Shown here piece after piece: positions 1 to 64,000 of a stretch of DNA of 64,000 nucleotides. The stretch covers positions 61,610 through 125,609 of IMG/VR virus record IMGVR_UViG_3300023112_000009; one strand, written 5' to 3'. The stretch comes from a virus. Each line of letters opens with the position of its first letter. The first letter of the stretch is position 1. The notes under the pieces are model-generated. The model was not told the DNA's origin, made no database searches, and saw only the letters and a program-made list of their open reading frames with translations. The position numbers and the translations under genes were made by a program.

Positions 1-20
1 AGTAGGACTAGTCTCTTCAT
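1..20 (-). CDS. Truncated gene at window edge, leaderless start
   Basis: Only the first codons (MKRLVL) are inside the window. The ATG at 20-18 lies 6 nt after a TATAAT box, the leaderless arrangement used by many genes here, which supports the start. The product is unknown. Confidence 0.5.
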
Positions 21-26
21 GCTACC

Positions 27-54
27 ATTATACACCAGAAGCGGAGCAAGTCAA
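27..54 (-). promoter_or_regulatory. Leaderless promoter of the leftmost gene
   Basis: TTGACT (49-54), 16-bp spacer, TATAAT (27-32), then 6 nt to the ATG. The -35 box sits in the loop of a hairpin (37-65). Confidence 0.7.
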
Positions 55-73
55 GCTCCGCTTCTAGTTTTTT
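37..73 (+). terminator. Hairpin with 11-bp arms and T-run, overlapping a minus promoter
   Basis: Arms 37-47 and 55-65 are perfectly complementary. A T-run (68-73) follows on the plus strand. Read on the minus strand, the hairpin follows ssb and its 7-nt loop carries the -35 of the next promoter, so the same DNA may stop one transcript and start another. Confidence 0.5.
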
Positions 74-88
74 ATCTCTTACTGACGA

Positions 89-508
89 TTAGAAGAGTTG
101 TTCGTCAGTACCGCCTTCGCCACCACCAGTTGTGGCAGGAACCTTTTCACCGGGTTCGTCACCGCCCACGCTGGGAGCCCCGGAACCACCGCTGTTGCCA
201 ACGAAGAAGAAACCATTGACGTTTTCAAGCTGAACTTCTAGCTTGGTACGCTTCTCGCCTTCGTCGTTCGTCCAACTGTTCGGGATAAGATTGCCCCTGA
301 TAAGGATTTGCTTACCTTTTTCAAGGTGCTTGCCCATGATCTCGGCCTGCTTGCCAAAACCAACACAGTCCACGAAGGTAGTGGTCTTGCGATCACCGAA
401 GCCATTGTTAACAGCAATGGTAAATCGTACGACGTTATTTTCTTGACCCATCACCTTGGGGTCATCAACAAGGTTGCCTTGGGCAATAAATTGATTGAGA
501 TTACTCAT
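89..508 (-). CDS. ssb: Single-stranded DNA-binding protein
   Basis: 139 aa. Residues 1-105 read as an OB fold of the bacterial/phage SSB type (start MSNLNQFIAQGNLVDDP, then alternating beta strands with aromatic positions). A Gly/Pro-rich linker leads to an acidic tail ending GTDEQLF, matching the usual SSB layout of DNA-binding core plus flexible acidic tip that recruits partner proteins. It would coat ssDNA during phage replication. It lies 8 nt downstream of the 190-aa gene at 517-1089 and is probably co-transcribed with it. Confidence 0.9.
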   Translation of the reverse strand: MSNLNQFIAQGNLVDDPKVMGQENNVVRFTIAVNNGFGDRKTTTFVDCVGFGKQAEIMGKHLEKGKQILIRGNLIPNSWTNDEGEKRTKLEVQLENVNGFFFVGNSGGSGAPSVGGDEPGEKVPATTGGGEGGTDEQLF

Positions 509-516
509 ATTTATGT

Positions 517-1089
517 TCAGCTACCAGTGGTTTCAATACCATCTGCCACAGTGATAGCTTCTTCCTGTGCGACGGGGGTTTGAGGTTGTTTAGACGCTAC
601 GACTTCGGCCAACGCTTGTTCGCGTGTCAGGTCGCCAGCTTTAAACCTGACGTTTTGTTCACGAGACATACGAAAGCGATGCTTGGCTCCAGTGGCAGCT
701 TCGGCTAGATCCGTAAAGTTTTTCAAAGTCAGTGCGGGATCAAGATACACCGAGTCAGGTACTTCGGGCTTGCGGCCTTGTAGTTTTTCTAGGCCACCGT
801 TAGCCAAGAACTCTTGAAAGGCCCCTTCGCGGGTCAACGACATTGAATCGTTCCAGCCATCAATGATTTCAAGGGATTCTTTTACCCAATTGAACGGCTT
901 GCCTTTGTTGTTACGGGAATTCTCAAGAACGTTAGCTGCATCTTCAATACTGAGTCCACTAAAGGTGGAACGAGCAGCAGCGTCAAGAGAGGTAAGTGCG
1001 ATACGTGCAGCTTGATTTTTGGTCACTCGAAAACGAAAGCCCGTTTCCTTTGCGAAGTTGTCAAGCGTGAGGTTAGTTGTTGTTGTCAT
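517..1089 (-). CDS. Hypothetical protein with internal repeat
   Basis: 190 aa, function not recognised. A segment near residues 15-40 (ETGFRFRVTKNQAARI) resembles one near 130-165 (ATGAKHRFRMSREQ, then LTREQAL), suggesting a duplicated helical module. The same GAK-RF-(K/R)-LT-E-AL pattern appears in the 152-aa protein at 2627-3085. It is first in an apparent two-gene unit with ssb. A partner role in ssDNA metabolism is only suggested by position. Confidence 0.8.
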   Translation of the reverse strand: MTTTTNLTLDNFAKETGFRFRVTKNQAARIALTSLDAAARSTFSGLSIEDAANVLENSRNNKGKPFNWVKESLEIIDGWNDSMSLTREGAFQEFLANGGLEKLQGRKPEVPDSVYLDPALTLKNFTDLAEAATGAKHRFRMSREQNVRFKAGDLTREQALAEVVASKQPQTPVAQEEAITVADGIETTGS

Positions 1090-1122
1090 GTGTTTACCTT
1101 TTACTGGGAGGAGTACATATAC

Positions 1123-1150
1123 ATTATGACACCTTGGCAGTAGAGTGTAA
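1123..1150 (-). promoter_or_regulatory. Probable promoter for 517-1089 and ssb
   Basis: TTACAC (1145-1150), 16-bp spacer, CATAAT (1123-1128), about 33 nt before the ATG. Weaker than the other promoters; assigned by spacing and position. Confidence 0.45.
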
Positions 1151-1194
1151 GGGGGATTCTTAAGTTTTCTACAGGCGTAAGTCTTTATCTAGCA

Positions 1195-1416
1195 TTAGGT
1201 TAGGTCAATGATCCTGTCGGCACATTCGATTGCTTGTGAGGTCAGATCAGACGTATCGAACTTCTCCTTTCTAGTGTTGGATAGCATACCAGAGAGAATC
1301 TGAGCAACCATCAGTCTCTTGAGGTCACGCTGTGATAGTATGGGCTTGAGAGATTTAATCTTAATCGGTTTTTGAAAAACCAGAGGAGTAGTAGATCTGG
1401 GATTTTTCCTACTCAT
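1195..1416 (-). CDS. Small basic hypothetical protein
   Basis: 73 aa, Lys/Arg-rich N-terminus followed by a probably helical C-terminal half. No family recognised. Its ATG overlaps the stop of the membrane-protein gene upstream (ATGA), indicating translational coupling. Confidence 0.65.
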   Translation of the reverse strand: MSRKNPRSTTPLVFQKPIKIKSLKPILSQRDLKRLMVAQILSGMLSNTRKEKFDTSDLTSQAIECADRIIDLT

Positions 1417-1646
1417 GACATTCGGTGTTTCAATGCATTTCGTTTCCGTTCTTCTTCTTTATCTTTCAGCCAATCATTCCAACGAGTACAATATATGCTA
1501 ATCAGAGGTGCAACAAAGGCAAGTATAAACGTAACCGGGACAGCGAAGCAGCATAGGATTAATACTATCTCAGCCAAGATGAAAAATAATCCGAAGGAGC
1601 CTGGTACAGCGGGGTCAGCGTGTGCTAAAAACATCGCGATCAGCAT
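1413..1646 (-). CDS. Small two-helix membrane protein
   Basis: About 77 aa from the ATG at 1646; an in-frame TTG at 1670 is an alternative start. Two strongly hydrophobic segments (FLAHADPAVPGSFGLFFIL onward, and VPVTFILAFVAPLISIY) precede a charged tail (KDKEEERKR). Topology and coupling to 1195-1416 are clear; function is unknown. Confidence 0.6.
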   Translation of the reverse strand: MLIAMFLAHADPAVPGSFGLFFILAEIVLILCCFAVPVTFILAFVAPLISIYCTRWNDWLKDKEEERKRNALKHRMS

Positions 1647-1701
1647 TAGGGTGGGGTTTGATAGCCTCAATCGTGGTAGGCTGAATGATTAGTTCGCTCA
1701 T
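1615..1701 (-). CDS. 28-aa ORF, possible remnant of a tRNA-binding-domain protein
   Basis: ATG at 1701 to TGA at 1615. The peptide contains IKPHPNADR, which resembles the entry motif of EMAP/tRNA-binding OB folds and of phage RNA ligases, then stops at once. It overlaps the start of the membrane-protein gene in another frame. It may be a decayed N-terminus or a true micro-ORF. Confidence 0.3.
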   Translation of the reverse strand: MSELIIQPTTIEAIKPHPNADRDVFSTR

Positions 1702-1718
1702 AGTAAGTAAAAAGTGTG

Positions 1719-1805
1719 TGGTACAGGAAGGGGGACTCGAACCCCCACACCATTTCTGATACGAGATCCTAAATCTCGTGCGGCTACCAATTACGCCATT
1801 CCTGC
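1719..1805 (-). tRNA. tRNA-Leu (UAG)
   Basis: Full cloverleaf with encoded CCA. Anticodon loop TTTAGGA on a 5-bp stem; acceptor GCAGGAA/TTCCTGT with a G1-U72 wobble; variable region of about 12 nt, short for tRNA-Leu. T-loop TTCGAGT. Confidence 0.9.
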
Positions 1806-1809
1806 ATGG

Positions 1810-1896
1810 CTCTCTCCGACAGAAAAAATTTCTGTGGGATTCCTTCAGTTCGATTAACCTTTGATATTATCTATAGTTAGTGAATGTCGGAGAGAG
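1810..1896. repeat. Inverted repeat upstream of tRNA-Leu
   Basis: Twelve-base arms at 1810-1821 and 1885-1896 are perfect reverse complements (CTCTCTCCGACA / TGTCGGAGAGAG) around 63 bp. In a minus-strand transcript they would form a stem 5' of the tRNA, possibly a processing structure. Confidence 0.55.
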
Positions 1897-1898
1897 TG

Positions 1899-2048
1899 TT
1901 ATTCGTCTTCCAGGATTTCTTGGGCATCTGCATACCCTTCCCAGTTGTCAACGCCAGCAGCTTGTAGTGCCCGAAGGAACTGCTGATCTTCCAAGAGTTG
2001 TTCGTGCTCTGCACGAGTGAGAGTGACTGTTTCGTTTTGTTCGTTCAT
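1899..2048 (-). CDS. 49-aa hypothetical protein (VDNWEGY type)
   Basis: Begins MNEQNETVTLTRAEHEQLLE and contains AAGVDNWEGYADA, a pattern typical of small acidic phage proteins that start with a helix and end around VDNWxGY. Function unknown. The first residues MNEQNE recur in two cassette proteins at 30758 and 35591. Confidence 0.75.
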   Translation of the reverse strand: MNEQNETVTLTRAEHEQLLEDQQFLRALQAAGVDNWEGYADAQEILEDE

Positions 2049-2064
2049 GACTACATTATACTCG

Positions 2065-2274
2065 TTATTGCTCGTGTGTCAAGTTATTCCACTCAAAACT
2101 AGTAAATTTGGATCCTTCTTTTACAACCCAGGTGGCGTGTCCATTATCTACTGCTTCTTGACGAACTGAGTCTTTTCCAGCATCCATAATTGTGCCAATA
2201 ACAGCAATGATAGAAAGTATTACTAATATTGCAAGGCCCAACGTTATTAGATTATCTTTAGTTTTATATTTCAT
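2065..2274 (-). CDS. Small single-pass membrane protein
   Basis: 69 aa. After KYKTKDN comes a hydrophobic stretch (residues 9-30, rich in Ile/Leu/Val), then a polar tail probably outside the cytoplasm. No family recognised. It starts just after the 3' end of the class II tRNA at 2282-2370 and may be carried on the same processed transcript. Confidence 0.6.
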   Translation of the reverse strand: MKYKTKDNLITLGLAILVILSIIAVIGTIMDAGKDSVRQEAVDNGHATWVVKEGSKFTSFEWNNLTHEQ

Positions 2275-2281
2275 AGTTATT

Positions 2282-2370
2282 TGGTGGGAGTGGTAGGATT
2301 TGAACCCACGACGGAGCTTTCGCTCATCCGGTTAAAAGCCGGGTATCTTCGGCCACTTGATTACACTCCC
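2282..2370 (-). tRNA. Serine-type (class II) tRNA with UUU anticodon
   Basis: Acceptor GGGAGTG/CACTCCC, A73, encoded CCA, T-loop TTCAAAT. The anticodon loop CTTTTAA gives UUU (lysine codons). The variable region is a true long arm (GAGC-GAAA-GCTC) and the D arm (AGTGGCCGAAG) is of tRNA-Ser style, unlike any normal tRNA-Lys. Base pair 27-43 is C-A. A sibling with anticodon GUU lies at 5970-6058. Confidence 0.8.
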
Positions 2371-2399
2371 TTGACTTCATTCTTACGAACGAAGTGAGT

Positions 2400-2476
2400 T
2401 GGTACGGGCGGAAGGATTCGAACCCTCGTTTTTCAGCTTAGAAGGCTGATGCATTGGTCCACTATGCTACGCCCGC
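2400..2476 (-). tRNA. tRNA-Arg (UCU)
   Basis: Anticodon loop CTTCTAA on stem TCAGC/GCTGA; acceptor GCGGGCG/CGCCCGT with G1-U72; T-loop TTCGAAT; encoded CCA. Confidence 0.9.
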
Positions 2477-2505
2477 ATTTTCGCTTCGCTCAAAGAGCGA
2501 ATGTT

Positions 2506-2577
2506 TGGTCGGCCCCCTGGGATTTGAACCCAGATCTGACGGATTAAGAGTCCGCCTCTTGCACCAATCCACAACCA
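2506..2577 (-). tRNA. Degenerate tRNA-Lys (CUU)-like gene
   Basis: The 3' half is normal: anticodon arm GCGGA-CTCTTAA-TCCGT, T arm with TTCAAAT, encoded CCA. The 5' half is eroded: the acceptor pairs mostly by G-U wobbles (TGGTTGT/GGGGCCG, one mismatch) and no proper D stem forms, giving 72 nt. Either a pseudo-tRNA or a D-arm-reduced tRNA. Confidence 0.55.
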
Positions 2578-2626
2578 ACAGTCCGTTGTCTTGTCAACGT
2601 GCTTAAAGAACAACTGAATTGGATCC

Positions 2627-3085
2627 TTACGATTCATAATCCTCAATGTCTTTTGGAAAATGAAACCTTGTTAATGCTTCACCTATACCAAGGTCAAGAA
2701 TGTGGTTTAGAAGTTTCGTGTTGTCTCCGTCGTACGGAGAGTCTAACAGGGTTCCAAACCAACCGTACCACTTTTCATCAAGAACTATTTCAACAGGCCC
2801 ATTTGGGAGTCGTTCGAAATAACTAGACTCAACGCCAGCAGCAGGACGAATCTTGATCGTAATATCGCCCTTTCGTGACGTAGATGCTCGCGGCGTGGGG
2901 CGACTACCAACAGCACCAGCCGGAAGATCGTTGGCTTCCCTTAGGCGTAGTTCCAACGCTTTTTCAGCAGTCAGCCCCATTGCCATTTCTTCCTTAGTAC
3001 GCTTGAAACGCTTAGCTCCCATCACTTCCTTGTAAGAAGCAATGTCGTGAATGAGAGTTGCCTGATGAGAGGAAATTTCGTTCAT
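2627..3085 (-). CDS. Hypothetical protein, leaderless
   Basis: 152 aa beginning MNEISSHQATLIHDIA. The longer reading frame to 3118 is rejected because its extra codons are the promoter itself. Residues about 20-45 (KEVMGAKRFKRTKEEM then LTAEKALEL) match a repeat unit of the 190-aa protein at 517-1089. The middle is Ser/Thr/Arg-rich and the C-terminal half contains WYGWFGTLL. Function unknown. The gene has been set between tRNA genes. Confidence 0.8.
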   Translation of the reverse strand: MNEISSHQATLIHDIASYKEVMGAKRFKRTKEEMAMGLTAEKALELRLREANDLPAGAVGSRPTPRASTSRKGDITIKIRPAAGVESSYFERLPNGPVEIVLDEKWYGWFGTLLDSPYDGDNTKLLNHILDLGIGEALTRFHFPKDIEDYES

Positions 3086-3090
3086 ACTCA

Positions 3091-3118
3091 AGTATAGCAC
3101 GATTTTCGTGCTTGTCAA
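3091..3118 (-). promoter_or_regulatory. Leaderless promoter with palindromic spacer
   Basis: TTGACA (3113-3118), TATACT (3091-3096), 5 nt to ATG. The 16-bp spacer is an inverted repeat, GCACGA-AAA-TCGTGC, nearly identical to the promoter at 6252-6279; a possible operator. Confidence 0.8.
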
Positions 3119-3126
3119 GTTTTATT

Positions 3127-3204
3127 TGGAGGTAAGTGTGGGATTTGAACCTACAATCGCCCGATTCGTAGTCGGGAGCCCTGGTCCAGTTAGGCCACGG
3201 GTGC
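3127..3204 (-). tRNA. tRNA-Arg (ACG) with non-pairing acceptor ends
   Basis: Anticodon loop CTACGAA (reads CGN) on CCCGA/TCGGG; D arm with GG; T-loop TTCAAAT; CCA encoded. The 5' acceptor strand GCACCCG cannot pair with the 3' strand ACTTACC beyond the first base. The 3' end abuts the inserted leaderless gene, so the original 3' strand may have been replaced. Confidence 0.6.
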
Positions 3205-3210
3205 ATGTGT

Positions 3211-3285
3211 TGGTTGGGAATACGGGACTTGAACCCATAGCCCTGGCTTATGAGGCCAGGATGTTGCCGATTACACCAATTCCCT
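3211..3285 (-). tRNA. tRNA with CAU anticodon (Met or Ile2)
   Basis: Loop CTCATAA on CTGGC/GCCAG; acceptor AGGGAAT/ATTCCCA with an A1-A72 mismatch; T-loop TTCAAGT; CCA encoded. The anticodon stem lacks the initiator GGG/CCC pairs, so elongator Met or lysidine-modified Ile is more likely. Confidence 0.85.
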
Positions 3286-3290
3286 GTGTT

Positions 3291-3725
3291 CTATAGCCTT
3301 ACGTTAACTTTCAGGCCGTTCGAGGTGTTGAATTGACTGCCGAAACCCGGATCACGGTACCAAGCTTGGAAGTAAATGGTATCACCAGGAGAAGCAAAGT
3401 CAAGTGTGGCTTGCCAGTTTTGTTCGCCGGTTGCAGAAGTGTACTTCGTGCCACCAATAAACTGAGAATATCCAGGATGGAGACAGAGCCAACCATCACC
3501 GAAGGGGAGTTCCATGGGGACGGTGCCGTACATGATGCCGCAGTAACGATTGCCAACCATATTGGTGACATTCATACTACAGTCATCAAGAGCGAGACTG
3601 GAGGTGCCTTCTCCAACGATAACGGCTCCAATTCCCCAGGAGTTATCACCTGATTGGCAATAGGACTCGAAATCGGGGGTGTTGCCGCTCATCAGAAGGG
3701 GGAGTGCTAGAAGGAGTGCTTTCAT
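3291..3725 (-). CDS. Secreted protein with C-terminal YFQAWYRDP domain
   Basis: 144 aa from the ATG at 3725. A short signal peptide (MKALLLALPLLMSG) precedes a Cys-containing domain (four Cys) and a C-terminal stretch YFQAWYRDPGFGSQFNTSNG. That ending resembles a motif common in exported proteins of myxobacteria and planctomycetes, remembered rather than searched. It probably acts outside the cytoplasm. It is followed by the CAU tRNA and preceded by two other genes of an exported-protein cluster. Confidence 0.75.
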   Translation of the reverse strand: MKALLLALPLLMSGNTPDFESYCQSGDNSWGIGAVIVGEGTSSLALDDCSMNVTNMVGNRYCGIMYGTVPMELPFGDGWLCLHPGYSQFIGGTKYTSATGEQNWQATLDFASPGDTIYFQAWYRDPGFGSQFNTSNGLKVNVRL

Positions 3726-3759
3726 ATTCAATAGAAGGGGTTAGGGGGTAAGTTGACTA

Positions 3760-3788
3760 ATTATACCCTCAAGGGCTCAGTCTGTCAA
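3760..3788 (-). promoter_or_regulatory. Promoter of the secreted-protein gene
   Basis: TTGACA (3783-3788), 17-bp spacer ending AGGG, TATAAT (3760-3765); leader of about 30 nt. The -35 overlaps the stop codon of the upstream gene (TTG ACA GAC TGA). Confidence 0.8.
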
Positions 3789-5222
3789 GTAGGATTTCGG
3801 ATTTGTGCAGTCGTAGTCCTGTGAAGATCCATTAACTCCACGACTTTCATTAGCTGCATTGAAATGCTCAAAACTATCATAACCAAAAATGCCAATATTG
3901 TACATACCATTGTATGGACGGTACATTTCATGGCCGTTGTGGTTAGAGTGATTTAGTGTTTCTGAATAATCAGGAACCCAAATCGGAAACGTGTTTCTAA
4001 AGTTTGCAAGAATGTCGTCCAGGCCAAGCTCTTCATAAACAGAAGCTAAAAGCTGTGCTTGGAATCCACGAGTCAAGGGAACGTCCCCCATAACTTCAAA
4101 AATGTGTTGAGGTACGTTTTCGTCTCTCAAGCATACGCCATCTGGTGTGACCACACGACGAATAGCTGCAATGAAAAGTCGTCTCCACTTCTTACGCTCT
4201 CTGCGTCCTATGTACGGTGACACAGACAAGAAGCAACGAATTACATGATAGAAACCACGGTCAGCCCAGCGAGCCCCTTGGTTGGGTTCAGCAGAACGCA
4301 TTCTCTTGGTTAACGACCAGAACAAGTTGTTGTAATCGTTATTTCCAGCGGCACCCTCAAGGTTCATCTTGCAGTCGTTCCAAACCCACTTCATGAACAT
4401 GCGTGCAAATGGATCATAAGGAGCAAGCTGCCACGCCGCACGAATCATACGCCACAAGTGCGTGTAATCGTGAGCCTGATAGTGCATCAGCCATTCGCTA
4501 TATTCACACCAGTTGTCGGGCCAACTGTTAAACTGAGGCAATTCATGCTGATATGTTCTACCAAGCCAGTACTTTTCATTAAGCTGTAATGGTTTACCAT
4601 TTCTAGGCTTTAAACAAGCAATAGGTGAACGACAAACCTCGCCATAGAACTCAAGCGAACGAAGTTGGTATCCTTCTTTGCACTTGGTCCAATCAGAGAA
4701 GGGGGCGATGCCCGCTCCACCGTGCGAATCACTGAGCGTGTGGAACTTATTCCAAAAAGGCTTATACGGCCCGTACGAGTCTTCGCTGCGGTTGTGATAC
4801 TTGTCTATGGCAACCTTTGCTTTATGCGGCAGCCATTCCGGCACCCATTCCTCAGGAATGTGCTTGTAGTCCCTAACTTGGTCTGCGTCAGGTCCGGTAA
4901 CAAAACGCTCGGCAATGATGCCGCGAGGACGGATCATGTGTTTGCCGCTATACTCGCGAACTTCTCCGTCTACCTCAATTTTAAGATTTGTGAAATACTT
5001 GGTTCCCTTGTTACGGAAACCATTAGCAATACTTACAACAACCTCAGTCGCGTCGAAGTTATTGTGCTGCGTTAATGTAATGTGTAACGCCTGACCCAGA
5101 AGTCTCTTATACTTCTGAGTCCATCGCAAGTATCTTTCTTTTCTCCAGTGTAGCCCGCCGCTTAAAACATACTCCTCACGGGAGCCGTCGCGGAGTTCCA
5201 TACTTACTTTTATATCAAACAT
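3777..5222 (-). CDS. Large hypothetical protein, 481 aa
   Basis: No signal peptide and no membrane segment. The N-terminal 85 residues look beta-rich; the rest is rich in Trp, Tyr, His and Arg with motifs such as SDSHGGAGIAPFSDW and YQAHDYTHLWRMIRAAWQL, reminiscent of an all-alpha catalytic or glycan-related fold, but no family is recognised. It ends in a low-complexity polar tail. It lies between a lipoprotein gene and a secreted-protein gene, so a cell-surface or sugar-related role is possible but inferred from context only. Confidence 0.8.
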   Translation of the reverse strand: MFDIKVSMELRDGSREEYVLSGGLHWRKERYLRWTQKYKRLLGQALHITLTQHNNFDATEVVVSIANGFRNKGTKYFTNLKIEVDGEVREYSGKHMIRPRGIIAERFVTGPDADQVRDYKHIPEEWVPEWLPHKAKVAIDKYHNRSEDSYGPYKPFWNKFHTLSDSHGGAGIAPFSDWTKCKEGYQLRSLEFYGEVCRSPIACLKPRNGKPLQLNEKYWLGRTYQHELPQFNSWPDNWCEYSEWLMHYQAHDYTHLWRMIRAAWQLAPYDPFARMFMKWVWNDCKMNLEGAAGNNDYNNLFWSLTKRMRSAEPNQGARWADRGFYHVIRCFLSVSPYIGRRERKKWRRLFIAAIRRVVTPDGVCLRDENVPQHIFEVMGDVPLTRGFQAQLLASVYEELGLDDILANFRNTFPIWVPDYSETLNHSNHNGHEMYRPYNGMYNIGIFGYDSFEHFNAANESRGVNGSSQDYDCTNPKSYLTD

Positions 5223-5233
5223 GTTGCCATCCG

Positions 5234-5263
5234 TTCTATAAGAGGACCATCCCCCTTATAGAA
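5234..5263. promoter_or_regulatory. Perfect inverted repeat upstream of the 481-aa gene
   Basis: Nine-base arms TTCTATAAG (5234-5242) and CTTATAGAA (5255-5263) lie in the 48-bp gap between two minus-strand genes. Could be an operator or a processing hairpin. Confidence 0.5.
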
Positions 5264-5270
5264 TAGTACC

Positions 5271-5774
5271 CTAGAAGGGCCAGATTTCAAGCTGATAATC
5301 GCTAACGTTGTTTAACGAGGTGATACCCACTACAAAGCCGTAATTGCTTTGCGGCACAGGAAATCCAGTAACCTGTAACGAGCCAGGGTCTCCAATGAAG
5401 GAGTATACCAAATCGTGTACAATGATGGTTTCGCCTTCGTCCTGAATGAGACTGCGACCCCACACATTAAGATTAAGCGTTGTGTCTGCTTCGCTGTCTA
5501 GTGCAAGGTTCATCAGAACTTCGTCCTGTGAAATAAACCAGTAGTAGTCTTGTTCTGTCGGGTCGGTGTCGCCACAAACGAAATACCTATCAGGAATCTC
5601 AAAGTGGCCAATGAACTGCGGTAGCGGCAGCGTGGATCCGCCAGTCTCCCAATCGGTGCAGTCTTCGTGAATCTGCGGAGGGTCGGGCGGTTCGTGGTTG
5701 GTCTGCGGGCTCTCTGTCTTCTGCTGATGGCAGCTAGCCAGCAGAAGTAGAACCGCTGTTAGTTTTCTTAGCAT
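5271..5774 (-). CDS. Predicted lipoprotein, possible PPC-like domain
   Basis: 167 aa. Signal peptide with lipobox LLLLASC puts the mature N-terminus at Cys15. A Pro-rich linker follows, then a beta-rich domain (DYYWFISQDEVLMNLAL ... YGFVVGI ... YQLEIWPF) that resembles bacterial pre-peptidase C-terminal domains. Probably anchored in a membrane facing the periplasm or surface. Likely co-transcribed with the 481-aa gene. Confidence 0.8.
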   Translation of the reverse strand: MLRKLTAVLLLLASCHQQKTESPQTNHEPPDPPQIHEDCTDWETGGSTLPLPQFIGHFEIPDRYFVCGDTDPTEQDYYWFISQDEVLMNLALDSEADTTLNLNVWGRSLIQDEGETIIVHDLVYSFIGDPGSLQVTGFPVPQSNYGFVVGITSLNNVSDYQLEIWPF

Positions 5775-5803
5775 CTTTATTCTTTATGGTCTTTCAGTAA
5801 AGG

Positions 5804-5880
5804 TGGTGGCCCTAGCGGGAGTCGAACCCGCAAACCTCCGATTTTAAGTCGGATCCATATGCCAATTCTGGTACAGGGCC
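5804..5880 (-). tRNA. tRNA-Leu (UAA) with a short, class I variable loop
   Basis: Loop CTTAAAA on TCCGA/TCGGA; acceptor GGCCCTG/TAGGGCC; A73; CCA encoded; T-loop TTCGACT. The variable region is only five bases (GGTTT), whereas leucine tRNAs normally have a long arm. Confidence 0.85.
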
Positions 5881-5888
5881 GAGTTGTT

Positions 5889-5962
5889 TGGTCAGGCTAC
5901 TAGGAATCGAACCTAGACTGGATGTTCCCAAAACACCCGTGCGGCCATAACACTTTAGCCTG
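5889..5962 (-). tRNA. tRNA-Pro (UGG)
   Basis: Loop TTTGGGA on GGTGT/ACATC; acceptor CAGGCTA/TAGCCTG with the C1-G72 pair usual for proline; T-loop TTCGATT; CCA encoded. Confidence 0.9.
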
Positions 5963-5969
5963 ATTGTAT

Positions 5970-6058
5970 TGGCTCATGGACTAGGATTCGAACCTAGGAT
6001 GGAGATTTCTCTCGTTGGGTTAACGGCCCAATGCCTTCGACCGCTCGGCCATCCATGA
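5970..6058 (-). tRNA. Serine-type (class II) tRNA with GUU anticodon and C33
   Basis: D arm GCCGAGCGGTCGAAGGC and long variable arm (GAGA-GAAA-TCTC) are those of tRNA-Ser; G73 and CCA encoded. The loop CCGTTAA gives anticodon GUU (asparagine codons), with the invariant U33 replaced by C. Acceptor TCATGGA/TCCATGA pairs fully. The variable-arm stem covaries with the sibling at 2282-2370. Confidence 0.8.
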
Positions 6059-6245
6059 ATGTTACTGTCTTCTGCACTTCAACAACTTGACAGTTTCGAA
6101 GGCTGTGAAAACGGCTTTGTGCTTTACTCGCTTCGCTTCGTGAAGCGTAGCTGTTGACTGCTTCCGCAGGATGCCCAGAGGTCCATCCGTGACGAACTCT
6201 AACGAATGATTCCGACTCAGGGCAGTAGATGATGAATCTGTTCAT
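5994..6245 (-). CDS. Small leaderless protein running into a tRNA gene
   Basis: 83 aa from the ATG at 6245 (6 nt after TATACT). The body MNRFIIYCPESESFVRVRHGW is typical of small phage accessory proteins. The last 22 or so codons are the first two thirds of the GUU tRNA on the same strand, so the C-terminus is tRNA-encoded. The gene may have been inserted directly 5' of the tRNA without its own stop. Confidence 0.65.
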   Translation of the reverse strand: MNRFIIYCPESESFVRVRHGWTSGHPAEAVNSYASRSEASKAQSRFHSLRNCQVVEVQKTVTFMDGRAVEGIGPLTQREKSPS

Positions 6246-6251
6246 GTTCAA

Positions 6252-6279
6252 AGTATAGCACGATTCTCGTGCTAGTCAA
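6252..6279 (-). promoter_or_regulatory. Leaderless promoter with palindromic spacer
   Basis: TTGACT (6274-6279), TATACT (6252-6257), 6 nt to ATG. Spacer GCACGA-GAA-TCGTGC differs by one base from the promoter at 3091-3118. Confidence 0.8.
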
Positions 6280-6295
6280 GTGAATTTCAAGAAAA

Positions 6296-6371
6296 TGGAA
6301 GCGGGACTGGGACTTGAACCCAGACAGACAGGTTCAAAACCTCTCATGCTAACCGATTACATCATCCCGCT
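6296..6371 (-). tRNA. tRNA-Gln (UUG)
   Basis: Loop TTTTGAA; acceptor AGCGGGA/TCCCGCT; CCA encoded; one G-G mismatch in the anticodon stem; U73 rather than the usual G73. Confidence 0.85.
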
Positions 6372-6376
6372 ATAGT

Positions 6377-6452
6377 TGGCAGCGGGACTGAGATTCGAAC
6401 TCAGGTGACTGGGCTCAGAACCCAGCATACTAGACCGCTGTATGATCCCGCA
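6377..6452 (-). tRNA. tRNA-Gln (CUG)
   Basis: Loop TTCTGAG on CTGGG/CCCAG; G73; T-loop TTCGAAT; CCA encoded. Position 1-72 is a U-U mismatch, in line with the weak first pair preferred by GlnRS. Confidence 0.88.
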
Positions 6453-6522
6453 CTACTTACCATAAAAGGTCGAAACGCCCTTTCATGACTTGTTTCAGCT
6501 TACTTGTTTTCTTGTGTTGTAT

Positions 6523-6596
6523 TGGTAGGCAATGAGGGTAACGATCCCCCGTCTTCGGTATGTAACACCGACGTTCTTCCATTGAACTAATCGCCC
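6523..6596 (-). tRNA. tRNA-Val (UAC)
   Basis: Loop GTTACAT on TCGGT/ACCGA; acceptor GGGCGAT/ATTGCCT; A73; CCA encoded. The T-loop is ATCGTTA instead of the canonical TTC form, although the D-loop keeps GG. Confidence 0.8.
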
Positions 6597-6604
6597 GTGT
6601 GTGT

Positions 6605-6678
6605 TGGAGCCCCCACCAGGAATTGAACCAGGATTTCAAGTTTACAAAACTAGTGTTTTACCATTAAACTATAGGGGC
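6605..6678 (-). tRNA. tRNA-Thr (UGU)
   Basis: Loop TTTGTAA; acceptor GCCCCTA/TGGGGGC; U73; T-loop TTCAATT; CCA encoded. Single mismatches occur in the anticodon and T stems. Confidence 0.85.
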
Positions 6679-6749
6679 TAATTTACGTGTTTCCAGGTTT
6701 TGCCTATCAATTTGGACAATTGATTAACTTTATTCCAAAATCTTTTCAT
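6678..6749 (-). pseudogene. Remnant of an HNH homing endonuclease N-terminus
   Basis: A 23-codon frame starting MKRFWNKVNQLSK copies the opening of the intact HNH proteins at 8231 (MQRFWNKVNKN) and 20294 (MDRFWNKVQKL), then ends at the 5' end of tRNA-Thr. The catalytic part is missing. Confidence 0.65.
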
Positions 6750-7306
6750 TATCTGTCATATGCCATTTGTAATCTCGTACGTACTTGATCCATACCATCG
6801 TGAGCATTCACAAGATTTGGATTTTGTGTTGGACAATTCACTATCCCCAGTCCGCGTGGGCGATTTTGCAGCCAAAGCTCCATAAAAGGAAGATAGTCAT
6901 CCACGAATACACGACCGTAAGCAATGCGTTTGTCGTCAGTGATATGTAGCGTGGCTTCGGGAAGATTCTCTCGTACCCAATCAACCTTCTCACTCCAGGC
7001 TACTGAGCCTGTCGTGGGGCCTTTGGTAAGAACATGAATGTCAAATCCGATCTCGCGAGCGATATCGAGTACATCCCAACCCCATTGCAGCTTCGGAAGG
7101 TTACGCCAGAATCCAGGTTCCTTTTTGATTGCCTGGGCTCGTGCATACCAGTGATCGGGCATAGCCCACAGATTTTCAGGGATCTCTTCTTCTGGACCTT
7201 TCATGCGAAGCAAAGCTTCACGGAGCGGACCTTGAAAATTGACAAGGGTTTCGTCCATATCGAAGAGTGCGATCTTGTCACTATCGAACTTGGGTGCGTT
7301 CATCAT
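6749..7306 (-). CDS. HAD-family phosphatase, 5'(3')-deoxyribonucleotidase-like
   Basis: 185 aa from tandem ATGs at 7306/7303, 7 nt after TATACT; the longer frame to 7396 would include the promoter. HAD motif I is ALFDMDETLVNF (nucleophile and acid Asp), motif II-like Thr is HVLTKGPTT, motif III Lys is near SEKVDW and motif IV is ITDDK...VFVDDY. Length and layout fit the nucleotidase family that dephosphorylates (deoxy)nucleoside monophosphates. Its stop overlaps by one base the start of the HNH remnant. Confidence 0.85.
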   Translation of the reverse strand: MMNAPKFDSDKIALFDMDETLVNFQGPLREALLRMKGPEEEIPENLWAMPDHWYARAQAIKKEPGFWRNLPKLQWGWDVLDIAREIGFDIHVLTKGPTTGSVAWSEKVDWVRENLPEATLHITDDKRIAYGRVFVDDYLPFMELWLQNRPRGLGIVNCPTQNPNLVNAHDGMDQVRTRLQMAYDR

Positions 7307-7313
7307 GATATTT

Positions 7314-7341
7314 AGTATACCCTCGTTTTGACCGCTGTCAA
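7314..7341 (-). promoter_or_regulatory. Leaderless promoter of the HAD gene
   Basis: TTGACA (7336-7341), 16-bp spacer ending AGGG, TATACT (7314-7319), 7 nt to the first ATG. Confidence 0.8.
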
Positions 7342-7361
7342 ACAGTACCGGGGGTATTATT

Positions 7362-7436
7362 TGGAACCGCATGCGAGGCTCGAACTCGCTTATCAAACTT
7401 GGAAGGCTTGCGTGTCACCCGTTACACTTATGCGGC
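7362..7436 (-). tRNA. tRNA-Gly (UCC)
   Basis: Loop CTTCCAA on CAAGC/GTTTG; acceptor GCCGCAT/ATGCGGT; U73 as expected for glycine; T-loop TTCGAGC; CCA encoded. Confidence 0.9.
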
Positions 7437-7492
7437 ATATTCTTGTTTTCTCAAAAATGCTAGAAGCTTCTGAGATCCCCTTAAGGGGTGTA

Positions 7493-7572
7493 TGGTTGGC
7501 CCCGCAGGACTCGCACCTGCATTTCCTCCTGTAAATAGGAGGTGTCCTAGCTTGTTTTTAGACGAAAAGCCA
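7493..7572 (-). tRNA. tRNA-like gene with 8-nt anticodon loop
   Basis: Cloverleaf closes fully: acceptor TGGCTTT/GGGGCCA (three G-U pairs), D stem GTCT/GGAC, anticodon stem CCTCC/GGAGG, T arm GCAGG-TGCGAGT-CCTGC, A73, CCA. The anticodon loop TATTTACA has eight bases, so the anticodon is ambiguous (UUA or UAC). The D-loop lacks GG. Confidence 0.55.
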
Positions 7573-7970
7573 TTACTCAAAATCAATCAGATCGCAGTGA
7601 TTTTGGGTGTTTTCATATGATTTTCGATCATAAATGATCAGAATCTATTCGTTCGCAGTGATTCCTTCTCCTACGATGTTCGGTGACTGCTGTACTAGCT
7701 TCAAAGGATATTGTCCTTGAGTTTTGGCTTACCATGCCCAAGGACTCGCCTCCACCATTACAACTCACGGAGGTCGGCTCCGGTCTCTCCGAGACTAGGG
7801 GCTTTTGTTACGACTGTCATGTCGTTTCTACATCATGGGGCTTGTCGCCACCCCCACTAGCCACTAACAATGGCGTGTTCAAAAGCTAGAAAGGGTTTGC
7901 GGCCCTACGAGTTACCCTAGTTATCCTAGGTTCTAGGAAAGGCGTTACTGTTATCTCGCCTAGCTTGTAT
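7573..7970 (-). other. Hairpin-rich non-coding block between tRNA-like genes
   Basis: No convincing ORF on either strand. Minus-strand RNA would hold many stems, e.g. GTCCTTG/CAAGGAC, GATCA-TTTA-TGATC, CCTAG-AAC-CTAGG and GGCG/CGCC. No group I intron core was recognised. It is transcribed, if at all, from the promoter at 9317-9344. Confidence 0.5.
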
Positions 7971-8059
7971 TGGTGCCGCATCTGGGTAATGCTCCCAGCG
8001 GGGCCTTTACGGCCACGAGGGTTACAGCCTCGGCCCTCTCTTTAGGGGTCTACTACGAC
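7971..8059 (-). tRNA. tRNA-Tyr (GUA)-like gene with non-canonical D and T loops
   Basis: Acceptor GTCGTAG/ATGCGGC, anticodon arm CGAGG-CTGTAAC-CCTCG, long variable arm (GGCC-GTAAA-GGCC), A73 and CCA are present. The T-loop is AGCATTA and the D-loop lacks GG, so the usual elbow contact is lost on both sides. Confidence 0.6.
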
Positions 8060-8151
8060 GTTCGCTCCGCTCACGGAGCTTGAAAATACAATATCCACGA
8101 ACTAGATTTTGCCTTCGACAGTTACTAAAGCTGTCTGAATATTGCATTGTT

Positions 8152-8227
8152 TGGGGTACATAATGGGGTTTGAACCCATGCCGTCTCAGTCACAGTGAGA
8201 TATGCTGCCACCTACACCATATGCACC
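8152..8227 (-). tRNA. tRNA-His (GUG)
   Basis: Loop CTGTGAC on TCTCA/TGAGA; acceptor GTGCATA/TATGTAC; the histidine-specific G-1 pairs with C73; T-loop TTCAAAC; CCA encoded. Confidence 0.92.
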
Positions 8228-8230
8228 ATA

Positions 8231-8689
8231 CTATTTCCAGTACTTGTATCGAACTATTCCTTTAATGGCGTTGTGACTTACTTGGTATTTTTTAGCTAGA
8301 GCTTTAAAACCATAACCCTTAACGCCCGGACGATACTCTTGACGTATATTCTCTACGTCTTCTGGAGATAATTTTGTTTTACCTCTGCGGTTACGTCCTT
8401 TAGTAACCATATCTTTATTATTATCGTCTCTCGTACCTAAGAATAAATGATCTGATCGTACGCATTTTCTATTGTCGCACTTGTGACATACACAAAGACC
8501 ATGAAGAATTAATCCAAAGTGGAGCGTCCATGAAACACGATGAACATCAATAACTTTTTTGTTAATTTTTATTGCACCATATCCATTGCCACGACTACCG
8601 CCCTGCCATTCCCAGCATTCGGTTGGATACTTGCCATCTACTCCAAAAACGCCAGAGTTTTTGTTTACTTTATTCCAAAATCTTTGCAT
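8231..8689 (-). CDS. HNH homing endonuclease
   Basis: 152 aa. N-terminal RFWNKV and ECWEWQGG lead into the HNH core: VHRVSWTLHFG, then CVCHKCDNRKCVRSDHLFLGTRDDN. The C-terminal part (LSPEDVENIRQEYR ... LAKKYQVSHNAIKGI) is a helix-turn-helix for site recognition. A freestanding endonuclease of this kind spreads by double-strand breaks. It is packed between tRNA-His and a structured block, and shares its start with the remnant at 6678 and the copy at 20294. Confidence 0.9.
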   Translation of the reverse strand: MQRFWNKVNKNSGVFGVDGKYPTECWEWQGGSRGNGYGAIKINKKVIDVHRVSWTLHFGLILHGLCVCHKCDNRKCVRSDHLFLGTRDDNNKDMVTKGRNRRGKTKLSPEDVENIRQEYRPGVKGYGFKALAKKYQVSHNAIKGIVRYKYWK

Positions 8690-9131
8690 ATCATTCGCTG
8701 CCCTATTGCAGCGTTGTATTTACGATAAACAACGAGCCGACCCTCCAAAAGCTTCTTCTTGTATCATCAGCTACTAGTTCAGCTTGCTACGCAAGCACAC
8801 ATTGGAGACTTATTCGTTTACCGTAAGAGGGTGAGTAATGTTATTTTTAAGGTCTGTGGGCCTTCGGCTCTAGCGAGCAGTCCACCATTCCGTTTTACCT
8901 TTTAAGAGTATTCCACAACTCTGCTAGATTAACACTGGATGATTACTCCAGTCGCCTTAAAAACAACGTGTAAGGTGGCGGGGTATCCCCCGCCTAAGGT
9001 GTGGCACTATTGGTAGCTCCAACATGCCGCCAGCGTTTCGAAGCTCTCGTTGCTTATCCATTCTTGTAGTCGAAGCAAATCCTAGGGTTTGTCAACGGAT
9101 ATAACACGAGATGTTTTCTAACACCCTGTAC
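8690..9131 (-). other. Structured non-coding block
   Basis: No ORF stands out. Strong stems include GGCGGGG (8977-8983)/CCCCGCC (8988-8994), GCTTGC (8782-8787)/GCAAGC (8791-8796) and CTGGA/TCCAG (8935-8951). A tRNA-like 3' end (ACCA at 9011-9014) is present, but the acceptor and T arm pair poorly. Could hold further eroded tRNAs or a structured RNA. Confidence 0.45.
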
Positions 9132-9206
9132 TGGTGCGTCGGGCAGGCACTACCTCCTGCTCTACTCCCCCCGCTGGGAAGCGTGCTTTAATTACACCAC
9201 CGATGC
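9132..9206 (-). tRNA. tRNA-like gene, A33, non-canonical T-loop
   Basis: Acceptor GCATCGG/CCGACGC (one mismatch), D stem GTGT/GCAC, A73 and CCA. The anticodon stem CTTCC/GGGAG closes loop CAGCGGG (A33, nominal anticodon GCG). The T-loop AGGTAGTG has eight bases and the D-loop lacks GG. The flanks recall a tRNA-Gly, so the anticodon is uncertain. Confidence 0.5.
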
Positions 9207-9215
9207 ATGTTCCTT

Positions 9216-9297
9216 AGCGGCAGACGCTATGCGTCTCTGCCGCTATGATTGGTTCCGAGTTTTCAAAGACCCCTCGTGACGAGGAGTTGTCAGGTCT
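9216..9297 (-). other. Leader hairpins between the tRNA-block promoter and first tRNA
   Basis: A strong hairpin at 9216-9244 (AGCGGCAGACGC arm) and CCTCG/CGAGG at 9272-9284 lie at the 5' end of the predicted tRNA-block transcript. May guide processing. Confidence 0.45.
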
Positions 9298-9316
9298 CAG
9301 TTGACTTGACAGGTAC

Positions 9317-9344
9317 ATTGTACCCTGGAAGCGAAGATAGTCAA
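9317..9344 (-). promoter_or_regulatory. Promoter of the tRNA block
   Basis: TTGACT (9339-9344), 16-bp spacer ending AGGG, TACAAT (9317-9322). It faces the tRNA and tRNA-like genes from 9206 downwards and has no ORF close by. Confidence 0.75.
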
Positions 9345-9422
9345 GTTCTTTTCTTGAAAAGATTCGCTGACCAGGGTAATTACACTAGTTTAGGTGTGTC
9401 AAGAAACAATTATCTAATAAAA

Positions 9423-9446
9423 TAGGTGACTCTCTCCAGAGCCACC
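9423..9446 (-). terminator. Terminator after rIIB
   Basis: Hairpin AGGTG-CTCT / AGAG-CACCT (one mismatch) followed on the minus strand by ATTTTATTAG. It ends the rIIA-rIIB transcript before the tRNA promoter. Confidence 0.7.
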
Positions 9447-9481
9447 TACCCTCGGGCGTTAGCCCAACACAAGGTTAACTT

Positions 9482-10369
9482 TTACCAGTCGCACTCGCAG
9501 TCGTCTTCCGGATAGCCGCACTCGCCGCAGTCGGAGTCTTCGCACTCGCCATCACAGTAGGATTCACCGCAAGAACTACAGCAGTCTTCTTCTACCTCAG
9601 GGAACGTGGGAGCGTACAGCGGCTCACTCAGTACCTTGTCTAGCTTGACTTCTTCAAGGACTTCGTAGCGGCAGCAGCGAAGCTTCTGGCAGTCATGGTC
9701 GCTCGGGACGCTCACCGCATCCTTGGGGTTGACCTTAACCAAAAGCAGACGTTGGCCAAAGCCAGATGCGTACCCCTGGGAGCCAATATGGAACCCAGAC
9801 GAGCAGTGGTTGTTCGGGTTGTCATCCACCGAAGAACGATCCATTTCGTGTACTTGACCGACACTGTTGTCGAACGAGTTCGTGTGACAATCCTTAAGGT
9901 CATTGTTCACGCCCTTGTACCCCACGAAACACCCGTCTTCCGTCACGGCCAACCCCTCGTTCTCCAGGAACGTGTACAGTTGTGCTCGCGAGTTGAAGGA
10001 CGGATTATCCATCAGGTTTTCAAGGAACTTCACAAGCGGCTGGAAGTCAAGGCCACGCTGGAAGAAATCCGTAATGCGTCTGCCGATAGCATTGTGCAAC
10101 TCTTCCCCATTGTAGGTGACTTCACCGTACTCGTTGACCACTACACTGCCGTTCGTGTAAGCGTTCAGGGCCTTCGGGATGTTGACCAGGGTAGGCAGTA
10201 CATCGTAGTCCTCAGCGTCGAGAGCTTCGATGATTTTGCCATGGTTCGGATGGGTGGAGCCAAGCATGTGGGTCTGACCATCAAGAACCAAAATGATCGA
10301 CAGATCGTTGGCGATGACAAACCTAGGGGCCTTGGCTTTACGACGGAAGGGGTTGGTTAAAATGCTCAT
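9482..10369 (-). CDS. rIIB: rIIB-like protein with Cys-rich tail
   Basis: 295 aa. The central part follows T4 rIIB: FLENLMDNPSF, ENEGLAVTEDGCFVGYKGV, DCHTNSFDNSVGQ, HCSSGFHIGSQGYASGFG, KVNPKDAVSVPSDH and CRYEVLEEV. T4 rIIB acts with rIIA at the membrane in lysis timing and superinfection exclusion. T4's N-terminal HTH is not evident here. The last 35 or so residues are acidic with about 11 Cys, an extension not known to me from rIIB and possibly metal-binding. It starts 2 nt after rIIA. Confidence 0.85.
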   Translation of the reverse strand: MSILTNPFRRKAKAPRFVIANDLSIILVLDGQTHMLGSTHPNHGKIIEALDAEDYDVLPTLVNIPKALNAYTNGSVVVNEYGEVTYNGEELHNAIGRRITDFFQRGLDFQPLVKFLENLMDNPSFNSRAQLYTFLENEGLAVTEDGCFVGYKGVNNDLKDCHTNSFDNSVGQVHEMDRSSVDDNPNNHCSSGFHIGSQGYASGFGQRLLLVKVNPKDAVSVPSDHDCQKLRCCRYEVLEEVKLDKVLSEPLYAPTFPEVEEDCCSSCGESYCDGECEDSDCGECGYPEDDCECDW

Positions 10370-10371
10370 GA

Positions 10372-12294
10372 TTATGACTTGAGTTGGATGTATTCGATTA
10401 CGTCTTCGACTTTGGCGTAGTCAAGGTCGATGTTGGCAACCAGAGGGTATTGTTCTTTGAATGTGTTAGTGAAGTTCTCAGCCTTAGGCAGAGTCAGGTT
10501 GAACAAGCTAAGGAGTCCATTCCACCTGTAGTTGGTTTCTTCTGCCTTGGTCAGCTTGACCAGATTCGAACTAGCGTCCGACAGACCATCAACAGCGTTC
10601 AGGAACTCGTCAGAGAACTCTCTCGGAACACCATATTGTACCCTAGCTCTTGTGTACTGGTCGGCAGTTTTCACGAAATCTTCCATTTTCTTTCGAGCCT
10701 CGGTCGCAAGATCGTCCAGGCCAAGCTCGGCACGCAGCTTCTCGTAACGCTTTTGAGGAAGACCGTAGACCGACGTATAGCCAAGGCTTACGGCAATTTC
10801 CTGAATTTCGTTAGCGTTGTACTCTCGCCCCATCCAGATGCACTTGTATCCAATACGCTCGATAGCAATAGCGTTAGTAACATCAACGTCTTTCTTGTCA
10901 ACACTATCCCACATATCGCTAACTCGACTACGGTAGCGACAGTTGAGCTTCTTAACATAGGTCCGAGTGCCACTAGCGGTACCATTACTGCGTACCTTTT
11001 TGGGTGCGTCCGGAAGATCCGAAAGCTTAACGGTAACTTCGCCAAAGGTCTCTGCGAATTTCGCAGCGTCATCAATCTTGACTAGGAAGCACTCAGCGTT
11101 GTTACCGTTAAGGTAATGACGCAGGTTTCTCTTTTCTTTGTAGCTAATCTCGCAGTCATCGTTCTTTTGAATGAAGACGTATGTCCTGTCGGCCTTGGGC
11201 TGGAACCTGTGGGCGTGACGATTGATTTCAAGCGTCTTCTTACGATACGCCAATCCAACCGGATACAAAGTGTATGCACCGTCTTCGTGAGTATCAATAC
11301 TCTTTTCGTCTTGGTCGAAATTCACAAGACCACGGAAGGCATCCATTTTGATAATGCGTTCCATTCTGGTCTTGGCATCCTTAACGGTATCCAGTACCGC
11401 TACACAAGCCTCTGCTTCTGCTGTAGTCAAAGCAGCTTGCAGGTTTCCGATAGTCTTCTCGTCGTAGTGAAGTTCTTCACGACTCGGAGTAGGAGTACAA
11501 TCACCAACGTTCATTTCGAGCATCAGCTTAGCAGAATGCCCAAGCCCAGAACGAACTCCTCCACCAGTCGCATTGTAACAAACGTTACCCATAACGATAC
11601 TGATCTCAGAACGAGTGGGCGAAGAATACCCCCGATACAAGGACCAGCCATCACCAGACAGTGCGGGTTCATAATCCGTAAAGTCTAGACGGGCACCAGT
11701 GACGTTCGGACGAAGCTTGAAAAAGGCATACACCTTTTGGGCTTTCTGGTTGAAGTCCCAGATATCCCTTTCGTTAATGTGCAGCTTGATCTCAACACCG
11801 TTCTTTTCGACCGTGACGGTCTTATTCAACAGTGCAATCGTGGGTGCTCCTGCTTCACCTTTGAAGACAGAGTACTCGTACTTCATCCCCTTGAAATAAG
11901 AAGTAAAGGAAAACATGTCCACCAGAGCGAACGGGGTTTTCGAGCCCAGGCCGAAGCCTCCCGTGCATTCGTTGGAACCATTGCGGTTCGACTCGAAATA
12001 CGTAGAGTAAATACCTTCTACGTCTTCCTGCGAGAGACCAGTGCCGTAATCGCGGATCACGAACTCGGGGTCAATCGAGTTGGGAAGGTGAACGTCGAAC
12101 GGCTCAGGGTTTCCTGCATCAGTATGGGAGTCCGCAGCGTTGGTGCTGAGTTCCCGAATGATAGCAGTCATGGGGTCAGAGTACAGATTCTTCGACAGAA
12201 TCTCGAACGCCTGAGCGTTGGCCGCGATCTTGAATGCGGTCTCTTGAAAGTCGCCTGAGCGAACGATGGTGTTTTCTACTTGCTTGATTTCCAT
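10372..12294 (-). CDS. rIIA: rIIA-like GHKL ATPase-fold protein
   Basis: 640 aa. The N-terminal 200 residues are a GHKL (Bergerat) ATP-binding domain: N box RELSTNAADSH near residues 48-57, G1 box RDYGTGLSQED, G2 region GGFGLGSKTPFALVD. In T4 rIIA is a membrane-associated partner of rIIB and protects against the RexAB exclusion system. The length is close to T4 rIIA (725 aa). Adjacency and order with rIIB support the call. Confidence 0.88.
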   Translation of the reverse strand: MEIKQVENTIVRSGDFQETAFKIAANAQAFEILSKNLYSDPMTAIIRELSTNAADSHTDAGNPEPFDVHLPNSIDPEFVIRDYGTGLSQEDVEGIYSTYFESNRNGSNECTGGFGLGSKTPFALVDMFSFTSYFKGMKYEYSVFKGEAGAPTIALLNKTVTVEKNGVEIKLHINERDIWDFNQKAQKVYAFFKLRPNVTGARLDFTDYEPALSGDGWSLYRGYSSPTRSEISIVMGNVCYNATGGGVRSGLGHSAKLMLEMNVGDCTPTPSREELHYDEKTIGNLQAALTTAEAEACVAVLDTVKDAKTRMERIIKMDAFRGLVNFDQDEKSIDTHEDGAYTLYPVGLAYRKKTLEINRHAHRFQPKADRTYVFIQKNDDCEISYKEKRNLRHYLNGNNAECFLVKIDDAAKFAETFGEVTVKLSDLPDAPKKVRSNGTASGTRTYVKKLNCRYRSRVSDMWDSVDKKDVDVTNAIAIERIGYKCIWMGREYNANEIQEIAVSLGYTSVYGLPQKRYEKLRAELGLDDLATEARKKMEDFVKTADQYTRARVQYGVPREFSDEFLNAVDGLSDASSNLVKLTKAEETNYRWNGLLSLFNLTLPKAENFTNTFKEQYPLVANIDLDYAKVEDVIEYIQLKS

Positions 12295-12339
12295 GTGTCT
12301 TTGAGTGTTTGAAGGTTTCCCTTCGCCTTGTGTGAGTAC

Positions 12340-12367
12340 ATTATACCCTGGTTAGCACGTATGTCAA
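12340..12367 (-). promoter_or_regulatory. Promoter of rIIA-rIIB
   Basis: TTGACA (12362-12367), 16-bp spacer ending AGGG, TATAAT (12340-12345), leader of about 40 nt. Confidence 0.8.
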
Positions 12368-12374
12368 GTGATTT

Positions 12375-12500
12375 TTAAGATTGTGATGCGAATAAGTTTG
12401 CCCTTGCCAGCCCGAAAGTCTGTAAACCCAATCGGGACAAGCATTCCAGCACCCCGTCACCAATGACAAAGCACCATTCTTTGTTTTCGAGCTTCTTCAC
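12375..12500 (-). CDS. 41-aa leaderless protein with GTG start
   Basis: GTG at 12500 lies 6 nt after TATACT, exactly where other leaderless genes have ATG. The frame reads KKLENKEWCFVIGDGVLEC and ends just before the rIIA -35 box. Function unknown. The start rests on promoter geometry. Confidence 0.55.
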   Translation of the reverse strand: MKKLENKEWCFVIGDGVLECLSRLGLQTFGLARANLFASQS

Positions 12501-12506
12501 GAGGAT

Positions 12507-12534
12507 AGTATATCCCGTGAATGCCGTCTGTCAA
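12507..12534 (-). promoter_or_regulatory. Leaderless promoter overlapping the end of the NAD operon
   Basis: TTGACA (12529-12534), 16-bp spacer, TATACT (12507-12512). The TGA stop of the gene at 12531-13673 is inside the -35 box. Confidence 0.75.
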
Positions 12535-13673
12535 GTATATAATTCTCTTGTTTTGATGTAATCAGATACAGCAGGAGTTAGGTACTCGTGTTCGTGGGGG
12601 TTGTCGTGCTCTCGTATTTCTGTAGAGCTTAAGTGATCCATGTCGCGGACACTTGACACTGACCAGTTAAGCGTGGCAGAGATTTGATTGTCTTGAATGT
12701 CCATACCCTTGCGTGACATAATCACGAAATCAGTATTGGGCAGACGATCACTTAGCCATTCCACAGACGGATACTGGTGTGCAGTAATCGTCATGTTCCA
12801 AGCGTCAGCACCCAGTACAAAGATAATGTCTTTTGCACCAGCAGTAGTAAGCGTCTGGCGTTTGTCTATAAATCTAGGTGCTTGCGTAAGTAGAGTCGGG
12901 CGACCTTCCACATCCAACATACGCACTCTATGAAGCATATCCTCAATAGAGAGCCCGCCCTTATAGTAGTGTTGTTGTGAAATCTCGTACAAGCAACTCT
13001 CCACGCTCAGGTGTTTTTGAGTAGGAGGATTGAATGCCCCAGGATAGATCGTGGGATAATCCCTAACGTAATCCATCACCCGTTGGAACTTGCCTTTGTG
13101 ATAAACCAAAGGATTGAGCGGCTTCAAAAGGATCATGCGTTCAGCATCAGAGACACCAGGAGCATACAACACATCGATATTGTGAGTCTCAAGGGAATCC
13201 TCAATACTATTAATGTGTTCAACCCAAGTGTCGGTGCTCAGCATACACGCATTCATGAGCCACTGTACACGATCACTTACAATGCGGCCAACCCACTCAC
13301 GGTCGGCACAGGCAGCTACCGAGAAGTGCATGTACGCTTGCCATTCTCTTGTGGCAATGTATATCCATCCATGCGACGGTCGATCCTGGTAGTGTGCTCC
13401 GGTAATAGCTAATCCAAACAGACTGGGACTATGTTCTGTTCGTCCCAACACTTTAAACAGGTTCTCATGAGCTAATCTCTTAGCGTTTTCAAGTGATACC
13501 GCACGCATACCTGCGGAGCGACCAGTAGCATCATACGGACAGTCAATGCCTAGAATCGTTTTGGATGCACCGGGTACTCGTAGATACTTAGAGCTAAACT
13601 CTAGACCTAGACCAACCTCCGTGATGATACCTCGCCACGAAGATTGATTAAGTTGATTGCAAAATTGTTCCAT
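12531..13673 (-). CDS. Predicted bifunctional NMN deamidase (PncC/CinA-like) - NadD-like adenylyltransferase
   Basis: 380 aa. Residues about 10-140 resemble the CinA C-terminal/PncC fold (EVGLGLEFSSKYLRVPGASK, SLFGLAITGAHYQDRPSHGWIYIAT); PncC turns NMN into nicotinate mononucleotide. Residues 207-380 carry the nucleotidyltransferase signature YPGAFNPPTQKHLS (211-222), LGADAWN and LSSTEIRE near 350, typical of NadD/NMNAT, which adenylylate the mononucleotide. It overlaps the end of nadV by 26 nt, so NadV, deamidation and adenylylation could run in series; host NadE would finish NAD. Catalytic competence of the first domain is unproven. Confidence 0.8.
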   Translation of the reverse strand: MEQFCNQLNQSSWRGIITEVGLGLEFSSKYLRVPGASKTILGIDCPYDATGRSAGMRAVSLENAKRLAHENLFKVLGRTEHSPSLFGLAITGAHYQDRPSHGWIYIATREWQAYMHFSVAACADREWVGRIVSDRVQWLMNACMLSTDTWVEHINSIEDSLETHNIDVLYAPGVSDAERMILLKPLNPLVYHKGKFQRVMDYVRDYPTIYPGAFNPPTQKHLSVESCLYEISQQHYYKGGLSIEDMLHRVRMLDVEGRPTLLTQAPRFIDKRQTLTTAGAKDIIFVLGADAWNMTITAHQYPSVEWLSDRLPNTDFVIMSRKGMDIQDNQISATLNWSVSSVRDMDHLSSTEIREHDNPHEHEYLTPAVSDYIKTRELYT

Positions 13674-15204
13674 CGATTTTGATTATGTCTGTTTCTGTGA
13701 CGGGGAGTGCGGCGTTGACCCGAATCTCATCGAGCGTCATGATGTTCATGGGGACACCATTATAGAGAACGTCTTGCAATAGGTTTTCCTTAAGTCTGGT
13801 CTCGTGAACTGTCTCCAGCTTAAGGGTTTTGAATTCGCCCCGTGAGTTACGGAAGACACCCAAGCGTCCACGCTTGGAGTTCTTTGTAGGATCGGTCTTC
13901 GGTTGCTTGAAGATATCGACCCACTCGCCATTGATTTGCATAGCAGAACACTTGATAGCGAAGCACTGCGTGTCTCGCGTGAAGTCTTGGAGGAGTCCCC
14001 CTCCAGAGCCGAACGCAATGTTGTCGGCAGAGATACCGTTAACCTTGAACGCTTCAAGAACATCGGCAACAGTGTGTCCCCAGTGGTCACACCATACGTC
14101 ATTCTCTGCTTGTGTTTTATACTCGTACCACTTAATGCCGTCGCCTTGGATCATGCGAACATAATCTGGCAGAACTCGGAAGCCTTTCTCGTTAACAGTA
14201 GTCCCGAAGACTTCTGCCAGGGCTTCAAAAACATCAATATCAATCTTGGGGAGCGTACCAGAATCGGGACGGAACACGACGGTTCCCTCGCGATTGCGGA
14301 TCATATCCATAATGTCTTCGTTGCCGCCGATGACGTTGTGAATAAAGCCCATGGTATCGAACGAGTCGATGACGATGGCAACCAAGCCTGTCGGATGAGC
14401 AGTGAGCACCTTGCGTACAATGTCGGCCTCGCCCTCGGGTCCACCCGAAGTCATAACAGAGTGCTCTGTTGCGGGGATGGAGAACCCAGGCATATCCCAT
14501 TGTGTCTTGCTGTCTGCCAGTCGCATCGACATGGGAAGTGCTTTGGGGCCATAGTAGTCCCGCAACAGGGGAAGTGCGGCCATGGTATCGGTGCCCATGA
14601 AACTCGTAAGGTGAGCAGCACCAGACAGTGCGGCAGTTTCGAGCGACGAAACACCACGCATGCCAAAATCATGAAGCTTAAACGGCAGGCCAGCAAGGTC
14701 GCCAGTCTCTTCCAGGTAGCGAGCGATGATCTTTTTGACCTTACGACTAGAGCTTGCAACGGTCGTGGGCGACCACATTTGCATAAGCAAAGTCTCCAGG
14801 AAGTTCGTTAGCCACGGCACCTGCGGATCGGTGTTCTCGATAGTGAATAGTGCTGTGCCTGTCGGCACGACCGTCCCCTCGGGGATAGCAGTAATCCTTA
14901 CGGGAAGGCGTCCTTGGCACTTGTCGAGAATGTATTCCCAGCCTTCGCGGTTGAAGACTTCTTCGCTACCGAAGTGTGCCGTACAGATAGCAGCGGCTTC
15001 CTCAATCTTATCTCGCGTAACAACCTGACCAGTCAGGTAACGCGAGATAATGTACTGTAGTCCGAAGAACACGGTCTCATCAAAACGAGCACCGACTCGC
15101 GGTTCGCAATACGAGTAAACGGTTTCAAGACCGTCAGGATAAAAACCGTGATGCGAATACTTGTAGGAATCCGATCCAAATGCTACTATGTTAAAATTAT
15201 TCAT
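13648..15204 (-). CDS. nadV: Nicotinamide phosphoribosyltransferase
   Basis: 518 aa from the ATG at 15204 (MNNFNIVAFGSDSYKYSHHG). Class features: the YKYSHHGFYPDG entry, FKLHDFGMRGVSS, PATEHSVMTS, VAIVIDSFD, VFRPDSG, GDGI and FGSGGGLLQ, all typical of NAMPT/NadV, which makes NMN from nicotinamide and PRPP. This recycles nicotinamide and can restore NAD when host defences degrade it. Upstream codons of the long frame belong to the HNH gene, whose stop overlaps this start by 8 nt. Confidence 0.93.
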   Translation of the reverse strand: MNNFNIVAFGSDSYKYSHHGFYPDGLETVYSYCEPRVGARFDETVFFGLQYIISRYLTGQVVTRDKIEEAAAICTAHFGSEEVFNREGWEYILDKCQGRLPVRITAIPEGTVVPTGTALFTIENTDPQVPWLTNFLETLLMQMWSPTTVASSSRKVKKIIARYLEETGDLAGLPFKLHDFGMRGVSSLETAALSGAAHLTSFMGTDTMAALPLLRDYYGPKALPMSMRLADSKTQWDMPGFSIPATEHSVMTSGGPEGEADIVRKVLTAHPTGLVAIVIDSFDTMGFIHNVIGGNEDIMDMIRNREGTVVFRPDSGTLPKIDIDVFEALAEVFGTTVNEKGFRVLPDYVRMIQGDGIKWYEYKTQAENDVWCDHWGHTVADVLEAFKVNGISADNIAFGSGGGLLQDFTRDTQCFAIKCSAMQINGEWVDIFKQPKTDPTKNSKRGRLGVFRNSRGEFKTLKLETVHETRLKENLLQDVLYNGVPMNIMTLDEIRVNAALPVTETDIIKIDGTILQST

Positions 15205-15742
15205 TGAAGTTAGTTTTGGCGTATTCGCCAAATAATTCACGAGCTTTAGCGTCGTATGCTCGTGCTGCTTTTACGGGATTATCAAAATTACCAAGATAGA
15301 TTGCTTTGCCATTATGTCTTATTTCGGCCTGCCATCTATTTTTACTGTTTTTACTAATGCCTTTATATCCGGAAGATTTTGCCTTAGAGTTAAATTGTTG
15401 TTCTTGAACAGTAGCTAATCGCAGATTACGAATATCATTATCATGAATACATCCATTAACATGATCCACAGTTTTGCCGTCTGGTATTACTGTATTGAGG
15501 GCAGCAACCATAATCGCACGATGCATATAGATTGCTACTGGTTTATCAGAACTAATTGTTCTAAAAACCAATTGCACATATCCATAACGAGTTAATCGTC
15601 CTTTAAGTAACAGTGGACGCGGACGTTTGCCAGATTGACAATATTCACTATAGATGTTGCCGCTATACTTATTAACCGTGTATTTACCAGCATGTAATGC
15701 TTCTAAAAACAACGCATCGTTTTGTATGGGGCTCCGATTCAT
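15197..15742 (-). CDS. HNH endonuclease with AP2 DNA-binding domain
   Basis: 181 aa. HNH_3-type core MHRAIMVAAL ... KTVDHVNGCIHDNDIRNLRLAT, followed by an AP2-like domain GYKGISKNSKNRWQAEIR with YLGNFDNPVKAARAYDAKA. This combination is a standard phage homing endonuclease. It sits inside the NAD operon between the Nudix gene and nadV with overlapping starts and stops, so it rides the operon transcript. Confidence 0.9.
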   Translation of the reverse strand: MNRSPIQNDALFLEALHAGKYTVNKYSGNIYSEYCQSGKRPRPLLLKGRLTRYGYVQLVFRTISSDKPVAIYMHRAIMVAALNTVIPDGKTVDHVNGCIHDNDIRNLRLATVQEQQFNSKAKSSGYKGISKNSKNRWQAEIRHNGKAIYLGNFDNPVKAARAYDAKARELFGEYAKTNFNE

Positions 15743-16164
15743 TACTGTTGCGTGTAATCGAGGTAGTCTTGAATGATTTGCTTATGATCAAAGCACAGTA
15801 CTAGAGTACCGTTGTAGTATTGATCAAGTGCGGTTTGCGGATCAATCACAATCGCATTCTTTGCATCGTCAGCACCAACAGGAGTGCCTTCTGCTTGAGC
15901 GTAATGTGTAATACTTACAGCGTGACCTCGCGGATCGCGGTCGGGAGCGTCATAGATGCCAGCTTCTACAACATTGTTAATTTTCAAGCCAGTTTCTTCC
16001 TTGGCTTCACGGATGGCAGCGTCTTGGCAGGTTTCACCTACGTCAACGCAACCTCCCGGTAGTGCCCAGCCATGGGGCTCATTCTTACGCTCGATCAGTA
16101 CGATACCATCTTCAATTTCGATGATGATATCGACTGTGAGCATGGGTGTTTCGGGTTTTGTCAT
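15742..16164 (-). CDS. Nudix hydrolase
   Basis: About 140 aa starting MTKPETPMLTVDIII (ATG 16164; upstream codons of the longer frame overlap the phosphoesterase gene). The Nudix box is complete: GCVDVGETCQDAAI followed by REAKEETGL. The family cleaves nucleoside diphosphates linked to another moiety; the setting favours ADP-ribose or NAD-related substrates, as in known phage NadM-Nudix pairs, but substrate cannot be read from sequence. Confidence 0.9.
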   Translation of the reverse strand: MTKPETPMLTVDIIIEIEDGIVLIERKNEPHGWALPGGCVDVGETCQDAAIREAKEETGLKINNVVEAGIYDAPDRDPRGHAVSITHYAQAEGTPVGADDAKNAIVIDPQTALDQYYNGTLVLCFDHKQIIQDYLDYTQQ

Positions 16165-16166
16165 GA

Positions 16167-16889
16167 TTACCAGTGTGTGATGATTGATTCGCCTGTCCAA
16201 ATCGTGTAGAGTCTGGACTCGATGATTGGGCAACACGCCCATTCCATCTGACCAATCATACCCCGGTCTTCGCTATGATGATGCCCAAAAAAGCAAAAAC
16301 TTGGCTGAAACTTATCTACAATCGCTTGCAGTAGTTGCCGATTGCCCTTGCTCTCTGTATGATTACGTTTATAGCGATCATCAGAATATGGAATACACAT
16401 TGGATGCTCATGGGTGAACAGTGCATCGATTGTACCCTCAACATTGTCCAAAGTGTTTTGAACCTGTTGATAAGTAATATCTTCCTGTCGCCACCAAGAG
16501 GAACCTTCGACACGACGATACTTGTCAATCGAAGCAGCCCCACCGAAGAACATAGCTCTATAGCCATCAACCTCGATCACACTACCTCGCGGCATGTGTG
16601 TCCAATCGGGTTGCCATGCTCCACCATCCATTTCAAGCATGTCAAAGTTCTCATGGTTGCCGTCAATCCAAAGCTTCTCAGCGTTGTCGTAGACTTCCAT
16701 TTCCTCAGGAGAGAGAAAACTCTTACTTGCCTTAAATGGCTTATCTTTACTGTGGGGCCATGTACCGTAACCAAAATCCCCCACCTGGACAATATGCGTA
16801 ATGTCAGAGTGCTGACGGATCGCTCTCGCAATCGTCACGTTCATGTCTTCCCAGAAAGCATGAACATCGCCAAGGATGAGGAACTTCAT
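16167..16889 (-). CDS. Calcineurin-like metallophosphoesterase
   Basis: 240 aa from the ATG at 16889 (MKFLILGDVHAFW). Metal-binding motifs are in order: GDVH, GDFG, GNHEN, a histidine in THEHP and FGHHHSED. The gene ends 2 nt before the Nudix start. The family hydrolyses phosphodiesters or monoesters; a nucleotide or RNA end-processing role in the NAD/ADP-ribose operon is plausible. Confidence 0.85.
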   Translation of the reverse strand: MKFLILGDVHAFWEDMNVTIARAIRQHSDITHIVQVGDFGYGTWPHSKDKPFKASKSFLSPEEMEVYDNAEKLWIDGNHENFDMLEMDGGAWQPDWTHMPRGSVIEVDGYRAMFFGGAASIDKYRRVEGSSWWRQEDITYQQVQNTLDNVEGTIDALFTHEHPMCIPYSDDRYKRNHTESKGNRQLLQAIVDKFQPSFCFFGHHHSEDRGMIGQMEWACCPIIESRLYTIWTGESIITHW

Positions 16890-16939
16890 TGTATCAGTAG
16901 TATTAGTGCGGCAATGTGTGCGAATTGGTCTGCTGCAAT

Positions 16940-17230
16940 TCATGACGGTATTAGTGAGGCGACCATAGCAGACCCAATTAGGATGATGATGACGATGCCA
17001 GCGATCCCGCCAAAGATCACGCCGACCTCGGGTTTCTTCTCAACTATGACCGTCACCACTTTAGGCTTATCCATTTCAAGCCACGCCAAAGCTTTCTGTA
17101 AGGCCATGACTTGTCCACGGTGATTGTCAATAGTTGGCGTATGTTGTTTTTTGTTGTCGGTTTCAGAAGCTACTACAGCCTCCGCTCGTGCCAATTCGTT
17201 TTGAAGAAACCGCTCGGCGTTTTCGTGCAT
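16940..17230 (-). CDS. Small tail-anchored membrane protein
   Basis: 96 aa. A soluble, probably coiled N-terminal part (HENAERFLQNELARAEAVV) is followed by one C-terminal membrane helix (VIFGGIAGIVIIILIGSAMV). Could be a tail-anchored or holin-like protein; no family recognised. Its ATG shares a base with the stop of the macrodomain gene. Confidence 0.7.
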   Translation of the reverse strand: MHENAERFLQNELARAEAVVASETDNKKQHTPTIDNHRGQVMALQKALAWLEMDKPKVVTVIVEKKPEVGVIFGGIAGIVIIILIGSAMVASLIPS

Positions 17231-17655
17231 CAAGGCAATTTGCAGATAATTGTTTCCGGTGCGATATCCTCAAGCATGTGGACAACAACGTCCCAATCGC
17301 CTCCAGCGAGACCGCAGCCCATCATGTGGGGTATGTACAATTGGATGTCGTTTGCCCTGGTGAAGTCACGAGCCTGACGGAAAGCTTGGCACAATCCGTT
17401 GTAATCCGTTTGTACACCGCCACCTACGTTCTGTTGACCAGCCAGATTGGCCACGAATTGAGCGTCACCGATTGTTACCAGTTGACAGTCTCCCACTTGC
17501 CAATCGTCCTTGTCCACGTAGACATTGTAGACGTTTTCCCACTCTCTGCGAATTTGAAGGGCAAGCCCAGCACCCATGACCCCAAGGCAATTGACCTGAT
17601 GACAGATGACGGCAGGGCCAGTCACATCCAGGATGTTTTTCTCAATCAGTTTCAT
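17230..17655 (-). CDS. Macrodomain protein, ADP-ribose-1''-phosphate phosphatase-like
   Basis: 141 aa, single macrodomain. Signature VICHQVNCLGVMGAGLALQI and the late glycine-rich IPHMMGCGLAGGDW match the Poa1p-like branch, which binds ADP-ribose and often removes the 1'' phosphate left by tRNA splicing chemistry. It fits the NAD/ADP-ribose theme of the operon. Overlaps both neighbours by a few bases. Confidence 0.85.
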   Translation of the reverse strand: MKLIEKNILDVTGPAVICHQVNCLGVMGAGLALQIRREWENVYNVYVDKDDWQVGDCQLVTIGDAQFVANLAGQQNVGGGVQTDYNGLCQAFRQARDFTRANDIQLYIPHMMGCGLAGGDWDVVVHMLEDIAPETIICKLP

Positions 17656-17846
17656 TTGTCTTCTTTGGGGTAATCGTTGCAGTAGAAGCCATCACCTTTA
17701 AAGATAACGCCAACATTCCTGCTGATCTGTCGTTGTAACTTCATCTTACCACACGATGGGCACTTACGCTTGGGGTTTTCCGACATTCTTTGAATGAATT
17801 CGTGCTCAGCATCACAAGCACTGCATTTGTATTCGTATGTAGGCAT
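17652..17846 (-). CDS. FmdB-type zinc-ribbon protein
   Basis: 64 aa: MPTYEYKCSACDAEHEF, then CPSCGKMKLQRQIS and FKGDGFYCNDY. Two CxxC knuckles and the ending FKGxGFYxxDY are diagnostic of the FmdB family of small putative regulators. Confidence 0.85.
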   Translation of the reverse strand: MPTYEYKCSACDAEHEFIQRMSENPKRKCPSCGKMKLQRQISRNVGVIFKGDGFYCNDYPKEDK

Positions 17847-17990
17847 CTAGATGTATTGCTGACAAATCCAGCCACCGAGATGGGTTTTCATAACCCAAAA
17901 ACCACCTTCTCGATGGTTGGGATCACCAGCAATCACAGGAAGTTCTGGATCTAGCTGAGACAATTGTTCAATCAATTCTCGTACTTTCAT
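17847..17990 (-). CDS. 47-aa hypothetical protein (MKVRELIEQL type)
   Basis: Starts MKVRELIEQLSQLDPELPVI and ends GGWICQQYI; proteins with this helix plus LDPxLPV start are common small phage proteins of unknown role. Its stop abuts the FmdB gene start. Confidence 0.75.
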   Translation of the reverse strand: MKVRELIEQLSQLDPELPVIAGDPNHREGGFWVMKTHLGGWICQQYI

Positions 17991-18001
17991 ATCTTTAAAT
18001 T

Positions 18002-18187
18002 CTATCTTTCGAGCAGTTTGAGGTCAGTAATGTTCCACGAAACGAAGCCCTCGATGGGCTTGTCTAGACGGACTCCTCCGGGGATATCATCATACATTCT
18101 GATGATGGTTCTGGTGCTTCTACCTCGGCGTACCTTCCGCCCAACGAGATCACTATCCGAGTTGTTTATGTCGTTTTTGTTTGTCAT
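18002..18187 (-). CDS. 61-aa hypothetical protein
   Basis: The core VGRKVRRGRSTRTI then MYDDIPGGVRLDKPIEGFVSW looks like a small beta-barrel. No function known. Part of the operon running from 19098. Confidence 0.75.
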   Translation of the reverse strand: MTNKNDINNSDSDLVGRKVRRGRSTRTIIRMYDDIPGGVRLDKPIEGFVSWNITDLKLLER

Positions 18188-18233
18188 TTTTGGATGACCG
18201 TGCTGGTGCGTATTCTACACGATTGTCATTCAT

Positions 18234-18482
18234 TTACAGCGGGATGACGTGGAACTCGCAATCAGACCTATGACTTAAACCAGTACAGGTGCATTGAGCA
18301 AACTTGTAACACATGAGGTCTGAAATCATGTCGCTTTCCTCTTGACTTTGAACGTTATCCTCGGTTAGCCACATGCGATTAAGGGCCTTGTGAACGGTCC
18401 TGTACTCACGTCTGTTAAGCTTTACTTCGATGATTGTGGCAATAGAGCGTTCCAGTAGTTCTTTTACGTGTTGATTGAACAT
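18234..18482 (-). CDS. 82-aa hypothetical protein with Cys/His C-terminus
   Basis: Helical N-terminus, then CYKFAQCTCTGLSHRSDC, a possible metal site. Starts on the last base of the HNH-like gene. Function unknown. Confidence 0.7.
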   Translation of the reverse strand: MFNQHVKELLERSIATIIEVKLNRREYRTVHKALNRMWLTEDNVQSQEESDMISDLMCYKFAQCTCTGLSHRSDCEFHVIPL

Positions 18483-18892
18483 TAGATTTTATCTCTTTTC
18501 AAGCGAATCCACCTAATTAGGTGACGCCGGGTAGTAGGGCCACGAAACTCGTGTCCATCGCCAAGTTCGCGATGTACCAAATTGTGACATTCTACGCAGA
18601 GCCTAATCGTGGGTCTTGCTGATTGTGTGGCCAATCGCTCCTCATTAGAGACAAATGACGCTTTAGGAACTAAGTGATGACGAGTAATGAGTTCGCTGTT
18701 TGACTTGAACGTTTTTAAGCAGGCCGCACACGGTATCATGCTCCTAGCGGTGTTTGAACGCACCTTTCTGAGCTTTTCACTAAGCTTCTTAATGAGAGGG
18801 CGTACGTCCTGGTTTCTGGTTCGTTTTAAAGACTGCACAATGGCATCGAGTTCAACCTCGTCCAGTTTGGTCTTGATGGCAATGTTGTCCAT
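18482..18892 (-). CDS. HNH nuclease-like protein
   Basis: 136 aa. A helical N-terminal half precedes CAACLKTF ... TRHHLVPKA ... RLCVECHNLVHREL, a Cys4 HNH fold with the HHLVPK active-site form. Probably a DNA nuclease; could be a homing enzyme or a packaging-type HNH. Overlaps the winged-helix gene by one base. Confidence 0.8.
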   Translation of the reverse strand: MDNIAIKTKLDEVELDAIVQSLKRTRNQDVRPLIKKLSEKLRKVRSNTARSMIPCAACLKTFKSNSELITRHHLVPKASFVSNEERLATQSARPTIRLCVECHNLVHRELGDGHEFRGPTTRRHLIRWIRLKRDKI

Positions 18893-19098
18893 TATGGTTT
18901 AGGGCAAGCCTGATACTCTCCAAAACTACCATGAGTGATGTAGTTAGAGTTAATCAGGAAGGAAAGGTCGCATTGCGTGCGATGGAGTTGGGTATCTAGC
19001 TCTAGAGCGATCTCGCTAGCGGTCATGGGGGCACCACCATCCTCTAGTAGCTCGATGATCTTCTGTTGCCTCAGGGGGAGGTCTTTGGATGTGTACAT
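18892..19098 (-). CDS. Winged-helix DNA-binding protein, first gene of the NAD operon
   Basis: 68 aa from the ATG at 19098, 5 nt after TATACT, so the longer start at 19116 is rejected. LRQQKIIELLEDGGAPMTAS followed by EIALELDTQLHRTQCDLSFL reads as a winged helix-turn-helix. Being first in the 13-gene unit, it could autoregulate it through the palindromic promoter spacer. Confidence 0.8.
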   Translation of the reverse strand: MYTSKDLPLRQQKIIELLEDGGAPMTASEIALELDTQLHRTQCDLSFLINSNYITHGSFGEYQACPKP

Positions 19099-19103
19099 GT
19101 CAC

Positions 19104-19131
19104 AGTATAGCCGCATTAGCGGCTAAGTCAA
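19104..19131 (-). promoter_or_regulatory. Leaderless promoter of the 19.1-12.5 kb operon
   Basis: TTGACT (19126-19131), TATACT (19104-19109), 5 nt to ATG. The spacer is a perfect palindrome, GCCGC-TAAT-GCGGC, and the -35 contains the stop of the gene upstream. Confidence 0.82.
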
Positions 19132-19262
19132 GCTACTTTCCTGTAAAAGACAACATAAGAACGGCCAGTCGAGAAGTCTTCATCTTCTACACGAACCACG
19201 ATTTGGAGAACCCAGTCGCCATCTGGGGTTTGATAGAAGTCGGCGTGAGGGATTGTAGTCAT
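19128..19262 (-). CDS. 44-aa hypothetical protein
   Basis: Starts MTTIPHADFYQTPDGDWVLQ, a small beta-rich protein ending FYRKVA. Its TGA stop is part of the next -35 box. Function unknown. Confidence 0.65.
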   Translation of the reverse strand: MTTIPHADFYQTPDGDWVLQIVVRVEDEDFSTGRSYVVFYRKVA

Positions 19263-19280
19263 GTTATTTTTAAGCGAATC

Positions 19281-19451
19281 CTAATCCCTATAGAGAACAA
19301 AAGAAGTCTTACAGGAACAACCAGTAGAAAGACAGGCAGGACAGGTGTAGGCGAGGGCGTTCGTGTGACTAGAGTCTACCACGATTTTGAGACCACAGCA
19401 AGAACATTCGTACGTTTCATCTTCATTGCTTCGTTCTTCTTGATTCTTCAT
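19281..19451 (-). CDS. Small zinc-ribbon protein
   Basis: 56 aa from MKNQEERSNEDE. YECSCCGLKI and YTCPACLSTGCSC give two Cys knuckles. The upstream in-frame start at 19478 is less likely. Function unknown. Confidence 0.65.
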   Translation of the reverse strand: MKNQEERSNEDETYECSCCGLKIVVDSSHTNALAYTCPACLSTGCSCKTSFVLYRD

Positions 19452-19484
19452 ATTGACCACAGGTGTACACACACTCACTATAAG

Positions 19485-19691
19485 TTAACGGAGGGCCTGC
19501 GTAGTGACGTGGTAGGATGCTTCTGCCAGTTTCGCAGCAGCGGCAGCAGAATCAGCCGTTTCTATGTCCCTCAGGATCACAGTAAGCCTGCCCAGCCGCT
19601 CCTCAGCCGTCTTAGCACTGAGCCCTTGTTCCTTTTGTAGTAGGATCTGTTCCCATAGAAGATTGATCTCTTGTCTTAGTTGTTCTTTCAT
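19485..19691 (-). CDS. 68-aa helical protein, leaderless
   Basis: MKEQLRQEINLLWEQILLQK onward is highly helical with Ala-rich repeats, likely a coiled coil. ATG 6 nt after TATCAT. Function unknown. Confidence 0.75.
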   Translation of the reverse strand: MKEQLRQEINLLWEQILLQKEQGLSAKTAEERLGRLTVILRDIETADSAAAAAKLAEASYHVTTQALR

Positions 19692-19697
19692 GTGGGA

Positions 19698-19726
19698 ATG
19701 ATACGCTTTAAAACGTACTCTGTCAA
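19698..19726 (-). promoter_or_regulatory. Leaderless promoter
   Basis: TTGACA (19721-19726), 17-bp spacer, TATCAT (19698-19703), 6 nt to ATG. TACG/CGTA arms flank the spacer centre. Confidence 0.65.
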
Positions 19727-19952
19727 GGTAAAAATCTTTTTAACTTCCAGCTTGACTTCCTGTGGTTTGAGTGTACTATGAATACTCACGCAGAGACGGA
19801 CTGCCGATGCATGAGGTGAGGGGTAGTACCCTGGATACACTGCTTGAGTGGCTGAAGTTAAACGTAGAGGATAGTCAGACCAAAGGCTTGAAATGACAGA
19901 AATGGGGTTTGCGGGTATCAAACCGTCTCATTGATGTTTTCCTTGTTTTTCC

Positions 19953-19981
19953 TTGACATAGGGCGTATTTCGTCGTATAAT
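19953..19981 (+). promoter_or_regulatory. Promoter of the initiator-like tRNA
   Basis: TTGACA (19953-19958), 17-bp spacer, TATAAT (19976-19981), 24 nt before the tRNA. Both hexamers are consensus. Confidence 0.9.
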
Positions 19982-20005
19982 GAGGTACTTGAAAACACAT
20001 AGTGT

Positions 20006-20081
20006 CGCGGGGTGGAGCAGTAGGTAGCTCGCCAGACCCATAATCTGGAGGTCGTAGGTTCGAATCCTACCCCCGCTACCA
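20006..20081 (+). tRNA. Initiator-like tRNA-fMet (CAU) with C33
   Basis: The first 26 bases follow bacterial initiator tRNA (CGCGGGGTGGAGCAG, GGTAGCTCG) with a C1-U72 mismatch. Anticodon loop CCCATAA has C33 in place of U33. The anticodon stem is CCAGA/TCTGG, without the three G-C pairs typical of initiators. T-loop TTCGAAT; CCA encoded. It has its own promoter and is isolated from the other tRNAs. Confidence 0.85.
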
Positions 20082-20124
20082 ATACACCAGCCATGACCCA
20101 TGAGCCCGACCGTGGCTGGTTTCG

Positions 20125-20232
20125 TAGGGGCAACGTAAAGAAGTGGACAACCAGGATTGGCAGCCTATCAACAATCCTGACAAAACCACAGCCGTCAGGC
20201 TGACGGAAGCGGTCGCAACAAGATCGCCCCTA
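20125..20232 (+). ncRNA. Structured RNA candidate downstream of the initiator-like tRNA
   Basis: A closing stem TAGGGGC (20125-20131)/GCCCCTA (20226-20232) encloses GTGG (20143-20146)/CCAC (20186-20189) with AGGATTG (20153-20159)/CAATCCT (20172-20178), CAGCC/GGCTG (20189-20202) and GCGGTC/GATCGC (20209-20227). A terminator follows at once. A 36-aa ORF overlaps but looks unconvincing. Confidence 0.5.
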
Positions 20233-20234
20233 AA

Positions 20235-20265
20235 AGGACCAGACATTAGTCTGGTCCTATTTTAT
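20235..20265 (+). terminator. Rho-independent terminator
   Basis: Ten-base arms AGGACCAGAC/GTCTGGTCCT with loop ATTA, followed by ATTTTAT. Ends the tRNA transcript. Confidence 0.9.
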
Positions 20266-20293
20266 AGCAAAGAAGTAAGGACGCCACGCTACT

Positions 20294-20782
20294 ATGGATC
20301 GCTTTTGGAACAAGGTACAGAAACTACCGGGGGTCAATACCTGCTGGTTGTGGACCGCTGGAAAAGACAGATATGGATACGGACAGTTTAAGCTGGACGG
20401 TAAGGTTGTACGTGCTCATCAGGTTAGCTGGAAAATCGAGAAGCGTGTGAATCCTTCTTACTTATGTCATACTTGTGACAATCGTGCCTGTGTGAACCCA
20501 GCACACTTGTACGAAGGTAGTCACGCTAGCAACATGAGCGACAAAAAGCACCGCAACCTTACATGGAGTAAATATGACCCTCATGTGATTAGACGTATTC
20601 GTAGGAAGTATGCCGTAGGTTTTTCAAGTGGACAACTCTCGAAAGAATTTAATATCCCTAGGAGCACCGTACTCAATATTCTAGACGGTAAGCTCTGTAG
20701 GAGCACCGGGGGTCCAATTAGAGATCCTAATTTTAGATACTATGGCAATCGCTTTAAAAAAGCCATTCCTAGAAAATCGTAG
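20294..20782 (+). CDS. HNH homing endonuclease
   Basis: 162 aa. MDRFWNKVQKLPG, then TCWLWTAGKDRYGYGQF, RAHQVSWKIE and LCHTCDNRACVNPAHLYEGS give the HNH core; the C-terminal SSGQLSKEFNIPRSTVLNIL is a helix-turn-helix. Homologue of 8231-8689 and source type of the remnant at 6678. Lies alone on the plus strand beside the tRNA unit. Confidence 0.9.
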   Translation: MDRFWNKVQKLPGVNTCWLWTAGKDRYGYGQFKLDGKVVRAHQVSWKIEKRVNPSYLCHTCDNRACVNPAHLYEGSHASNMSDKKHRNLTWSKYDPHVIRRIRRKYAVGFSSGQLSKEFNIPRSTVLNILDGKLCRSTGGPIRDPNFRYYGNRFKKAIPRKS

Positions 20783-20824
20783 CAGTGTGGCGAAACGCCT
20801 TACTATGCTCAAAATTCCATCAGT

Positions 20825-20963
20825 GTCAGTTCTCCCCTTACTGTATCCGGGGAGGCAGGGATGAAGCCTGCCACTTATGTCCCCTCTGGGGAACCCCGAA
20901 TGGGGTGACTTCTCCGCTCAAGGCGGCTACTCGGGTTGGGCGAAGTCACTACTCCCAACGCGG
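20825..20963 (-). ncRNA. Structured RNA candidate with its own promoter
   Basis: Reading from the promoter at 20970-20997: stem GTGACTTC/GAAGTCAC (arms 20905-20912 and 20942-20949) enclosing CCGC/GCGG, then CCCC/GGGG (20894-20905), TCCCC/GGGGA (20880-20892), GGCAGG/CCTGCC (20854-20872) and CTCCCC/GGGGAG (20832-20854). Five or more stems in 140 nt and no ORF argue for a non-coding RNA. Confidence 0.6.
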
Positions 20964-20969
20964 TAACAG

Positions 20970-20997
20970 AGTATACCCTGTTATTCTAGAAAGTCAA
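20970..20997 (-). promoter_or_regulatory. Promoter of the minus-strand structured RNA
   Basis: TTGACT (20992-20997), 16-bp spacer ending AGGG, TATACT (20970-20975). The -35 lies in the last codons of the upstream gene. Confidence 0.8.
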
Positions 20998-21280
20998 GCA
21001 AAGGATCCGAAATCTTATGCCCTTCCTGAAGTAAATTGTAATGGCCAGTGCAAAAGTTCTTGCCGTCAAGCAAAAAAGACGCTTCTTGTTTGCACCTGAT
21101 ATGGAAGCATTCCACAGGTTTTTCCAGCATTTGCGTTAAATGATCTCGCAATCGCTCGGCCTCTTCTCTTTCGAGCATACGATAGACGTAATCGGCATCA
21201 TCCGACTGAATTTCTATCCTAAGCTCTAAACGATTCTTATGCCAATCGTTTTGGACGGTGATCGTTTCTTGTAAGTACAT
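20981..21280 (-). CDS. 99-aa hypothetical protein, leaderless
   Basis: ATG at 21280, 5 nt after TATGAT. An N-terminal beta part (MYLQETITVQNDW ... LELRIEI) and helix EREEAERLRDHLTQML precede CFHIRCKQ ... FCTGHY, a small Cys/His site. Function unknown. Confidence 0.75.
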   Translation of the reverse strand: MYLQETITVQNDWHKNRLELRIEIQSDDADYVYRMLEREEAERLRDHLTQMLEKPVECFHIRCKQEASFLLDGKNFCTGHYNLLQEGHKISDPLLDFLE

Positions 21281-21285
21281 GCCCA

Positions 21286-21314
21286 ATCATACCCTTAGGA
21301 TCTAACCCTGTCAA
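21286..21314 (-). promoter_or_regulatory. Leaderless promoter
   Basis: TTGACA (21309-21314), 17-bp spacer ending AGGG, TATGAT (21286-21291), 5 nt to ATG. Confidence 0.7.
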
Positions 21315-21451
21315 CATGTTTCTAATAGTTTCTTATACTCTATGTTATTCTTTATTTTCAAGCATCTTCTGGGGTTGGCCGTAAGGGCAACCTTATATAG
21401 TACAGAGAACGCTTGGTTTTTCTGACTTTCCGAGATTTATTTAGATTCTAT

Positions 21452-21479
21452 TTGACTTTCCAGGACTTAGAGCTATACT
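21452..21479 (+). promoter_or_regulatory. First promoter of the plus-strand array
   Basis: TTGACT (21452-21457), 16-bp spacer, TATACT (21474-21479). Divergent from the promoter at 21286. A 4-codon frame (MFDQ, stop) precedes the AT-hook gene in the leader. Confidence 0.75.
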
Positions 21480-21531
21480 CTCCATGTTCGATCAATGAAA
21501 CGCCCCAACGGGCACAACCAAACACAAGACT

Positions 21532-21786
21532 ATGACCACCACGAAAAAGACCACGAAAAAGAATTCCAAGCCCGTTGCCACCACTATCAAGCGAGGCCGG
21601 GGCCGTCCCGCTAGCTTCCCCGCTGACGTGGCAACCCGTGCGATGCTCTCCACGATCCCCGTTGACAGCATCACCCAATTGCACGAACTCAAGACGAAAT
21701 GGGGTGTCAACCTCAATCAAGCCCTGGCCCGCGTGCTACAACGGGCACACAAGGACACTTTCCGCTCCCGCTCGAAAAAGAGCTAA
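21532..21786 (+). CDS. AT-hook / ribbon-helix-helix-like DNA-binding protein
   Basis: 84 aa. A Lys-rich N-terminus with the AT-hook core RGRGRPASFP is followed by a short strand-helix-helix region (VDSITQLHELKTKWGVNLNQ). Probably a nucleoid-type or regulatory DNA-binding protein. First gene of the array, closed by a strong terminator. Confidence 0.8.
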   Translation: MTTTKKTTKKNSKPVATTIKRGRGRPASFPADVATRAMLSTIPVDSITQLHELKTKWGVNLNQALARVLQRAHKDTFRSRSKKS

Positions 21787-21800
21787 GCCCACAGGAACAG

Positions 21801-21825
21801 GCCACCCAATCGGGTGGCTTTTTTC
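21801..21825 (+). terminator. Rho-independent terminator
   Basis: GCCACCC-AATC-GGGTGGC followed by TTTTTT. Confidence 0.92.
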
Positions 21826-21842
21826 TTTTCTCCCGATTCTGT

Positions 21843-21870
21843 TTGCATTCCTCCCAATTGTGGGTATACT
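21843..21870 (+). promoter_or_regulatory. Promoter of the DUF932-like gene
   Basis: TTGCAT (21843-21848), 16-bp spacer, TATACT (21865-21870), leader of about 48 nt. Confidence 0.75.
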
Positions 21871-21918
21871 GTTTGTGAATCGAGGGAACGCCCTCACAAC
21901 CCTAACCAACACAAAGCC

Positions 21919-22986
21919 ATGAGCACTGATATCACAGGATTTTTCAACGCCCGCACCGATACGGATCAAGCGGCCAAAAGCATCTTCTTGGGTGTCGAGG
22001 GTGAAACCTCAGACCGCATCATTTCCGATCTTCCCACGTTTTTGGAGACTGCCGGGAGAGACTACGGCATCCTTCGGAAGCCCGCACTGGTTCGCGATCC
22101 CTTCGGTGGGGTTGACGCCCAAGGGAACGTCTGTGAGGCGATTCGCGAGGTGGACAATCAATATCACCTCTCCCGCACGAGTGACGGGCGAGTCGTGAGC
22201 CCGCACACTGTCACGAAACAGTACGCCCCTCTCACTTTGATGGACGTGGCAACCGAAATCAAGCCCTGGCTTGACGCGGGTTGGGTGACTCCCGATGCCG
22301 TTTTCAGCGGCAAAAACGAAAGTCTCGAATTGCTCTGTCTCAGGATGGATGCAAACGGTATGCTTCCCAACGGGGAGCAATGGCAACACTACATTATCTT
22401 GCGTCTTCCGCACGCTGCGGGCGGCAAGTGCAAGGGTCAAGTGGTGAATTTCCGTCCCCAGTGTTCCAACGTGTACGCTGCAATCGGACGTGGAAACGAG
22501 TTCACGATCTCTCACAGGATTTCGAGCAAGATGGACGACGCGGAACGTCAAGCCGCAATGCTCGCCCGTGTCAAGATGGCTAAGAACGCCTGGAAGACCG
22601 CACAGGATCACATTGAGGTTCTGGCCCGCAAGGTCAACGCATGGAGCGGGAAAGCTCTCACGGTGACTCAGGCTGTCAACCTCACGAACACCCTTCTGGG
22701 GATCAAGTCTCTTGACGACGCTAGCGGTGTCGCTAAGAACAAACAGGAAGCGATCCTAAACGGGTTCGATCTTCCGGAGTTCGGAACGCACGGGGCCACC
22801 CTTTACGATTGGGTGAACGCTGTCACGTTCTACACGTCAAGCCCTAACTCACCCGTAGTGGCGAAATCTACGGTCAACCCGATTGATCGTATGATCCGCA
22901 ACGTGGATCCCCAGGGTACGGGGTTCAAGATGGAAGACGCGGCCCAAAAGCTTGCGGCCCGATTCCTCGGGGGTGACTTCCAGTAA
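21919..22986 (+). CDS. DUF932-like phage/plasmid protein
   Basis: 355 aa from MSTDITGFFNARTDTD. Features fit the DUF932 family found on phages and plasmids: VTKQYAPLTLMDVATEIKPW, a central beta domain with QHYIILRLPHAAGGK, QCSNVYAAI, then helices with ISHRISSKMDDAERQ. The family is thought to act in DNA metabolism, but activity is not established. The largest gene of the array; the next promoter hairpin follows its stop. Confidence 0.75.
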   Translation: MSTDITGFFNARTDTDQAAKSIFLGVEGETSDRIISDLPTFLETAGRDYGILRKPALVRDPFGGVDAQGNVCEAIREVDNQYHLSRTSDGRVVSPHTVTKQYAPLTLMDVATEIKPWLDAGWVTPDAVFSGKNESLELLCLRMDANGMLPNGEQWQHYIILRLPHAAGGKCKGQVVNFRPQCSNVYAAIGRGNEFTISHRISSKMDDAERQAAMLARVKMAKNAWKTAQDHIEVLARKVNAWSGKALTVTQAVNLTNTLLGIKSLDDASGVAKNKQEAILNGFDLPEFGTHGATLYDWVNAVTFYTSSPNSPVVAKSTVNPIDRMIRNVDPQGTGFKMEDAAQKLAARFLGGDFQ

Positions 22987-22993
22987 ATAACCT

Positions 22994-23033
22994 AGGGGCC
23001 AGGGTTGACAAGCCCTGGCCCCTATGCTATACT
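22994..23033 (+). promoter_or_regulatory. Hairpin-embedded leaderless promoter
   Basis: Eleven-base arms (22994-23004, 23013-23023) frame a loop that holds TTGACA (23005-23010). TATACT (23028-23033) follows after a 17-bp spacer formed by the 3' arm; 8 nt to ATG. Confidence 0.8.
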
Positions 23034-23041
23034 GTATTCAC

Positions 23042-23263
23042 ATGGGAAGACATACCATTGGGGACCGACGCGGTTCCGTTCGGGGGGCTCCCCCCGACGT
23101 TTACATGGGGTTTGCATCGGCTGACGATGGGGACTCGGAAGCGATGGACGAAGCCATCACTTTGTTTGGCCGGTTTGTATTGTATGCTGTCGGCTCAATT
23201 GTTCTTGCTACAATCGCGGTAATCTTTTCGGCTGTCGGGTGCATTCCTGATATTTCGGATTGA
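23042..23263 (+). CDS. 73-aa single-pass membrane protein
   Basis: MGRHTIGDRRGSV, a soluble acidic segment, then a hydrophobic helix (FVLYAVGSIVLATIAVIFSA). The start at 23042 fits the promoter; the longer frame includes the -10. Function unknown. Confidence 0.7.
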   Translation: MGRHTIGDRRGSVRGAPPDVYMGFASADDGDSEAMDEAITLFGRFVLYAVGSIVLATIAVIFSAVGCIPDISD

Positions 23264-23270
23264 TCTTTTT

Positions 23271-23310
23271 TCAGGGAGTCGCTTGACAAAGCGGCTCCCT
23301 GAGGTATACT
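23271..23310 (+). promoter_or_regulatory. Hairpin-embedded promoter of the tRNA-like gene
   Basis: Arms TCAGGGAG (23271-23278) and CTCCCTGA (23295-23302), with inner CGCTT/AAGCG, put TTGACA (23283-23288) at the loop. TATACT (23305-23310) lies 16 bp on. Confidence 0.8.
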
Positions 23311-23342
23311 GTCAGTGTTCGAGAGGACATGAAAACTCATAT

Positions 23343-23535
23343 GGGGCGGTAGCTCAGTCTGGCCAGAGCGGGGGGATAATCTCCCTCGATCAAAGGGTCT
23401 TAGCTAAGGATGTTTAGGGTAGCTCCCGAAGGTGTCCACGGCAGCAAAATAGTAGCCTATTCTGTTAGATCTAATGATGTTGCTAAATACTAGTACGTGC
23501 AATTTGTCGCAGGTTCGAATCCTGCCCGCCTCACC
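23343..23535 (+). tRNA. tRNA-like gene with a ~120-nt insertion
   Basis: Normal acceptor GGGGCGG/CCGCCTC, D arm GCTC-GAGC with GG, T arm GCAGG-TTCGAAT-CCTGC and ACC then a T-run. The anticodon arm is aberrant (GGGGG-ATAATCT-CCCTC), and about 120 nt separate it from the T arm where 5 nt are expected. The flanks recall a tRNA-Met with part of its loop lost. Could be an intron-bearing tRNA, a tRNA-like RNA or a pseudogene. Confidence 0.55.
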
Positions 23536-23559
23536 TTTTTCCCAGTTTTCACTTGACAG

Positions 23560-23640
23560 CCTGTAAGGCGTTTTCAGCCCGCGAGGAATATGCCCGCGTG
23601 TCTATACTACGTCCGATTGTAAAAAGGTCGGGAGAACGGC
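23560..23640 (-). repeat. R element copy 1 (inverted)
   Basis: Core at 23597-23610 is the reverse complement of GTAGTATAGACACG, flanked by CCTGT and GCCCGCG arms. No gene inside. Confidence 0.65.
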
Positions 23641-23695
23641 TTAGAGAGCGTCTGAGAGAAAATCGCCCTCTTGAAAAAAGAAAAGGGTTATCTAC

Positions 23696-23723
23696 TTGCT
23701 TTCTGTTCTTTCGAGGGTATACT
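23696..23723 (+). promoter_or_regulatory. Leaderless promoter
   Basis: TTGCTT (23696-23701), 16-bp spacer ending AGGG, TATACT (23718-23723), 5 nt to ATG. Confidence 0.85.
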
Positions 23724-23728
23724 CTGGC

Positions 23729-24361
23729 ATGACGATCAAAGCACTAGAACAAGCCATCGGCGGGCTTTCCAATCCCTCCAAAATGCCGGGATGGTCCTAT
23801 GGGATCCCGGCTTCCGCGTGCAAGATCGGGGCCATCCTTCGCAAGATCAAGCGTAGCGTGTGCTCCAAGTGTTACGCTTTCAAGGGTATGTATGTTTTCC
23901 CGGTTGTGAAGGAAGCACAAGCCCGTAGGCTTGCCATTCTCACGGGGGATCTTGAAACGTGGCAAGGGGATATGATCCAATTGCTTTCTTTCAAGTATCG
24001 CAAGAAAACGGGGGACGATAGGGTATTTCGCTGGCATGACGCGGGGGATATCCAATCGGAGGATCATTTTCAAGCGATTGTGAATATCGCTCTTGCCCTT
24101 CCCGATATCCAATTCTGGATTCCCACAAAAGAGTATGACCTGATTCGCCAGCACGCCCACAAGGCCCCTGCTAACCTCGTGGTGAGGGTTTCGGCCCCGA
24201 TGCTAGGGGATACCCTTCCCATGATCCCCGGCACGGTAGGGAGCACGGTAGGGACCGGCAAGGGCTTTGTCTGTGGAGCGTACACTCGGGAAGGCAAGTG
24301 TGGACCCTGCCGAGCGTGTTGGGATAAATCGGTGGAATGGGTTGACTATCCCCAGCACTAG
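23729..24361 (+). CDS. Gp88-family phage protein
   Basis: 210 aa from MTIKALEQAIGGLSNPSKMP. Cys-rich N-terminus (SACKIGAILRKIKRSVCSKCYAFKG), then FRWHDAGDIQSEDHF, FWIPTKEYDLI and a C-terminal CGAYTREGKCGPCRACW cluster are the hallmarks of the gene product 88 family, widespread in phages, of unknown biochemistry with a probable metal site. The next promoter's -35 lies in its last codons. Confidence 0.85.
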   Translation: MTIKALEQAIGGLSNPSKMPGWSYGIPASACKIGAILRKIKRSVCSKCYAFKGMYVFPVVKEAQARRLAILTGDLETWQGDMIQLLSFKYRKKTGDDRVFRWHDAGDIQSEDHFQAIVNIALALPDIQFWIPTKEYDLIRQHAHKAPANLVVRVSAPMLGDTLPMIPGTVGSTVGTGKGFVCGAYTREGKCGPCRACWDKSVEWVDYPQH

Positions 24362-24369
24362 GGTATACT
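24342..24369 (+). promoter_or_regulatory. Promoter of a small structured RNA
   Basis: TTGACT (24342-24347), 16-bp spacer ending AGGG, TATACT (24364-24369). Predicted start about 24375. Confidence 0.8.
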
Positions 24370-24374
24370 AGAGT

Positions 24375-24505
24375 GTCGCTTAGGAAGTGGCCTCGCTGGA
24401 CTCGCAAGAGAATGGTCAGCGTCGGGGGCTCCGATCAAGGGGAAACGGAGAAGCGACTATGAATGAGTGAGGCCCGGTGTCAAAACCGGGTCTCTTCTCT
24501 TAGAC
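24375..24505 (+). ncRNA. Self-contained structured RNA with promoter and terminator
   Basis: The RNA would begin with GTCGCTT (24375-24381), which pairs with AAGCGAC (24451-24457). Inside are CTCCG/CGGAG and a GCTG/CAGC stem. A terminator hairpin CCCGGT (24473-24478)/ACCGGG (24485-24490) with TCTCTTCTCTT ends it. No usable ORF. The fit of start site, closing stem and terminator makes a ~125-nt RNA likely. Confidence 0.7.
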
Positions 24506-24603
24506 CTCCTGTAAGCTCGCTCACGGCCACCGGCTCAAATCCGCGTGTCTATACTACCTTGTTTTGGACTCGTGCCCGCCTAGGGGCCTTGTAGGCCGCA
24601 CAA
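24505..24603 (-). repeat. R element copy 2 (inverted core)
   Basis: Core 24544-24557 in reverse, with arms CTCCTGTAAGCTCGC and GGCCGCACA on both sides. The left arm is shared with copy 3. Confidence 0.7.
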
Positions 24604-24632
24604 TGGCTTATCTTATTTCTAGCAAAATCTCC

Positions 24633-24660
24633 TTGCCTTCCTGTGTTTTGACCGTATAAT
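24633..24660 (+). promoter_or_regulatory. Leaderless promoter
   Basis: TTGCCT (24633-24638), 16-bp spacer, TATAAT (24655-24660), 6 nt to the ATG of an 18-codon ORF. Confidence 0.8.
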
Positions 24661-24666
24661 GTACCC

Positions 24667-24723
24667 ATGAACGCGGACGATCAATACGACTGGTGGGAAA
24701 GCAAACCCAAGGAAAAACAATGA
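24667..24723 (+). CDS. 18-aa leaderless ORF coupled to the next gene
   Basis: MNADDQYDWWESKPKEKQ, ending in ATGA overlap with the gene at 24720. May be a leader peptide that delivers ribosomes to the second start. Confidence 0.5.
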   Translation: MNADDQYDWWESKPKEKQ

Positions 24724-25031
24724 ATCAAGTCATCGAATGGATTTGGCAACGGCCCGCACGGGCTTTCAAGGTCTACTACAAGGGCAGCCGCTCCAATGCG
24801 ATCACAGAGAAGTGTATCGAGTGTGCCTGCACGCTCAAGGAGGCCAAGGAGTGTGAGATCTCCGATTGTGCCCTATGGTGCTTCCGTCCCGGTGCTACCA
24901 AGGGAGAGGTTCCCTCGTTCGTACCGCCTCAGGACGAGCTACAAGCCTTGGCAGACGCTAAGGTTCCCGATGCTGTCCGCGAGCACGCTCGCAAGATGGG
25001 CAACGCACGGAAGGAAGCTAGCGAGGAGTGA
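24720..25031 (+). CDS. Cys-rich phage protein (CxxC...CALWCFRPG type)
   Basis: 103 aa. KCIECACTLKEAKECEIS followed by DCALWCFRPG follows a common phage motif (C-x2-C ... C-x-CPLWPYRPG) of small putative zinc proteins. An upstream GTG at 24693 is in frame, but the ATGA overlap is preferred. Confidence 0.75.
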   Translation: MNQVIEWIWQRPARAFKVYYKGSRSNAITEKCIECACTLKEAKECEISDCALWCFRPGATKGEVPSFVPPQDELQALADAKVPDAVREHARKMGNARKEASEE

Positions 25032-25049
25032 GGTTTCTCCTAATCCTGC

Positions 25050-25078
25050 TTGACTTCTACCCATTTCTAGGGTATTAT
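25050..25078 (+). promoter_or_regulatory. Leaderless promoter
   Basis: TTGACT (25050-25055), 17-bp spacer ending AGGG, TATTAT (25073-25078), 6 nt to ATG. Confidence 0.78.
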
Positions 25079-25084
25079 CTAAAC

Positions 25085-25243
25085 ATGAAGAGAAGGAAGA
25101 AAAAGAGAAAGCCCAAGGCGGCTGAACAAGGACAACGGGGGGCAGGAGCTATGGCCAACGCTACCCGTGGTAGGGCACGACGATTCACTGACAAGCCCAA
25201 AGCGGCTAACAAGACAGCCTGTAGGGGCAAGGTAGAACTATGA
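25085..25243 (+). CDS. 52-aa very basic protein
   Basis: MKRRKKKRKPKAAEQGQRG and further Arg/Lys clusters; probably nucleic-acid binding. First of three overlapping genes (ATGA joints). Confidence 0.7.
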   Translation: MKRRKKKRKPKAAEQGQRGAGAMANATRGRARRFTDKPKAANKTACRGKVEL

Positions 25244-25404
25244 GCACGGACGAAATGAATGCGATCCTAGGCCCGTGTCCTATTTGCAAAAAGGTCAAGT
25301 GGTGGTATAATGACTTGCCGCTTAGGGCCTTCTGCTGGGGATCACCAGACGACGAACACAAAGAGGTGTCCAGGGTGGCACCAACACAACGCAAGTACGC
25401 ATGA
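25240..25404 (+). CDS. 54-aa zinc-ribbon-like protein
   Basis: MSTDEMNAILGPCPICKKVK ... AFCWGSPDDEHKEV; one CxxC and a later Cys suggest a half zinc ribbon. Overlaps both neighbours. Confidence 0.65.
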   Translation: MSTDEMNAILGPCPICKKVKWWYNDLPLRAFCWGSPDDEHKEVSRVAPTQRKYA

Positions 25405-25574
25405 AAGAACGAATCGAAGCTTTCTTGGCAGCCCTAGCAGCCGCGTCCTACTACGATCCTAGCTCGGATAGCTCAGAAGTATTTCAAGGTATGTTCATCG
25501 AGCCCGATGGGGATTACATTGATAGACAAGAGTTGGAAGCATTAGTGAAAGAACATTTGACTTCCACCGATTAG
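25401..25574 (+). CDS. 57-aa hypothetical protein
   Basis: MKERIEAFLAALAAASYYDP, acidic and helical C-terminus. Third gene of the overlapping trio; the next -35 box lies in its end. Confidence 0.65.
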   Translation: MKERIEAFLAALAAASYYDPSSDSSEVFQGMFIEPDGDYIDRQELEALVKEHLTSTD

Positions 25575-25584
25575 GTGTTATACT
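25557..25584 (+). promoter_or_regulatory. Leaderless promoter
   Basis: TTGACT (25557-25562), 16-bp spacer, TATACT (25579-25584), 6 nt to ATG; -35 inside the upstream gene. Confidence 0.8.
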
Positions 25585-25590
25585 GTAACC

Positions 25591-25821
25591 ATGAGCGAAC
25601 AAATCACAATCACAGAGAAGGTCCGCATTGGACTGGACGAACTGATCGCAGACTACAAAGCCTGTTGGTCATGGCAACACGAAAGCTTCTATTCCTTCCT
25701 GAGTGAGAAGGTGGCAGAAAAACTGGATCGTGAACTGGACAACTTCCAGGTTATGTGCTACTCTGTAGTAGGTCACGAACACGACGCCGTTATCTTTGAA
25801 GTCGAGAGGTACGAAGAATGA
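25591..25821 (+). CDS. 76-aa hypothetical protein
   Basis: MSEQITITEKVRIGLDELIA with a helical middle and acidic end. ATGA overlap with the Cys protein that follows. Confidence 0.75.
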   Translation: MSEQITITEKVRIGLDELIADYKACWSWQHESFYSFLSEKVAEKLDRELDNFQVMCYSVVGHEHDAVIFEVERYEE

Positions 25822-26018
25822 CACTACGCTGCAAAACCTGCAACTCAAGCGACGTTCGGCAAGAGTGGACGGCCATGATTGACCCGAACGACGACGATTG
25901 CATGAAGGACTTTGACCCCACCACGTTGGAGTACAATGAGTTTGAGTACTGTCTTGACTGCGAAGACACGACGGACACCTACGACGACACGATGAAAGAC
26001 TTCAACTATTACGCTTGA
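25818..26018 (+). CDS. 66-aa acidic Cys protein
   Basis: RCKTCNSSDVRQEW and YCLDCEDTTD form a split zinc ribbon; the rest is Asp-rich. Translationally coupled to the gene before. Confidence 0.72.
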   Translation: MTLRCKTCNSSDVRQEWTAMIDPNDDDCMKDFDPTTLEYNEFEYCLDCEDTTDTYDDTMKDFNYYA

Positions 26019-26042
26019 CATTCTCTGTTTTCAAGCTATACT
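26015..26042 (+). promoter_or_regulatory. Leaderless promoter
   Basis: TTGACA (26015-26020) overlaps the upstream stop; 16-bp spacer; TATACT (26037-26042); 5 nt to ATG. Confidence 0.82.
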
Positions 26043-26047
26043 AGAGC

Positions 26048-26302
26048 ATGAAGAAAGAAAAACTAGCTCTCATCAAGGTCATGGACGAGTGTTTGTGTTC
26101 GCCTGATGGAATGAGCGACAACGCTTACACGGTAGCATACGCTGCACTCGAAGACGATGATGAGATCGTGGATATCTTGGAAGCCGTAGAGGCGACCGAT
26201 GGACGGTTCTACTTTCCCGAGTGTCATGTGGGCATTGAGAACATGCTCCGCGTAGACGTTGGGAGCCGACACGAACAGGACGAGCAGCCGTCCGAGGGAT
26301 AA
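26048..26302 (+). CDS. 84-aa acidic hypothetical protein
   Basis: MKKEKLALIKVMDECLCSPD with an acidic helical centre. Function unknown. Followed by structured RNA sequence rather than a plain terminator. Confidence 0.72.
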   Translation: MKKEKLALIKVMDECLCSPDGMSDNAYTVAYAALEDDDEIVDILEAVEATDGRFYFPECHVGIENMLRVDVGSRHEQDEQPSEG

Positions 26303-26318
26303 GAACCCAGAACAGGCT

Positions 26319-26410
26319 GAAACGGTATCTCTCACGCTGGGGAGCGGTAAGGGGGTGCCTTGAAAGGCGGAAGACTAAGCATGGGGTCGTTTGAACCGCT
26401 AATACCTCCC
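26319..26410 (+). ncRNA. Folded 3' region, possible RNA element
   Basis: GGTAT/ATACC encloses AGCGGT/ACCGCT, which encloses GCC-TTGAAA-GGC. No promoter directly upstream, so probably a 3' UTR structure or processed RNA. The rest of 26411-26576 holds a lone TATACT (26446) and palindromes GCCATATTGGC and GGGAAAACTTTTCCC, and no ORF. Confidence 0.35.
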
Positions 26411-26576
26411 GCGATGGATCGCCCCCGATACGCACGGTCGAGAGGTATACTGCCACAATTGTAGAAGGCTGAGAAAACCCTTTACCTCTTTTTAGAAGTG
26501 CGGGAAAAGACGTTACTGTAAAAATAGGCTTCTGCCATATTGGCATAGGGAAAACTTTTCCACGTCAATTTGGCAG

Positions 26577-26666
26577 GCTCCTGTAAGCTCGCCTACGGCC
26601 ACGGGCAAAAACGCAGGTAGTATAGACACGCGGGTTTGCCGCCATGCCCGTACAGGGCCGCACAGG
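26577..26666 (+). repeat. R element copy 3, right arm on both sides
   Basis: Core GTAGTATAGACAC at 26617-26629. The left flank is an inverted copy of the right arm (GGCTCCTGTAAGC versus GCACAGGA), giving a palindromic layout. Confidence 0.7.
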
Positions 26667-26702
26667 ACGTGCGAATTTCCAGCAACAAAATCCGAAATCC
26701 GT

Positions 26703-26730
26703 TTGCTTCTCCCGATTGTGGAGGTATAAT
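26703..26730 (+). promoter_or_regulatory. Leaderless promoter
   Basis: TTGCTT (26703-26708), 16-bp spacer, TATAAT (26725-26730), 6 nt to ATG. Confidence 0.82.
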
Positions 26731-26736
26731 GAAGGC

Positions 26737-27282
26737 ATGAAAGCAATCAATCAAGCCACCCTGATCGACACGATCAACGCCGTCAAGGGTGCCACGTTCG
26801 CCACGATCATCACCGAAACCGATGCCCGCCTCAAGAAAACGGGCAACCCCTTCGGTCCCGTCCGCAAGATTTCCCGCGTCAACGTTTGCCTCGGTTTCCA
26901 GTATGAGGCCGCTGTAAATCGTCAACGCATCCGTGAGGATTCCGAGGCCGATTTCGAGGCCCGTCCGCGTCAATGGGGCGAGCGTATCTCGGCCATGCTG
27001 ATCGGGCACAAGGGACGGACCTATCTCGAAACCAAGGTCCAGCGTGCTCTCGAAACGTCCTACATCGACGCCACGGGCAAGGAACTCTCCAAGGAAGATG
27101 TTCGCCCCTTCCTTCCTGCACGCTCCAAGAGCCGTCAAGAGGTCGCGGACGAGGTTATCGTCCGAGACTACGCTCTCGATTCGATCCGCTCGCTGGCCTT
27201 CGGTGGCGAAACGTACCTCTTGACTCAAGCAACGGCACCCGTGGCCGTCAAGATCGCCCGCACTCAACCCGTCACGAAATAA
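26737..27282 (+). CDS. 181-aa hypothetical protein
   Basis: MKAINQATLIDTINAVKGAT. A beta-rich centre (RKISRVNVCLGFQYEAAVNR) and Gly-Lys-Arg segments (LIGHKGRTYLETKVQ) suggest a small nucleic-acid-binding fold of the kind common among phage accessory proteins; no name can be given. The start is fixed by the promoter. Confidence 0.78.
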   Translation: MKAINQATLIDTINAVKGATFATIITETDARLKKTGNPFGPVRKISRVNVCLGFQYEAAVNRQRIREDSEADFEARPRQWGERISAMLIGHKGRTYLETKVQRALETSYIDATGKELSKEDVRPFLPARSKSRQEVADEVIVRDYALDSIRSLAFGGETYLLTQATAPVAVKIARTQPVTK

Positions 27283-27291
27283 AGCCGCCAG

Positions 27292-27395
27292 GAGGCCCCG
27301 CAAGGGGCCTCTCTTGCGTTGTGCCGCGTCCTAGAAAATCCAAGGTAGTATAGACACGCGGGCGGGCGGGCGGTGGCCGTAGCGGGCAGCACAGG
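27292..27395 (+). repeat. GNRA hairpin plus R element copy 4
   Basis: Hairpin GAGGCCCC-GCAA-GGGGCCTC (27292-27311), probable terminator with a weak T tract, then TTGTGCCG, core GTAGTATAGACAC (27345-27357) and GGGCAGCACAGG. Confidence 0.8.
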
Positions 27396-27421
27396 AGCCT
27401 GAAATAAATAAGGTTTAGAGT

Positions 27422-27449
27422 TTGCATTTTCGAGTGGAGAGGGTATACT
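27422..27449 (+). promoter_or_regulatory. Leaderless promoter
   Basis: TTGCAT (27422-27427), 16-bp spacer ending AGGG, TATACT (27444-27449), 5 nt to ATG. Confidence 0.85.
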
Positions 27450-27454
27450 GTGGC

Positions 27455-27649
27455 ATGAGTAAAGCACACACATGGAATGGCGAGCCGCCCCGGCACATCG
27501 AATACGCTCGGAACCTCGCCACCCGCTTGGGGAGAGCTAACATCAGCACCCGTATCGGGATGCCGATCAAGAGGATCCCCGTCACTGAAACCATTTCGGA
27601 GAAAACCAAACGCATTCTTGCCGAGTGCGATGCAATTCTCTGCAAGTAA
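27455..27649 (+). CDS. 64-aa protein, paralogue A1 (RHIEYARNLATRL)
   Basis: PPRHIEYARNLATRLGRANI ... VTETISEKTKRILAECDAIL. About two thirds identical to the protein at 28638-28832, and the next promoter is duplicated with it, so whole cassettes were copied. Function unknown. Confidence 0.78.
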   Translation: MSKAHTWNGEPPRHIEYARNLATRLGRANISTRIGMPIKRIPVTETISEKTKRILAECDAILCK

Positions 27650-27663
27650 ATCAGAAAAACAGT

Positions 27664-27691
27664 TTGCCTTTTCCACTGGGGAGGGTATACT
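27664..27691 (+). promoter_or_regulatory. Promoter with leader
   Basis: TTGCCT (27664-27669), 16-bp spacer ending AGGG, TATACT (27686-27691); leader with TTCGAGAGA and AAAGGA before the ATG at 27727. Confidence 0.8.
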
Positions 27692-27726
27692 GTAATTGTT
27701 CGAGAGAAAACAAACAAAGGAATGCA

Positions 27727-27915
27727 ATGGAATTCAAAGAATGGATGAAAGCGATGAACCGCCACATTTCCGCCAAAATCTGCTTGGATGCTGGCGACAT
27801 GCCCGATCTGTGCTTTCGGGATATGTTCGAGGATGAAATGACGCCGAAAGAAGCGGCGGAAAACTCGCTCGAAATCTGGGCAGAACAAGGGGACGTTCCC
27901 TACGATCTGATCTAA
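27727..27915 (+). CDS. 62-aa hypothetical protein
   Basis: MEFKEWMKAMNRHISAKICL, helical, acidic, with TPKEAAENSLEIWAEQGD. Has a conventional ribosome binding site, unlike most neighbours. Confidence 0.75.
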   Translation: MEFKEWMKAMNRHISAKICLDAGDMPDLCFRDMFEDEMTPKEAAENSLEIWAEQGDVPYDLI

Positions 27916-27923
27916 CGCACTAG

Positions 27924-28027
27924 GAGGCCCCGCAAGGGGCCTCGCTTGCGTTGTGCCGAGACCTAGAAAATCCCGCGTGGCTTAGCCACACGGGGTCAAG
28001 GTCCGTGCCCGTACAGGGCCGCACAGG
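27924..28027 (+). repeat. GNRA hairpin plus R element copy 5
   Basis: Hairpin 27924-27943; core GTGGCTTAGCCAC (27977-27989), a fully paired version of the core stem; 3' GGGCCGCACAGG. Confidence 0.8.
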
Positions 28028-28053
28028 AGGCCAAAAAAGAATTGGCTTTCTAC

Positions 28054-28081
28054 TTGCATTTTCGAGCGGGGAGGGTATACT
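28054..28081 (+). promoter_or_regulatory. Promoter with leader
   Basis: TTGCAT (28054-28059), 16-bp spacer ending AGGG, TATACT (28076-28081); about 38-nt leader. Confidence 0.8.
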
Positions 28082-28119
28082 GTAGCAGATTCGAGGCCAC
28101 TAACCAACGGAGTAACCGA

Positions 28120-28461
28120 ATGAATCAGAACATCATCAGCACCGATCAAGCCGCCAACCTCATTCACCAGAGCAACGGGACCGTGTTCACGGTCGGGTTC
28201 TACAAAAAGGGGAAAAAGAACGGGGAGGGCAAAAACGACTTCCGCGAAATGCGTGCTCGCCTCGGCAGCACGGTTCGCAAGGGGCTTGCGGGTGGCCCGC
28301 CCGCCTACAACCCTTCCGAGCACGGGCTTATCTGGGCCTACCTTATGGCGGGGGATGAGAACCGCGAAGAGGCCCGCAACCGCCGTAGCATCCCGGTGAG
28401 CGGCATCGTGGAATTGAACATCGGTGGCGAGTCCTATCGGGTCGCCGGATCGCCCCACTAA
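28120..28461 (+). CDS. 113-aa protein, SH3-like phage accessory type
   Basis: MNQNIISTDQAANLIHQSNG. The pattern NGTVFTVGFYKKGKK ... REMRARLGS ... PVSGIVELNIGGESYRV is that of a small beta-barrel found in many phages, often described as an SH3-like or host-takeover protein; role unproven. Confidence 0.75.
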   Translation: MNQNIISTDQAANLIHQSNGTVFTVGFYKKGKKNGEGKNDFREMRARLGSTVRKGLAGGPPAYNPSEHGLIWAYLMAGDENREEARNRRSIPVSGIVELNIGGESYRVAGSPH

Positions 28462-28473
28462 AAAACACCGCAG

Positions 28474-28577
28474 GAGGCCCCGCAAGGGGCCTCTCTTGCG
28501 TTGTGCCGCGTCCTACAAAATCGTGCGTAGTATAGACACGCGGGCGAGCCGCCCGTGCCCGCACAGGGCAGCACAGG
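28474..28577 (+). repeat. GNRA hairpin plus R element copy 6
   Basis: Hairpin 28474-28493; core GTAGTATAGACAC (28527-28539); 3' stem TGCCC-GCACA-GGGCA then GCACAGG. Confidence 0.82.
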
Positions 28578-28603
28578 AGCCTGAAATAAATAAGGTTTAG
28601 CGT

Positions 28604-28631
28604 TTGCTTTTCTAGCTCACGAGGGTATACT
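28604..28631 (+). promoter_or_regulatory. Leaderless promoter
   Basis: TTGCTT (28604-28609), 16-bp spacer ending AGGG, TATACT (28626-28631), 6 nt to ATG. Confidence 0.85.
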
Positions 28632-28637
28632 GTCAAC

Positions 28638-28832
28638 ATGAAAACAAAGAACATCACGGAGTACAAGGCTCCCCGTCACATCGAATTCGCACAGAACCTC
28701 GCCACCCGTTTGGGCAAGGTGGGAATCAGCACCCGCATCGGAAGGCCGGTCAAGGTGGTGATCGTGACCGAAACCATTTCGGAGAAAACCCGCCGCGTGC
28801 TCGCTGAGTGCGATGCAATTCTCTGCAAGTAA
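28638..28832 (+). CDS. 64-aa protein, paralogue A2
   Basis: APRHIEFAQNLATRLGKVGI ... TETISEKTRRVLAECDAIL. Same length and C-terminus as the protein at 27455-27649; the last 24 bases of both genes are nearly identical. Function unknown. Confidence 0.78.
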   Translation: MKTKNITEYKAPRHIEFAQNLATRLGKVGISTRIGRPVKVVIVTETISEKTRRVLAECDAILCK

Positions 28833-28846
28833 AATCCAGAAAACAG

Positions 28847-28874
28847 TTGCCCTTCCCGCTGGGGAGGGTATACT
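28847..28874 (+). promoter_or_regulatory. Promoter with leader
   Basis: TTGCCC (28847-28852), 16-bp spacer ending AGGG, TATACT (28869-28874); leader ends AACGGAGACAACG before ATG. Confidence 0.8.
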
Positions 28875-28912
28875 GTAACGGTTCGAGAGACAGCAAACCA
28901 ACGGAGACAACG

Positions 28913-29164
28913 ATGGAACACGACGACGGCCCGGAAGAGTTGTGGGATGATGCGGAAGAGTTCGAGCGTGACGAGCTTGCACGGTTCTTAGCGGCCTATC
29001 CCGATGGCTGGACATGTCAGGATTGCTCCTGCGAATACCTGCCGGGAGAATGCCATCCCGTCATGCCAGCCGAAGACCTAGACGGTTGGGTTGCTGGTGA
29101 CGGCACGGTTTGTCCGCTGGGCCACGGATGCAAAGAGGACGAGGCCGAGGATCTGCCCTTCTGA
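28913..29164 (+). CDS. 83-aa acidic Cys protein, family B
   Basis: MEHDDGPEELWDDAEEFERD; WTCQDCSCEYLPGEC and CPLGHGC give a zinc-like site. The end EDEAEDLPF is shared with 29441-29668. TGATG overlap with the small membrane protein downstream. Confidence 0.75.
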   Translation: MEHDDGPEELWDDAEEFERDELARFLAAYPDGWTCQDCSCEYLPGECHPVMPAEDLDGWVAGDGTVCPLGHGCKEDEAEDLPF

Positions 29165-29297
29165 TGGACGAGATAGAATTCTGCAAGAGGCAGGCGAAAG
29201 CCTGTCTCTTGTTTCTAGTGCTCTTGCCCGTGGGCGTTGTTGTCGCCGTGCTTTGGGTTTACGGTTTTTAGCCACAGGAGGCCCCGCAAGGGGCCTC
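29133..29297 (+). repeat. 165-bp perfect direct repeat, copy 1
   Basis: Identical to 29637-29801 (offset 504). Covers the end of one gene, a whole 35-aa gene and the GNRA hairpin. Confidence 0.9.
29164..29271 (+). CDS. 35-aa membrane protein, copy 1
   Basis: MDEIEFCKRQAKACLLFLVL then a Val-rich membrane helix. Start overlaps the previous stop (TGATG). An identical copy lies at 29668-29775. Confidence 0.65.
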   Translation: MDEIEFCKRQAKACLLFLVLLPVGVVVAVLWVYGF

Positions 29298-29381
29298 GCT
29301 TGCGTTGTGCCGCGTCCTACAAAATCGTGCGTAGTATAGACACGCGGACAAGGGGCCGGTGGCCGTACACGCCAGCACAGG
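29278..29381 (+). repeat. GNRA hairpin plus R element copy 7
   Basis: Hairpin 29278-29297; core GTAGTATAGACAC (29331-29343); 3' stem GGC-CGTACAC-GCC, a compensated variant of GCCC/GGGC. Confidence 0.82.
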
Positions 29382-29407
29382 AGGCCAAAAGAAAAACCAT
29401 TTGCTAT

Positions 29408-29435
29408 TTGCTTTTTCAAGGGGTTGTGGTATACT
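29408..29435 (+). promoter_or_regulatory. Leaderless promoter
   Basis: TTGCTT (29408-29413), 16-bp spacer, TATACT (29430-29435), 5 nt to ATG. Confidence 0.82.
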
Positions 29436-29440
29436 GTGGC

Positions 29441-29668
29441 ATGGATGAACGACAAGAGCTTGAAGACGAATACAACGCCCGCTATGGCGATCCTCGCCAC
29501 TGCCCGCATCACCCGATGGTGCAGACCTCTTCGGGTTGCGGCAACTTCGATGCCCCTTGTGGGCTTTGCGAGTCCGAGATGGACGAGTACGATACGGTGG
29601 ATCCCGATTGGGTTCCCGAGCCGTGGGTTGCTCCCGAAGAGGACGAGGCCGAGGATCTGCCCTTCTGA
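29441..29668 (+). CDS. 75-aa acidic Cys protein, family B
   Basis: MDERQELEDEYNARYGDPRH; CPHHPM ... SGCGNFDAPCGLCESEMDEY suggests a zinc knuckle. The tail EDEAEDLPF matches 28913-29164 because the 165-bp repeat covers it. Confidence 0.75.
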   Translation: MDERQELEDEYNARYGDPRHCPHHPMVQTSSGCGNFDAPCGLCESEMDEYDTVDPDWVPEPWVAPEEDEAEDLPF

Positions 29669-29801
29669 TGGACGAGATAGAATTCTGCAAGAGGCAGGCG
29701 AAAGCCTGTCTCTTGTTTCTAGTGCTCTTGCCCGTGGGCGTTGTTGTCGCCGTGCTTTGGGTTTACGGTTTTTAGCCACAGGAGGCCCCGCAAGGGGCCT
29801 C
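29637..29801 (+). repeat. 165-bp perfect direct repeat, copy 2
   Basis: Second copy of 29133-29297, with no mismatch over the span. Confidence 0.9.
29668..29775 (+). CDS. 35-aa membrane protein, copy 2
   Basis: Identical in sequence to the protein at 29164-29271, again with a TGATG overlap. Keeping two perfect copies implies very recent duplication. Confidence 0.65.
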   Translation: MDEIEFCKRQAKACLLFLVLLPVGVVVAVLWVYGF

Positions 29802-29885
29802 TCTTCCGTTCTCCCGCGTTCTACAAAATCGTGCGTAGTATAGACACGCGGGCGGGCGGGCCGTGCCCGTAGCGGGCCGCACAGG
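29782..29885 (+). repeat. GNRA hairpin plus R element copy 8
   Basis: Hairpin 29782-29801; 5' arm reads TTCTCCCG rather than TTGTGCCG; core GTAGTATAGACAC (29835-29847); 3' GGGCCGCACAGGAGG. Confidence 0.8.
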
Positions 29886-29910
29886 AGGTCAAAAAGATTT
29901 GGTTTTCCAT

Positions 29911-29938
29911 TTGCTTTTCTAGCTTCCTAGGGTATAAT
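29911..29938 (+). promoter_or_regulatory. Leaderless promoter
   Basis: TTGCTT (29911-29916), 16-bp spacer ending AGGG, TATAAT (29933-29938), 6 nt to ATG. Confidence 0.85.
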
Positions 29939-29944
29939 GTAAAC

Positions 29945-30073
29945 ATGAACAACAAGGAAGACAAGCGGATCGGCAAGAAGGCACTGGGCCACACTCCCCA
30001 CTGCAAGTGGGGCCGCAAGAAAGCCAACAAGAAAAGCCGCAGTGTTGCGAAAAAGGAGTTGCACAATGTATAA
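29945..30073 (+). CDS. 42-aa very basic protein
   Basis: MNNKEDKRIGKKALGHTPHC followed by clustered Lys/Arg. Overlaps the next gene by 8 nt. Probably nucleic-acid binding; function unknown. Confidence 0.65.
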   Translation: MNNKEDKRIGKKALGHTPHCKWGRKKANKKSRSVAKKELHNV

Positions 30074-30293
30074 CGACGATTGGATGGATCCCGAGCCCGA
30101 GGAAGAGGTTGAGCCCATCAACCCCGAAGGGGACAAGGGACCGAACTACCTCCCCGACCCCGACCTTGACGGTCCCTACAAGGGTCCACCCGTGGGCACC
30201 TATGCCTACACCGCTTGGCTGATGGCTCAATCGGGCATGGATCCTGACGAGGCCGACGCCTGGAAGGACGAGATGAAAGAGCGAGATTTTTAG
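30066..30293 (+). CDS. 75-aa acidic protein with GPNYLPDPDLD motif
   Basis: MYNDDWMDPEPEEEVEPI and PEGDKGPNYLPDPDLDG. The same motif occurs in 34855-35100 on an unrelated N-terminus. Ribosome binding site AAGGAG precedes the ATG. Confidence 0.75.
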   Translation: MYNDDWMDPEPEEEVEPINPEGDKGPNYLPDPDLDGPYKGPPVGTYAYTAWLMAQSGMDPDEADAWKDEMKERDF

Positions 30294-30300
30294 TCAACAG

Positions 30301-30403
30301 GAGGCCCCGCAAGGGGCCTCTTCTGCTTTGTGTCGCATCCTACAAAATCGCAGGTAGCTTAGCCACGCACGATTGAGGCCACGCCCGCACGCGGCAGCAC
30401 AGG
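30301..30403 (+). repeat. GNRA hairpin plus R element copy 9
   Basis: Hairpin 30301-30320; core GTAGCTTAGCCAC (30354-30366); 3' GCGGCAGCACAGG. Confidence 0.8.
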
Positions 30404-30440
30404 CAGCCACAGGGCAAACAAAAGAAATCACAAATACCAT

Positions 30441-30468
30441 TTGCTTTTTCCAGCGGTTGTGGTATACT
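30441..30468 (+). promoter_or_regulatory. Promoter with leader
   Basis: TTGCTT (30441-30446), 16-bp spacer, TATACT (30463-30468); leader ends CAACGGAGACAAGAC. Confidence 0.8.
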
Positions 30469-30503
30469 CTCGGTGGATTCAACAACAGCAACGGAGACAA
30501 GAC

Positions 30504-30683
30504 ATGCAAATCACCATCACCACGATTGACGACTCGGACGACGACTGCCGCAGGACCACCTACGAGACCCGCGTGGACGGCAAGCTCTACACGCTCGCCG
30601 CGTGCTCCCTTCGAGGGGAAGGCGTTGAGGAACGTGCTCGCGAGTTGTTCGGTGACGACGTGGAAATCGTTTGGGAATTCTAA
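30504..30683 (+). CDS. 59-aa protein, family C (DDCRRT)
   Basis: ITTIDDSDDDCRRTTYETRV then DGKLYTLAACSL and ARELFGDDVEIVW. Paralogues at 32018 and 39087 share DDCRRT, (D/N)GKEY and the FGxDV end. Small alpha/beta fold, unknown role. Confidence 0.78.
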   Translation: MQITITTIDDSDDDCRRTTYETRVDGKLYTLAACSLRGEGVEERARELFGDDVEIVWEF

Positions 30684-30692
30684 AGAAAGGAC

Positions 30693-30720
30693 TTGCATCT
30701 GCCCGATACAGTGGTATACT
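30693..30720 (+). promoter_or_regulatory. Promoter with leader
   Basis: TTGCAT (30693-30698), 16-bp spacer, TATACT (30715-30720); leader ends CAACGGAGACAACA. Confidence 0.8.
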
Positions 30721-30757
30721 GTTAGTGAGTCAAGGAAACAACACAACGGAGACAACA

Positions 30758-30973
30758 ATGAACGAGCAAAACGAAATCGGCGGCGACCTTCAAGACGAGT
30801 ACACCGCCATTCAAGAGGCCGAGCTTCTCGAAGAGAGTCCGATCATGGACCTCACCGATCAAGACTTGGAGGGCTGGTATCAGGAATGGCTCTCCGAGCA
30901 GGACGATCCCGCGAGCATCGACCCGGACTTTTACGATCCCCGCGTGGACTTCGGCCCCGATCCCCGCGACTAG
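30758..30973 (+). CDS. 71-aa acidic protein, shared N-terminal module
   Basis: MNEQNEIGGDLQDEYTAIQE, then an unrelated acidic tail with DPDFYDPRVDFGPDP. The first 20 residues match 35591-35764, whose C-terminus is a zinc ribbon. Confidence 0.75.
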   Translation: MNEQNEIGGDLQDEYTAIQEAELLEESPIMDLTDQDLEGWYQEWLSEQDDPASIDPDFYDPRVDFGPDPRD

Positions 30974-31033
30974 CACACTTGTTGCTTCTCTCCTATGCTC
31001 CCTGGCGATTTAGGTCGTCAGGGGGCCTTTCCA

Positions 31034-31125
31034 TGTGCCTAGGAGGCCGCAGGACGAGGGCTGCAAAAATCAAGGTAGCTTAGCCACGCAGGGTGAAGGC
31101 CCGTGCCCGTACAGGGCAGCACAGG
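31034..31125 (+). repeat. R element copy 10
   Basis: Core GTAGCTTAGCCAC (31075-31087), 3' GGGCAGCACAGG. Preceded by a different hairpin, CCCTGGCGA/TCGTCAGGG (31000-31020). Confidence 0.75.
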
Positions 31126-31151
31126 AGCCCAAAAGAAATCACAAATGGAAT

Positions 31152-31179
31152 TTGCTTTCTAGCCAATTGGGAGTATTAT
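31152..31179 (+). promoter_or_regulatory. Leaderless promoter
   Basis: TTGCTT (31152-31157), 16-bp spacer, TATTAT (31174-31179), 5 nt to ATG. Confidence 0.8.
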
Positions 31180-31184
31180 TGGGC

Positions 31185-31661
31185 ATGAGAAACAAGCAAC
31201 AGATTCAGGGCCAAGCGAGGGCCATCCTGAACAAACTCGCCCCGCAGTACCCCGTGCTGGCAAACCTGCCGATTCGCATTTCGACCCGTATGACACGGGC
31301 CGCTGGTCAGGCTTCCTGGCGAGGTGGTATCCCTGTCGAGATCACCCTTTCGCTCCCTTTTTTCGCAGATGAGGCGAACGACCTACATCGTACCGTAACG
31401 CATGAGGCGGCTCATATCGTCGCTGGCCACGCTGCTGGTCATGGCCCCACGTGGAAGGCTGTACACCGTAGCATGGGCGGCAAAGGCGACCGCTGCCACA
31501 CTATGAGCCTTGCGGAAGGTTTCAAGCATACTCCCCGCAAGCGTGCCCCGCGTGTCGAGGTGACTTGCCCCAAGTGTAGCCAACCGATGCTGCTGGGGCC
31601 TACGCAAGCCAAGAAGGCACAACGGGGCTATCGCTACACGCACGCACGCTGCCCGAGATAG
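31185..31661 (+). CDS. SprT-like zinc metallopeptidase
   Basis: 158 aa from MRNKQQIQGQARAIL. HEAAH (in VTHEAAHIVAGH) is the zinc-binding helix, followed by HGPTWKAVHRSMG, typical of the SprT family. The C-terminal CPKCSQPML ... HARC is its usual zinc ribbon. SprT/Spartan proteins cut DNA-bound proteins; the phage copy may clear DNA-protein adducts or act on a host protein. Confidence 0.9.
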   Translation: MRNKQQIQGQARAILNKLAPQYPVLANLPIRISTRMTRAAGQASWRGGIPVEITLSLPFFADEANDLHRTVTHEAAHIVAGHAAGHGPTWKAVHRSMGGKGDRCHTMSLAEGFKHTPRKRAPRVEVTCPKCSQPMLLGPTQAKKAQRGYRYTHARCPR

Positions 31662-31683
31662 GGTAAAGAAAAATCCCTTCTCC

Positions 31684-31714
31684 CGCTTGACTTCAAGCGG
31701 GGGGAGGGTATACT
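31684..31714 (+). promoter_or_regulatory. Leaderless promoter inside a palindrome
   Basis: TTGACT (31687-31692) is inside CCGCTTGA-TTCAAGCGG; 16-bp spacer ending AGGG; TATACT (31709-31714); 6 nt to ATG. Confidence 0.82.
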
Positions 31715-31720
31715 GCAAGC

Positions 31721-31930
31721 ATGAAAGAACAAACAACATTCGTCCTTCGCAACACGGGCACCTCGCGATTCGTCAAGACGAGCCCCCACGAGTTCCTTGA
31801 CGAGAACTTTGTCGAGGGGTGGGATAACCTCGCGGCTCGTGGTGCTCTGACCTTCGGGACGCACGAGGCGGCTCTGATCGCCAAGGATGCTGACCCCGAT
31901 GGCTGCTCTCTCGCTGTCGAGGAAATCTGA
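31721..31930 (+). CDS. 69-aa hypothetical protein
   Basis: MKEQTTFVLRNTGTSRFVKT, ending SLAVEEI. Compact alpha/beta look; function unknown. Confidence 0.75.
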   Translation: MKEQTTFVLRNTGTSRFVKTSPHEFLDENFVEGWDNLAARGALTFGTHEAALIAKDADPDGCSLAVEEI

Positions 31931-31951
31931 TAAACAAAACCCTTTTCCCGC

Positions 31952-31979
31952 TTGACATTCGGCGGGGATGGGGTATACT
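31952..31979 (+). promoter_or_regulatory. Promoter with leader
   Basis: TTGACA (31952-31957), 16-bp spacer, TATACT (31974-31979); leader of about 38 nt with CAAGGAAAC. Confidence 0.8.
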
Positions 31980-32017
31980 GTCAGCGTTCAAGGAAACAAC
32001 AGCCAAGGAAACAAGCC

Positions 32018-32224
32018 ATGAAACTTCAAATCGAATACAACGACGCCTGCCGCAGGACCACCTACGAGTCTGACGACGACTGCCGCCGCGTGGACTACTG
32101 CGTGACCGTGGACGGCAAGGAATACTGCCTTTCCGGTTCTGCTCTCGGCAACGAGCACAACGACCGCGAAGCCACCGAGCGTGCTCGCGAGTTGTTCGGC
32201 CCCGACGTTGAGCTGATCTTCTAA
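32018..32224 (+). CDS. 68-aa protein, family C (DDCRR)
   Basis: IEYNDACRRTTYESDDDCRR shows the CRR motif twice, as if the N-terminal strand had duplicated; then DGKEYCLSGSALG and ARELFGPDVEL. Paralogue of 30504 and 39087. Confidence 0.78.
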   Translation: MKLQIEYNDACRRTTYESDDDCRRVDYCVTVDGKEYCLSGSALGNEHNDREATERARELFGPDVELIF

Positions 32225-32233
32225 GAGGCTGCC

Positions 32234-32342
32234 AGAATGGCGGGGGCCACGGCCCCCGCTGAGCCCCCTGCCTGCCCCCACACGGGGAGCGGCCCCGACC
32301 CCCTGTGGCTTAGCCACGCGGGCACGGCACTCGTGCCGGTAG
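32234..32342 (+). repeat. R element copy 11, divergent, with GC hairpin
   Basis: Hairpin GCGGGGGCC-AC-GGCCCCCGC near 32240-32260, then core GTGGCTTAGCCAC (32305-32317) and CGGCAC/GTGCCG. The usual arms are missing. Confidence 0.65.
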
Positions 32343-32400
32343 AGCGTATCCCAGGCCCCTTGTGATGCCTGCTATGCGTTACGCTTTTTCGGTTTCTCGC

Positions 32401-32428
32401 TTGACTTCTGCCAATCGCATGGTATACT
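32401..32428 (+). promoter_or_regulatory. Leaderless promoter
   Basis: TTGACT (32401-32406), 16-bp spacer, TATACT (32423-32428), 5 nt to ATG. Confidence 0.82.
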
Positions 32429-32433
32429 GTGGC

Positions 32434-32511
32434 ATGAAGTTGAGCAAAGAAGATATGGAGTTCGCCCACGACACTATCCACGGTGCCCGCGAATACGCCG
32501 AATCCGCCTAA
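32434..32511 (+). CDS. 25-aa leaderless ORF
   Basis: MKLSKEDMEFAHDTIHGARE, a short amphipathic helix. Placed one base before the ATG of the next gene, so probably coupled to it. Confidence 0.55.
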   Translation: MKLSKEDMEFAHDTIHGAREYAESA

Positions 32512-32512
32512 C

Positions 32513-32683
32513 ATGTACTCACTGACCTACAACGGAGAGCAACTGGCCGAGTGGACTATCCCACGCGGTTGGCTGCCCTCCTTTGGTACGCTGCTGGCCG
32601 TGAAATATCACGGTAGGCTGACGCTATTTCGTGCGATGGGAATTCAAGAAAGGGAAATTCTGCTTGACATCTACCAATCGTAG
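32513..32683 (+). CDS. 56-aa hypothetical protein
   Basis: MYSLTYNGEQLAEWTIPRGW, ending LLDIYQS. The -35 of the next promoter is part of its last codons (CTT GAC ATC). Function unknown. Confidence 0.68.
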   Translation: MYSLTYNGEQLAEWTIPRGWLPSFGTLLAVKYHGRLTLFRAMGIQEREILLDIYQS

Positions 32684-32691
32684 GGTATACT
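32664..32691 (+). promoter_or_regulatory. Leaderless promoter
   Basis: TTGACA (32664-32669) inside the upstream gene, 16-bp spacer ending AGGG, TATACT (32686-32691), 6 nt to ATG. Confidence 0.82.
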
Positions 32692-32697
32692 GTGGGC

Positions 32698-32895
32698 ATG
32701 AAGCAACAAGAAACAACCGAGTTCGCACAAGCCGTCGCCGGGAACTGTGACCGTTGGGTGCCCGCCTGTGGTGGCCACGAGCAACCGTTCACCCACAACG
32801 GCACTCGCTATCTGTACTGCTTCAACCCAAACAAGCACGAGCACGGGTATATCAATCTGGACACCGATATTCTGGAGACCACGCTGCCCTTCTGA
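32698..32895 (+). CDS. 65-aa protein, paralogue D1
   Basis: FAQAVAGNCDRWVPACGGHE then YLYCFNPNKHEHGYINLDTD. Three Cys and several His could bind metal. About 80% identical over the core to 35142-35348. Unknown function. Confidence 0.78.
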   Translation: MKQQETTEFAQAVAGNCDRWVPACGGHEQPFTHNGTRYLYCFNPNKHEHGYINLDTDILETTLPF

Positions 32896-32910
32896 ATCCG
32901 AGACCACGAG

Positions 32911-33014
32911 GAGGCCCCGAAAGGGGTCTCTCGTGCGTTGTGCCGCGTCCTACAAAATCGCACGTAGTATAGACACGTTGGCTTGCGGTTCGTGGCCACC
33001 ACGGGCTGCACAGG
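32911..33014 (+). repeat. GNRA hairpin plus R element copy 12
   Basis: Hairpin GAGGCCCC-GAAA-GGGGTCTC (32911-32930); core GTAGTATAGACAC (32964-32976); 3' GGGCTGCACAGG. Confidence 0.8.
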
Positions 33015-33041
33015 AGGCCAAAAAGAATTACCATTTACAAT

Positions 33042-33069
33042 TTGCTTTTTCCAGCGTGGAGGGTATACT
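33042..33069 (+). promoter_or_regulatory. Leaderless promoter
   Basis: TTGCTT (33042-33047), 16-bp spacer ending AGGG, TATACT (33064-33069), 5 nt to ATG. Confidence 0.85.
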
Positions 33070-33074
33070 CTAGC

Positions 33075-33221
33075 ATGGTTGAAGAAAACAAAGCACTGAC
33101 GAAGGCGGGCTGGGTTCTGGTTCGCATCACTGACGCCCAAGGCTTGGTTGTCTTTTGTGAGACGGTCAGGGACGAGGACGCCGAAAGCATCATCGCCAAG
33201 TTCCGCAACACAATTCGCTAA
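33075..33221 (+). CDS. 48-aa protein, paralogue E1
   Basis: GWVLVRITDAQGLVVFCETV then AESIIAKFRNTIR. Matches 34702-34845 in V-x-V-T-D-x-x-G-x-VV-x-ETV. Small beta-beta-alpha fold likely; function unknown. Confidence 0.7.
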   Translation: MVEENKALTKAGWVLVRITDAQGLVVFCETVRDEDAESIIAKFRNTIR

Positions 33222-33227
33222 AACAAC

Positions 33228-33256
33228 TGGACACGCCCCCGAAAGGGGGCTATACT
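33228..33256 (+). promoter_or_regulatory. Leaderless promoter with hairpin spacer
   Basis: TGGACA (33228-33233), TATACT (33251-33256), 5 nt to ATG. The 17-bp spacer is GCCCCC-GAAA-GGGGGC, a terminator-like stem. Confidence 0.72.
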
Positions 33257-33261
33257 CTGAC

Positions 33262-33444
33262 ATGCACATTCACGACCCCGACTGGACAGGCCCTATCTGT
33301 CGCAACTGTACCGCCCCCGTCAAGAGCCTGCACATGATGGCACAGCATCAAGAGGCTTGGAACAAAGCGAAAGCGAAAGATTCCGAAGCAAAGGAACCGC
33401 CGCACTTCTGCTCAAACCAGTGCGTCTACGACAAGTACATGTAA
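33262..33444 (+). CDS. 60-aa zinc-finger-like protein
   Basis: DWTGPICRNCTAPVKSL and HFCSNQCVYDKYM supply two CxxC-type knuckles. Probably a single zinc finger; function unknown. Confidence 0.75.
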   Translation: MHIHDPDWTGPICRNCTAPVKSLHMMAQHQEAWNKAKAKDSEAKEPPHFCSNQCVYDKYM

Positions 33445-33447
33445 AAC

Positions 33448-33528
33448 AAGGCCCCTAGCTCTGCTGGATCACAACAAGAGAACCGGCTCTCTCTGTTCAC
33501 TGATCGAAGCCGCTAGGGGCCTTTTCTA
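33448..33528 (+). terminator. Nested long hairpin, terminator or RNA element
   Basis: AAGGCCCCTAGC (33448-33459) pairs with GCTAGGGGCCTT (33512-33523). Inside, GATCA/TGATC and GAGA-ACCGGC-TCTC stack. TTTTCT follows. Much longer than the usual terminators here. Confidence 0.65.
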
Positions 33529-33545
33529 CCCACCTGAGAGCCCGC

Positions 33546-33620
33546 GTGCCGAGCCCTACAAAATCGCAGGTAGCTTAGCCACGTTGGCTTGCAGCCGGTG
33601 GCCGCACACGCCCGCACAGG
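33546..33620 (+). repeat. R element copy 13
   Basis: Core GTAGCTTAGCCAC (33570-33582); 3' stem GGC-CGCACAC-GCC; CGCACAGG. Confidence 0.78.
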
Positions 33621-33646
33621 AGGCCAAAAGAAATCACAAATGGTAT

Positions 33647-33674
33647 TTGCTTTTTCGAGCGTGGAGGGTATACT
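33647..33674 (+). promoter_or_regulatory. Leaderless promoter
   Basis: TTGCTT (33647-33652), 16-bp spacer ending AGGG, TATACT (33669-33674), 5 nt to ATG. Confidence 0.85.
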
Positions 33675-33679
33675 CTGAC

Positions 33680-33874
33680 ATGCAAGAACAAACAAACCCC
33701 TTTGAAAAGGGAACTGACAAACACGCCCAATGGGAAGAGTTGGATTGTCACGAGTGCCGAGCCGCACTGAGTGATTCGATGTATCCCCGCCATAGTGGCA
33801 GCCGCAACTGCAATAGTGGCAGTATCGCCTCTGGCGGCAACAGATCGCACTGCACTTGCGACACTTGTTTCTAA
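33680..33874 (+). CDS. 64-aa Cys/Ser-rich protein
   Basis: MQEQTNPFEKGTDKHAQWEE; LDCHECRAAL and HCTCDTCF frame a Ser/Gly/Asn-rich loop, a likely zinc knuckle. Function unknown. Confidence 0.72.
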   Translation: MQEQTNPFEKGTDKHAQWEELDCHECRAALSDSMYPRHSGSRNCNSGSIASGGNRSHCTCDTCF

Positions 33875-33883
33875 ACACCGCAG

Positions 33884-33987
33884 GAGGCCCCGCAAGGGGC
33901 CTCTTTTGCGTTGTGCCGAGAGCTACAAAATCGCAGGTAGTATAGACACGTTGGCAAGAGGTCGGTGGCCACCACGGGCCGCACAGG
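33884..33987 (+). repeat. GNRA hairpin plus R element copy 14
   Basis: Hairpin 33884-33903 with TTTT after it, the best terminator of the set; core GTAGTATAGACAC (33937-33949); GGGCCGCACAGG. Confidence 0.82.
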
Positions 33988-34013
33988 AGCTTTCTCTTTT
34001 TCTTATTTCAAGC

Positions 34014-34041
34014 TTGCATTCTTGTCAATTGAGGGTATACT
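34014..34041 (+). promoter_or_regulatory. Leaderless promoter
   Basis: TTGCAT (34014-34019), 16-bp spacer ending AGGG, TATACT (34036-34041), 5 nt to ATG. Confidence 0.85.
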
Positions 34042-34046
34042 CTGGC

Positions 34047-34154
34047 ATGGATACAACAAAAGAAAATCTCAAGGTCGGCCTCGGAATCCTCCTGCCCTTC
34101 TACGTGATCGCGGCGGCCTACTGCTTCGAATTGTTTATGCGATATTTCGCTTGA
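34047..34154 (+). CDS. 35-aa membrane protein, paralogue F1
   Basis: MDTTKENLKVGLGILLPFYV then AAAYCFELFMRYFA. The ending resembles LYAFELYMRY of 36996-37076. One membrane helix. Its stop is inside the next -35. Confidence 0.68.
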   Translation: MDTTKENLKVGLGILLPFYVIAAAYCFELFMRYFA

Positions 34155-34178
34155 CATTTCGAGCGGAGAGGGTATACT
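34151..34178 (+). promoter_or_regulatory. Promoter with leader
   Basis: TTGACA (34151-34156) overlapping the upstream TGA, 16-bp spacer ending AGGG, TATACT (34173-34178); leader about 39 nt. Confidence 0.8.
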
Positions 34179-34217
34179 CTCACTGTTCAAGAGCAACCGA
34201 AACCAACAGAAAGCAAC

Positions 34218-34484
34218 ATGGAACAAGTAAACGCAAGCGGGACCGGACTTCGAGGATACGTGGACGTGAGCTACAATCGACTCGTGGAAGTGTTCGGGGA
34301 GCCGCACTACCGCATGGGCGACAAGACCACCGTGGAGTGGTCCTTCGAGCACGAGGGTACGCGATTCACCCTGTACGACTACAAGTGGCAATCGGCACAG
34401 TCGGACCTCGTGGAACCCTTCCACGTTGGCGGCAATAGCCCGGAAGCGGTCAACGTGGTGCGAGCCCTGCTACTCGATTCCTGA
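34218..34484 (+). CDS. 88-aa conserved phage protein
   Basis: LRGYVDVSYNRLVEVFGEPH ... KTTVEWSFEHEG ... FTLYDYKWQ ... FHVGGNSPEAVNVV is a pattern I recognise from many phage hypotheticals; function unknown. Followed by a GC-rich terminator. Confidence 0.75.
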   Translation: MEQVNASGTGLRGYVDVSYNRLVEVFGEPHYRMGDKTTVEWSFEHEGTRFTLYDYKWQSAQSDLVEPFHVGGNSPEAVNVVRALLLDS

Positions 34485-34495
34485 GACTGCCAGAA

Positions 34496-34520
34496 TGGCG
34501 GGGGCTACGGCCCCCGCTAG
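34496..34520 (+). terminator. GC-rich hairpin
   Basis: GCGGGGGC-TAC-GGCCCCCGC, same type as at 32240; no strong T-run. Confidence 0.5.
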
Positions 34521-34544
34521 GCCGTCTCTCTGCTCGTGTGCTGG

Positions 34545-34640
34545 CCCCGAGCCGATGCCCGCGTGGCTAAGCTACGCGGGGTGGGCGGTGGTCGCGGCAC
34601 GCGGCCTCCTGGGTGCCTTGTGGGGCCTGCTATGGCTTAT
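34545..34640 (-). repeat. R element copy 15 (inverted core)
   Basis: CCCGCGTGGC-TAA-GCTACGCGGG, a 10-bp stem (34559-34581) with the core 34563-34575 inverted; followed by GGGCCTGCTATGGCTTATC as in copy 2. Confidence 0.68.
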
Positions 34641-34668
34641 CTTTTTTCGAGCTTTCTCCCTTTTCCAT

Positions 34669-34696
34669 TTGCATTATCCGCTGGACGTGGTATAGT
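34669..34696 (+). promoter_or_regulatory. Leaderless promoter
   Basis: TTGCAT (34669-34674), 16-bp spacer, TATAGT (34691-34696), 5 nt to ATG. Confidence 0.8.
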
Positions 34697-34701
34697 CTAG
34701 C

Positions 34702-34845
34702 ATGTTCGAGATCAAAGAAGCCCGCAACGGATACGTCGTCCTGACCGTCACCGACAGCCGTGGCACCGTGGTCCTGCACGAGACCGTCAAAGAGTACGAC
34801 GCGGAAGAGATCGCGGAGAAGTGCCTCCGCGTTATCCGCCCCTAG
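34702..34845 (+). CDS. 47-aa protein, paralogue E2
   Basis: GYVVLTVTDSRGTVVLHETV then AEEIAEKCLRVIRP, paralogue of 33075-33221. Its stop TAGGAG supplies the ribosome binding site of the next gene. Confidence 0.7.
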   Translation: MFEIKEARNGYVVLTVTDSRGTVVLHETVKEYDAEEIAEKCLRVIRP

Positions 34846-34854
34846 GAGCATCCA

Positions 34855-35100
34855 ATGAGCAAGTTCACCGACCCGATCCGCAACCTTCGCCGCTGCCGCT
34901 TCTGCGGCCTGGATACCATCGAGGCGGCCTGCATCGAGGCCCACGAGGAGGGCTGCATCGACAACCCCGACAATGAGTGCGAGGTCGAGTACATCGACCC
35001 CGAGGGGGACCGTGGCCCGAACTACCTGCCCGACCCGGACCTTGACGACCTCCCTTCGGATGCGTTCGAGGACTGGCGAGACGATTGCGACTTTTCCTGA
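34855..35100 (+). CDS. 81-aa protein: Cys motif plus GPNYLPDPDLD module
   Basis: RRCRFCGLDTIEAACIEAHE and a Cys further on make a zinc-like head; IDPEGDRGPNYLPDPDLDD matches 30066-30293. Second gene of a two-gene unit. Confidence 0.76.
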   Translation: MSKFTDPIRNLRRCRFCGLDTIEAACIEAHEEGCIDNPDNECEVEYIDPEGDRGPNYLPDPDLDDLPSDAFEDWRDDCDFS

Positions 35101-35108
35101 TTTTCCGT

Positions 35109-35136
35109 TTGCTTTTCTCGCCCACCGTGGTATAGT
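35109..35136 (+). promoter_or_regulatory. Leaderless promoter
   Basis: TTGCTT (35109-35114), 16-bp spacer, TATAGT (35131-35136), 5 nt to ATG. Confidence 0.8.
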
Positions 35137-35141
35137 AGAGC

Positions 35142-35348
35142 ATGAAGCAACAGGAACAAACAAACGAATTCGCTCAAGCCGTCGCCGGGAACTGTGACCG
35201 CTGGGTGCCTGCCTGCGGCGGCCACGAGCAACCTCTCACCTTCGCGGGCACGCGGTACCTGTACTGCTTCAACCCGAACAAGCACGAGCACGCCTATCTC
35301 AACCTCGACACCGACCTGATCGAGCCCTTCCCGCCCTTCTTGAGCTAA
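35142..35348 (+). CDS. 68-aa protein, paralogue D2
   Basis: FAQAVAGNCDRWVPACGGHE, YLYCFNPNKHEHAYLNLDTD. Close copy of 32698-32895 with a longer Pro/Phe end. Confidence 0.78.
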   Translation: MKQQEQTNEFAQAVAGNCDRWVPACGGHEQPLTFAGTRYLYCFNPNKHEHAYLNLDTDLIEPFPPFLS

Positions 35349-35428
35349 ACACGAGGAAAAGAAAAATGCGAGACCCTCCAAAACGAGGCTATACGCGGCC
35401 TAGCCCACCGCACGATTTTTTGGCACTG

Positions 35429-35531
35429 GAGGCTCCACAAGGGGCCTCGTTTGCGTTGTGCCGAGACCGGCAAAAATCAAGGTAGCTTAGCCACGCGGGA
35501 AAAACGTAACGCCCGCACGGGGCCGCACAGG
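35429..35531 (+). repeat. Hairpin plus R element copy 16
   Basis: Hairpin GAGGCTCC-ACAA-GGGGCCTC (35429-35448, imperfect); core GTAGCTTAGCCAC (35482-35494); GGGGCCGCACAGG. Confidence 0.78.
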
Positions 35532-35556
35532 AGGTCAAAAAGATTTGGTTTTCCAT

Positions 35557-35584
35557 TTGCTTTTTCCAGCGGATAGGGTATAAT
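35557..35584 (+). promoter_or_regulatory. Leaderless promoter
   Basis: TTGCTT (35557-35562), 16-bp spacer ending AGGG, TATAAT (35579-35584), 6 nt to ATG. Confidence 0.85.
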
Positions 35585-35590
35585 ACAAAC

Positions 35591-35764
35591 ATGAACGAGC
35601 AAAACGAAATCAACGGCGACCTCCGCGACGAGTACCTCCAGATTCAAGAGGACGAAGCGTTTGAGGTCCACTGTGCCGAGTGTGGGGACAGTATCGGCTT
35701 CACAAGCTGCGAGATCACGGCTACCAGCATGACCCTTTGCTGGCCCTGCCACGATCAGGACTAA
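35591..35764 (+). CDS. 57-aa zinc-ribbon protein, shared N-terminal module
   Basis: MNEQNEINGDLRDEYLQIQE, then VHCAECGDSIGF ... LCWPCHDQD, a zinc ribbon. The first 20 residues match 30758-30973. Confidence 0.76.
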   Translation: MNEQNEINGDLRDEYLQIQEDEAFEVHCAECGDSIGFTSCEITATSMTLCWPCHDQD

Positions 35765-35765
35765 G

Positions 35766-35846
35766 CCCGGTGGGGGCATGACCCCCATCGGGTGCCGACC
35801 CTGCCACCGAGGGGCATGATCCCCTCGGTGGTAATCGGCTTTTCTG
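35766..35846 (+). terminator. Double hairpin terminator
   Basis: CCCGGTGGGGG/CCCCCATCGGG, then CCACCGAGGGG/CCCCTCGGTGG inside GCCGA/TCGGC and TTTTCT. Confidence 0.75.
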
Positions 35847-35847
35847 T

Positions 35848-35876
35848 TTGACTTTTCCAGCACTGAGGGGTATAAT
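35848..35876 (+). promoter_or_regulatory. Leaderless promoter
   Basis: TTGACT (35848-35853), 17-bp spacer ending GGGG, TATAAT (35871-35876), 5 nt to ATG. Confidence 0.82.
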
Positions 35877-35881
35877 ACAGC

Positions 35882-36061
35882 ATGAAAGCAACAAACATCG
35901 AACTGGAAGGAATCGACACCGGAGACTACCCGGATTTCTGTGATGCGTTCATCGCCTACGCCGAGCACGAGGACGGTACGCCGTTCACTGAGGCAGAGCT
36001 TGAGATTCTGAACATGGACACCGACCTCATTCACAATCTGGTTTTCGAGGAGATGCAATAA
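35882..36061 (+). CDS. 59-aa acidic conserved phage protein
   Basis: IELEGIDTGDYPDFCDAFIA then FTEAELEILN; a DYPDF-x-DA-x-EAEL layout common in small phage proteins of unknown role. Confidence 0.75.
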   Translation: MKATNIELEGIDTGDYPDFCDAFIAYAEHEDGTPFTEAELEILNMDTDLIHNLVFEEMQ

Positions 36062-36070
36062 TCGCCTCAC

Positions 36071-36174
36071 GAGGCCCCGCAAGGGGCCTCCCTTGCGTTC
36101 TCCCGAGTCCTACAAAAACGCAGGTAGCTTAGCCACGCGGGCGGGCGGGCCGTGGCCGTAGCGGGCCGCACAGG
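36071..36174 (+). repeat. GNRA hairpin plus R element copy 17
   Basis: Hairpin 36071-36090; 5' arm TTCTCCCG; core GTAGCTTAGCCAC (36124-36136); GGGCCGCACAGGAGG. Confidence 0.8.
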
Positions 36175-36199
36175 AGGTCAAAAAGATTTGGTTTTCCAT

Positions 36200-36227
36200 T
36201 TGCATTTCTAGCATAGCGTGGTATACT
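36200..36227 (+). promoter_or_regulatory. Leaderless promoter
   Basis: TTGCAT (36200-36205), 16-bp spacer, TATACT (36222-36227), 5 nt to ATG. Confidence 0.82.
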
Positions 36228-36232
36228 GGGGC

Positions 36233-36364
36233 ATGAAGAAAGCAACCGAGTACGAAGTGAACGAACTCCTCACCATCGGCCCTATCGTTATCACCGAGTG
36301 TGGCGAGGAAAACATGTACTTCACGCTAGCCGATGGATCCACCGGATTCTGCAAAGCGTTCTAA
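36233..36364 (+). CDS. 43-aa hypothetical protein
   Basis: MKKATEYEVNELLTIGPIVI, ending TGFCKAF. Small beta-rich protein, unknown role. Confidence 0.68.
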   Translation: MKKATEYEVNELLTIGPIVITECGEENMYFTLADGSTGFCKAF

Positions 36365-36373
36365 GTCGCACAC

Positions 36374-36476
36374 GAGGCCCCGCAAGGGGCCTCTCTTGCG
36401 TTGTGCCGAGAGCGGCAAAAATCAAGGTAGCTTAGCCACGCGGGAAAAACGTAATGCCCACACGAGGCAGCACAGG
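36374..36476 (+). repeat. GNRA hairpin plus R element copy 18
   Basis: Hairpin 36374-36393; core GTAGCTTAGCCAC (36427-36439); GAGGCAGCACAGG. Confidence 0.8.
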
Positions 36477-36501
36477 AGGCCAAAAAGATTTGGTTTTCTA
36501 C

Positions 36502-36529
36502 TTGCTTTTCTAGCACAATCGGGTATACT
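36502..36529 (+). promoter_or_regulatory. Promoter with leader
   Basis: TTGCTT (36502-36507), 16-bp spacer, TATACT (36524-36529); leader ends CAACGGAGAAAAGAC. An earlier ATG at +4 opens an unlikely frame. Confidence 0.8.
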
Positions 36530-36558
36530 CTCAATGTCTCAAACAACGGAGAAAAGAC

Positions 36559-36813
36559 ATGGAACGCAAAGTAATCAAAACAGACGGCACCACCACCAGC
36601 ACTTGGGTTGGCGACGGGTTCGAGTCCTGGAACGAGGCCATTGGTGCCCGTGTGGGAACCATCGTGGTGAGCCCCGACCGCACGGTCGAGCTTTGGTGCG
36701 ACGACGAGGGCCTGATGGTGGCAGAGCCGCAGCTCAACCTTGCCGCGTCCATGCTGGTAGGCCAGCAGATCGTGGGCGACGTTATCTACTTCATGCCGGG
36801 AGATATCAAATAA
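36559..36813 (+). CDS. DUF3846-like protein
   Basis: 84 aa. TIVVSPDRTVELWCDDEGLM ... LNLAASMLVGQQIVGDVIYF follows DUF3846, a small phage/plasmid domain with unknown function. Best named of the array's small genes. Confidence 0.75.
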   Translation: MERKVIKTDGTTTSTWVGDGFESWNEAIGARVGTIVVSPDRTVELWCDDEGLMVAEPQLNLAASMLVGQQIVGDVIYFMPGDIK

Positions 36814-36822
36814 AGCCACGAG

Positions 36823-36925
36823 GAGGCCCCGCAAGGGGTCTCCTTTGCTCTGTGCCGAGACCTACAAAATCGCAGGTAGCTTAGCCACGCTGATTTCCCG
36901 CCATGCCCGCACGCGGCAGCACAGA
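36823..36925 (+). repeat. Hairpin plus R element copy 19
   Basis: Hairpin GAGGCCCC-GCAA-GGGGTCTC (36823-36842); core GTAGCTTAGCCAC (36876-36888); GCGGCAGCACAG. Confidence 0.78.
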
Positions 36926-36962
36926 CAGCCACAAGCCAATTTCTCTTTTTCAAGCTTTCTCC

Positions 36963-36990
36963 TTGTGTTTTCTCTGTTGGGCGGTATACT
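36963..36990 (+). promoter_or_regulatory. Leaderless promoter
   Basis: TTGTGT (36963-36968), 16-bp spacer, TATACT (36985-36990), 5 nt to ATG. Confidence 0.75.
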
Positions 36991-36995
36991 GAAAC

Positions 36996-37076
36996 ATGAA
37001 GAAACTACTTGTTGCAGCCGCTTGGACATACGTCGCTCTCTACGCTTTCGAGCTTTACATGAGGTATTCTTCGTGA
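36996..37076 (+). CDS. 26-aa membrane peptide, paralogue F2
   Basis: MKKLLVAAAWTYVALYAFEL. Matches the end of 34047-34154. Its TGA overlaps a GTG start for the next membrane ORF. Confidence 0.6.
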   Translation: MKKLLVAAAWTYVALYAFELYMRYSS

Positions 37077-37168
37077 AAGTTTTTCGAGGAATCATGTGGG
37101 CAATTGCCATAGAACTTTCCGTAGTTTGCATTTGCTTTATTGCGGTGACGTGCTATAATAGAGCATGA
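37073..37168 (+). CDS. 31-aa membrane ORF, GTG start
   Basis: KVFRGIMWAIAIELSVVCIC: one membrane helix. GTGA overlap upstream and ATGA overlap downstream. The whole promoter of the next gene lies within it. Confidence 0.5.
   Translation: MKVFRGIMWAIAIELSVVCICFIAVTCYNRA
37132..37159 (+). promoter_or_regulatory. Leaderless promoter inside a coding region
   Basis: TTGCTT (37132-37137), 16-bp spacer, TATAAT (37154-37159), 5 nt to ATG. Confidence 0.8.
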
Positions 37169-37923
37169 AGTTAGAACAAACGTTCGAGGTAGCCGAGTGG
37201 GAAGAGACTGGCGAAACGGGTTTCAAGCCCGTACCCTCTGGTGATGATTGGGATCCGCTAGCGTACGCTCCTGGCCTTGCCCATGATTTCATGGAACACG
37301 CGGGCCAGTTCTCCCTGCGTGGTGAGACCAAAGCACATGCCGCTATGTTTTTCATGCGGTACGAAACTGGCTACTGTCCCCGCCTACCGTACGCCAAGCC
37401 TTTAGACCTAAACAGCTTTAGCCAAGAATGGGTAACGCTGTACAGAGGAATGGAGCAAGGGGCAACGCTTAGCGAATGCAAGCCGCAAGAGAAGCTAGAT
37501 GACATGCAAGAGGAAGAACTAGCCGAGATCGTATCTAAGGGCAAGAGAGCTATTCTAGCTGAGATCGAGAGAGAATGGCTCAACGTTGACGCCTACGCTA
37601 TGCTGTCCAAGCATTACGCGGAATGGTTCCGTAAGGGCTACCACGAAGCCGCTGCACGCTATAGCCGCATAGGTGCTCACGGTGCCCAATTTGCTTTCGA
37701 TCAAGTCTTGCAGTACTTCCTAGGGCAGCTATCGGGAGAACTCCAGTCAGGAAATAAAGTCAATATTTCCCTTGACCTTGAAACAGGAGAATTGACATTT
37801 CAAGAGATCAATCAGTGTTGGACGTGTGGGAATGATTGCGAGGATGAAACCTGCGAGGATTGCCAAGAGTACGACAAAGAAGAGGAAGAGCCCTTGACTT
37901 ATGAGCAATTGGGGATAGAATAA
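37165..37923 (+). CDS. 252-aa hypothetical protein with Cys-rich end
   Basis: MKLEQTFEVAEWEETGETGF; mainly helical, with an acidic C-terminus holding CWTCGNDCEDETCEDC, a likely zinc knuckle. One of the larger array genes; no family recognised. Confidence 0.78.
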   Translation: MKLEQTFEVAEWEETGETGFKPVPSGDDWDPLAYAPGLAHDFMEHAGQFSLRGETKAHAAMFFMRYETGYCPRLPYAKPLDLNSFSQEWVTLYRGMEQGATLSECKPQEKLDDMQEEELAEIVSKGKRAILAEIEREWLNVDAYAMLSKHYAEWFRKGYHEAAARYSRIGAHGAQFAFDQVLQYFLGQLSGELQSGNKVNISLDLETGELTFQEINQCWTCGNDCEDETCEDCQEYDKEEEEPLTYEQLGIE

Positions 37924-37926
37924 GAC

Positions 37927-38094
37927 ATGAACCAGAAGCGAACACGCCGCCACGCTATGAAGCACGAAACAGACAACGGGGGCGATGCCCTAGACATAGG
38001 TAAGCGTATGGCGGGGGCTGGTGTCCTACTGATGACACTAACGCCGATTGCACTAGTGATATCCGTACTATGGGTTTCATGCACGCAAGCCTAA
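37927..38094 (+). CDS. 55-aa single-pass membrane protein
   Basis: MNQKRTRRHAMKHETDNGGD, then a hydrophobic segment (AGVLLMTLTPIALVISVLWV). Positive N-terminus suggests N-in topology. Follows the 252-aa gene by 3 nt. Confidence 0.65.
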   Translation: MNQKRTRRHAMKHETDNGGDALDIGKRMAGAGVLLMTLTPIALVISVLWVSCTQA

Positions 38095-38131
38095 AAGAGC
38101 ATGGGGGTCGCTGTGATGCGTCTCCCTGCCC

Positions 38132-38209
38132 TTGTGCCGCGTCCGCTGAAAAAACAGATAGTATAGACACGTTGGTTTGCAGTTCGTGCCCTTAGAGAGC
38201 TTCCCAGGA
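38132..38209 (+). repeat. R element copy 20, divergent
   Basis: TTGTGCCGCG, core ATAGTATAGACAC (38158-38170), weakened 3' arm. Confidence 0.65.
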
Positions 38210-38447
38210 TTTGCTAGCAGTGGGAATACCTTCTTTAATGCACCCTCATGTGGAACATTTTTCCGTACCGTTTCCGCACACGGAAATTTTTTCTGTACCA
38301 TTTCCGCACGCGAAAATTCTTCCATTTTCCTGCCATTATGGCATAATCGGCCAATATGGCAATTCGCCTATATTCGGGCTTTTCTCTCAAGTTCATTTTT
38401 CGAGAATTCCCCTCAAGCCATATCCGCCCCATGCCGATAGGTGGGGT
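38210..38447 (+). other. Palindrome-rich AT-rich gap
   Basis: No gene. Imperfect tandem units TTTCCGCACACGGAAA and TTTCCGCACGCGAAAA (38270-38330) precede GCCATTATGGC and GGCCAATATGGC (38329-38360). Related GCCATATTGGC occurs at 26533. Could be protein-binding sites or an origin-like region. Confidence 0.45.
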
Positions 38448-38603
38448 ATGATTGAGCAGGAAAGAAGAATCGACCCGTATCGGGCTACCCTCGACTACAT
38501 GATTGAGACCCTTGTCCTATGCGGATATGACCGTGAAGAGATCGAAAAAGAATTAGAAGAAGTACAAGAACAAGCTCAACTTGAGCAAGAGAACACCCGA
38601 TAG
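38448..38603 (+). CDS. 51-aa acidic helical protein
   Basis: MIEQERRIDPYRATLDYMIE, ending in a Glu/Gln-rich coiled segment. The start is preceded by CCGATAGGTGGGGT, a motif repeated before the next two units. Confidence 0.7.
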   Translation: MIEQERRIDPYRATLDYMIETLVLCGYDREEIEKELEEVQEQAQLEQENTR

Positions 38604-38610
38604 GTACGGT

Positions 38611-38844
38611 ATGAACAATCACCAAGAAAAAATGAGCAAAGCAGACATCCTCGATACCATCCGATGCGGATTCGATCTTCTCGCCCTGGAGAACAAGGGC
38701 GGGCGAGGAAATAAGGCAAGGCACGGCACGGCATATGTACCCGATCCTATCAAAATCGACGCTATGGCCAAGCGTATCGAAGCCAAAGCCAAAGCCGATC
38801 CTACTCGCCTAGGGGGCGAGACGCTGGAGGATATTCTCCCCTAG
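38611..38844 (+). CDS. 77-aa hypothetical protein
   Basis: MNNHQEKMSKADILDTIRCG ... DAMAKRIEAKAKADPTRLGG. Preceded by CCGATAGGTACGGT. Function unknown. Confidence 0.72.
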   Translation: MNNHQEKMSKADILDTIRCGFDLLALENKGGRGNKARHGTAYVPDPIKIDAMAKRIEAKAKADPTRLGGETLEDILP

Positions 38845-38850
38845 CCTATC

Positions 38851-38885
38851 CAGAGCCCCCCCTACGGGGGCTCATTTTCTTTTCG
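38851..38885 (+). terminator. Hairpin after the 77-aa gene
   Basis: GAGCCCCC-CCTAC-GGGGGCTC followed by ATTTTCTTTTC. Confidence 0.75.
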
Positions 38886-38948
38886 AGAAAAGCAAGAGAG
38901 CACTAAGGGTAGAGAGCCCATCCGCCGATAGGTATGGTAGGCAAGGAA

Positions 38949-38970
38949 AACCAACCAACCAACCAACCAA
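38949..38970 (+). repeat. AACC tetranucleotide repeat
   Basis: Five or so AACC units in the leader of the membrane gene at 38984. Confidence 0.8.
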
Positions 38971-38983
38971 CCAAGCAAACACA

Positions 38984-39085
38984 ATGTTCAACGCTCACAA
39001 TATCGCCGTTCTCGCCGCCCTCTCCGCTTCCGCTTTTGTGGTCTACAGCCTGTATCTTCTCGCCGTTTCCACGGGGGCCTTTTAG
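38984..39085 (+). CDS. 33-aa membrane protein
   Basis: MFNAHNIAVLAALSASAFVV then YSLYLLAVSTGAF; one membrane helix. Preceded by CCGATAGGTATGGTAG and the AACC repeat. Confidence 0.6.
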   Translation: MFNAHNIAVLAALSASAFVVYSLYLLAVSTGAF

Positions 39086-39086
39086 A

Positions 39087-39272
39087 ATGAAAATCAAAAT
39101 CACCTACCTTGACGCAAGCGAGGAAGACTGCCGACGTACCGATTATGTAACATATGTAAACGGAAAAGAATACCTACTCGTCGCCTGTGCATTGGGGGGC
39201 AAATACACTACGATTGAAGTAGAGACTGCAGCGAGAAAATTTTTCGGTGATGATGTGATCATCAACTGGTAA
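39087..39272 (+). CDS. 61-aa protein, family C (EDCRRT)
   Basis: IKITYLDASEEDCRRTDYVT, VNGKEYLLVACALGG, ARKFFGDDVIINW. Third member of the family with 30504 and 32018. Last gene of the plus array. Confidence 0.78.
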   Translation: MKIKITYLDASEEDCRRTDYVTYVNGKEYLLVACALGGKYTTIEVETAARKFFGDDVIINW

Positions 39273-39286
39273 AACTTTCCACCTCG

Positions 39287-39325
39287 ACCAGCCCCACTCA
39301 CTCGGAAAAGTCTTCCGGGGGGGTG
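39287..39325. terminator. Terminator at the convergent junction
   Basis: AGCCCCAC ... GTGGGGTTTTTT with an inner CGGAA/TTCCG stem. Ends the plus array; the minus genes end near 39486. 39326-39485 shows nothing else. Confidence 0.8.
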
Positions 39326-39485
39326 GGGTTTTTTCATTCTGGGGGGAAATATTTTCCACCGGAGGCCGCCGGGTACCTTACACACACAGGTACACGAAAA
39401 TCAAGTTTCCCAGTTCCTCAGGCTTTTCGGTGTTCGAAAAGGGAATTCCAAAATATGTGGGAGCCCTCCCAAAACGATCAGTTGT

Positions 39486-39743
39486 TTAGCTGTCTAACGG
39501 CAGAACAGATTCAATTTCCCAGTAGCCGTCCATATATTCAGCACTATGCAGCGAAGGATGCGTCACGGACTCATGACGGAACAATCCGTTTGATCGTTTC
39601 CATGTGGTTTTCAAGCGGATCAACCAATAAGTATTGCCGCCTGTACCCTTTGTGGGTAGCCAAGCAAACTTAACAACCGTAACAGTTGATCCAGGAGGAT
39701 ACACCCCGGTAATAAGGTCGTTATGTGATTTCCAGTTTACCAT
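39486..39743 (-). CDS. 85-aa hypothetical protein
   Basis: MVNWKSHNDLITGVYPPGST; basic, Trp-rich (GNTYWLIRLKTTWKRSNGLF). Looks like a small beta protein. Last gene of the 39.5-41 kb minus cluster. Confidence 0.65.
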   Translation of the reverse strand: MVNWKSHNDLITGVYPPGSTVTVVKFAWLPTKGTGGNTYWLIRLKTTWKRSNGLFRHESVTHPSLHSAEYMDGYWEIESVLPLDS

Positions 39744-39801
39744 TGTCGTCGTCCCTCCGACAAGCGGCGTCTAGCTCGCCAGCTTCGCATGGCATCGCCA
39801 T
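39721..39801 (-). CDS. 26-aa ORF overlapping the next start
   Basis: MAMPCEAGELDAACRRDDDN; two Cys. Lies in the gap between two genes and overlaps the start of 39486-39743. Coding status uncertain. Confidence 0.3.
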   Translation of the reverse strand: MAMPCEAGELDAACRRDDDNGKLEIT

Positions 39802-39815
39802 ACTCGTAGGTGTTT

Positions 39816-40421
39816 CTACGAACCACACAGTCTCCACTTCTTGTCGTTAATGATATAGATGGACCAGTTATACATGCGTCCTCGAATGTAATCGAGAACG
39901 CGGGGCGAGGCTGCGACTGGCAAGTCAATATCGTAATCATTCTGATCTTTCGCGTAATGCTCGTCCAGATGATCCTCAATGGCGTCTTCGATTGCCGTGG
40001 CAATCGCGAGTTCTGCCTCATCGAGTGCATTCTCTTTTTCAAGCGTCTCCACCGGCAGCGAAGCAGTCGGTGGGTTGTCTGTCACAGACCTGTCGATGCC
40101 TATGACGTAATCTTTGCACGGATTGCCAAGTACGCACGGTTGACTCTCTCCTATTGCTGTCTCTTTTTCTGACACAATACGCTTGTCCCACCCTGGCATC
40201 ACGCCACTAAGTCCAGGCTGCGTGAACAGTTCGTCACCCTGAACGGTTCGCGTAGGCGAACCGGATTTGATCTTGCTAGCCGCTTCACTGATGTTGTCAA
40301 GCATCTCCTGATCCGATGAGATGCTAGTTTTTTGTTCAAACAGGAACTCATCGAACATTTTACGTTCGTGTTTTCGGATTGTATCTTCTACAGCCTTGTC
40401 GAAGTGTTTCTTGTCAACCAT
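39816..40421 (-). CDS. 201-aa hypothetical protein
   Basis: MVDKKHFDKAVEDTIRKHER; acidic, mainly helical (ALDEAELAIATAIEDAIEDH), ending in a Trp/Tyr-rich stretch. Function unknown. TAATG overlap with the gene before it. Confidence 0.7.
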   Translation of the reverse strand: MVDKKHFDKAVEDTIRKHERKMFDEFLFEQKTSISSDQEMLDNISEAASKIKSGSPTRTVQGDELFTQPGLSGVMPGWDKRIVSEKETAIGESQPCVLGNPCKDYVIGIDRSVTDNPPTASLPVETLEKENALDEAELAIATAIEDAIEDHLDEHYAKDQNDYDIDLPVAASPRVLDYIRGRMYNWSIYIINDKKWRLCGS

Positions 40422-40597
40422 TACTTAATCTCTTCTACCAACATAAGGTCGGTAGAAGACTCCTGTAGGTCAGAACTTACAATGGGGTATGATCCACCTT
40501 GAGCGTTCTCAACGGCTTCATCTTCATTTTCCCCCTGGACAATGTAATACTCGTGCGTAACAACCTGTCTTTGAATGACAACTCTGTATGTACTCAT
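40421..40597 (-). CDS. 58-aa hypothetical protein
   Basis: MSTYRVVIQRQVVTHEYYIV then ENEDEAVENAQGGSY. Beta-alpha layout typical of small phage proteins. Overlaps both neighbours (ATGA, TAATG). Confidence 0.75.
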   Translation of the reverse strand: MSTYRVVIQRQVVTHEYYIVQGENEDEAVENAQGGSYPIVSSDLQESSTDLMLVEEIK

Positions 40598-40782
40598 TTT
40601 TTAAGCGTTTTGTGAACCATGTAAATTAGCATCCCTGCTGCCATAATCGGCCACAGGAGAGACAAAAAGAAACTCATGCCACGATCATCCTCTTCGTCGG
40701 TCTCTTCGAAACCACAAAAGGTCATGGACAAGCCGAGTAGGTATAGGATGGTGGCAATCATTCGGTCTCCGGTAGAGGGCAC
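40594..40782 (-). CDS. 62-aa two-helix membrane protein
   Basis: Hydrophobic MIATILYLLGLSMTF, an acidic loop EETDEEDD, then SFFLSLLWPIMAAGMLIYMV. Possibly a holin-like or accessory membrane protein; no evidence beyond topology. Confidence 0.68.
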   Translation of the reverse strand: MPSTGDRMIATILYLLGLSMTFCGFEETDEEDDRGMSFFLSLLWPIMAAGMLIYMVHKTLKK

Positions 40783-41018
40783 CAGTCAGGATGTAAGTGT
40801 ATGTCGCAAAGCCGCATGATGGGCTCTAGCTCCATGTCAAGCTCCTCTCCTTCCTCATCCGGAGACGAGTCAGAGAAATCCCAGCGGTCTCCTTCGTCAA
40901 CTACTCGCTTACCAGCGAGTGAGCAGTCCCACCCAGCGTCAACGTCATTTGAGCCATGGTTAAAGCGAGCGTAAGGACAGTCCGCACAACCCTCAACTGT
41001 TAGCTGAATTCTTTTCAT
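40758..41018 (-). CDS. 86-aa Cys protein
   Basis: Likely start MKRIQLTVEGCADCPYARFN (ATG at 41018). Four or more Cys with CDIHLHPDWC at the end suggest metal binding. Function unknown. Confidence 0.7.
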   Translation of the reverse strand: MKRIQLTVEGCADCPYARFNHGSNDVDAGWDCSLAGKRVVDEGDRWDFSDSSPDEEGEELDMELEPIMRLCDIHLHPDWCPLPETE

Positions 41019-41170
41019 TAGTAGGGGTGACTCCACCATTCGTGAATTTCGAGATCAGTATCGTCCAACACCTTATTTGCTTTTTCAAGGCACTCTTCTA
41101 AAGACGCCCCTTCGATGGGGTCGAATACTGTGCCAGACAAGTGCAGGGTGTAGACTAGTTCTTCTGTCAA
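41018..41170 (-). CDS. ~50-aa protein, start uncertain
   Basis: LTEELVYTLHLSGTVFDPIE ... DDTDLEIHEWWSHPY reads as a real small protein. The long frame to 41311 overlaps the lipoprotein gene, so a TTG at 41170 is the best start, but weak. Confidence 0.5.
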   Translation of the reverse strand: MTEELVYTLHLSGTVFDPIEGASLEECLEKANKVLDDTDLEIHEWWSHPY

Positions 41171-41180
41171 TCCCCTGTTA

Positions 41181-41426
41181 CTAATACCGGCCCTGCATCT
41201 TGACCTTCGTTTTGTTTTTAAAGCGTACATCGTATGCACCACCAAAGACATTCCTATCGTACGGATCATGATACCACGCGACAACCATACCTTCTTCTCC
41301 CGTGAGAACACTCTCTATGATTGTACCACAGGAGTACAGCTTCTCGCGAGGCTTCTCTACTGCCTCGTCCTTGCAACCGCAGGACATAGTAATTAACGCG
41401 AGCATCAACACATATAGAACTTTCAT
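41181..41426 (-). CDS. Small lipoprotein
   Basis: 81 aa. Signal peptide MKVLYVLMLALITMSC with a lipobox, then a polar domain with one further Cys. The family is unknown. Starts 2 nt after the phosphoesterase reading frame ends. Confidence 0.75.
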   Translation of the reverse strand: MKVLYVLMLALITMSCGCKDEAVEKPREKLYSCGTIIESVLTGEEGMVVAWYHDPYDRNVFGGAYDVRFKNKTKVKMQGRY

Positions 41427-41427
41427 T

Positions 41428-41957
41428 TTAAAGCTTCCAGCCGTTAGGCTTGTTAAGGTATCGTAGGTCGCCCGTAAGCTCCACGGGACCGCCGTAGATA
41501 TCTACTCCTACTTCATAAAAACGCCCCCTACGGGCACGCAGCATGTCTACATCCTTGAATTCCGTGTGGTAGTGCCCGTACAGGTGAACACCGTTACGAC
41601 TTCGAACGAATGTAGATCGGGCATCACCTTGACCTTATTTTCAAGGTTAAAATCTTCAACGATTTTTACGATGCCACTCTGACCATACTTGGACACCGGC
41701 TGGTCGTGGTTTCCAGGAACAATATGGATTTCTCCATTCAAAAGACCTAGTTTTCCAGCTATGAAGCCATCCGTCGCAGGAGGCCCCATAGCGAAGTCAC
41801 CAACGACCTTTGTCACGTCATCGTCTCCGACGACAGCGTTCCAGCGGTCGATGAGGTACGTATCCATCGTTTCGCTATCGCGAAAGGGGCGATTGCAGAA
41901 ACGTATGATATTTTGGTGTCCGAAGTGTAGATCGGATATGGCGAATACTTTACTCAT
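41428..41957 (-). pseudogene. Calcineurin-like phosphoesterase with a frameshift
   Basis: The N-terminal frame gives KVFAISDLHFGHQNIIRFCN, VVGDFAMGP and VPGNHDQPVS, then leaves frame near 41602-41612. The -1 frame continues with RSRNGVHLYGHYHTEF and ends YLNKPNGWKL at 41428, giving a normal-length (~176 aa) phage metallophosphoesterase if joined. No slippery heptamer is visible, so a mutation, assembly error or unusual frameshift are the options. Confidence 0.75.
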
Positions 41958-42928
41958 TTGTCGTAATAGTTGTTTACCTCGCTCGCGAGATACTCCATCA
42001 TAATTCCGACAAGCTCACGATCCCAAAATTTGGAATCTACCTTGTCGGGGAGTAGAGACTGCTCAGCTTGAAATTCGATAAACGCTAGATCGCGATCAAG
42101 GATATTCTGGACCTCCTCGAACGGAAGCCTGCCCTGCTTGATATCAAGCAGGAGCGGAGCGTCTGTGAGAGGAAACTGCACTTCGCGGAATGACAGTAGT
42201 TCAATTAGCTCTTTTGAGACTCGCACAGCGTGGCTCAAAGCTTTCCAGTCAACACCTTCGGCGTTAGCCGCAGAGTTGGCACGAATACCATACCTGTTAA
42301 TCGAAGCCTGAATAGTTTCTGCTACGTGAGAGCACATCGTGGTCTCACCGAACCATTTGCCGCCGATCTGTAGCTCGCGAATCCCCTGGGGGTTGGCACG
42401 CTCATCATCCTTGGGTAGCTGATCCCAAACACGTTCCATTCTGTCAAAAGGCTCAGCCTTATCCGTTAGGATGCTGTAGAACTTACGCAGCTTGTTTAGT
42501 CGCTCGCCTTTTAGGGAGTACTTCGCAGCCTGCGTACGTGCATAGCCTACGAATGCATCCATCTTCTTGCTCACGAGCTTTGAACGGTTCTCCTGAATGC
42601 GATCCCACACCCAGCCAAACTCCTTCGACCTGACAACAAGGTTGTCAGGAGCGAAGAGCATGTCAATCGCTACGGTCTGCCCTTGTGTCGCCAGACGCAA
42701 GAAGTGCTGTAGACTATAGTACTCGCAGTCTAGCTCATCAGCTTCGTTTTTCCTGGAGTCATCCTTCGTGGAAGAGTTCGCTGTTTTTGGGATGCGTCCC
42801 AAAAGGATCTCTTCGGCAGTGGGCAGAAAGATCCCCTTAAAGTCTCTATCGGACTTCTCGGTGGCAGTACCGTACAGGTGACTACCAAAGACCATTTCGC
42901 AGATCAGATTTTTGGGTTTATCAGACAT
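41954..42928 (-). CDS. Predicted nucleotidyltransferase (Pol beta superfamily)
   Basis: 324 aa. FGSHLYGTATEKSDRDFKGI is the GS-x-x-x-G-x-x-x-x-SD-x-D motif of minimal nucleotidyltransferases; the family (COG3541-like) is common in phages, target unknown. A long helical C-terminus follows. Overlaps the phosphoesterase start by 4 nt. Confidence 0.85.
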   Translation of the reverse strand: MSDKPKNLICEMVFGSHLYGTATEKSDRDFKGIFLPTAEEILLGRIPKTANSSTKDDSRKNEADELDCEYYSLQHFLRLATQGQTVAIDMLFAPDNLVVRSKEFGWVWDRIQENRSKLVSKKMDAFVGYARTQAAKYSLKGERLNKLRKFYSILTDKAEPFDRMERVWDQLPKDDERANPQGIRELQIGGKWFGETTMCSHVAETIQASINRYGIRANSAANAEGVDWKALSHAVRVSKELIELLSFREVQFPLTDAPLLLDIKQGRLPFEEVQNILDRDLAFIEFQAEQSLLPDKVDSKFWDRELVGIMMEYLASEVNNYYDK

Positions 42929-43364
42929 TTTTCCTGAGCTTCGCAGCTTCCTTCTCTAGTCGCGTGGCTTTCTTGAGAACACGTTCCTTCTCTTCGGTCG
43001 TACGCAATTCTAATTCTTGTTTTATAGCTGCTTCGTTTTCCTTAAACCAAGCCTTGTACTTTTCGTTTTCTTGTTTGTGTCTGGCAACCGCCGCGTTATA
43101 TGCAATGTCCGCACATTCTACGTAATTCAGTTTAAGACAAGCTGACGGAGTATCTGATTCGTAATAACAGCCTCCATAGTCAAGATCCATTTCCACGGTA
43201 GCATCTGGATAGTCTTCCTGGTGCTTCAAGAGGTTTGCGATAAACGTACCGATCTTGTCGCTATCGTAAGACCCCATGATCTCCTTAGAACGACTACGCC
43301 CTCGGTAGTTTGCCTTCTTGGGAGCAACAGGCTTCTTCTTGATTCTAAACTTTTTGCGTGCCAT
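42921..43364 (-). CDS. 147-aa basic coiled-coil protein
   Basis: Start MARKKFRIKKKPVAPKKANY chosen (43364). KIGTFIANLLKHQEDYPDAT, then a charged coiled coil (ELRTTEEKERVLKKATRLEK). Possibly nucleic-acid binding; function unknown. Confidence 0.7.
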   Translation of the reverse strand: MARKKFRIKKKPVAPKKANYRGRSRSKEIMGSYDSDKIGTFIANLLKHQEDYPDATVEMDLDYGGCYYESDTPSACLKLNYVECADIAYNAAVARHKQENEKYKAWFKENEAAIKQELELRTTEEKERVLKKATRLEKEAAKLRKNV

Positions 43365-43572
43365 CACTAACCTCAAACGTGAAGTCGTAGTATTGTTCGA
43401 TCTCTTTGACGATTGCAATGAAGTGCGGCATGGCCGAGTCCATCTTTGCTTTTACTAGGTTTGACTGTGCTACAGCCAACTGGATAAGCATACGTTGATA
43501 CTCAGCCTCGTCAATCTTCTTGTCGCCGCGTACAATACGCAGCGGTCTATTGTCTGGATTTTTCCTTGACAT
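43345..43572 (-). CDS. 75-aa hypothetical protein
   Basis: Start MSRKNPDNRPLRIVRGDKKI (43572); helical centre. Overlaps genes on both sides in different frames, typical of tight phage packing. Confidence 0.65.
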   Translation of the reverse strand: MSRKNPDNRPLRIVRGDKKIDEAEYQRMLIQLAVAQSNLVKAKMDSAMPHFIAIVKEIEQYYDFTFEVSDGTQKV

Positions 43573-44050
43573 TGATGATATCTTGTAGTTGAAATATGTT
43601 GATGATCTTGCTACGATCACCAGCGTAATCTAGGCAGTTCATTGTTCCGCCGGATGTGCCATCCCAATACGCCGTTAGAACATCACAGTTGTCTACCATA
43701 AGCTCGTTACGCTTCTGCAACTTCCAGGGCTCGTATCCAGACTCACAAGCATACACAACTTCTTCGCACCTGTCAAGTAGCTTCTTGTGTTTTTGCCGCG
43801 AAAAGTCAGGCCACTTGGCGTCGTATCCTTCAAACGGTAACATGGCGATTACAGGTAGGTCCATATGTAGCCCTACCTCCATCCAGAATTGATCGATGCC
43901 CAATGCTCCTCCGGAGATCAGGCACAACTCACCATCAGGAGCTTGCTCTAGAAAGTCTCGCATGTGACGACGAATCGCCTTAAAGTTGTCGGTGGCATTA
44001 TAGCCACCGAGTTTGTGAGGTCTGTGTCCTGTTACTGCAATTTTAACCAT
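43547..44050 (-). CDS. SLOG-family (DUF1273-like) nucleotide-binding protein
   Basis: 167 aa. IAVTGHRPHKLGGYNATDN then CLISGGALGIDQF and AYWDGTSGGTMNCL follow the YspA/DprA-like SLOG fold, which binds nucleotide-derived ligands. In phages this fold is linked to NAD- or ADP-ribose-based signalling and to DNA uptake proteins; which applies here is unknown. Confidence 0.82.
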   Translation of the reverse strand: MVKIAVTGHRPHKLGGYNATDNFKAIRRHMRDFLEQAPDGELCLISGGALGIDQFWMEVGLHMDLPVIAMLPFEGYDAKWPDFSRQKHKKLLDRCEEVVYACESGYEPWKLQKRNELMVDNCDVLTAYWDGTSGGTMNCLDYAGDRSKIINIFQLQDIINVKEKSRQ

Positions 44051-44579
44051 CGAGTTTATCTACCTGGATTCCTGCCTTTCTCAAAAGTTCTAGACCATCG
44101 GTTGTTCTATACTGTTCTGCATAAACGATCCTGCTAATCTTTGTGGGGATCAGCAGAACAGAGCAGTCAAAACACGGTGAAAGCGTTACGTAGATTGTGG
44201 CTCCGATGGAACTGTTTGTGGAACACGCAACCTTAGCAAGAGCATTCAGTTCAGCGTGAATCACTTCGGGCTTAGTGACTAATTCGTATGACTTTCTTGG
44301 TGCTTTTATGTCAGAGTCGCTTCCGAACTCTTTACAATCTCCACAAACGTATCTCTGGTTCCTCTCGTCACGGAAAATGTTTTTATGATCACACAACACA
44401 ACCTGTGTCTCACAACGGTTATCAAACCCAGGAGGCGTACCGTTGAACCCTTCTGCGATGATGCCAGAATTGGGCGATACTACAATAGCCCCAACCTGTT
44501 TGCGTTTAGCGTGCGATAGCTCAGCCATAGCGTAAGCACACTTCATGTACGCTCTATCAAGACTCTCTTGACTTGCCAT
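44043..44579 (-). CDS. Deoxycytidylate (dCMP) deaminase
   Basis: 178 aa. Zinc site HAELNALAK and LSPCFDCS; KRKQVGAIVVSPNSGIIAEG and NGTPPGFDN match phage dCMP deaminases such as T4 cd. An inserted Cys pair (CGDCKEF) matches the second zinc site of that subfamily. Makes dUMP for dTMP synthesis. Confidence 0.92.
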   Translation of the reverse strand: MASQESLDRAYMKCAYAMAELSHAKRKQVGAIVVSPNSGIIAEGFNGTPPGFDNRCETQVVLCDHKNIFRDERNQRYVCGDCKEFGSDSDIKAPRKSYELVTKPEVIHAELNALAKVACSTNSSIGATIYVTLSPCFDCSVLLIPTKISRIVYAEQYRTTDGLELLRKAGIQVDKLDG

Positions 44580-44757
44580 TGAATGGATCCAGTAGTCGTG
44601 TGGCCTTTGCGGGTCCGAAGATCTTACTTACTTCGGTGCGTATTCCTTTGAGATAGTTGATTGCAACCAACTCAAAAAATTCTTCTTCGTCTAACGTGGG
44701 ATGATTATGTGCTGCCTGTGAGGCAAAGCTTCGGAGGCTACCTAGGTCTCGCTGGAT
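44557..44757 (-). CDS. Possible small protein without an AUG start
   Basis: An open frame after a TAG reads LGSLRSFASQAAHNHPTLDE, EEFFELVAINYLKGIRTEVS and ends in the dCMP deaminase gene. It looks coding, but only TTG (in FELVA) or a rarer start is available. Confidence 0.4.
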   Translation of the reverse strand: MQRDLGSLRSFASQAAHNHPTLDEEEFFELVAINYLKGIRTEVSKIFGPAKATRLLDPFNGKSRES

Positions 44758-44764
44758 AGCCTAC

Positions 44765-45313
44765 TTACCAAGGTGTCGGGCCACTTGGTCCGGACTCGTC
44801 TCTGTACTGAAATTCTTTGAGTTGTTCAATGTACTTTTTCTTGATTCGACGGTAAACTTCTTCGACCTTCATACCTGGAGGCTCTTTTGAGAGTTGTCGT
44901 ACCAAACGTGCCATGTGTGATATGTCTTTGTTGACTTTATCAAGATGCATGTCAATACCCTTGATCAAAGCATTAATGACCAAACGACTCGCGGCCTTTT
45001 CGGCGTCATTCAAGGTTTCCAGTAAGCCCTTCAGCTTAGACTTCATGAGTCTGCCTCTGGCTTCAAACGCTTGCCGCTTTTTTACGGTCACCTTGGGTTC
45101 GTCTACCCATAGAATTTGACCGTCTCCAGATAGGTTGTAAATTTCGTGTGCGTGATGGGGGTTGTCTGCTTCAATGAGAACGCCGCTGAATATCATAGAG
45201 CTTGGTTCGAACTCAGCGAGTGCAAAATCTTCAATCGAGCTTTCCTTGACATACAGACAATCTCGACTGAAGGGGTCATCATCCTTGATGGTGTAAACGT
45301 AGAATCTGTTCAT
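44765..45313 (-). CDS. 182-aa hypothetical protein, leaderless
   Basis: ATG at 45313, 7 nt after TATACT; the longer frame includes the promoter. N-terminal half beta-rich (MNRFYVYTIKDDDPFSRDCL), C-terminal half a long basic coiled coil (LDKVNKDISHMARLVRQLSK). Function unknown. Confidence 0.75.
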   Translation of the reverse strand: MNRFYVYTIKDDDPFSRDCLYVKESSIEDFALAEFEPSSMIFSGVLIEADNPHHAHEIYNLSGDGQILWVDEPKVTVKKRQAFEARGRLMKSKLKGLLETLNDAEKAASRLVINALIKGIDMHLDKVNKDISHMARLVRQLSKEPPGMKVEEVYRRIKKKYIEQLKEFQYRDESGPSGPTPW

Positions 45314-45320
45314 TGGGTGT

Positions 45321-45348
45321 AGTATACTGTCATTCTGGCAGAAGTCAA
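45321..45348 (-). promoter_or_regulatory. Leaderless promoter with palindromic spacer
   Basis: TTGACT (45343-45348), TATACT (45321-45326), 7 nt to ATG. Spacer CTGxCA-GAA-TGxCAG. The -35 contains the upstream TGA. Confidence 0.8.
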
Positions 45349-45644
45349 GTGATTTTTTCCCATTCATTGAGAATACCAAGCAGTTCATGTGCTCGTACTT
45401 CGTACTCGCGACGACGATGCTTAGATTTTGTCGTAGCAAGCACCTCTAGTACCTCTGCAAGTCTTTTGTCAATGACCGTCGTAAGTGCTAACAGATGCTT
45501 CGCATACGGAACACGTTTCTTCGATCCCATGATGGCACCAACAGTACCCATGATGAGTTCGATACCAACCGCTACCTCAGGTGCGGCTGCTCTGAGCCCA
45601 TACCTGATGAGAGGGTTACTCAGTAACTTCTGGACTTCTTGCAT
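45345..45644 (-). CDS. 99-aa hypothetical protein
   Basis: MQEVQKLLSNPLIRYGLRAA, a Gly/Ala/Met hydrophobic stretch (VGIELIMGTVGAIMG), then a basic helix. Could be membrane-associated; overlaps the next gene by 29 nt. Confidence 0.7.
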   Translation of the reverse strand: MQEVQKLLSNPLIRYGLRAAAPEVAVGIELIMGTVGAIMGSKKRVPYAKHLLALTTVIDKRLAEVLEVLATTKSKHRRREYEVRAHELLGILNEWEKIT

Positions 45645-45903
45645 GATGTGTCACGCCCTGCACCTTGAAATCAATACTCAAGGCGTTGGCCGTTTCGGTT
45701 TGCTTGCACTTTACCAGGATCGTGGCGTTTTCCAGTTCTGGCCTCTGATTGATCCTAGACCTCAGGAAAGCATTCATAATGGACTTCAAGCCATTGATCA
45801 CGCACAACTGATCGGGACTAGCACCATCTACACCAATAGGCGTTGATTTACGAATCTTCCCGTTTTTGACGAGAACCTCGCTGCTGTATCGTACTTTTGT
45901 CAT
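45616..45903 (-). CDS. 95-aa hypothetical protein, leaderless
   Basis: MTKVRYSSEVLVKNGKIRKS; beta-rich with helix CVINGLKSIMNAFLRSRINQ. ATG 6 nt after TATAAT. Function unknown. Confidence 0.75.
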   Translation of the reverse strand: MTKVRYSSEVLVKNGKIRKSTPIGVDGASPDQLCVINGLKSIMNAFLRSRINQRPELENATILVKCKQTETANALSIDFKVQGVTHHARSPEVTE

Positions 45904-45909
45904 ACAGAC

Positions 45910-45938
45910 ATTATACGCCTATTGGTGCTACTTGTCAA
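45910..45938 (-). promoter_or_regulatory. Leaderless promoter
   Basis: TTGACA (45933-45938), 17-bp spacer, TATAAT (45910-45915), 6 nt to ATG. The -35 lies in the final codons of the metalloprotease gene. Confidence 0.82.
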
Positions 45939-46650
45939 CCGAAAAACGGCAATCTTCAGTCTTGTGGTTCACGTCAGGACGTGTCCAGTAGTGCAACAGG
46001 TTGTGGTAAGCCAAGCCGATCTCGATAGGAGATAACTGCTTCTGAGGATTATTGCTAACAGAACTGGGGTACATCACGAAATTCGTGGCGTCCTGCTCTG
46101 GAGGCAGGACTACATATCCAGTGTATCCTAGCTCATCAAAGCTGATGATGTGAGGTACGCCAAGCATATGACCAAGCTCGTGTAGACAAACCGAGTAAGC
46201 CCGAGCGTCGTTTTCAAGAAAGTCTGCATCCAACAGAATCTTACCACCATCAGACAACCACATCCCCAATAAGTTGTTGGGTAAGTTATAAGGGTCGGAT
46301 TGCAAATCTATCATGTGGACCTCAATAGAGTCCATCCTTCCACTGATAGAGAACGGTAAAGCATGATCTTCAACCAGGACGACCCACCTAACCGGGATGT
46401 GCTGTCTCCATTCGTCAAGTGCCGCTTGAAAATGCTTCCATGTTTCGGGGTACTGATCGATCTCTTGTTGAAATACGATAAACTCTATGTTAACATAAAA
46501 TTTATCCTCAACTACAGAGAGACTGATGGGCTCAGCCTTATCAGTCGGTTCGTTAGCTACGACAGCTAGACCCGTGTTATTCGCCGGTCTAGCTGCCATA
46601 CAAGCTACAAGACCTAACGAGCCCGCTAGGATGAATGTTCGTAGTTTCAT
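45928..46650 (-). CDS. Matrixin-like zinc metallopeptidase lipoprotein
   Basis: About 240 aa. Signal peptide MKLRTFILAGSLGLVAC with a lipobox (ATG 46662, four codons upstream, is also possible). Catalytic motif HELGHMLGVPH is the full HExxHxxGxxH of metzincins, and FVMYP provides the Met-turn. A lipid-anchored, periplasmic or surface protease on a phage is unusual; it could modify the host envelope or the environment of the infected cell. Confidence 0.88.
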   Translation of the reverse strand: MKLRTFILAGSLGLVACMAARPANNTGLAVVANEPTDKAEPISLSVVEDKFYVNIEFIVFQQEIDQYPETWKHFQAALDEWRQHIPVRWVVLVEDHALPFSISGRMDSIEVHMIDLQSDPYNLPNNLLGMWLSDGGKILLDADFLENDARAYSVCLHELGHMLGVPHIISFDELGYTGYVVLPPEQDATNFVMYPSSVSNNPQKQLSPIEIGLAYHNLLHYWTRPDVNHKTEDCRFSVDK

Positions 46651-46662
46651 TGAAACCCCCAT

Positions 46663-46905
46663 TAGGTTTTAAAGAGCTGTCGTCTAAACGACTGCGGTAA
46701 GCATCACTCTTAAAAAATACCCTAACAAAAGTTTACTAAAAAGCTAGAAAATAAGAAAAAACATCTTTTGTGTGTACTATGTACATAGTGGCCGTTCATC
46801 TTACGGCCTGGAGTCGTACGTGGCTCCGTATCGCTTCGCCTCTGTCTGCCCAACTCAGTATGAGTTATTATGACATGAAATGACCACTTTGTCAACCACT
46901 TTCTG
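46663..46905. other. Divergent intergenic region between minus accessory and plus late genes
   Basis: No gene. Contains palindrome CTATGTACATAG (46778-46789), hairpins GGCCG/CGGCC and AACTCA/TGAGTT, a possible minus promoter (TTGACA, 17 bp, CATAAT near 46873-46897) and AT-rich sequence. No leaderless-type plus promoter is seen before the late genes. Confidence 0.5.
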
Positions 46906-47166
46906 ATGGAAACAACAATCAGCTCTGAGCAAGACTTTAAAGACTATCCGGACAAGTTACCGGATAATCTGATCATGGTCCATTTTAAGATGATTGGAGT
47001 AGGTCCAAATACGATGGCGAAAGCAGAACACTCCGGGTCGGAGATTTGCAAAATTGTTCGCGAACAACCCGGTTTTTTCCTTGTGAGCCAAGATGGCTCC
47101 GGTCTGCGAGACGCCATGCATGATCTCGTAGATCGATTTTGTGACGCACAAGAAGGACGCGAATGA
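46906..47166 (+). CDS. 86-aa hypothetical protein, first late gene
   Basis: METTISSEQDFKDYPDKLPD; acidic, ends AMHDLVDRFCDAQ. Function unknown. ATGA overlap with the HNH gene that follows. Confidence 0.72.
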   Translation: METTISSEQDFKDYPDKLPDNLIMVHFKMIGVGPNTMAKAEHSGSEICKIVREQPGFFLVSQDGSGLRDAMHDLVDRFCDAQEGRE

Positions 47167-47573
47167 AGTCGTGTGCTAAATGTGGTGAGATTAAATCTCT
47201 CGATGAATTCTACAAGGCCGCAAATATGCGTTCTGGCAGATACAGCTATTGTAAATTATGCTGTCAAGCCAACAGACGGTTAACAAGAAGTCAAACTAAA
47301 GATGATGTTTTCGAAGCGTACGGTGGTTACATCTGTGCGTGCTGTAGTGAAACTGAACCTAAGTTTTTAAGTATAGATCATATCAATAATGATGGAGCAG
47401 ATCATCGCAAACGTATCAACGGTGGCGGCACTCGTTTGTACGATTGGTTGAAAGCTCGTAACTTTCCCGATGGTTTTCAGGTTTTATGCATGAATTGCAA
47501 CCTGGGTAAACATCGTAACGGTGGCGTGTGTCCACATCAAACTAGTGCCGTTCTAATTGGAGAATCAAAATGA
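47163..47573 (+). CDS. HNH endonuclease with N-terminal zinc ribbon
   Basis: 136 aa. KSCAKCGEIKSLDEFYKAAN and CKLCCQANRRL form the ribbon; ICACCSETEPKFLSIDHINN and GFQVLCMNCNLGKHRNGGVC form the HNH core. A typical freestanding phage endonuclease, inserted with ATGA joints on both sides. Confidence 0.9.
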   Translation: MKSCAKCGEIKSLDEFYKAANMRSGRYSYCKLCCQANRRLTRSQTKDDVFEAYGGYICACCSETEPKFLSIDHINNDGADHRKRINGGGTRLYDWLKARNFPDGFQVLCMNCNLGKHRNGGVCPHQTSAVLIGESK

Positions 47574-47899
47574 ACCAGAGATCTAAACGTGCGAGAGATC
47601 GCAAAAACGGCCAAGATATTGGTGCGTCAACTTTTAACACCGGGGGTCATGTAGCTTCGCATCGTCGCGGCTCAGACCCCGTTGTCCGTACTCCTCAGAA
47701 AGCCACAGGTGATGTGCCCGCAGAGAAGATCAGCGGTGCCGCAAAGGCTTCTCCTTTTTTCAAGAAACTGAAAGAGGTATTGCCGGGATCCAAAGCTGAA
47801 GAGAAGAAGGTAATTGCTAAGGCTACTGAAAAAGCTCCTGAAGTTAAAACTGAAGAAGCCAAGATCGAAGACAAGAAGGATAAGAAAGACACCAAGTAA
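47570..47899 (+). CDS. 109-aa low-complexity basic/acidic protein
   Basis: Basic start MNQRSKRARDRKNGQDIGAS, then an Ala/Glu/Lys-rich tail (EAKIEDKKDKKDTK). Probably unstructured; could be a virion or regulatory accessory protein. Confidence 0.7.
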   Translation: MNQRSKRARDRKNGQDIGASTFNTGGHVASHRRGSDPVVRTPQKATGDVPAEKISGAAKASPFFKKLKEVLPGSKAEEKKVIAKATEKAPEVKTEEAKIEDKKDKKDTK

Positions 47900-48492
47900 T
47901 GATGGCGAGCGGTATAGCGGCTAATAGCACCCCCTCCTATGCTGAAGTAGCCGATGTCATTGAGGCGTTGGTTTACAAAGAGGGACGGAGATATCCGATT
48001 CCTGGAATGGACTTTGAGGACATTGCCCAGGAAATTAGGATGGAGTGTATTCGTGTATTGCAGTCGTATGACTCAACGCGAATCGGTCCCTCGCCGTACA
48101 AGTACCTTCAAACGTGTGTACGAAACTTTTTGTACAACAAGCGTAGAGGTATCTGGGTTCCTAACAACCCTCCTTGTGTTAGGTGTCCTCTTTGGGACAA
48201 GGTAAAAAAGACATGTACGATTGATGAGGTCGATTGCGACAAGATCGTGCAGTATAAAAGAAACATGGCTACTAAGGCAGCGATTCGACAACCGAACTCT
48301 CTTGAGTTTGACATTACTGATTACCAACACGAAGAGGGGCTAGATGCTATCGTGTTAGATCAGAGTATTCGTAATGCGTTACCGGGTAACTTGATTCAGT
48401 ATTATGAAAAGATGCTAATGGGAGAAAAGATTCCTGCTCGTGTCAAAAAGCAGATTCGTGATATTGCAACTGGAGTAATCAACGATGCCTAA
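47899..48492 (+). CDS. Sigma-region-2-like protein, possible late sigma factor
   Basis: 197 aa. DFEDIAQEIRMECIRVLQSY ... SPYKYLQTCVRNFLYNKRRG resembles sigma70 region 2 (core binding and -10 melting helix). An inserted Cys cluster CVRCPLWDKVKKTC follows. The position before the terminase genes recalls late sigma factors such as T4 gp55, which direct late transcription. Region 4 is not evident. Confidence 0.7.
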   Translation: MMASGIAANSTPSYAEVADVIEALVYKEGRRYPIPGMDFEDIAQEIRMECIRVLQSYDSTRIGPSPYKYLQTCVRNFLYNKRRGIWVPNNPPCVRCPLWDKVKKTCTIDEVDCDKIVQYKRNMATKAAIRQPNSLEFDITDYQHEEGLDAIVLDQSIRNALPGNLIQYYEKMLMGEKIPARVKKQIRDIATGVINDA

Positions 48493-49246
48493 GATCTTTC
48501 CTGAAGAAGAACGTATCCGCGTACACGAACTGTCTGTAGACGGTAAGAGTAACGCTGAGGTTGCTCGCGTGATGAAAGATGAGTACCCCGAGAACTGGAG
48601 TTCTGATTATGCTCATCGTACCGTAGCCAAGATTCTCAAGGAAGAAAACGTGCCTGTGCGTGAAGTGAAGACGTTGGATGAAATGACACGAGAAGAACGC
48701 TTCCGTTTCATTGACACACGACTTCAGGGGAGTCCGAGGTTCAAGATGGTATTCAAGAACTTCGACAACGAAGAAAAGAGCCTGTTCATCGGTGAGTATC
48801 TTGATATCATTAAGTCTACCGATACTTTGACCGAGGTTGAAGAACAAGCGGTCTTTGCTGCTGTTCTAGAGTTTGTTCTCGCCATCCAAGCGTTGAACCG
48901 CAAAGAGGTCGAAGAAAAACTACGCGACCAAAGCTTAGCTGGCGAGATTCAAGAAGGCGACATTAAGTTCCGCCGCCATGTGGATGACAAGTACCAAAAG
49001 GAGTATGATGCCCACATGAAGCTATACCAAAAAGGTATGGAACAACTGAAGATGGCACGTCGAGATCGACTGAAAGATGTTAGGTCTCAAAAACAAACAC
49101 TTGTTGACTTGGCCGAAACGCTATCCAACAAGAACGCTCAGTCTGAGGTTGCTGACGAGATTGAACGCTTGTCAAAACTAAAAGACGCAGAGCTACAGAG
49201 ACTATTGGAGTTAGGACATATACATGGGGTCTTCGATGAATACTAA
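48485..49246 (+). CDS. Putative terminase small subunit
   Basis: 253 aa. N-terminal HTH (RIRVHELSVDGKSNAEVARV), a helical centre and a coiled-coil C-terminus (LAETLSNKNAQSEVADEIER) fit small terminases, which recognise the packaging site. The call rests on architecture and place, 3 kb before terL. Confidence 0.6.
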   Translation: MPKIFPEEERIRVHELSVDGKSNAEVARVMKDEYPENWSSDYAHRTVAKILKEENVPVREVKTLDEMTREERFRFIDTRLQGSPRFKMVFKNFDNEEKSLFIGEYLDIIKSTDTLTEVEEQAVFAAVLEFVLAIQALNRKEVEEKLRDQSLAGEIQEGDIKFRRHVDDKYQKEYDAHMKLYQKGMEQLKMARRDRLKDVRSQKQTLVDLAETLSNKNAQSEVADEIERLSKLKDAELQRLLELGHIHGVFDEY

Positions 49247-49721
49247 ACGTTGTTCTAAATGCAAGCAAGTTAAAGAGGCTGATGCATTTACTAAAGCCAA
49301 TACAAAACCGGGCGGTTTACGATCTCGTTGTAAGGTGTGCGTGAAGAAGCACACAAAGAGATATCAGACAACAGAAATGACATACACGACACGAGCAAGG
49401 TACATGGAAGATTGGTCTCAGTTCTTTGAGCTAGAATATGGCATGGATCCTTCATGTCAAGTGTGTAGTTCGTCTTTGTCGTATCATAGAGATGATGATT
49501 TACCTACTGTGGTTTTTGATCATCGTTGCGGTGACGAAACCATTAAGGGGAGTCCATCGGCATTTTGTCGTACTCATCCTTGTATTGAGCAACATCAAGT
49601 GACTTGGCGTTCTTGCGATTTTGGTATTTTATGTAGAAAGTGTAATGCTGCACTTCCTACAAATGGTAGACAGGAATGGCTTGATGGAGTCATTAGATAT
49701 ATGAGTGGGGTGCAGGTATGA
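49224..49721 (+). CDS. HNH / endonuclease VII-like protein
   Basis: 165 aa (start possible at 49236). KRCSKCKQVKEADAFTKANT zinc ribbon, then CQVCSSSL ... VVFDHRCGDE ... FGILCRKCNAALP, an FDH...LC-x-x-CN nuclease core as in endonuclease VII-like homing enzymes. Inserted between packaging and glycosylation genes. Confidence 0.85.
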   Translation: MGSSMNTKRCSKCKQVKEADAFTKANTKPGGLRSRCKVCVKKHTKRYQTTEMTYTTRARYMEDWSQFFELEYGMDPSCQVCSSSLSYHRDDDLPTVVFDHRCGDETIKGSPSAFCRTHPCIEQHQVTWRSCDFGILCRKCNAALPTNGRQEWLDGVIRYMSGVQV

Positions 49722-50659
49722 AGATTGCAATGCTATATGCGAGTTGGGAGAAGTTTGGCGAGACATGGAGTACACCTCAAGGAGTTCGTAACGAACTAAA
49801 TGCTCGCGGACATGAAGTTCGTCAATACAATCTATACCACGACGAGGGTAGATTGCCACCTAACAAGATGCGTCGTTATTCCAACCAGGGAATCAATAGT
49901 CTTATGGAAGACATCAGACTGGAGATCTTCAGGCCAGATGCCGTCATGTGCATGGATTATGGTCCGTGGGATGCTCTACAGTTTGATAAGCAGTTCTTCC
50001 CTGGTGTTGTAATGTTGAGTGAGGCCGGTGATGAACCTCAGTCTCATCGTCAACATCTTTCGAAAGCCCCAAGGGTCCACGTTGTGTTGTCTCCAGACCG
50101 TCAATGTGTTGAACGATATAACTCGTTTGGTGCAAATGCTGTCTACTGGACCCACTTTGCTGATACAGCAATTTTCTATCCTCGTCCCGACGTTAATGTC
50201 GAATTCGATTGCGTAACCACTTGTGGTTCTCGCGGCGGCGGTCTGACGGAGGAGATAAAGAAGGCCCTTGGGGATTCCTTCAATAACGAACGATACTTCT
50301 ACGGTGAGGATCATGCCGTAAGACTGAACATGGGGAAGATGGTATTCCAGTGTTCGCAGTTCAAGGAAGTGACTCGTCGTATTTTCGAAGGCATGGCTTG
50401 TGGTAAAATGGTTCTGACAGACAGGCTCCCAGAGGAGACTGGTCTGTCAGAGATGTTTGTCGATGGTGAAGATATCGTGTATTACGACAATGCCAAAGAT
50501 GCCATCGAGAAGATTCGTTACTACGCCAGTCATGATGAAGAACGTGAGCGAATTGCTCTGAATGGATTCAACAAGGTTATGGCTGAGCATTCTCAAGTTC
50601 AGCGTTGTGATGTTATCGAGGCGTGTATTACTGCTGTTAAGGAGACCGTATTTGTATGA
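49718..50659 (+). CDS. Glycosyltransferase, CgeB-like (GT1-type)
   Basis: 313 aa. The N-terminal Rossmann half starts KIAMLYASWEKFGETW; the C-terminal EVTRRIFEGMACGKMVLTDR ... VYYDNAKDAIEKI is the nucleotide-sugar site of the CgeB/group 1 fold. May glycosylate phage DNA or virion proteins; a GT2 partner lies at 50939. Confidence 0.85.
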   Translation: MKIAMLYASWEKFGETWSTPQGVRNELNARGHEVRQYNLYHDEGRLPPNKMRRYSNQGINSLMEDIRLEIFRPDAVMCMDYGPWDALQFDKQFFPGVVMLSEAGDEPQSHRQHLSKAPRVHVVLSPDRQCVERYNSFGANAVYWTHFADTAIFYPRPDVNVEFDCVTTCGSRGGGLTEEIKKALGDSFNNERYFYGEDHAVRLNMGKMVFQCSQFKEVTRRIFEGMACGKMVLTDRLPEETGLSEMFVDGEDIVYYDNAKDAIEKIRYYASHDEERERIALNGFNKVMAEHSQVQRCDVIEACITAVKETVFV

Positions 50660-50949
50660 AGTATATCCCTCGACATGATTTCGTGATTATCCAAATGGAA
50701 GAATCACCAGAGGAAAGCAGGGGTGGTATTTTCCTTCCTAGAGACGTGCGAGAAGATCGTATGCCCGGTGAAGTGCTTGCCATTGGCCCTGGACGTATGA
50801 GCGAACATGGTCATTTGATTGAAGTAACTGATCTAAAGGTTGGAGATCGTGTGATTTTCAATAAGTTCTCTGGTCTTGAGCTTAACGAAGAAGAACGACT
50901 TTACATGCTTCGTGGAAACGACATTGGATGTAAGCTAGATGACAAGTAG
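50656..50949 (+). CDS. GroES-like co-chaperonin
   Basis: 97 aa. KYIPRHDFVIIQMEESPEES, SRGGIFLPRDVREDRMPGEV, AIGPG and VGDRVIFNKFSG match the Cpn10 fold, including the mobile loop (ESRGGIFLP). Phage Cpn10s such as T4 gp31 adapt host GroEL to fold the capsid protein. Overlaps both glycosyltransferase genes. Confidence 0.92.
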   Translation: MKYIPRHDFVIIQMEESPEESRGGIFLPRDVREDRMPGEVLAIGPGRMSEHGHLIEVTDLKVGDRVIFNKFSGLELNEEERLYMLRGNDIGCKLDDK

Positions 50950-51742
50950 CGAACGACATCACAAAGGCCAGCGTTGGGATTACGGAAGCCCGTGCTACAA
51001 AGAGAACCGAGATGTTTTCTTTGAGCCTGGACTTACGTCTATTATAGTGCTAGCACACGGTCGTCCGGAGATTACTCGTAAAGCTGTTTTGTCCACACTG
51101 GATTGCGTTCGTCATTACGAAGGTGAGATCGAATGGATCTTTATAGAGAACGGTTGCTGTGAAGCAACATACGAATTCTTTCAGGGCTTGAACCTAGAAA
51201 GAAAGGTAGTTGTTCGTCAAAGAAACTATGGGATCAACGAGGGGCTTAATCAAGGTTGGGCCTTATCCCGTGGCGAATACTGCATGATACATGAAAATGA
51301 CTGGGAGGCAACTCGCGAAGTTAACTACTTCCAGTACGCCAAGGATATCTTTACTGACTTTCCAGAGATTGGAGTCATTCAGTTGAGAGACCCGCTTGAT
51401 CCTCACGAGAATCATGGCACTGGTAAGCCGATCTATAACCCCTGGTCTTGTCATGATCACGTCTTGGAACGTGCTGGTGTTGTTGTCACAAAAGAGACTA
51501 CAGAAAGCGGTCACGTCTTTTTGAAGTCAGACTTCCCTAATGGATTTAACAACAATCCAGTTATCATGAGGAAAAACGTATACCGTGCCTGTGGGGCGTA
51601 TCCTGAACCAGAGGTTGGTTCTGATCCCAGACACGGTGAGACGGAGTATCAGGCTCGCGTAGCTGAACTTGGTTGCTCTATCGCTCACATTGGTATTCCC
51701 GTGTACTGGCATCAGGGACGGGTACAAACACAGGCAAATTAA
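50939..51742 (+). CDS. Glycosyltransferase family 2-like
   Basis: 267 aa. TSIIVLAHGRPEITRKAVLS opens the GT-A fold; NYGINEGLNQGWALSRGEYC and HENDW supply the acceptor and a DxD-like site (END). Likely acts with the other transferase on a common substrate. Confidence 0.82.
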   Translation: MTSSERHHKGQRWDYGSPCYKENRDVFFEPGLTSIIVLAHGRPEITRKAVLSTLDCVRHYEGEIEWIFIENGCCEATYEFFQGLNLERKVVVRQRNYGINEGLNQGWALSRGEYCMIHENDWEATREVNYFQYAKDIFTDFPEIGVIQLRDPLDPHENHGTGKPIYNPWSCHDHVLERAGVVVTKETTESGHVFLKSDFPNGFNNNPVIMRKNVYRACGAYPEPEVGSDPRHGETEYQARVAELGCSIAHIGIPVYWHQGRVQTQAN

Positions 51743-51756
51743 AAGGAGTAGTAATT

Positions 51757-51996
51757 ATGATTAAGAATGGAACAAGAGTAATTGTTGACGGAGTACAGGC
51801 GACTGTTCAAGGTTCGTTTGCATCTGGCCGACACAGACAATACGAACTTAGCGATGGACGAATCATGATTGATTTGCATATTGCTGTAGAGAAAAACATC
51901 GCTAAGGTCTTGCCAGATCTTGAAACTCCGAAGCCTAAAGAACGTCGTAGTGCGTTCCGTAGTCTTCCCAAGGAAACTGAGGATCTAGAAGAGTAA
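51757..51996 (+). CDS. 79-aa hypothetical protein
   Basis: MIKNGTRVIVDGVQATVQGS; small beta barrel start, then a charged tail. Ribosome binding site AAAAGGAG fixes the start at 51757. Confidence 0.75.
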   Translation: MIKNGTRVIVDGVQATVQGSFASGRHRQYELSDGRIMIDLHIAVEKNIAKVLPDLETPKPKERRSAFRSLPKETEDLEE

Positions 51997-51998
51997 GA

Positions 51999-52496
51999 AT
52001 GGTCAAAGAGAAGCCGATTCTCATTGTTGACACAAGAGAAAAGCAGCCCTGGTGTTTTGAAGGGGATGATGCATTCGCTGATGTCATCTATCAGAAGCTA
52101 GATGGTGGTGATTACTCTATTCAAGGAATGGAGCACATCATTACTATCGAGCGTAAGGCAACCGTAGACGAACTGTACATGAACTTCACGAAAGATAAGA
52201 AGCGAATTGCAGCAGAGTTTGAAAGACTTAAGGACCACAGGTTTAAGATTGTTGTAGTAGAGGAGTCATGTGAGGATGTCATGAACCCTAACAAGTATTA
52301 TGTCAACAAGAAGAAAATCAACAGACGGAGCCCAAAGATGCCCGTGGCTGTAGTGACTTCCAACCTGACTAAACTACTGTTAGAACATGACGTGCATATC
52401 ATCTTTGGCGGCATGCGAGCACAGGCTATGGCTCGTGGTATTCTACTGCATGCTTATGAACTTCACCAAAAGGGAAAGCTAATTGAAGGGGACTGA
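51999..52496 (+). CDS. ERCC4-type nuclease
   Basis: 165 aa. VDTREKQPW ... YSIQGMEHIITIERKATVDELY is the GDX(n)ERKX3D-type ERCC4 nuclease core. The family cuts branched DNA. Its position just before terL suggests a role in resolving DNA for packaging. Overlaps terL by 14 nt. Confidence 0.85.
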   Translation: MVKEKPILIVDTREKQPWCFEGDDAFADVIYQKLDGGDYSIQGMEHIITIERKATVDELYMNFTKDKKRIAAEFERLKDHRFKIVVVEESCEDVMNPNKYYVNKKKINRRSPKMPVAVVTSNLTKLLLEHDVHIIFGGMRAQAMARGILLHAYELHQKGKLIEGD

Positions 52497-54534
52497 TGTT
52501 AAAAGGCTTCGTGGTTCTCCATGGAAGCAATCTTGGACGACAGAAGATCTTGAAAGTATCCTGAGAGAGACAGGGCCTTTCGAGAGTGTCTATCATTTTG
52601 CTTCATTCAATCTAGCGTGGTTCGTAGAGAAGTGCTTTAATAACCAACAGGGTAAGCCACTTAAGCTAGAGTCCTTCCAGCAAGTCATGTTAGATATGTT
52701 GTGGAACAATAAGTTCCCAATGATCCTAGCGACTCGTGGTGCTGGTAAGACTTTCATGCTTGCGTTGTACTCGCTCATTAGGGCTATCCTTGTTCCTGGT
52801 TCAAAGATCGTTATCGTTGGTTCCGGTTTCCGTCAAGCCAAGCTTGTGTTCAAGTATATTGAACAACTGTACGAATCAAGCCCCCTGATCAAAGAGGCTT
52901 TGGCTGGTGGCGGTGGACCTAAGTACGGGTCTGACGCTGCTACTCTTCGTGTTGGACTATCTACTATTCAGGCCATCCCGATTGGTGACGGCGAAAAGAT
53001 TCGTGGTCTTCGTGCTACCGTTCTTATCGCTGATGAATTTGGATCTATCCCTGAAGACATCTTTGATATCGTGATCGAGCCGTTCACCGCTGTTCACGCT
53101 AACCCCGCTGAACGTGCTGCTCAAAAACGATTTATCGCAAGGCTTGAAGCCATTGGTGCTGATGAAGGACTGATTCAGTCTATCGAGAACACGCAGGGGT
53201 TTGGTAACCAAGTTGTAATCTCGGGTACGCCCAGCTATAAGCACAATCATTTCTATAAGAGATGGTCTGTCTATATGGCGTTCCTAAGATCTAAGGGAGA
53301 CCCTACTAAGCTAAAGCACGCACTTGAGGAAAGACAACTACAGTCTACTGGTAAGCTAGTAGAAATTAGCGAGGACGATGTTCAGCATGCAGAAGAGTCG
53401 TGGAAGCACTACTCTGTATTCCAGCTACCTCATACCGCGTTGCCAGAAGGCTTCATGGAAGAGGACATTATCCGAAAGGCGAAGGCTACGTATCCTGCCC
53501 ATCGCTTTGCAATGGAGTACATGTCGCAGTTCCCAGATGACACCGATGGGTTCATCAAGAGATCTTGGATTGATAGAGCGACACCGAGACCGCCGGAAGA
53601 TATTCCTGTAAACATTGAGTTGTATGGTGATCCCAGAGTAACTTATGTTATGGGCGTTGACCCTGCTCGTTTCAATGACAACCTGGGTGTTGTCGTTTTC
53701 AAGTGTACAGATCGTGGTCGTGAGTTCGTTTACTGTGAAGCCTGGGATCGTACCCAATTCAGTGTGTCAGCACAAAAGATCCGTGAAATTGTAAAGCGTT
53801 TCAACGTCTCCTACATCGCTATGGATAAGGGCGGTGGTGGAGAAGAGATCCGAGAATGGCTCTGTAAGAAAGTTGACGGTGTTGAGCCCCACGATTTCAT
53901 TTGGGTTATCCCCGAGCAGATGGAGAAGTTTACTGGAGACAAGACAGGCATGTCTGCTCCTGGTAAGAGAATTCTTGAAATGGTTGATTTCACTGCGTCA
54001 TGGATCTCGCAAGCTGCACACGGTGTAGAAGCTAACATCCAGCAATGTCATATCTTATTTCCAGACAATCGTGTTGATCCTCATAGAATTTATGATCAGT
54101 ACATGCGTCACTTTACGAAGGACAGTATTACGGAAGGTGAGAAGACCGCCCTGCAACGAGACCTGTGGGGTATGGATGAGTGGGAGGCCGACGCTATCGC
54201 CGCTGAGACGGGCAAGAAGACCCAGAGGTTCTTTGGTGTAACTCAGCAAATTGATGAGTGTATCAATGAGACGTGTGCGATCATGCGTACCGTGACACCA
54301 AAAGGCACAGAAAGTTTCGAATTACCCAAACTAGCAGAACAGCCCGAGGGGCTGGATATGAGACGCCGAGATAGGTGGTCAGCCTTGATGTTGGCTAATT
54401 ACGCGGCCAAAATTGATGGTGGTACTGGACATAAAGTATCCGGTGGTATTGGTCGTAGTCCTGGTCAACCTGCAAGAAGTGGCGGTAGTTACACAAATCG
54501 TGGAGCACGTCGTAAGGGGTCTGTAGGGTATTAG
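52483..54534 (+). CDS. terL: Terminase large subunit
   Basis: 683 aa. Walker A ATRGAGKT (83-90), Walker B VLIADEFGS, the coupling motif VVISGTP (SGT) and the RNase H-like nuclease MGVDPARFNDNLG ... AMDKGGGGEEI ... WEADAIAAE are all present. The packaging motor and endonuclease. The frame opens with a TTG at 52483; no ATG occurs before residue 69, so a non-AUG start is required. Confidence 0.93.
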   Translation: MKGTDVKRLRGSPWKQSWTTEDLESILRETGPFESVYHFASFNLAWFVEKCFNNQQGKPLKLESFQQVMLDMLWNNKFPMILATRGAGKTFMLALYSLIRAILVPGSKIVIVGSGFRQAKLVFKYIEQLYESSPLIKEALAGGGGPKYGSDAATLRVGLSTIQAIPIGDGEKIRGLRATVLIADEFGSIPEDIFDIVIEPFTAVHANPAERAAQKRFIARLEAIGADEGLIQSIENTQGFGNQVVISGTPSYKHNHFYKRWSVYMAFLRSKGDPTKLKHALEERQLQSTGKLVEISEDDVQHAEESWKHYSVFQLPHTALPEGFMEEDIIRKAKATYPAHRFAMEYMSQFPDDTDGFIKRSWIDRATPRPPEDIPVNIELYGDPRVTYVMGVDPARFNDNLGVVVFKCTDRGREFVYCEAWDRTQFSVSAQKIREIVKRFNVSYIAMDKGGGGEEIREWLCKKVDGVEPHDFIWVIPEQMEKFTGDKTGMSAPGKRILEMVDFTASWISQAAHGVEANIQQCHILFPDNRVDPHRIYDQYMRHFTKDSITEGEKTALQRDLWGMDEWEADAIAAETGKKTQRFFGVTQQIDECINETCAIMRTVTPKGTESFELPKLAEQPEGLDMRRRDRWSALMLANYAAKIDGGTGHKVSGGIGRSPGQPARSGGSYTNRGARRKGSVGY

Positions 54535-54582
54535 TGTACTCTGAGATAGTCAATCATATTACAATAATATCGGACAACACAC

Positions 54583-57018
54583 ATGACTAAGCAACGCACT
54601 AACGCCGCCAAAAAGACACGAGAAGATGCCATTTCACGTACCGCTTCTGCGGACACCATGATGGCAGCAGCTTCGCGTGCTAACGGTATGGATCGCACTA
54701 AAGCCTATGAGTACGGTAACTTAGGCGACAGCATCGAAAGACGTTATGGCGGTGGTGGAGGCGGTCTAGGTGGTGGAGACGACGGTTTTCAAGGAATGAT
54801 GGGAACTGGCTCATCTTGGCAAGGTCAAGGTGGCGGCAATTACTTTGGAAGTGGATTACTAAATGGTAACGGGAGAATGTTCTCTGGCGTCCATAGCGGT
54901 GGTGGTGCTGGTGGATTCACCTATTTACGTAGGTTCTCTTCAAACTCAGCTTTTAACCATCAGTTAATCGCGTCCTGCATGATGGCGTACCTTGGGTATG
55001 GCGTCGTACGCAATATCATTGATCTGTACTCTGACTTCGCAACCGAAGGCATCGAGATCGATCATCCGGACGAGAGTGTCCGTAACTTTTATAAGTCGTG
55101 GGCCACTAAGGTAGATCTTCGTGATCGCGTCCACAGTATGTTCCTAAACCTTTTCGTGTCAGGTAACGTACACGTACATCGTCGTTGGGCTGAGTTGACC
55201 AACCAAGAAAAACGAGCGATGAAGAGTGCTAAAGCCACCGAGAAGATCAACGACATGTTGGTCGTTCGTGGTAACTCTAAAGACACCACAATCGAAGGAC
55301 GTGAAGCTGGATTCATTGATTGGTTTTTAAGCAAAAGCGAAATCCACCTATCCGACGACACAAAGAACAACAAGTCAACTGCTGCCCCCAAATCTCCCCA
55401 AGACGAGCAGATGCCTGAGAACCCGTCTAAGAAGATTCCGTGGGGCTATACGTTCCTGAATCCTCTACAGATGGAACTTCGCGGACGCAAGTTACGCGGA
55501 GACAGCTATTGGATCATGGCCATTGATAAGCGAGACACACTTGACATCGCTCGCGGCATGGGCTTGTACAGTAGCTATAACCAAGAGCTTGGAACGACAG
55601 AGATGAATCTTCCCAAGGAATTCCTGGGACGTATCAAGAAATACTCTGGACCGGGTGCTGGCTATTCAGCCGAAGTAAAGCTAACCACAGAAGAACTGTC
55701 TGTAATCCAGGCCCCCGGCAAGTGGGACTGGTTCGACTGGGCGGTGCCCTTCTGCTATCCTGCGTTGCGTGCTTTGAGCTTTAAGGACTGTTTACGCAAT
55801 ATGGAGATGAAGGCTTGTCAGTCCGTCATCAACTCTATTTTCCTTTTCAAGCTAGGTAATATCGAGAAGGGAATGCCAGCCGAGGACGAACACTTTGAAC
55901 GTCTTGCTGACATGTTGCAGCAACCCGGCCAAACCCTTAACATTTTGTGGAACGAGGCAATCGAGACTGAGGTTGTTCAGGCTGACGTAGCTAACATTTT
56001 CAATACAGACAAGCACGATTCCGCTGACAAGGATATCCTGACGGCACTCGGTATCCCCGAAGTGTTGGTTGGTGGTAAAGGTGGAAACTTCTCTAACTCG
56101 TACATCGCTGTTGCTACAGTGCTTGAGCGTTTGGAGTCGTACCGTAATAAGGTACATACTTGGTTGATGAACGAACTGAAGATTATTGCTGACGCAATGG
56201 GCTTCAAGAAGTTGCCAACGGTTCGTTTTGGTCGTACGAGCCTGAAAGACGAAAAGGCACAACAGACATTCCTTATGGGTATGTATGATCGTGGTATTCT
56301 TTCTGCTGACACTCTGCTTGAGGAAGGTGGTACTACTGCTGAGATTGAAGCTTCCAAGATGAAGGAAGAAAAGACTAAGTATAAGGAAAAGGATATCTTC
56401 GAGCCGAAGGGTCCGTTCGTTAAAGATCCTAAGCCTGCTCCGGGTGCTGCTGGTCCTCCGGGTGCTAAGAAGCCCGCAGCTAAAAAGCCTGCTGGTGGAC
56501 CCGGTGGTCGTCCTGTAAACACTGGGACTGGTCCTACTGGCAAGCAGGATAATGCTCGTGGACCGAAAGGTCAGGGGCTTGCCGATCTGTTGGCCATGCA
56601 GGAAGTCTTGCAGCGTCGTGGGCGTGCAATGCTTGATCACCTTGAGTCGTTTATCAGTGATAAGGTCTTATCTTCTAAAGCGAAAGAAAATCCAAATCTT
56701 AAGCATGTTAAGAATTTACGTGCCGCTGAACGCGAACGTCTTGAATGGTTAATCTATAACGTGTTCAGTCACATGCCGCCTCCCGAGAAAGAAGAGGACG
56801 TGCGGGATGAGTTTATCATTCACATGTTGCGTTCTGATGCTTGTGAGAGCGTTAAAGCTGATGTTTTCGGTTCCTACACAGACAAGGTAGCCGAGTACAG
56901 TACAACTTATGGCAAGGCTCCTACACGAGAGATGCGTAGACAGTTCATGGTGTCGGCCTGGACCCAACAGGCTATTTTAGAACATGTTGCTGAAAAACCA
57001 GATCTATTATCTTTCTAG
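54583..57018 (+). CDS. Portal protein
   Basis: 811 aa. A Gly-rich N-terminal region is followed by GYGVVRNIIDLYSDFATEGI, SMFLNLFVSGNVHVHRRW and FGRTSLKDEKAQQTFLMG, the usual clip/wing/stem order of portals. A Pro/Ala/Lys-rich linker (about residues 606-670) joins a helical C-terminal domain absent from minimal portals. Follows terL directly. Confidence 0.88.
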   Translation: MTKQRTNAAKKTREDAISRTASADTMMAAASRANGMDRTKAYEYGNLGDSIERRYGGGGGGLGGGDDGFQGMMGTGSSWQGQGGGNYFGSGLLNGNGRMFSGVHSGGGAGGFTYLRRFSSNSAFNHQLIASCMMAYLGYGVVRNIIDLYSDFATEGIEIDHPDESVRNFYKSWATKVDLRDRVHSMFLNLFVSGNVHVHRRWAELTNQEKRAMKSAKATEKINDMLVVRGNSKDTTIEGREAGFIDWFLSKSEIHLSDDTKNNKSTAAPKSPQDEQMPENPSKKIPWGYTFLNPLQMELRGRKLRGDSYWIMAIDKRDTLDIARGMGLYSSYNQELGTTEMNLPKEFLGRIKKYSGPGAGYSAEVKLTTEELSVIQAPGKWDWFDWAVPFCYPALRALSFKDCLRNMEMKACQSVINSIFLFKLGNIEKGMPAEDEHFERLADMLQQPGQTLNILWNEAIETEVVQADVANIFNTDKHDSADKDILTALGIPEVLVGGKGGNFSNSYIAVATVLERLESYRNKVHTWLMNELKIIADAMGFKKLPTVRFGRTSLKDEKAQQTFLMGMYDRGILSADTLLEEGGTTAEIEASKMKEEKTKYKEKDIFEPKGPFVKDPKPAPGAAGPPGAKKPAAKKPAGGPGGRPVNTGTGPTGKQDNARGPKGQGLADLLAMQEVLQRRGRAMLDHLESFISDKVLSSKAKENPNLKHVKNLRAAERERLEWLIYNVFSHMPPPEKEEDVRDEFIIHMLRSDACESVKADVFGSYTDKVAEYSTTYGKAPTREMRRQFMVSAWTQQAILEHVAEKPDLLSF

Positions 57019-57053
57019 TTTTAGAGTATTCTTCTAGTGAGGAATCTTAATTT

Positions 57054-57983
57054 ATGTACAAAGCCAATGCTATAATCCGCAAGGTTGGCAATAAGTTTTG
57101 CGTCTTTTCTAAAGATGGTAAGAACTTAGGGTGTTCCAACACTCGTGAAGGTGCGGAAAAAAGATTAAAGCAGGTTGAGTTTTTCAAGCATAAAGGGTCA
57201 TCAAAAATGAATTACAACAAAGCGTTCGATAACTTTGCCAAAGCTCTCAATGAAGGGTTTACACCAGACAGTGTTGGTGGGGCTCCTGATGCAGCACCTC
57301 GCAAGGTTGACGTGCATTCTGAAACCCTGAGTGTTGCAGACAGTCTACGTACTGGCGGCATTGCTGGTCATGCGTCCGATAGACTATTGGACAAGAAGGA
57401 ACACTTCCCTGTATTTACGCAGACCCAAGCTCAATCGAGTATGGCCCGTGTTATGCAGTTGAGTGAAATTCCTTCTTGGTATAATGGTACCCTGGCAGAG
57501 CTTCGCCAAGAAGTATACGCTGGTATCAACAAGATTCATCCTGGCATTGATCTCAATGTGAGGGTGTCTGCGGAAATGGCCGTTGCATTGTCTGACGGTG
57601 AGACCCCAGCCAAGACAAGTCAGAAGTCCATTGATGACCCTAATGACATTGTTAAGAGCAAAGTTCCTCAGGTGTCCCGCCCGACCCTAACGAGTGCTGA
57701 CGTGGAACAAGCCCTAGAAGACGAGGATACTCGCCAAGCTATTGCTGGTCGCTTAATGGAAATGCTTGATAAGCAGCTAGAGCACATGGAATCTGCCAAG
57801 AAGGTTGGGCAACGCCTAATGAAGACTGGCTTGAAATCAGAAGAGTTTGATCAGCTAAGTACGTACCTTCAAGAAGACATCCTTCGTGAGCTTATGTCGC
57901 GTGGTGCAACTGCCACTGCTAACGCTGCGGAAGATCGTCGTAAAGAACTTCTGGCTCGCATGAATAAGAAGGGAGAGCAGTAA
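57054..57983 (+). CDS. Virion or scaffold-associated protein
   Basis: 309 aa. N-terminal KVGNKFCVFSKDGKNLGCSN, EKRLKQVEFFKH is a small domain often found next to portal/protease genes; the rest is helical. Likely a capsid-assembly or head-core protein. Confidence 0.6.
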   Translation: MYKANAIIRKVGNKFCVFSKDGKNLGCSNTREGAEKRLKQVEFFKHKGSSKMNYNKAFDNFAKALNEGFTPDSVGGAPDAAPRKVDVHSETLSVADSLRTGGIAGHASDRLLDKKEHFPVFTQTQAQSSMARVMQLSEIPSWYNGTLAELRQEVYAGINKIHPGIDLNVRVSAEMAVALSDGETPAKTSQKSIDDPNDIVKSKVPQVSRPTLTSADVEQALEDEDTRQAIAGRLMEMLDKQLEHMESAKKVGQRLMKTGLKSEEFDQLSTYLQEDILRELMSRGATATANAAEDRRKELLARMNKKGEQ

Positions 57984-58294
57984 TGCCTACAAATCTAAAC
58001 GCTGGTTACTCCAACAATATTAACGTCATCCAGATTCGTGGTAACGGTGCTCATATGTCACGTTACACGGATCGTGCTATTGATGTTACTGGCGATGGCG
58101 TAGACGAGAAGGTGACCATTACGCACGTCTCTGGAGACGCGACTGGTACGCCGAGTGCTCCTGGTGGTAAAACACGTAGCACGGTAACGATCCCCGCTGG
58201 TGTTGCACGCACCATTATCCAAGAAGTCACTGAAACTGATGGCGGTATCCATACGGATTCTGACGTTACTGAGTACACGGAAGGTGGAGAGTAA
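57983..58294 (+). CDS. 103-aa beta-rich hypothetical protein
   Basis: MPTNLNAGYSNNINVIQIRG, Thr/Gly/Val-rich (VTIPAGVARTIIQEVTETDG); probably a virion protein. TAATG overlaps on both sides. Confidence 0.68.
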   Translation: MPTNLNAGYSNNINVIQIRGNGAHMSRYTDRAIDVTGDGVDEKVTITHVSGDATGTPSAPGGKTRSTVTIPAGVARTIIQEVTETDGGIHTDSDVTEYTEGGE

Positions 58295-58464
58295 TGACTA
58301 ATCGTGAAGATCGCGTTGAATCGCTGATAGATCCCGGCAAGAGAAACATGGATCGAAATCGTGGTTTACAGGCTAATGCTTTCAAGGAAGCACTCCTGAG
58401 AGCCGCCGCTGAGACGGAAAAGTCTACTGACGACACCGTTAAGCCAGAGAATTCTGGTCAGTAG
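58294..58464 (+). CDS. 56-aa hypothetical protein
   Basis: MTNREDRVESLIDPGKRNMD; polar, probably helical. Lies between the beta-rich protein and the protease. Confidence 0.68.
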   Translation: MTNREDRVESLIDPGKRNMDRNRGLQANAFKEALLRAAAETEKSTDDTVKPENSGQ

Positions 58465-58495
58465 TTTCGCCATTTAGTTTATTAATCCGATAGGC

Positions 58496-60367
58496 ATGAA
58501 ATACCGCACAACATTAACAGCGAAAGCTGAGATACTAAAGCCTAACTCGAATGAGTTCAAGGCTGTAGCTGCATCCCTACAGGATCGCTATGGTTTTGAT
58601 CTTAAGCCGCAGATGGACCTTTTGTATGTTCGATCCTGCCTTGTATCGGCTGGTGATGGTGTTGGAGTAAATGATAACGATGATATCTTTACTCGCGAAG
58701 AAGCCTGGGCTGCACGTCATACGCCCGTCCTAAAGCCATTCAATTGGCAGCACAAAGACACAGATATTGTAGGTGTAATGTACACCGTACAAGCTCGCGA
58801 CACGGAAGGTGGTATCCTTGATATCAATGATGAGACACCTCCGGATTGTGATTTCGATCTCTATGTAGAAGCAGCTATCTTCAGTTTGATTCATGAAGAT
58901 AGGGCAGCAGAAATTGCCGCCAGAGCCAGTAATGACTCTCTTTTTGTTTCTATGGAAGCTTGGTTTGACGACTATAGCTATGGCTTGTTTGATCGAGATA
59001 ATGGTGCTTTAGCCAAGACCGTTAGCAGAACCCAGAGCACCAGTTACCTCGATAAGCATTTACGTGCTAATAGTGGTGCTGGGGTATATCGCGATCCTGA
59101 ATCTGATCAAGATATGCGAATTGGTCGCGTCCTAAGGTCCATCACCTTTGGGGGCTGCGGCTTTGTAGATCGTCCTGCAAACAAACGTTCCACAATTGAA
59201 ATTGCGGAACCGATGAATTCTATTGCAGAACAGGATGTAGAGCTGCAAATTGAGAAATTACTTAAAAAGGTGTTGGAATCCCAAGTAGAGGATCTAACGG
59301 AGGTAACTGTTATGAATACTCAAGCTAGTACTCCGGGTGCAAGCCCCGAGGAAATTACGGCTGCGGTCAATGACTCTCTCGATGCGAGAGAAAAAGCCGC
59401 TGCTAAGGTGCGTGAGCAGGAAGCCCTGCAAGCCCGTGCCGCTGAAGCTGAGCAAGCGAGTGAAGAACTCCAAGCTCAGGTCACTGAACTAACCGAAGCT
59501 AAGGAAGCTAAGGTTGCCGAAGTAGAGGCCCTTGAAACACAAATGACCGAATACGGCGAAGCCGTTGATAGTCTTGTTCAAGAGCACACTGCTGCTGGTG
59601 CAACTGGAAGTACTCCTGCCGAAATCGCTGCTATCGATGCTGCGAGTGATGGTGCTGCTGCTTTTACTGCTAAGCTCGCGTGGCTTGGTAAGTCGGCTGC
59701 TAACCTAATGGCTCGTGCGGCTCGTGCTGACGAACTAGAAACTCAACTAGCACAGGCGGAAGCTGTTGTGCGTGAGCAAGAAGTTCGTAGCCTGCTAGGC
59801 GACAACTTCTCGGCTGAAACTGTTGACGTTATGGTCTCTCGTGCTGCAAGCCTAGATGACGAAGGTTATCAAGCTTGGCGTGACGAGAAGGAGCTTATGG
59901 TCATCGAGATGGCTACTGCTGCTGAAGACAAGAAAGAAAAGAAGCTACCTCCTTTCATGAAGAAAGGCAAGGAAGCTAAAGAAGAAAAAGAAGCTAAGGC
60001 GGGTAACCCGTTTGAAGCTCTGTTGGCTCAACGTCGTGTTGAGAGTGGAATGGCTTCGCCTGACACTCCCCCGTACGAGCCGCATTTGATTAATCCTGTG
60101 GGTGGAGATGGCGTCAACAGTGGCGTTACCCCCGCTTCCCCAGGTCTAAGTACACCGCGTCATAAGATTGCTGGCTCTGCCGACAACGACCCCGCTCAGA
60201 TTCTTGAGGATGCTCAAGAAGTGAACGGCGTTTCCCTTGCCGGATCCCAAGCTAGTGATGATGGTGTCAGTGCTAATCCCTTCCGTACTCTTGCGGAAGC
60301 TGTGACTGGTACTGAAGAAGAAGAAGAAGCTCCGACTGAAAAGCCGGGTTTCGATCCCATTTCGTAA
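58496..60367 (+). CDS. Prohead protease-scaffold fusion
   Basis: 623 aa. Residues 1-250 resemble prohead proteases (LKPFNWQHKDTDIVGVMYTV with His86, and LFVSMEAWFD with Ser152 as possible catalytic residues, CGFVDRPANK). From about residue 280 a long Ala/Glu coiled coil forms the scaffold part, with an internal ATG (MNTQAS) preceded by GGAGGT at 59299, a possible separate start for a scaffold-only product. The acidic tail is likely cleaved during maturation. Confidence 0.8.
   Translation: MKYRTTLTAKAEILKPNSNEFKAVAASLQDRYGFDLKPQMDLLYVRSCLVSAGDGVGVNDNDDIFTREEAWAARHTPVLKPFNWQHKDTDIVGVMYTVQARDTEGGILDINDETPPDCDFDLYVEAAIFSLIHEDRAAEIAARASNDSLFVSMEAWFDDYSYGLFDRDNGALAKTVSRTQSTSYLDKHLRANSGAGVYRDPESDQDMRIGRVLRSITFGGCGFVDRPANKRSTIEIAEPMNSIAEQDVELQIEKLLKKVLESQVEDLTEVTVMNTQASTPGASPEEITAAVNDSLDAREKAAAKVREQEALQARAAEAEQASEELQAQVTELTEAKEAKVAEVEALETQMTEYGEAVDSLVQEHTAAGATGSTPAEIAAIDAASDGAAAFTAKLAWLGKSAANLMARAARADELETQLAQAEAVVREQEVRSLLGDNFSAETVDVMVSRAASLDDEGYQAWRDEKELMVIEMATAAEDKKEKKLPPFMKKGKEAKEEKEAKAGNPFEALLAQRRVESGMASPDTPPYEPHLINPVGGDGVNSGVTPASPGLSTPRHKIAGSADNDPAQILEDAQEVNGVSLAGSQASDDGVSANPFRTLAEAVTGTEEEEEAPTEKPGFDPIS
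59297..59313 (+). promoter_or_regulatory. Internal ribosome binding site in the protease-scaffold gene
   Basis: ACGGAGGTAACTGTT precedes an in-frame ATG (MNTQASTPGASP) exactly where the protease part ends, suggesting a second, scaffold-only product. Confidence 0.5.
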
Positions 60368-60379
60368 AGGAGGCCAAAA

Positions 60380-60847
60380 ATGAGTCTAAAAGAATCGCGT
60401 CAAACGTTCCAAACGAACATTGACTGCACTGTTTCTGGCGTAGCCGAACGTGGTGGTATCCTATCTTATGTACCCGGTGTTGCTGGTCTATGCGAGTATG
60501 CTGATGCTACCGCTGTTTCTGGTGCCCTGTCAAACCCTGCCGGTTTGCTTATGGATGATGTAGAAGCTCTAAACTACTACAACCACCCTGAGTACCGTCA
60601 GCGTAACGTTGTTCCGCAAGGAAGCGTTGTTGGCATTGCAACTGAAGGCGAATTCCTAACGGACTTCGTTGAGACCGCTACCGCCGATGGTGCATCTGTA
60701 GGAACCTACGCACCCGGTGATACGCTTTATCTTGCTGACAGCGGAAACGTAAGTCGTCAGCAAATCGCTGCTCTACGTCCGCAAGTTGGTAAGTGCCTCG
60801 CAGCCATTACCGCTGACGGATTCCTCAAGATCCGCGTGGAACTATAA
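60380..60847 (+). CDS. Putative head decoration / capsid-associated protein
   Basis: 155 aa. Beta-rich, Gly/Ala/Val-rich (PQGSVVGIATEGEFLTDFVE), with AAAGGAGG upstream. Size and position before the major capsid gene fit decoration or capping proteins. Confidence 0.65.
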   Translation: MSLKESRQTFQTNIDCTVSGVAERGGILSYVPGVAGLCEYADATAVSGALSNPAGLLMDDVEALNYYNHPEYRQRNVVPQGSVVGIATEGEFLTDFVETATADGASVGTYAPGDTLYLADSGNVSRQQIAALRPQVGKCLAAITADGFLKIRVEL

Positions 60848-60860
60848 GGAGGAATTGAAT

Positions 60861-61898
60861 ATGAATTTTCAACGTTATCCGCAGGAAGCAATTGAAGCTC
60901 TGAGAGCAACCGCAAGTCCGGACACTAGTGTCCGCGAGCGTGCTCAAAAAGCATTTGCTGGTGAACTGAACATGCCGCTTCGTCAGGGCGTGTTTGATCG
61001 TGACAACCTTGGTGGTATTTTTGAGAAGCAGGTGCTTGCACCTGGGGCTCAAGCTAACTACCCTCTCGACTTCGTGAAGCCGGGTGAAGAAGATGAATTC
61101 ATCGCCTTCACTCTGCCCAAGCAGGGTCGCGTGCCGGAACGTCACGTTGAAGGCGACGAGTTGTGGGTGCCGACGTTTAACATCGGTAACTCCATTGACT
61201 GGTCTTTGAAGTATGCTAAAGAAGCACGATTCGACGTTATCATGCGTGCGATCCGTGTGTACGAGGCTGGCTTTGTCCGTAAGATCAACTCTGATGGTTG
61301 GCGTACCGTTCTCGGTGCCGCTGACGGTCGTGGTCTGGTCGTGACTGCGGGTGGTGCTGCTCCGTTCACTGGTTCTACGCTTACTCCGACTGCGGCTGCT
61401 GGTCAGTTCACCAAAGAACTGATTAGTCGCATGAAGACTGCGATGACCCGTGGTGCTGGTGGCAATGGTAACTCCGGTCGTTTGACCGACGTTTACCTGT
61501 CGCTTGAGGCGATGGAAGACATTCGTGCTTGGGATGTTGACGAGATTGACGAGTTTACTCGTCGTGAGATCTTCGTCAGCCGTGAATACGGGCTTGCCCA
61601 GATCTACGGTATCGTTCTGCACGAGATGACTGAATTTGGTGAAGGCCAAGAGTACGAAGAGTTCCTCGAAACTACTCTTGCTCGTTCTCACCAGACCGTC
61701 AACTCTGTTACTTTGAAGGAGTTCTGCATTGGCTTGGACCTGTCCACTACGGACAGCTTCGTGATGCCGATTCGTGAAGAGCTTCAGACGTACGAAGACC
61801 CCGCTCTCTACCGTGAGCAGCGTGCTGGTATCTTCGGCTGGATGGAGCACGGCTTCGCCGTTCTTGATCCTCGTCGCATTCTGATTGGCGAATTCTAA
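60861..61898 (+). CDS. Major capsid protein
   Basis: 345 aa from MNFQRYPQEAIEALRATASP, with AAGGAGG 7 nt upstream. The layout fits an HK97-like fold: N-arm, E-loop (PLDFVKPGEEDEFIAF), a long spine helix region (YAKEARFDVIMRAIRVYEAG) and a P-domain/A-domain with VYLSLEAMEDIRAWD. A strong terminator follows, as expected for an abundant product. Confidence 0.85.
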   Translation: MNFQRYPQEAIEALRATASPDTSVRERAQKAFAGELNMPLRQGVFDRDNLGGIFEKQVLAPGAQANYPLDFVKPGEEDEFIAFTLPKQGRVPERHVEGDELWVPTFNIGNSIDWSLKYAKEARFDVIMRAIRVYEAGFVRKINSDGWRTVLGAADGRGLVVTAGGAAPFTGSTLTPTAAAGQFTKELISRMKTAMTRGAGGNGNSGRLTDVYLSLEAMEDIRAWDVDEIDEFTRREIFVSREYGLAQIYGIVLHEMTEFGEGQEYEEFLETTLARSHQTVNSVTLKEFCIGLDLSTTDSFVMPIREELQTYEDPALYREQRAGIFGWMEHGFAVLDPRRILIGEF

Positions 61899-61923
61899 GA
61901 GTTCGTCTCAGTATGACTTAAAG

Positions 61924-61960
61924 GGGGCGGTGGGAGCAATCCCACCGCCCTCTTTTCTTA
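61924..61960 (+). terminator. Strong terminator after the capsid gene
   Basis: GGGCGGTGGGA-GCAA-TCCCACCGCCC followed by TCTTTTCTT. Confidence 0.92.
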
Positions 61961-62004
61961 GTGTATTATCTAGTGTCAACAGACGTTAATTAAGAGGTAT
62001 TGAA

Positions 62005-62877
62005 ATGGCTGGTGAAACAAAAGTCTTAACTATTGGACAAGCAGCGTCGGCTCTTGATATCTTTTTATCAGCCAACGGTGCATCGGTCAGTGGGCAGTAC
62101 GTCGGATTTGAGCTATTCGATGCAGCGAACGCTTCAGCAGTGAGCGGAGTCGCACTTAACCCGGCGTTCGGGCAGTATGTTGGATCAGGTACGATCCCCG
62201 CAGGTTTCCAGTTAGGATCCTGGAGGGTTGATTGGACCATTATCACGCTAAATAACACTCTTGCAACCGCAACGGAACCGTTCTGCGTGCAAGACATCAA
62301 TGTATCCATTGGGTTCGTTAGTCCTGAAGATAAGACTAGTGATATCTACGAAGCTGTACGACTAGACATCGGTGATCCTGACGGCAATGTTTTTAATGAC
62401 GACTTTCTAGCGAGAAATCTAAAGAAAGCCGTACGCAGACTAAACCACCGTCTAGGGCTATCGCCCACTCAGAGACCCAAGGGAATCCCTGGGGGCTTTG
62501 GTGGGCCTAGAATTAAGGTCTCTCCTATCGTTGCTGATACGGAGGCTGGTACGATTACGCCATGTAATGATGAGCTTGTGGACTTGATTATCTTGCAAAT
62601 AGAATACATCATTATCACTAGCGAGTTATCAGCATTGAAGCGTTTGGCTGCTACTTCTAACTCTGGTCCATATGCTCAGTTAGTGGCGTCTGCTTCACAA
62701 GATGGTATCTCGGTTAAGAATAGTGATGGGGTTACTGTTAGTATTTCTCCTAGTCGTCTTAATGTCAGGGCTGACCTACACAAGTTTGATGTTAAGCGAC
62801 GTAACGAAGAGCTTGAAGCGGCCATCAAAGCATATTTGAACAGACAAACTGGAAATTACGGAAAATTAATATACTAA
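62005..62877 (+). CDS. Putative head-tail connector / adaptor protein
   Basis: 290 aa. A beta-rich first third (FLSANGASVSGQYVGFELFD) and then YEAVRLDIGDPDGNVFNDDF, VRRLNHRLGL and ELVDLIILQIEYIIITSELS, a helical pattern typical of gp6/gp15-like adaptors downstream of capsid genes. Confidence 0.65.
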   Translation: MAGETKVLTIGQAASALDIFLSANGASVSGQYVGFELFDAANASAVSGVALNPAFGQYVGSGTIPAGFQLGSWRVDWTIITLNNTLATATEPFCVQDINVSIGFVSPEDKTSDIYEAVRLDIGDPDGNVFNDDFLARNLKKAVRRLNHRLGLSPTQRPKGIPGGFGGPRIKVSPIVADTEAGTITPCNDELVDLIILQIEYIIITSELSALKRLAATSNSGPYAQLVASASQDGISVKNSDGVTVSISPSRLNVRADLHKFDVKRRNEELEAAIKAYLNRQTGNYGKLIY

Positions 62878-63455
62878 TGCATAATTTCACTTGTCACTTT
62901 TGCTCGGTTGGTTTTACGGCCAACAACTCTAGAGCTAAATATTGTTCTGGTAATTGTAAAACAAAAGCATGGTATTGCAGAAACAAAGATGACGTTGAGT
63001 TTCGCAACAAACACCGCGACCAACGTCGTGTTGATCGTGCTAAACGTAGCGACGAAATTAATGCACGTAGAGTAGAACGTTTTAAGACCGATACTGAATA
63101 CAGAACTCGTACAAGAATCAACACTGCCGTTTCAAGAAAACGCAAGCCACAAGCTGAAAATAACAAAACATGGAGATTAGCTAATCCATACAAAGCGATG
63201 TTGAAAAATCTTCGTAAGCGTGGTCAACGACTTGTAGACGCTGCTGACTTGAAGTATATTTTTGAGCGTGATAATGGTGAGTGTCAATACTGTGGATCTA
63301 CTGAACAACCATCATTAGATCATCGTCATCCTGTTAGTCGCGGTGGCGATAGTAGCATTGACAACCTATGTGTAGCATGTCAGTCTTGCAATTCTCGCAA
63401 AGGCACCAAAACAGTAGAAGAGTTTTTGATTTACCTTGAGGAAATCAAATGTTAG
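62877..63455 (+). CDS. HNH endonuclease
   Basis: 192 aa. N-terminal zinc finger (CHFCSVGFTANNSRAKYCSG), a basic middle, then ECQYCGSTEQPSLDHRHPVS and NLCVACQSCNSRKG, a McrA-type HNH. Inserted with TAATG overlap in the head-completion genes. Confidence 0.9.
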   Translation: MHNFTCHFCSVGFTANNSRAKYCSGNCKTKAWYCRNKDDVEFRNKHRDQRRVDRAKRSDEINARRVERFKTDTEYRTRTRINTAVSRKRKPQAENNKTWRLANPYKAMLKNLRKRGQRLVDAADLKYIFERDNGECQYCGSTEQPSLDHRHPVSRGGDSSIDNLCVACQSCNSRKGTKTVEEFLIYLEEIKC

Positions 63456-63793
63456 TACACTGTAAAATACCCAAAGGCGTACTGCACCTGAATCAGTATA
63501 AGATCTACGGAAAACACACGAAGATGCCGCCCATCGACATCCCTTTCGAACTGTACAATCAATGTAAGGACGGACTAGCAGAAGGTACATATCGCGAAGG
63601 GCATCTGCAAAAGATGTTTGGTGGCATTTTTCCTGTGATTGCCTTTACGTATACAGAATTGCGTTGGCTTCCGGATGTAACGTTAGACAAGATTGGACCA
63701 CTCATGGTATCAGGGTACGATGCAGCTTGGTCACACAAGAAGAAAGTTGATCAGATCAAGGTCTCAATTCGCGAGAAAGCACCATGTCTTTAA
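63449..63793 (+). CDS. 114-aa hypothetical late protein
   Basis: HCKIPKGVLHLNQYKIYGKH ... AFTYTELRWLP. Probably a head-tail joining protein from position only. Confidence 0.65.
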   Translation: MLVHCKIPKGVLHLNQYKIYGKHTKMPPIDIPFELYNQCKDGLAEGTYREGHLQKMFGGIFPVIAFTYTELRWLPDVTLDKIGPLMVSGYDAAWSHKKKVDQIKVSIREKAPCL

Positions 63794-64000
63794 AGCCACT
63801 TCGACAAACAGAACAGGTCAACATTGACCACATCACTCCTTGGACTCAAGAGCGTGGTGGTTGTCTGAGTATTGTTGAATCGTCTGGCATGTACATAGCT
63901 GAATATGCACATGATCCCAGTGGCTTGTTTGCTATGGGTGTTCAGTTAAATGATATTGAATGGATGAACCTGTCTCGTCAGTATCATCGCACGTTCTCTC
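63784..64000 (+). CDS. Partial late gene at the window end
   Basis: Starts MSLKPLRQTEQVNIDHITPW and runs off the window after 72 codons; ATG overlaps the previous gene. Function cannot be judged. Confidence 0.65.
   Translation, partial: MSLKPLRQTEQVNIDHITPWTQERGGCLSIVESSGMYIAEYAHDPSGLFAMGVQLNDIEWMNLSRQYHRTFS

What the first reader, a model, noticed from the sequence alone, without database searches (positions are those of the whole stretch)
12531..19098. NAD salvage operon with a PncC-NadD-like fusion, Nudix and macrodomain
nadV is followed by a protein joining a CinA/PncC-like domain to a NadD-like domain, in an operon with Nudix hydrolase, phosphoesterase and macrodomain genes. NadV plus adenylyltransferase restores NAD against NAD-depleting defences; adding a deamidase would route NMN to NaMN and NaAD. 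I know no described phage fusion of this type.
Basis: partly seen in the sequence, partly recalled or inferred. Interest (0 to 1): 0.75.

Follow-up and report, generated by a model that had tools for sequence, protein, structure and literature searches.

The report
Phage NAD-salvage enzyme with pseudo-deamidase domain
A bacterial virus carries a small gene cluster for rebuilding the cofactor NAD, whose last enzyme is joined to a former NMN-cutting domain that appears to have kept its binding site and lost its cutting residues; this two-part protein family recurs in other large phages and in planctomycete bacteria, and I found no description of it.

Summary
On the minus strand, nadV (13648-15240) overlaps a 380-aa gene (12531-13673). 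Its N-terminal half is a distant CinA/PncC domain and its C-terminal half an NMN/NaMN adenylyltransferase (AlphaFold pLDDT 87; Foldseek hits human NMNAT, NadD and CinA). Nudix, metallophosphoesterase and macrodomain genes lie upstream. The deamidase reading is not supported: the Ser/Lys dyad essential in characterised PncC is replaced (Ser to Val20, Lys to Arg52), and no NadE was found in the 125-kb record. What stays is the phosphate-binding set: Gly35, Ser37, Tyr47 and Arg125 match PncC residues and are invariant in 28 of 28 fusion proteins, while the dyad lysine is kept in none. I found the fusion in 17 distinct phage loci, including jumbo phages, and in Planctomycetota chromosomes. nadV is adjacent in six phages and elsewhere in five more; Nudix often sits beside it. 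Best explanation: an amide-route NAD-rebuilding cassette (NadV makes NMN, the C-domain makes NAD) with a non-catalytic NMN-binding domain for capture or sensing. The literature survey I read lists only NadM and NadR as phage partners of NadV, so this would be a third, unassayed architecture. It is a new variant of a known kind, not a new system.

The parts
12531..13673 (-). Two-domain protein, 380 aa: N-terminal CinA/PncC-like pseudo-deamidase domain plus C-terminal NMN/NaMN adenylyltransferase
13179..13673 (-). N-terminal PncC-like domain (residues 1-165 as cut for the profile). Phosphate-binding set Gly35, Ser37, Tyr47, Arg125 kept; catalytic Ser to Val20, Lys to Arg52
12534..13061 (-). C-terminal nucleotidylyltransferase domain (about residues 205-380): T/HxGH-type motif TQKH (218-221), SSTEIR (349-354)
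13648..15240 (-). nadV, nicotinamide phosphoribosyltransferase (likely true start near 15204, MNNFNIV)
15742..16242 (-). Nudix hydrolase, intact Nudix box, closest NCBIfam models are the Nudix half of NadM (likely true start near 16167)
16167..16943 (-). Calcineurin-like metallophosphoesterase
   Evidence: conserved at 72% in L025
17230..17655 (-). Macrodomain protein (phrog_335, DarG-like)
15197..15742 (-). HNH-AP2 homing-endonuclease-like gene between the Nudix gene and nadV; probably an insertion, not part of the pathway
16940..17233 (-). 97-aa protein with a hydrophobic C-terminal segment; relatives beside the same cluster in L006 and L025

Best explanation
This is a phage NAD-rebuilding cassette of the amide route. 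NADases cut NAD to nicotinamide and ADP-ribose. The stand-alone Nudix enzyme may split ADP-ribose to ribose-5-phosphate and AMP, and the host would turn the former into PRPP. NadV joins nicotinamide and PRPP to NMN. The C-terminal domain of the fusion adenylylates NMN to NAD. The N-terminal domain descends from the PncC fold, keeps the residues that grip the NMN phosphate and has lost the Ser/Lys deamidase dyad. I therefore read it as a non-catalytic NMN-binding domain, probably dimeric, that captures NMN or senses it and sets the activity of the attached adenylyltransferase, and may shield NMN from the host deamidase. Shown by sequence and model: gene order, domain folds, residue losses and retentions. 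Inferred: every activity, NMN as ligand, the regulatory or capture role, and the link to defence.
For: Domain folds: AlphaFold of the window protein (pLDDT 87.1, pTM 0.84) and of L009 (89.9, 0.90); Foldseek to human NMNAT 1nup (1.8e-6) and M. abscessus NadD 5deo (4.0e-6), and to CinA 6mr3, 4ct8, 2a9s with probability 1.00; L009 to CinA at 3e-6. Residues: in 28 fusions against 28 canonical PncC domains, PncC Ser is 28/28 Ser versus T23, V2, A1, S1 (one row is truncated there); PncC Lys is 28/28 Lys versus T12, L11, R3, Q2; Gly, Ser, Tyr and Arg of the phosphate site are 28/28 in both sets. These are the residues with published roles in A. tumefaciens CinA. C-domain invariants include the H of T/HxGH, G288, D290, S350 and R354. 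Context: nadV adjacent in window, L006, L025, L009, L028, L037, and elsewhere in five more records; Nudix near the fusion in window, L006, L025, L009, L037, L030, L031. No NadE and no PRPP-synthetase-type (Adps/Prs) gene in the window's record, which argues against both the deamido route and NARP1.
Against: No biochemistry exists. The direct sequence link of the window N-domain to PncC is weak. Several fusion-bearing jumbo phages lack a detectable nadV (L036, L040, L042, LR745208), so the protein can work without it. Planctomycetota copies show no nadV nearby. The ribose-binding loop of PncC (TGIAGP) is largely replaced, so the ligand may not be NMN. Records may be fragments, so absences are not proof.
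Confidence: 0.6

Rival explanations
1. The N-domain is an active deamidase with a rearranged active site, so the protein turns NMN into NaMN and then NaAD, and the host NadE finishes NAD.
For: PncC fold and phosphate site kept; Thr sits at the Ser position in 23 of 28 relatives; T91-G92 of the window matches the PncC T105-G106 pair; a host NadE could supply the last step.
Against: Window has Val and Arg at the dyad; S31A and K63A are inactive in AtCinA; Lys absent in all 28; no NadE in the record; fungal CinA with comparable Ser and Lys losses is described as needing both back for activity.
Confidence: 0.1
2. The N-domain binds another nucleotide, such as an ADP-ribose-derived immune signal, NAD or an NAD adduct, acting as a sponge or a new hydrolase rather than an NMN sensor.
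For: The ribose loop differs from PncC and a new conserved RGxHR motif appears in the main clade; phages do encode proteins acting on cyclic ADP-ribose signals.
Against: The invariant residues are those that hold a nucleotide monophosphate in PncC; fusion to an adenylyltransferase and the nadV linkage point to NMN.
Confidence: 0.15
3. The N-domain is a decaying relic or a mere dimerisation scaffold.
For: Catalytic residues lost; in the A. tumefaciens CinA dimer the site is shared between subunits.
Against: Known dead E. coli CinA paralogues lost the phosphate residues, the opposite of the full conservation here across phages and planctomycetes.
Confidence: 0.1
4. The cluster serves ordinary NAD supply for a large phage rather than counter-defence (a rival about role, not mechanism; it can be true together with the best explanation).
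For: nadV is common in phages (1933 records; 22-33% of medium and jumbo phages).
Against: Nudix and macrodomain partners handle ADP-ribose products typical of NADase attack (inference).
Confidence: 0.3

Closest known systems
Phage NAD salvage by NadV plus NadM or NadR (called NARP2 for the NAMPT plus NMN-adenylyltransferase route, from my own knowledge)
   Same: NadV followed by an NMN adenylyltransferase; Nudix activity present; linked to ADP-ribose-handling genes
   Different: The adenylyltransferase is NadD/NMNAT-type fused to a PncC-like domain, not NadM or NadR; the Nudix domain is a separate gene
CinA/PncC NMN deamidase
   Same: Fold and phosphate-binding Gly, Ser, Tyr, Arg
   Different: Ser/Lys dyad and ribose loop lost; fused to an adenylyltransferase instead of COG1058
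NadD / eukaryotic NMNAT
   Same: Fold, T/HxGH and SSTxIR motifs; best solved match is human cytosolic NMN/NaMN adenylyltransferase
   Different: Far diverged; below the NCBIfam cut-off; N-terminal extra domain
NARP1 (Adps plus Namat)
   Same: A NAMPT-family enzyme in a phage NAD-rebuilding operon
   Different: No Adps/Prs-type gene found; an adenylyltransferase is present, which NARP1 does not need
Uncultured Caudovirales phage protein A0A6J5RR79 and planctomycete homologues
   Same: Apparently the same two-domain architecture (full-length fold match; alignments)
   Different: Unassayed; planctomycete copies sit outside nadV loci

Membership tests
PncC NMN deamidase | CinA fold | tested here: met
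   Foldseek probability 1.00 to 6mr3, 4ct8, 2a9s; hhalign through relatives
PncC NMN deamidase | Catalytic Ser31/Lys63 dyad | tested here: not met
   Val20 and Arg52 in the window; Lys 0 of 28
PncC NMN deamidase | Phosphate-binding Gly46, Ser48, Tyr58, Arg145 | tested here: met
   28 of 28 fusions
NMN/NaMN adenylyltransferase (NadD/NMNAT) | Nucleotidylyltransferase fold with T/HxGH and SSTxIR motifs | tested here: met
NMN/NaMN adenylyltransferase (NadD/NMNAT) | Score over curated family cut-off | tested here: not met
   TIGR00482 37.6 bits against 112; CTP_transf_like 15.6 against 21. Relatives L004 and L009 pass the CTP_transf_like cut-off
NMN/NaMN adenylyltransferase (NadD/NMNAT) | Makes NAD from NMN or NaAD from NaMN | not testable with these tools
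   needs assay
Phage NadV plus NMN-adenylyltransferase salvage (NARP2-type) | NAMPT-family gene with NMN adenylyltransferase gene | tested here: met
   overlapping nadV and fusion genes
Phage NadV plus NMN-adenylyltransferase salvage (NARP2-type) | Restores NAD and overcomes NADase defence | not testable with these tools
   needs infection assays
NARP1 | Adps (PRPP-synthetase family) gene present | tested here: not met
   PF13793 absent from the 125-kb record, controls 14/14; the record may be incomplete
   PF02540 absent in the window record and in six of seven others; host NadE not excluded

The most novel reading that the evidence does not exclude
A third, undescribed architecture of phage NMN adenylyltransferase: an NMNAT permanently joined to a PncC-derived pseudo-deamidase that senses or captures NMN, widespread in large phages and shared with planctomycetes (fold matches hint at giant viruses too), so that NAD rebuilding is controlled by its own substrate and NMN is kept from host deamidation.
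Probability: 0.4. Interest if true: 0.65.

Novelty: new variant of a known kind. Interest (0 to 1): 0.5.

Why it matters
Phages that rebuild NAD defeat many NADase defences, and the survey of viral NAD systems that I read names only NadM and NadR as partners of NadV. A recurrent fusion of an NMN adenylyltransferase to a dead NMN deamidase would add a third type that annotation pipelines miss, and would be a pseudoenzyme reused as a metabolite-binding module. The conservation pattern (binding site kept, dyad lost) gives a sharp test.

Tried and rejected
tblastn of the fusion against annotated phages at E 1e-3 found nothing; at E 10 it gave one true relative. Direct PDB sequence search gave only glycyl-tRNA synthetase noise. 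L010 is plain NadD in a different NAD cluster, and L024 and L026 match only in the C-terminal half, so all three were left out. A deamido route was rejected on residues and missing NadE. NARP1 was rejected for lack of Adps. A cyanobacterial paper on NMNAT-C was read and is unrelated. Arabidopsis At2g01220 was recalled as a possible plant homologue; no paper was found and eukaryotic genomes are not held, so it is not used. The original NARP1/NARP2 paper is not held, so the NARP2 definition rests on my own knowledge.

Full report
Observation. The minus strand from about 17655 down to 12531 holds macrodomain, a 97-aa protein with a hydrophobic C-terminal segment, metallophosphoesterase, Nudix, HNH-AP2, nadV and the fusion, tightly packed, followed by rIIA and rIIB (rIIB named by order and by L006/L025 synteny). 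The fusion start (13673) lies inside the nadV end (13648), which suggests coupled translation. The window belongs to a 125,609-base virus record; a second record (IMGVR_UViG_3300027996_001813) is identical over the 6.6-kb cluster.

What the fusion is. The C-terminal half is a NadD/NMNAT-type nucleotidylyltransferase (TIGR00482 E 2e-9; Foldseek 1nup E 1.8e-6, NadD 5deo 4.0e-6). The N-terminal half has no direct family hit. The link to PncC runs through relatives: L004, L007 and L009 show weak Pfam CinA matches, the chromosomal copy of Lacipirellula passes the Pfam CinA cut-off narrowly (23.7 against 23.5 bits), the main-clade profile matches canonical PncC with hhalign probability 97.4 and E 9.6e-12, and the window-clade profile matches the main clade (94.6, 6.5e-8). 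AlphaFold models of the window protein and of L009 both find CinA structures.

Distribution. Alignments of successive relatives opened the family: L006 (50% identical, 183-kb phage), L025 (about 60%, a 158-kb contig binned as Hydrogenophaga but bearing rIIA and rIIB beside the cluster, so probably a phage), and a main phage clade in records up to 485 kb. Planctomycetota chromosomes carry the same architecture (five full-length and one partial strong match among 199 sampled genomes), as does one Pseudomonadales MAG. The tree puts the three window-clade sequences on a very long branch apart from the main phage clade, with the cellular sequences as a group of their own; it is midpoint-rooted, so direction of transfer is not resolved. 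BFVD holds a full-length fold match in an uncultured Caudovirales phage and weaker ones in Terrestrivirus and a marseillevirus.

Context. nadV is adjacent to the fusion in window, L006, L025, L009, L028 and L037 and present elsewhere in the records of L031, L035, L038, L039 and L041: 11 of 17 loci, against 22-33% of medium and jumbo phages reported to carry NadV (binomial P 0.007 at 33%, not corrected for kinship). A Nudix gene is near in many. A metallophosphoesterase-like gene follows the fusion in L036 and L041 by sequence motif.

Catalytic residues. Published mutants of A. tumefaciens CinA show S31 and K63 essential for deamidation, and G46, S48, Y58 and R145 as phosphate binders (PMC5384747). 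In a joint alignment of 28 fusions and 28 canonical PncC domains the binders are invariant in both sets; the Ser becomes Thr in 23, Val in 2 (the window and L025), Ala in L006, Ser in L028; the Lys is never kept and is Arg in the window clade. hhalign offers a slightly different register at the Ser motif for the main clade; in neither register does the window keep a Ser. The canonical set was chosen by its active-site motif, so its own 28/28 at the Ser is partly by construction; the fusion counts are not. Dead E. coli CinA paralogues lost the phosphate residues, while fungal CinA with S31 to Ala and K63 to Arg kept the tyrosine (PMC3855486). The pattern here is therefore retained binding with lost chemistry, not general decay.

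Pathway. No NadE and no Adps/Prs family gene was found in the window record, with all 14 control genomes ringing. This favours NMN to NAD directly. The Nudix protein carries an intact Nudix box and its best NCBIfam models are the Nudix half of NadM, so the functions of phage NadM appear to be divided here between a free Nudix protein and the fusion. The survey of viral NAD systems names only NadM and NadR as phage NMN adenylyltransferases (PMC9503650).

Verdict. All activities remain inferred.

Noticed in passing
window 15197-15742: HNH-AP2 homing-endonuclease-like gene inserted between Nudix and nadV; L006 has a different HNH-like gene at the same place (3840-4421), and L028 has an inserted gene between nadV and the fusion.
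   Followed up: partly
L025 (NZ_JAILWB010000012.1), 6106-6834: A gene directly after the fusion looks like a tRNA-His guanylyltransferase (Thg1-like) by its sequence; not tested. The contig, binned as Hydrogenophaga, carries rIIA and rIIB and is probably phage.
   Followed up: partly
L006 5998-7578: This fusion has about 140 extra C-terminal residues of unknown nature.
   Followed up: no
G214 (record of L041): This 447-kb phage has NadV, the fusion, NadE and a PRPP-synthetase-family gene at separate places.
   Followed up: no
L042 744-1190: A shortened fusion (148 aa) lacking most of both domains, either an internal deletion or an assembly fault.
   Followed up: no
window 1719-8226 and 20006-20081: Fifteen tRNA genes; in the stretch 10000-22000 the lone plus-strand tRNA-Met is the only DNA similar to known phages (88% to Erwinia and Salmonella phages).
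   Followed up: partly
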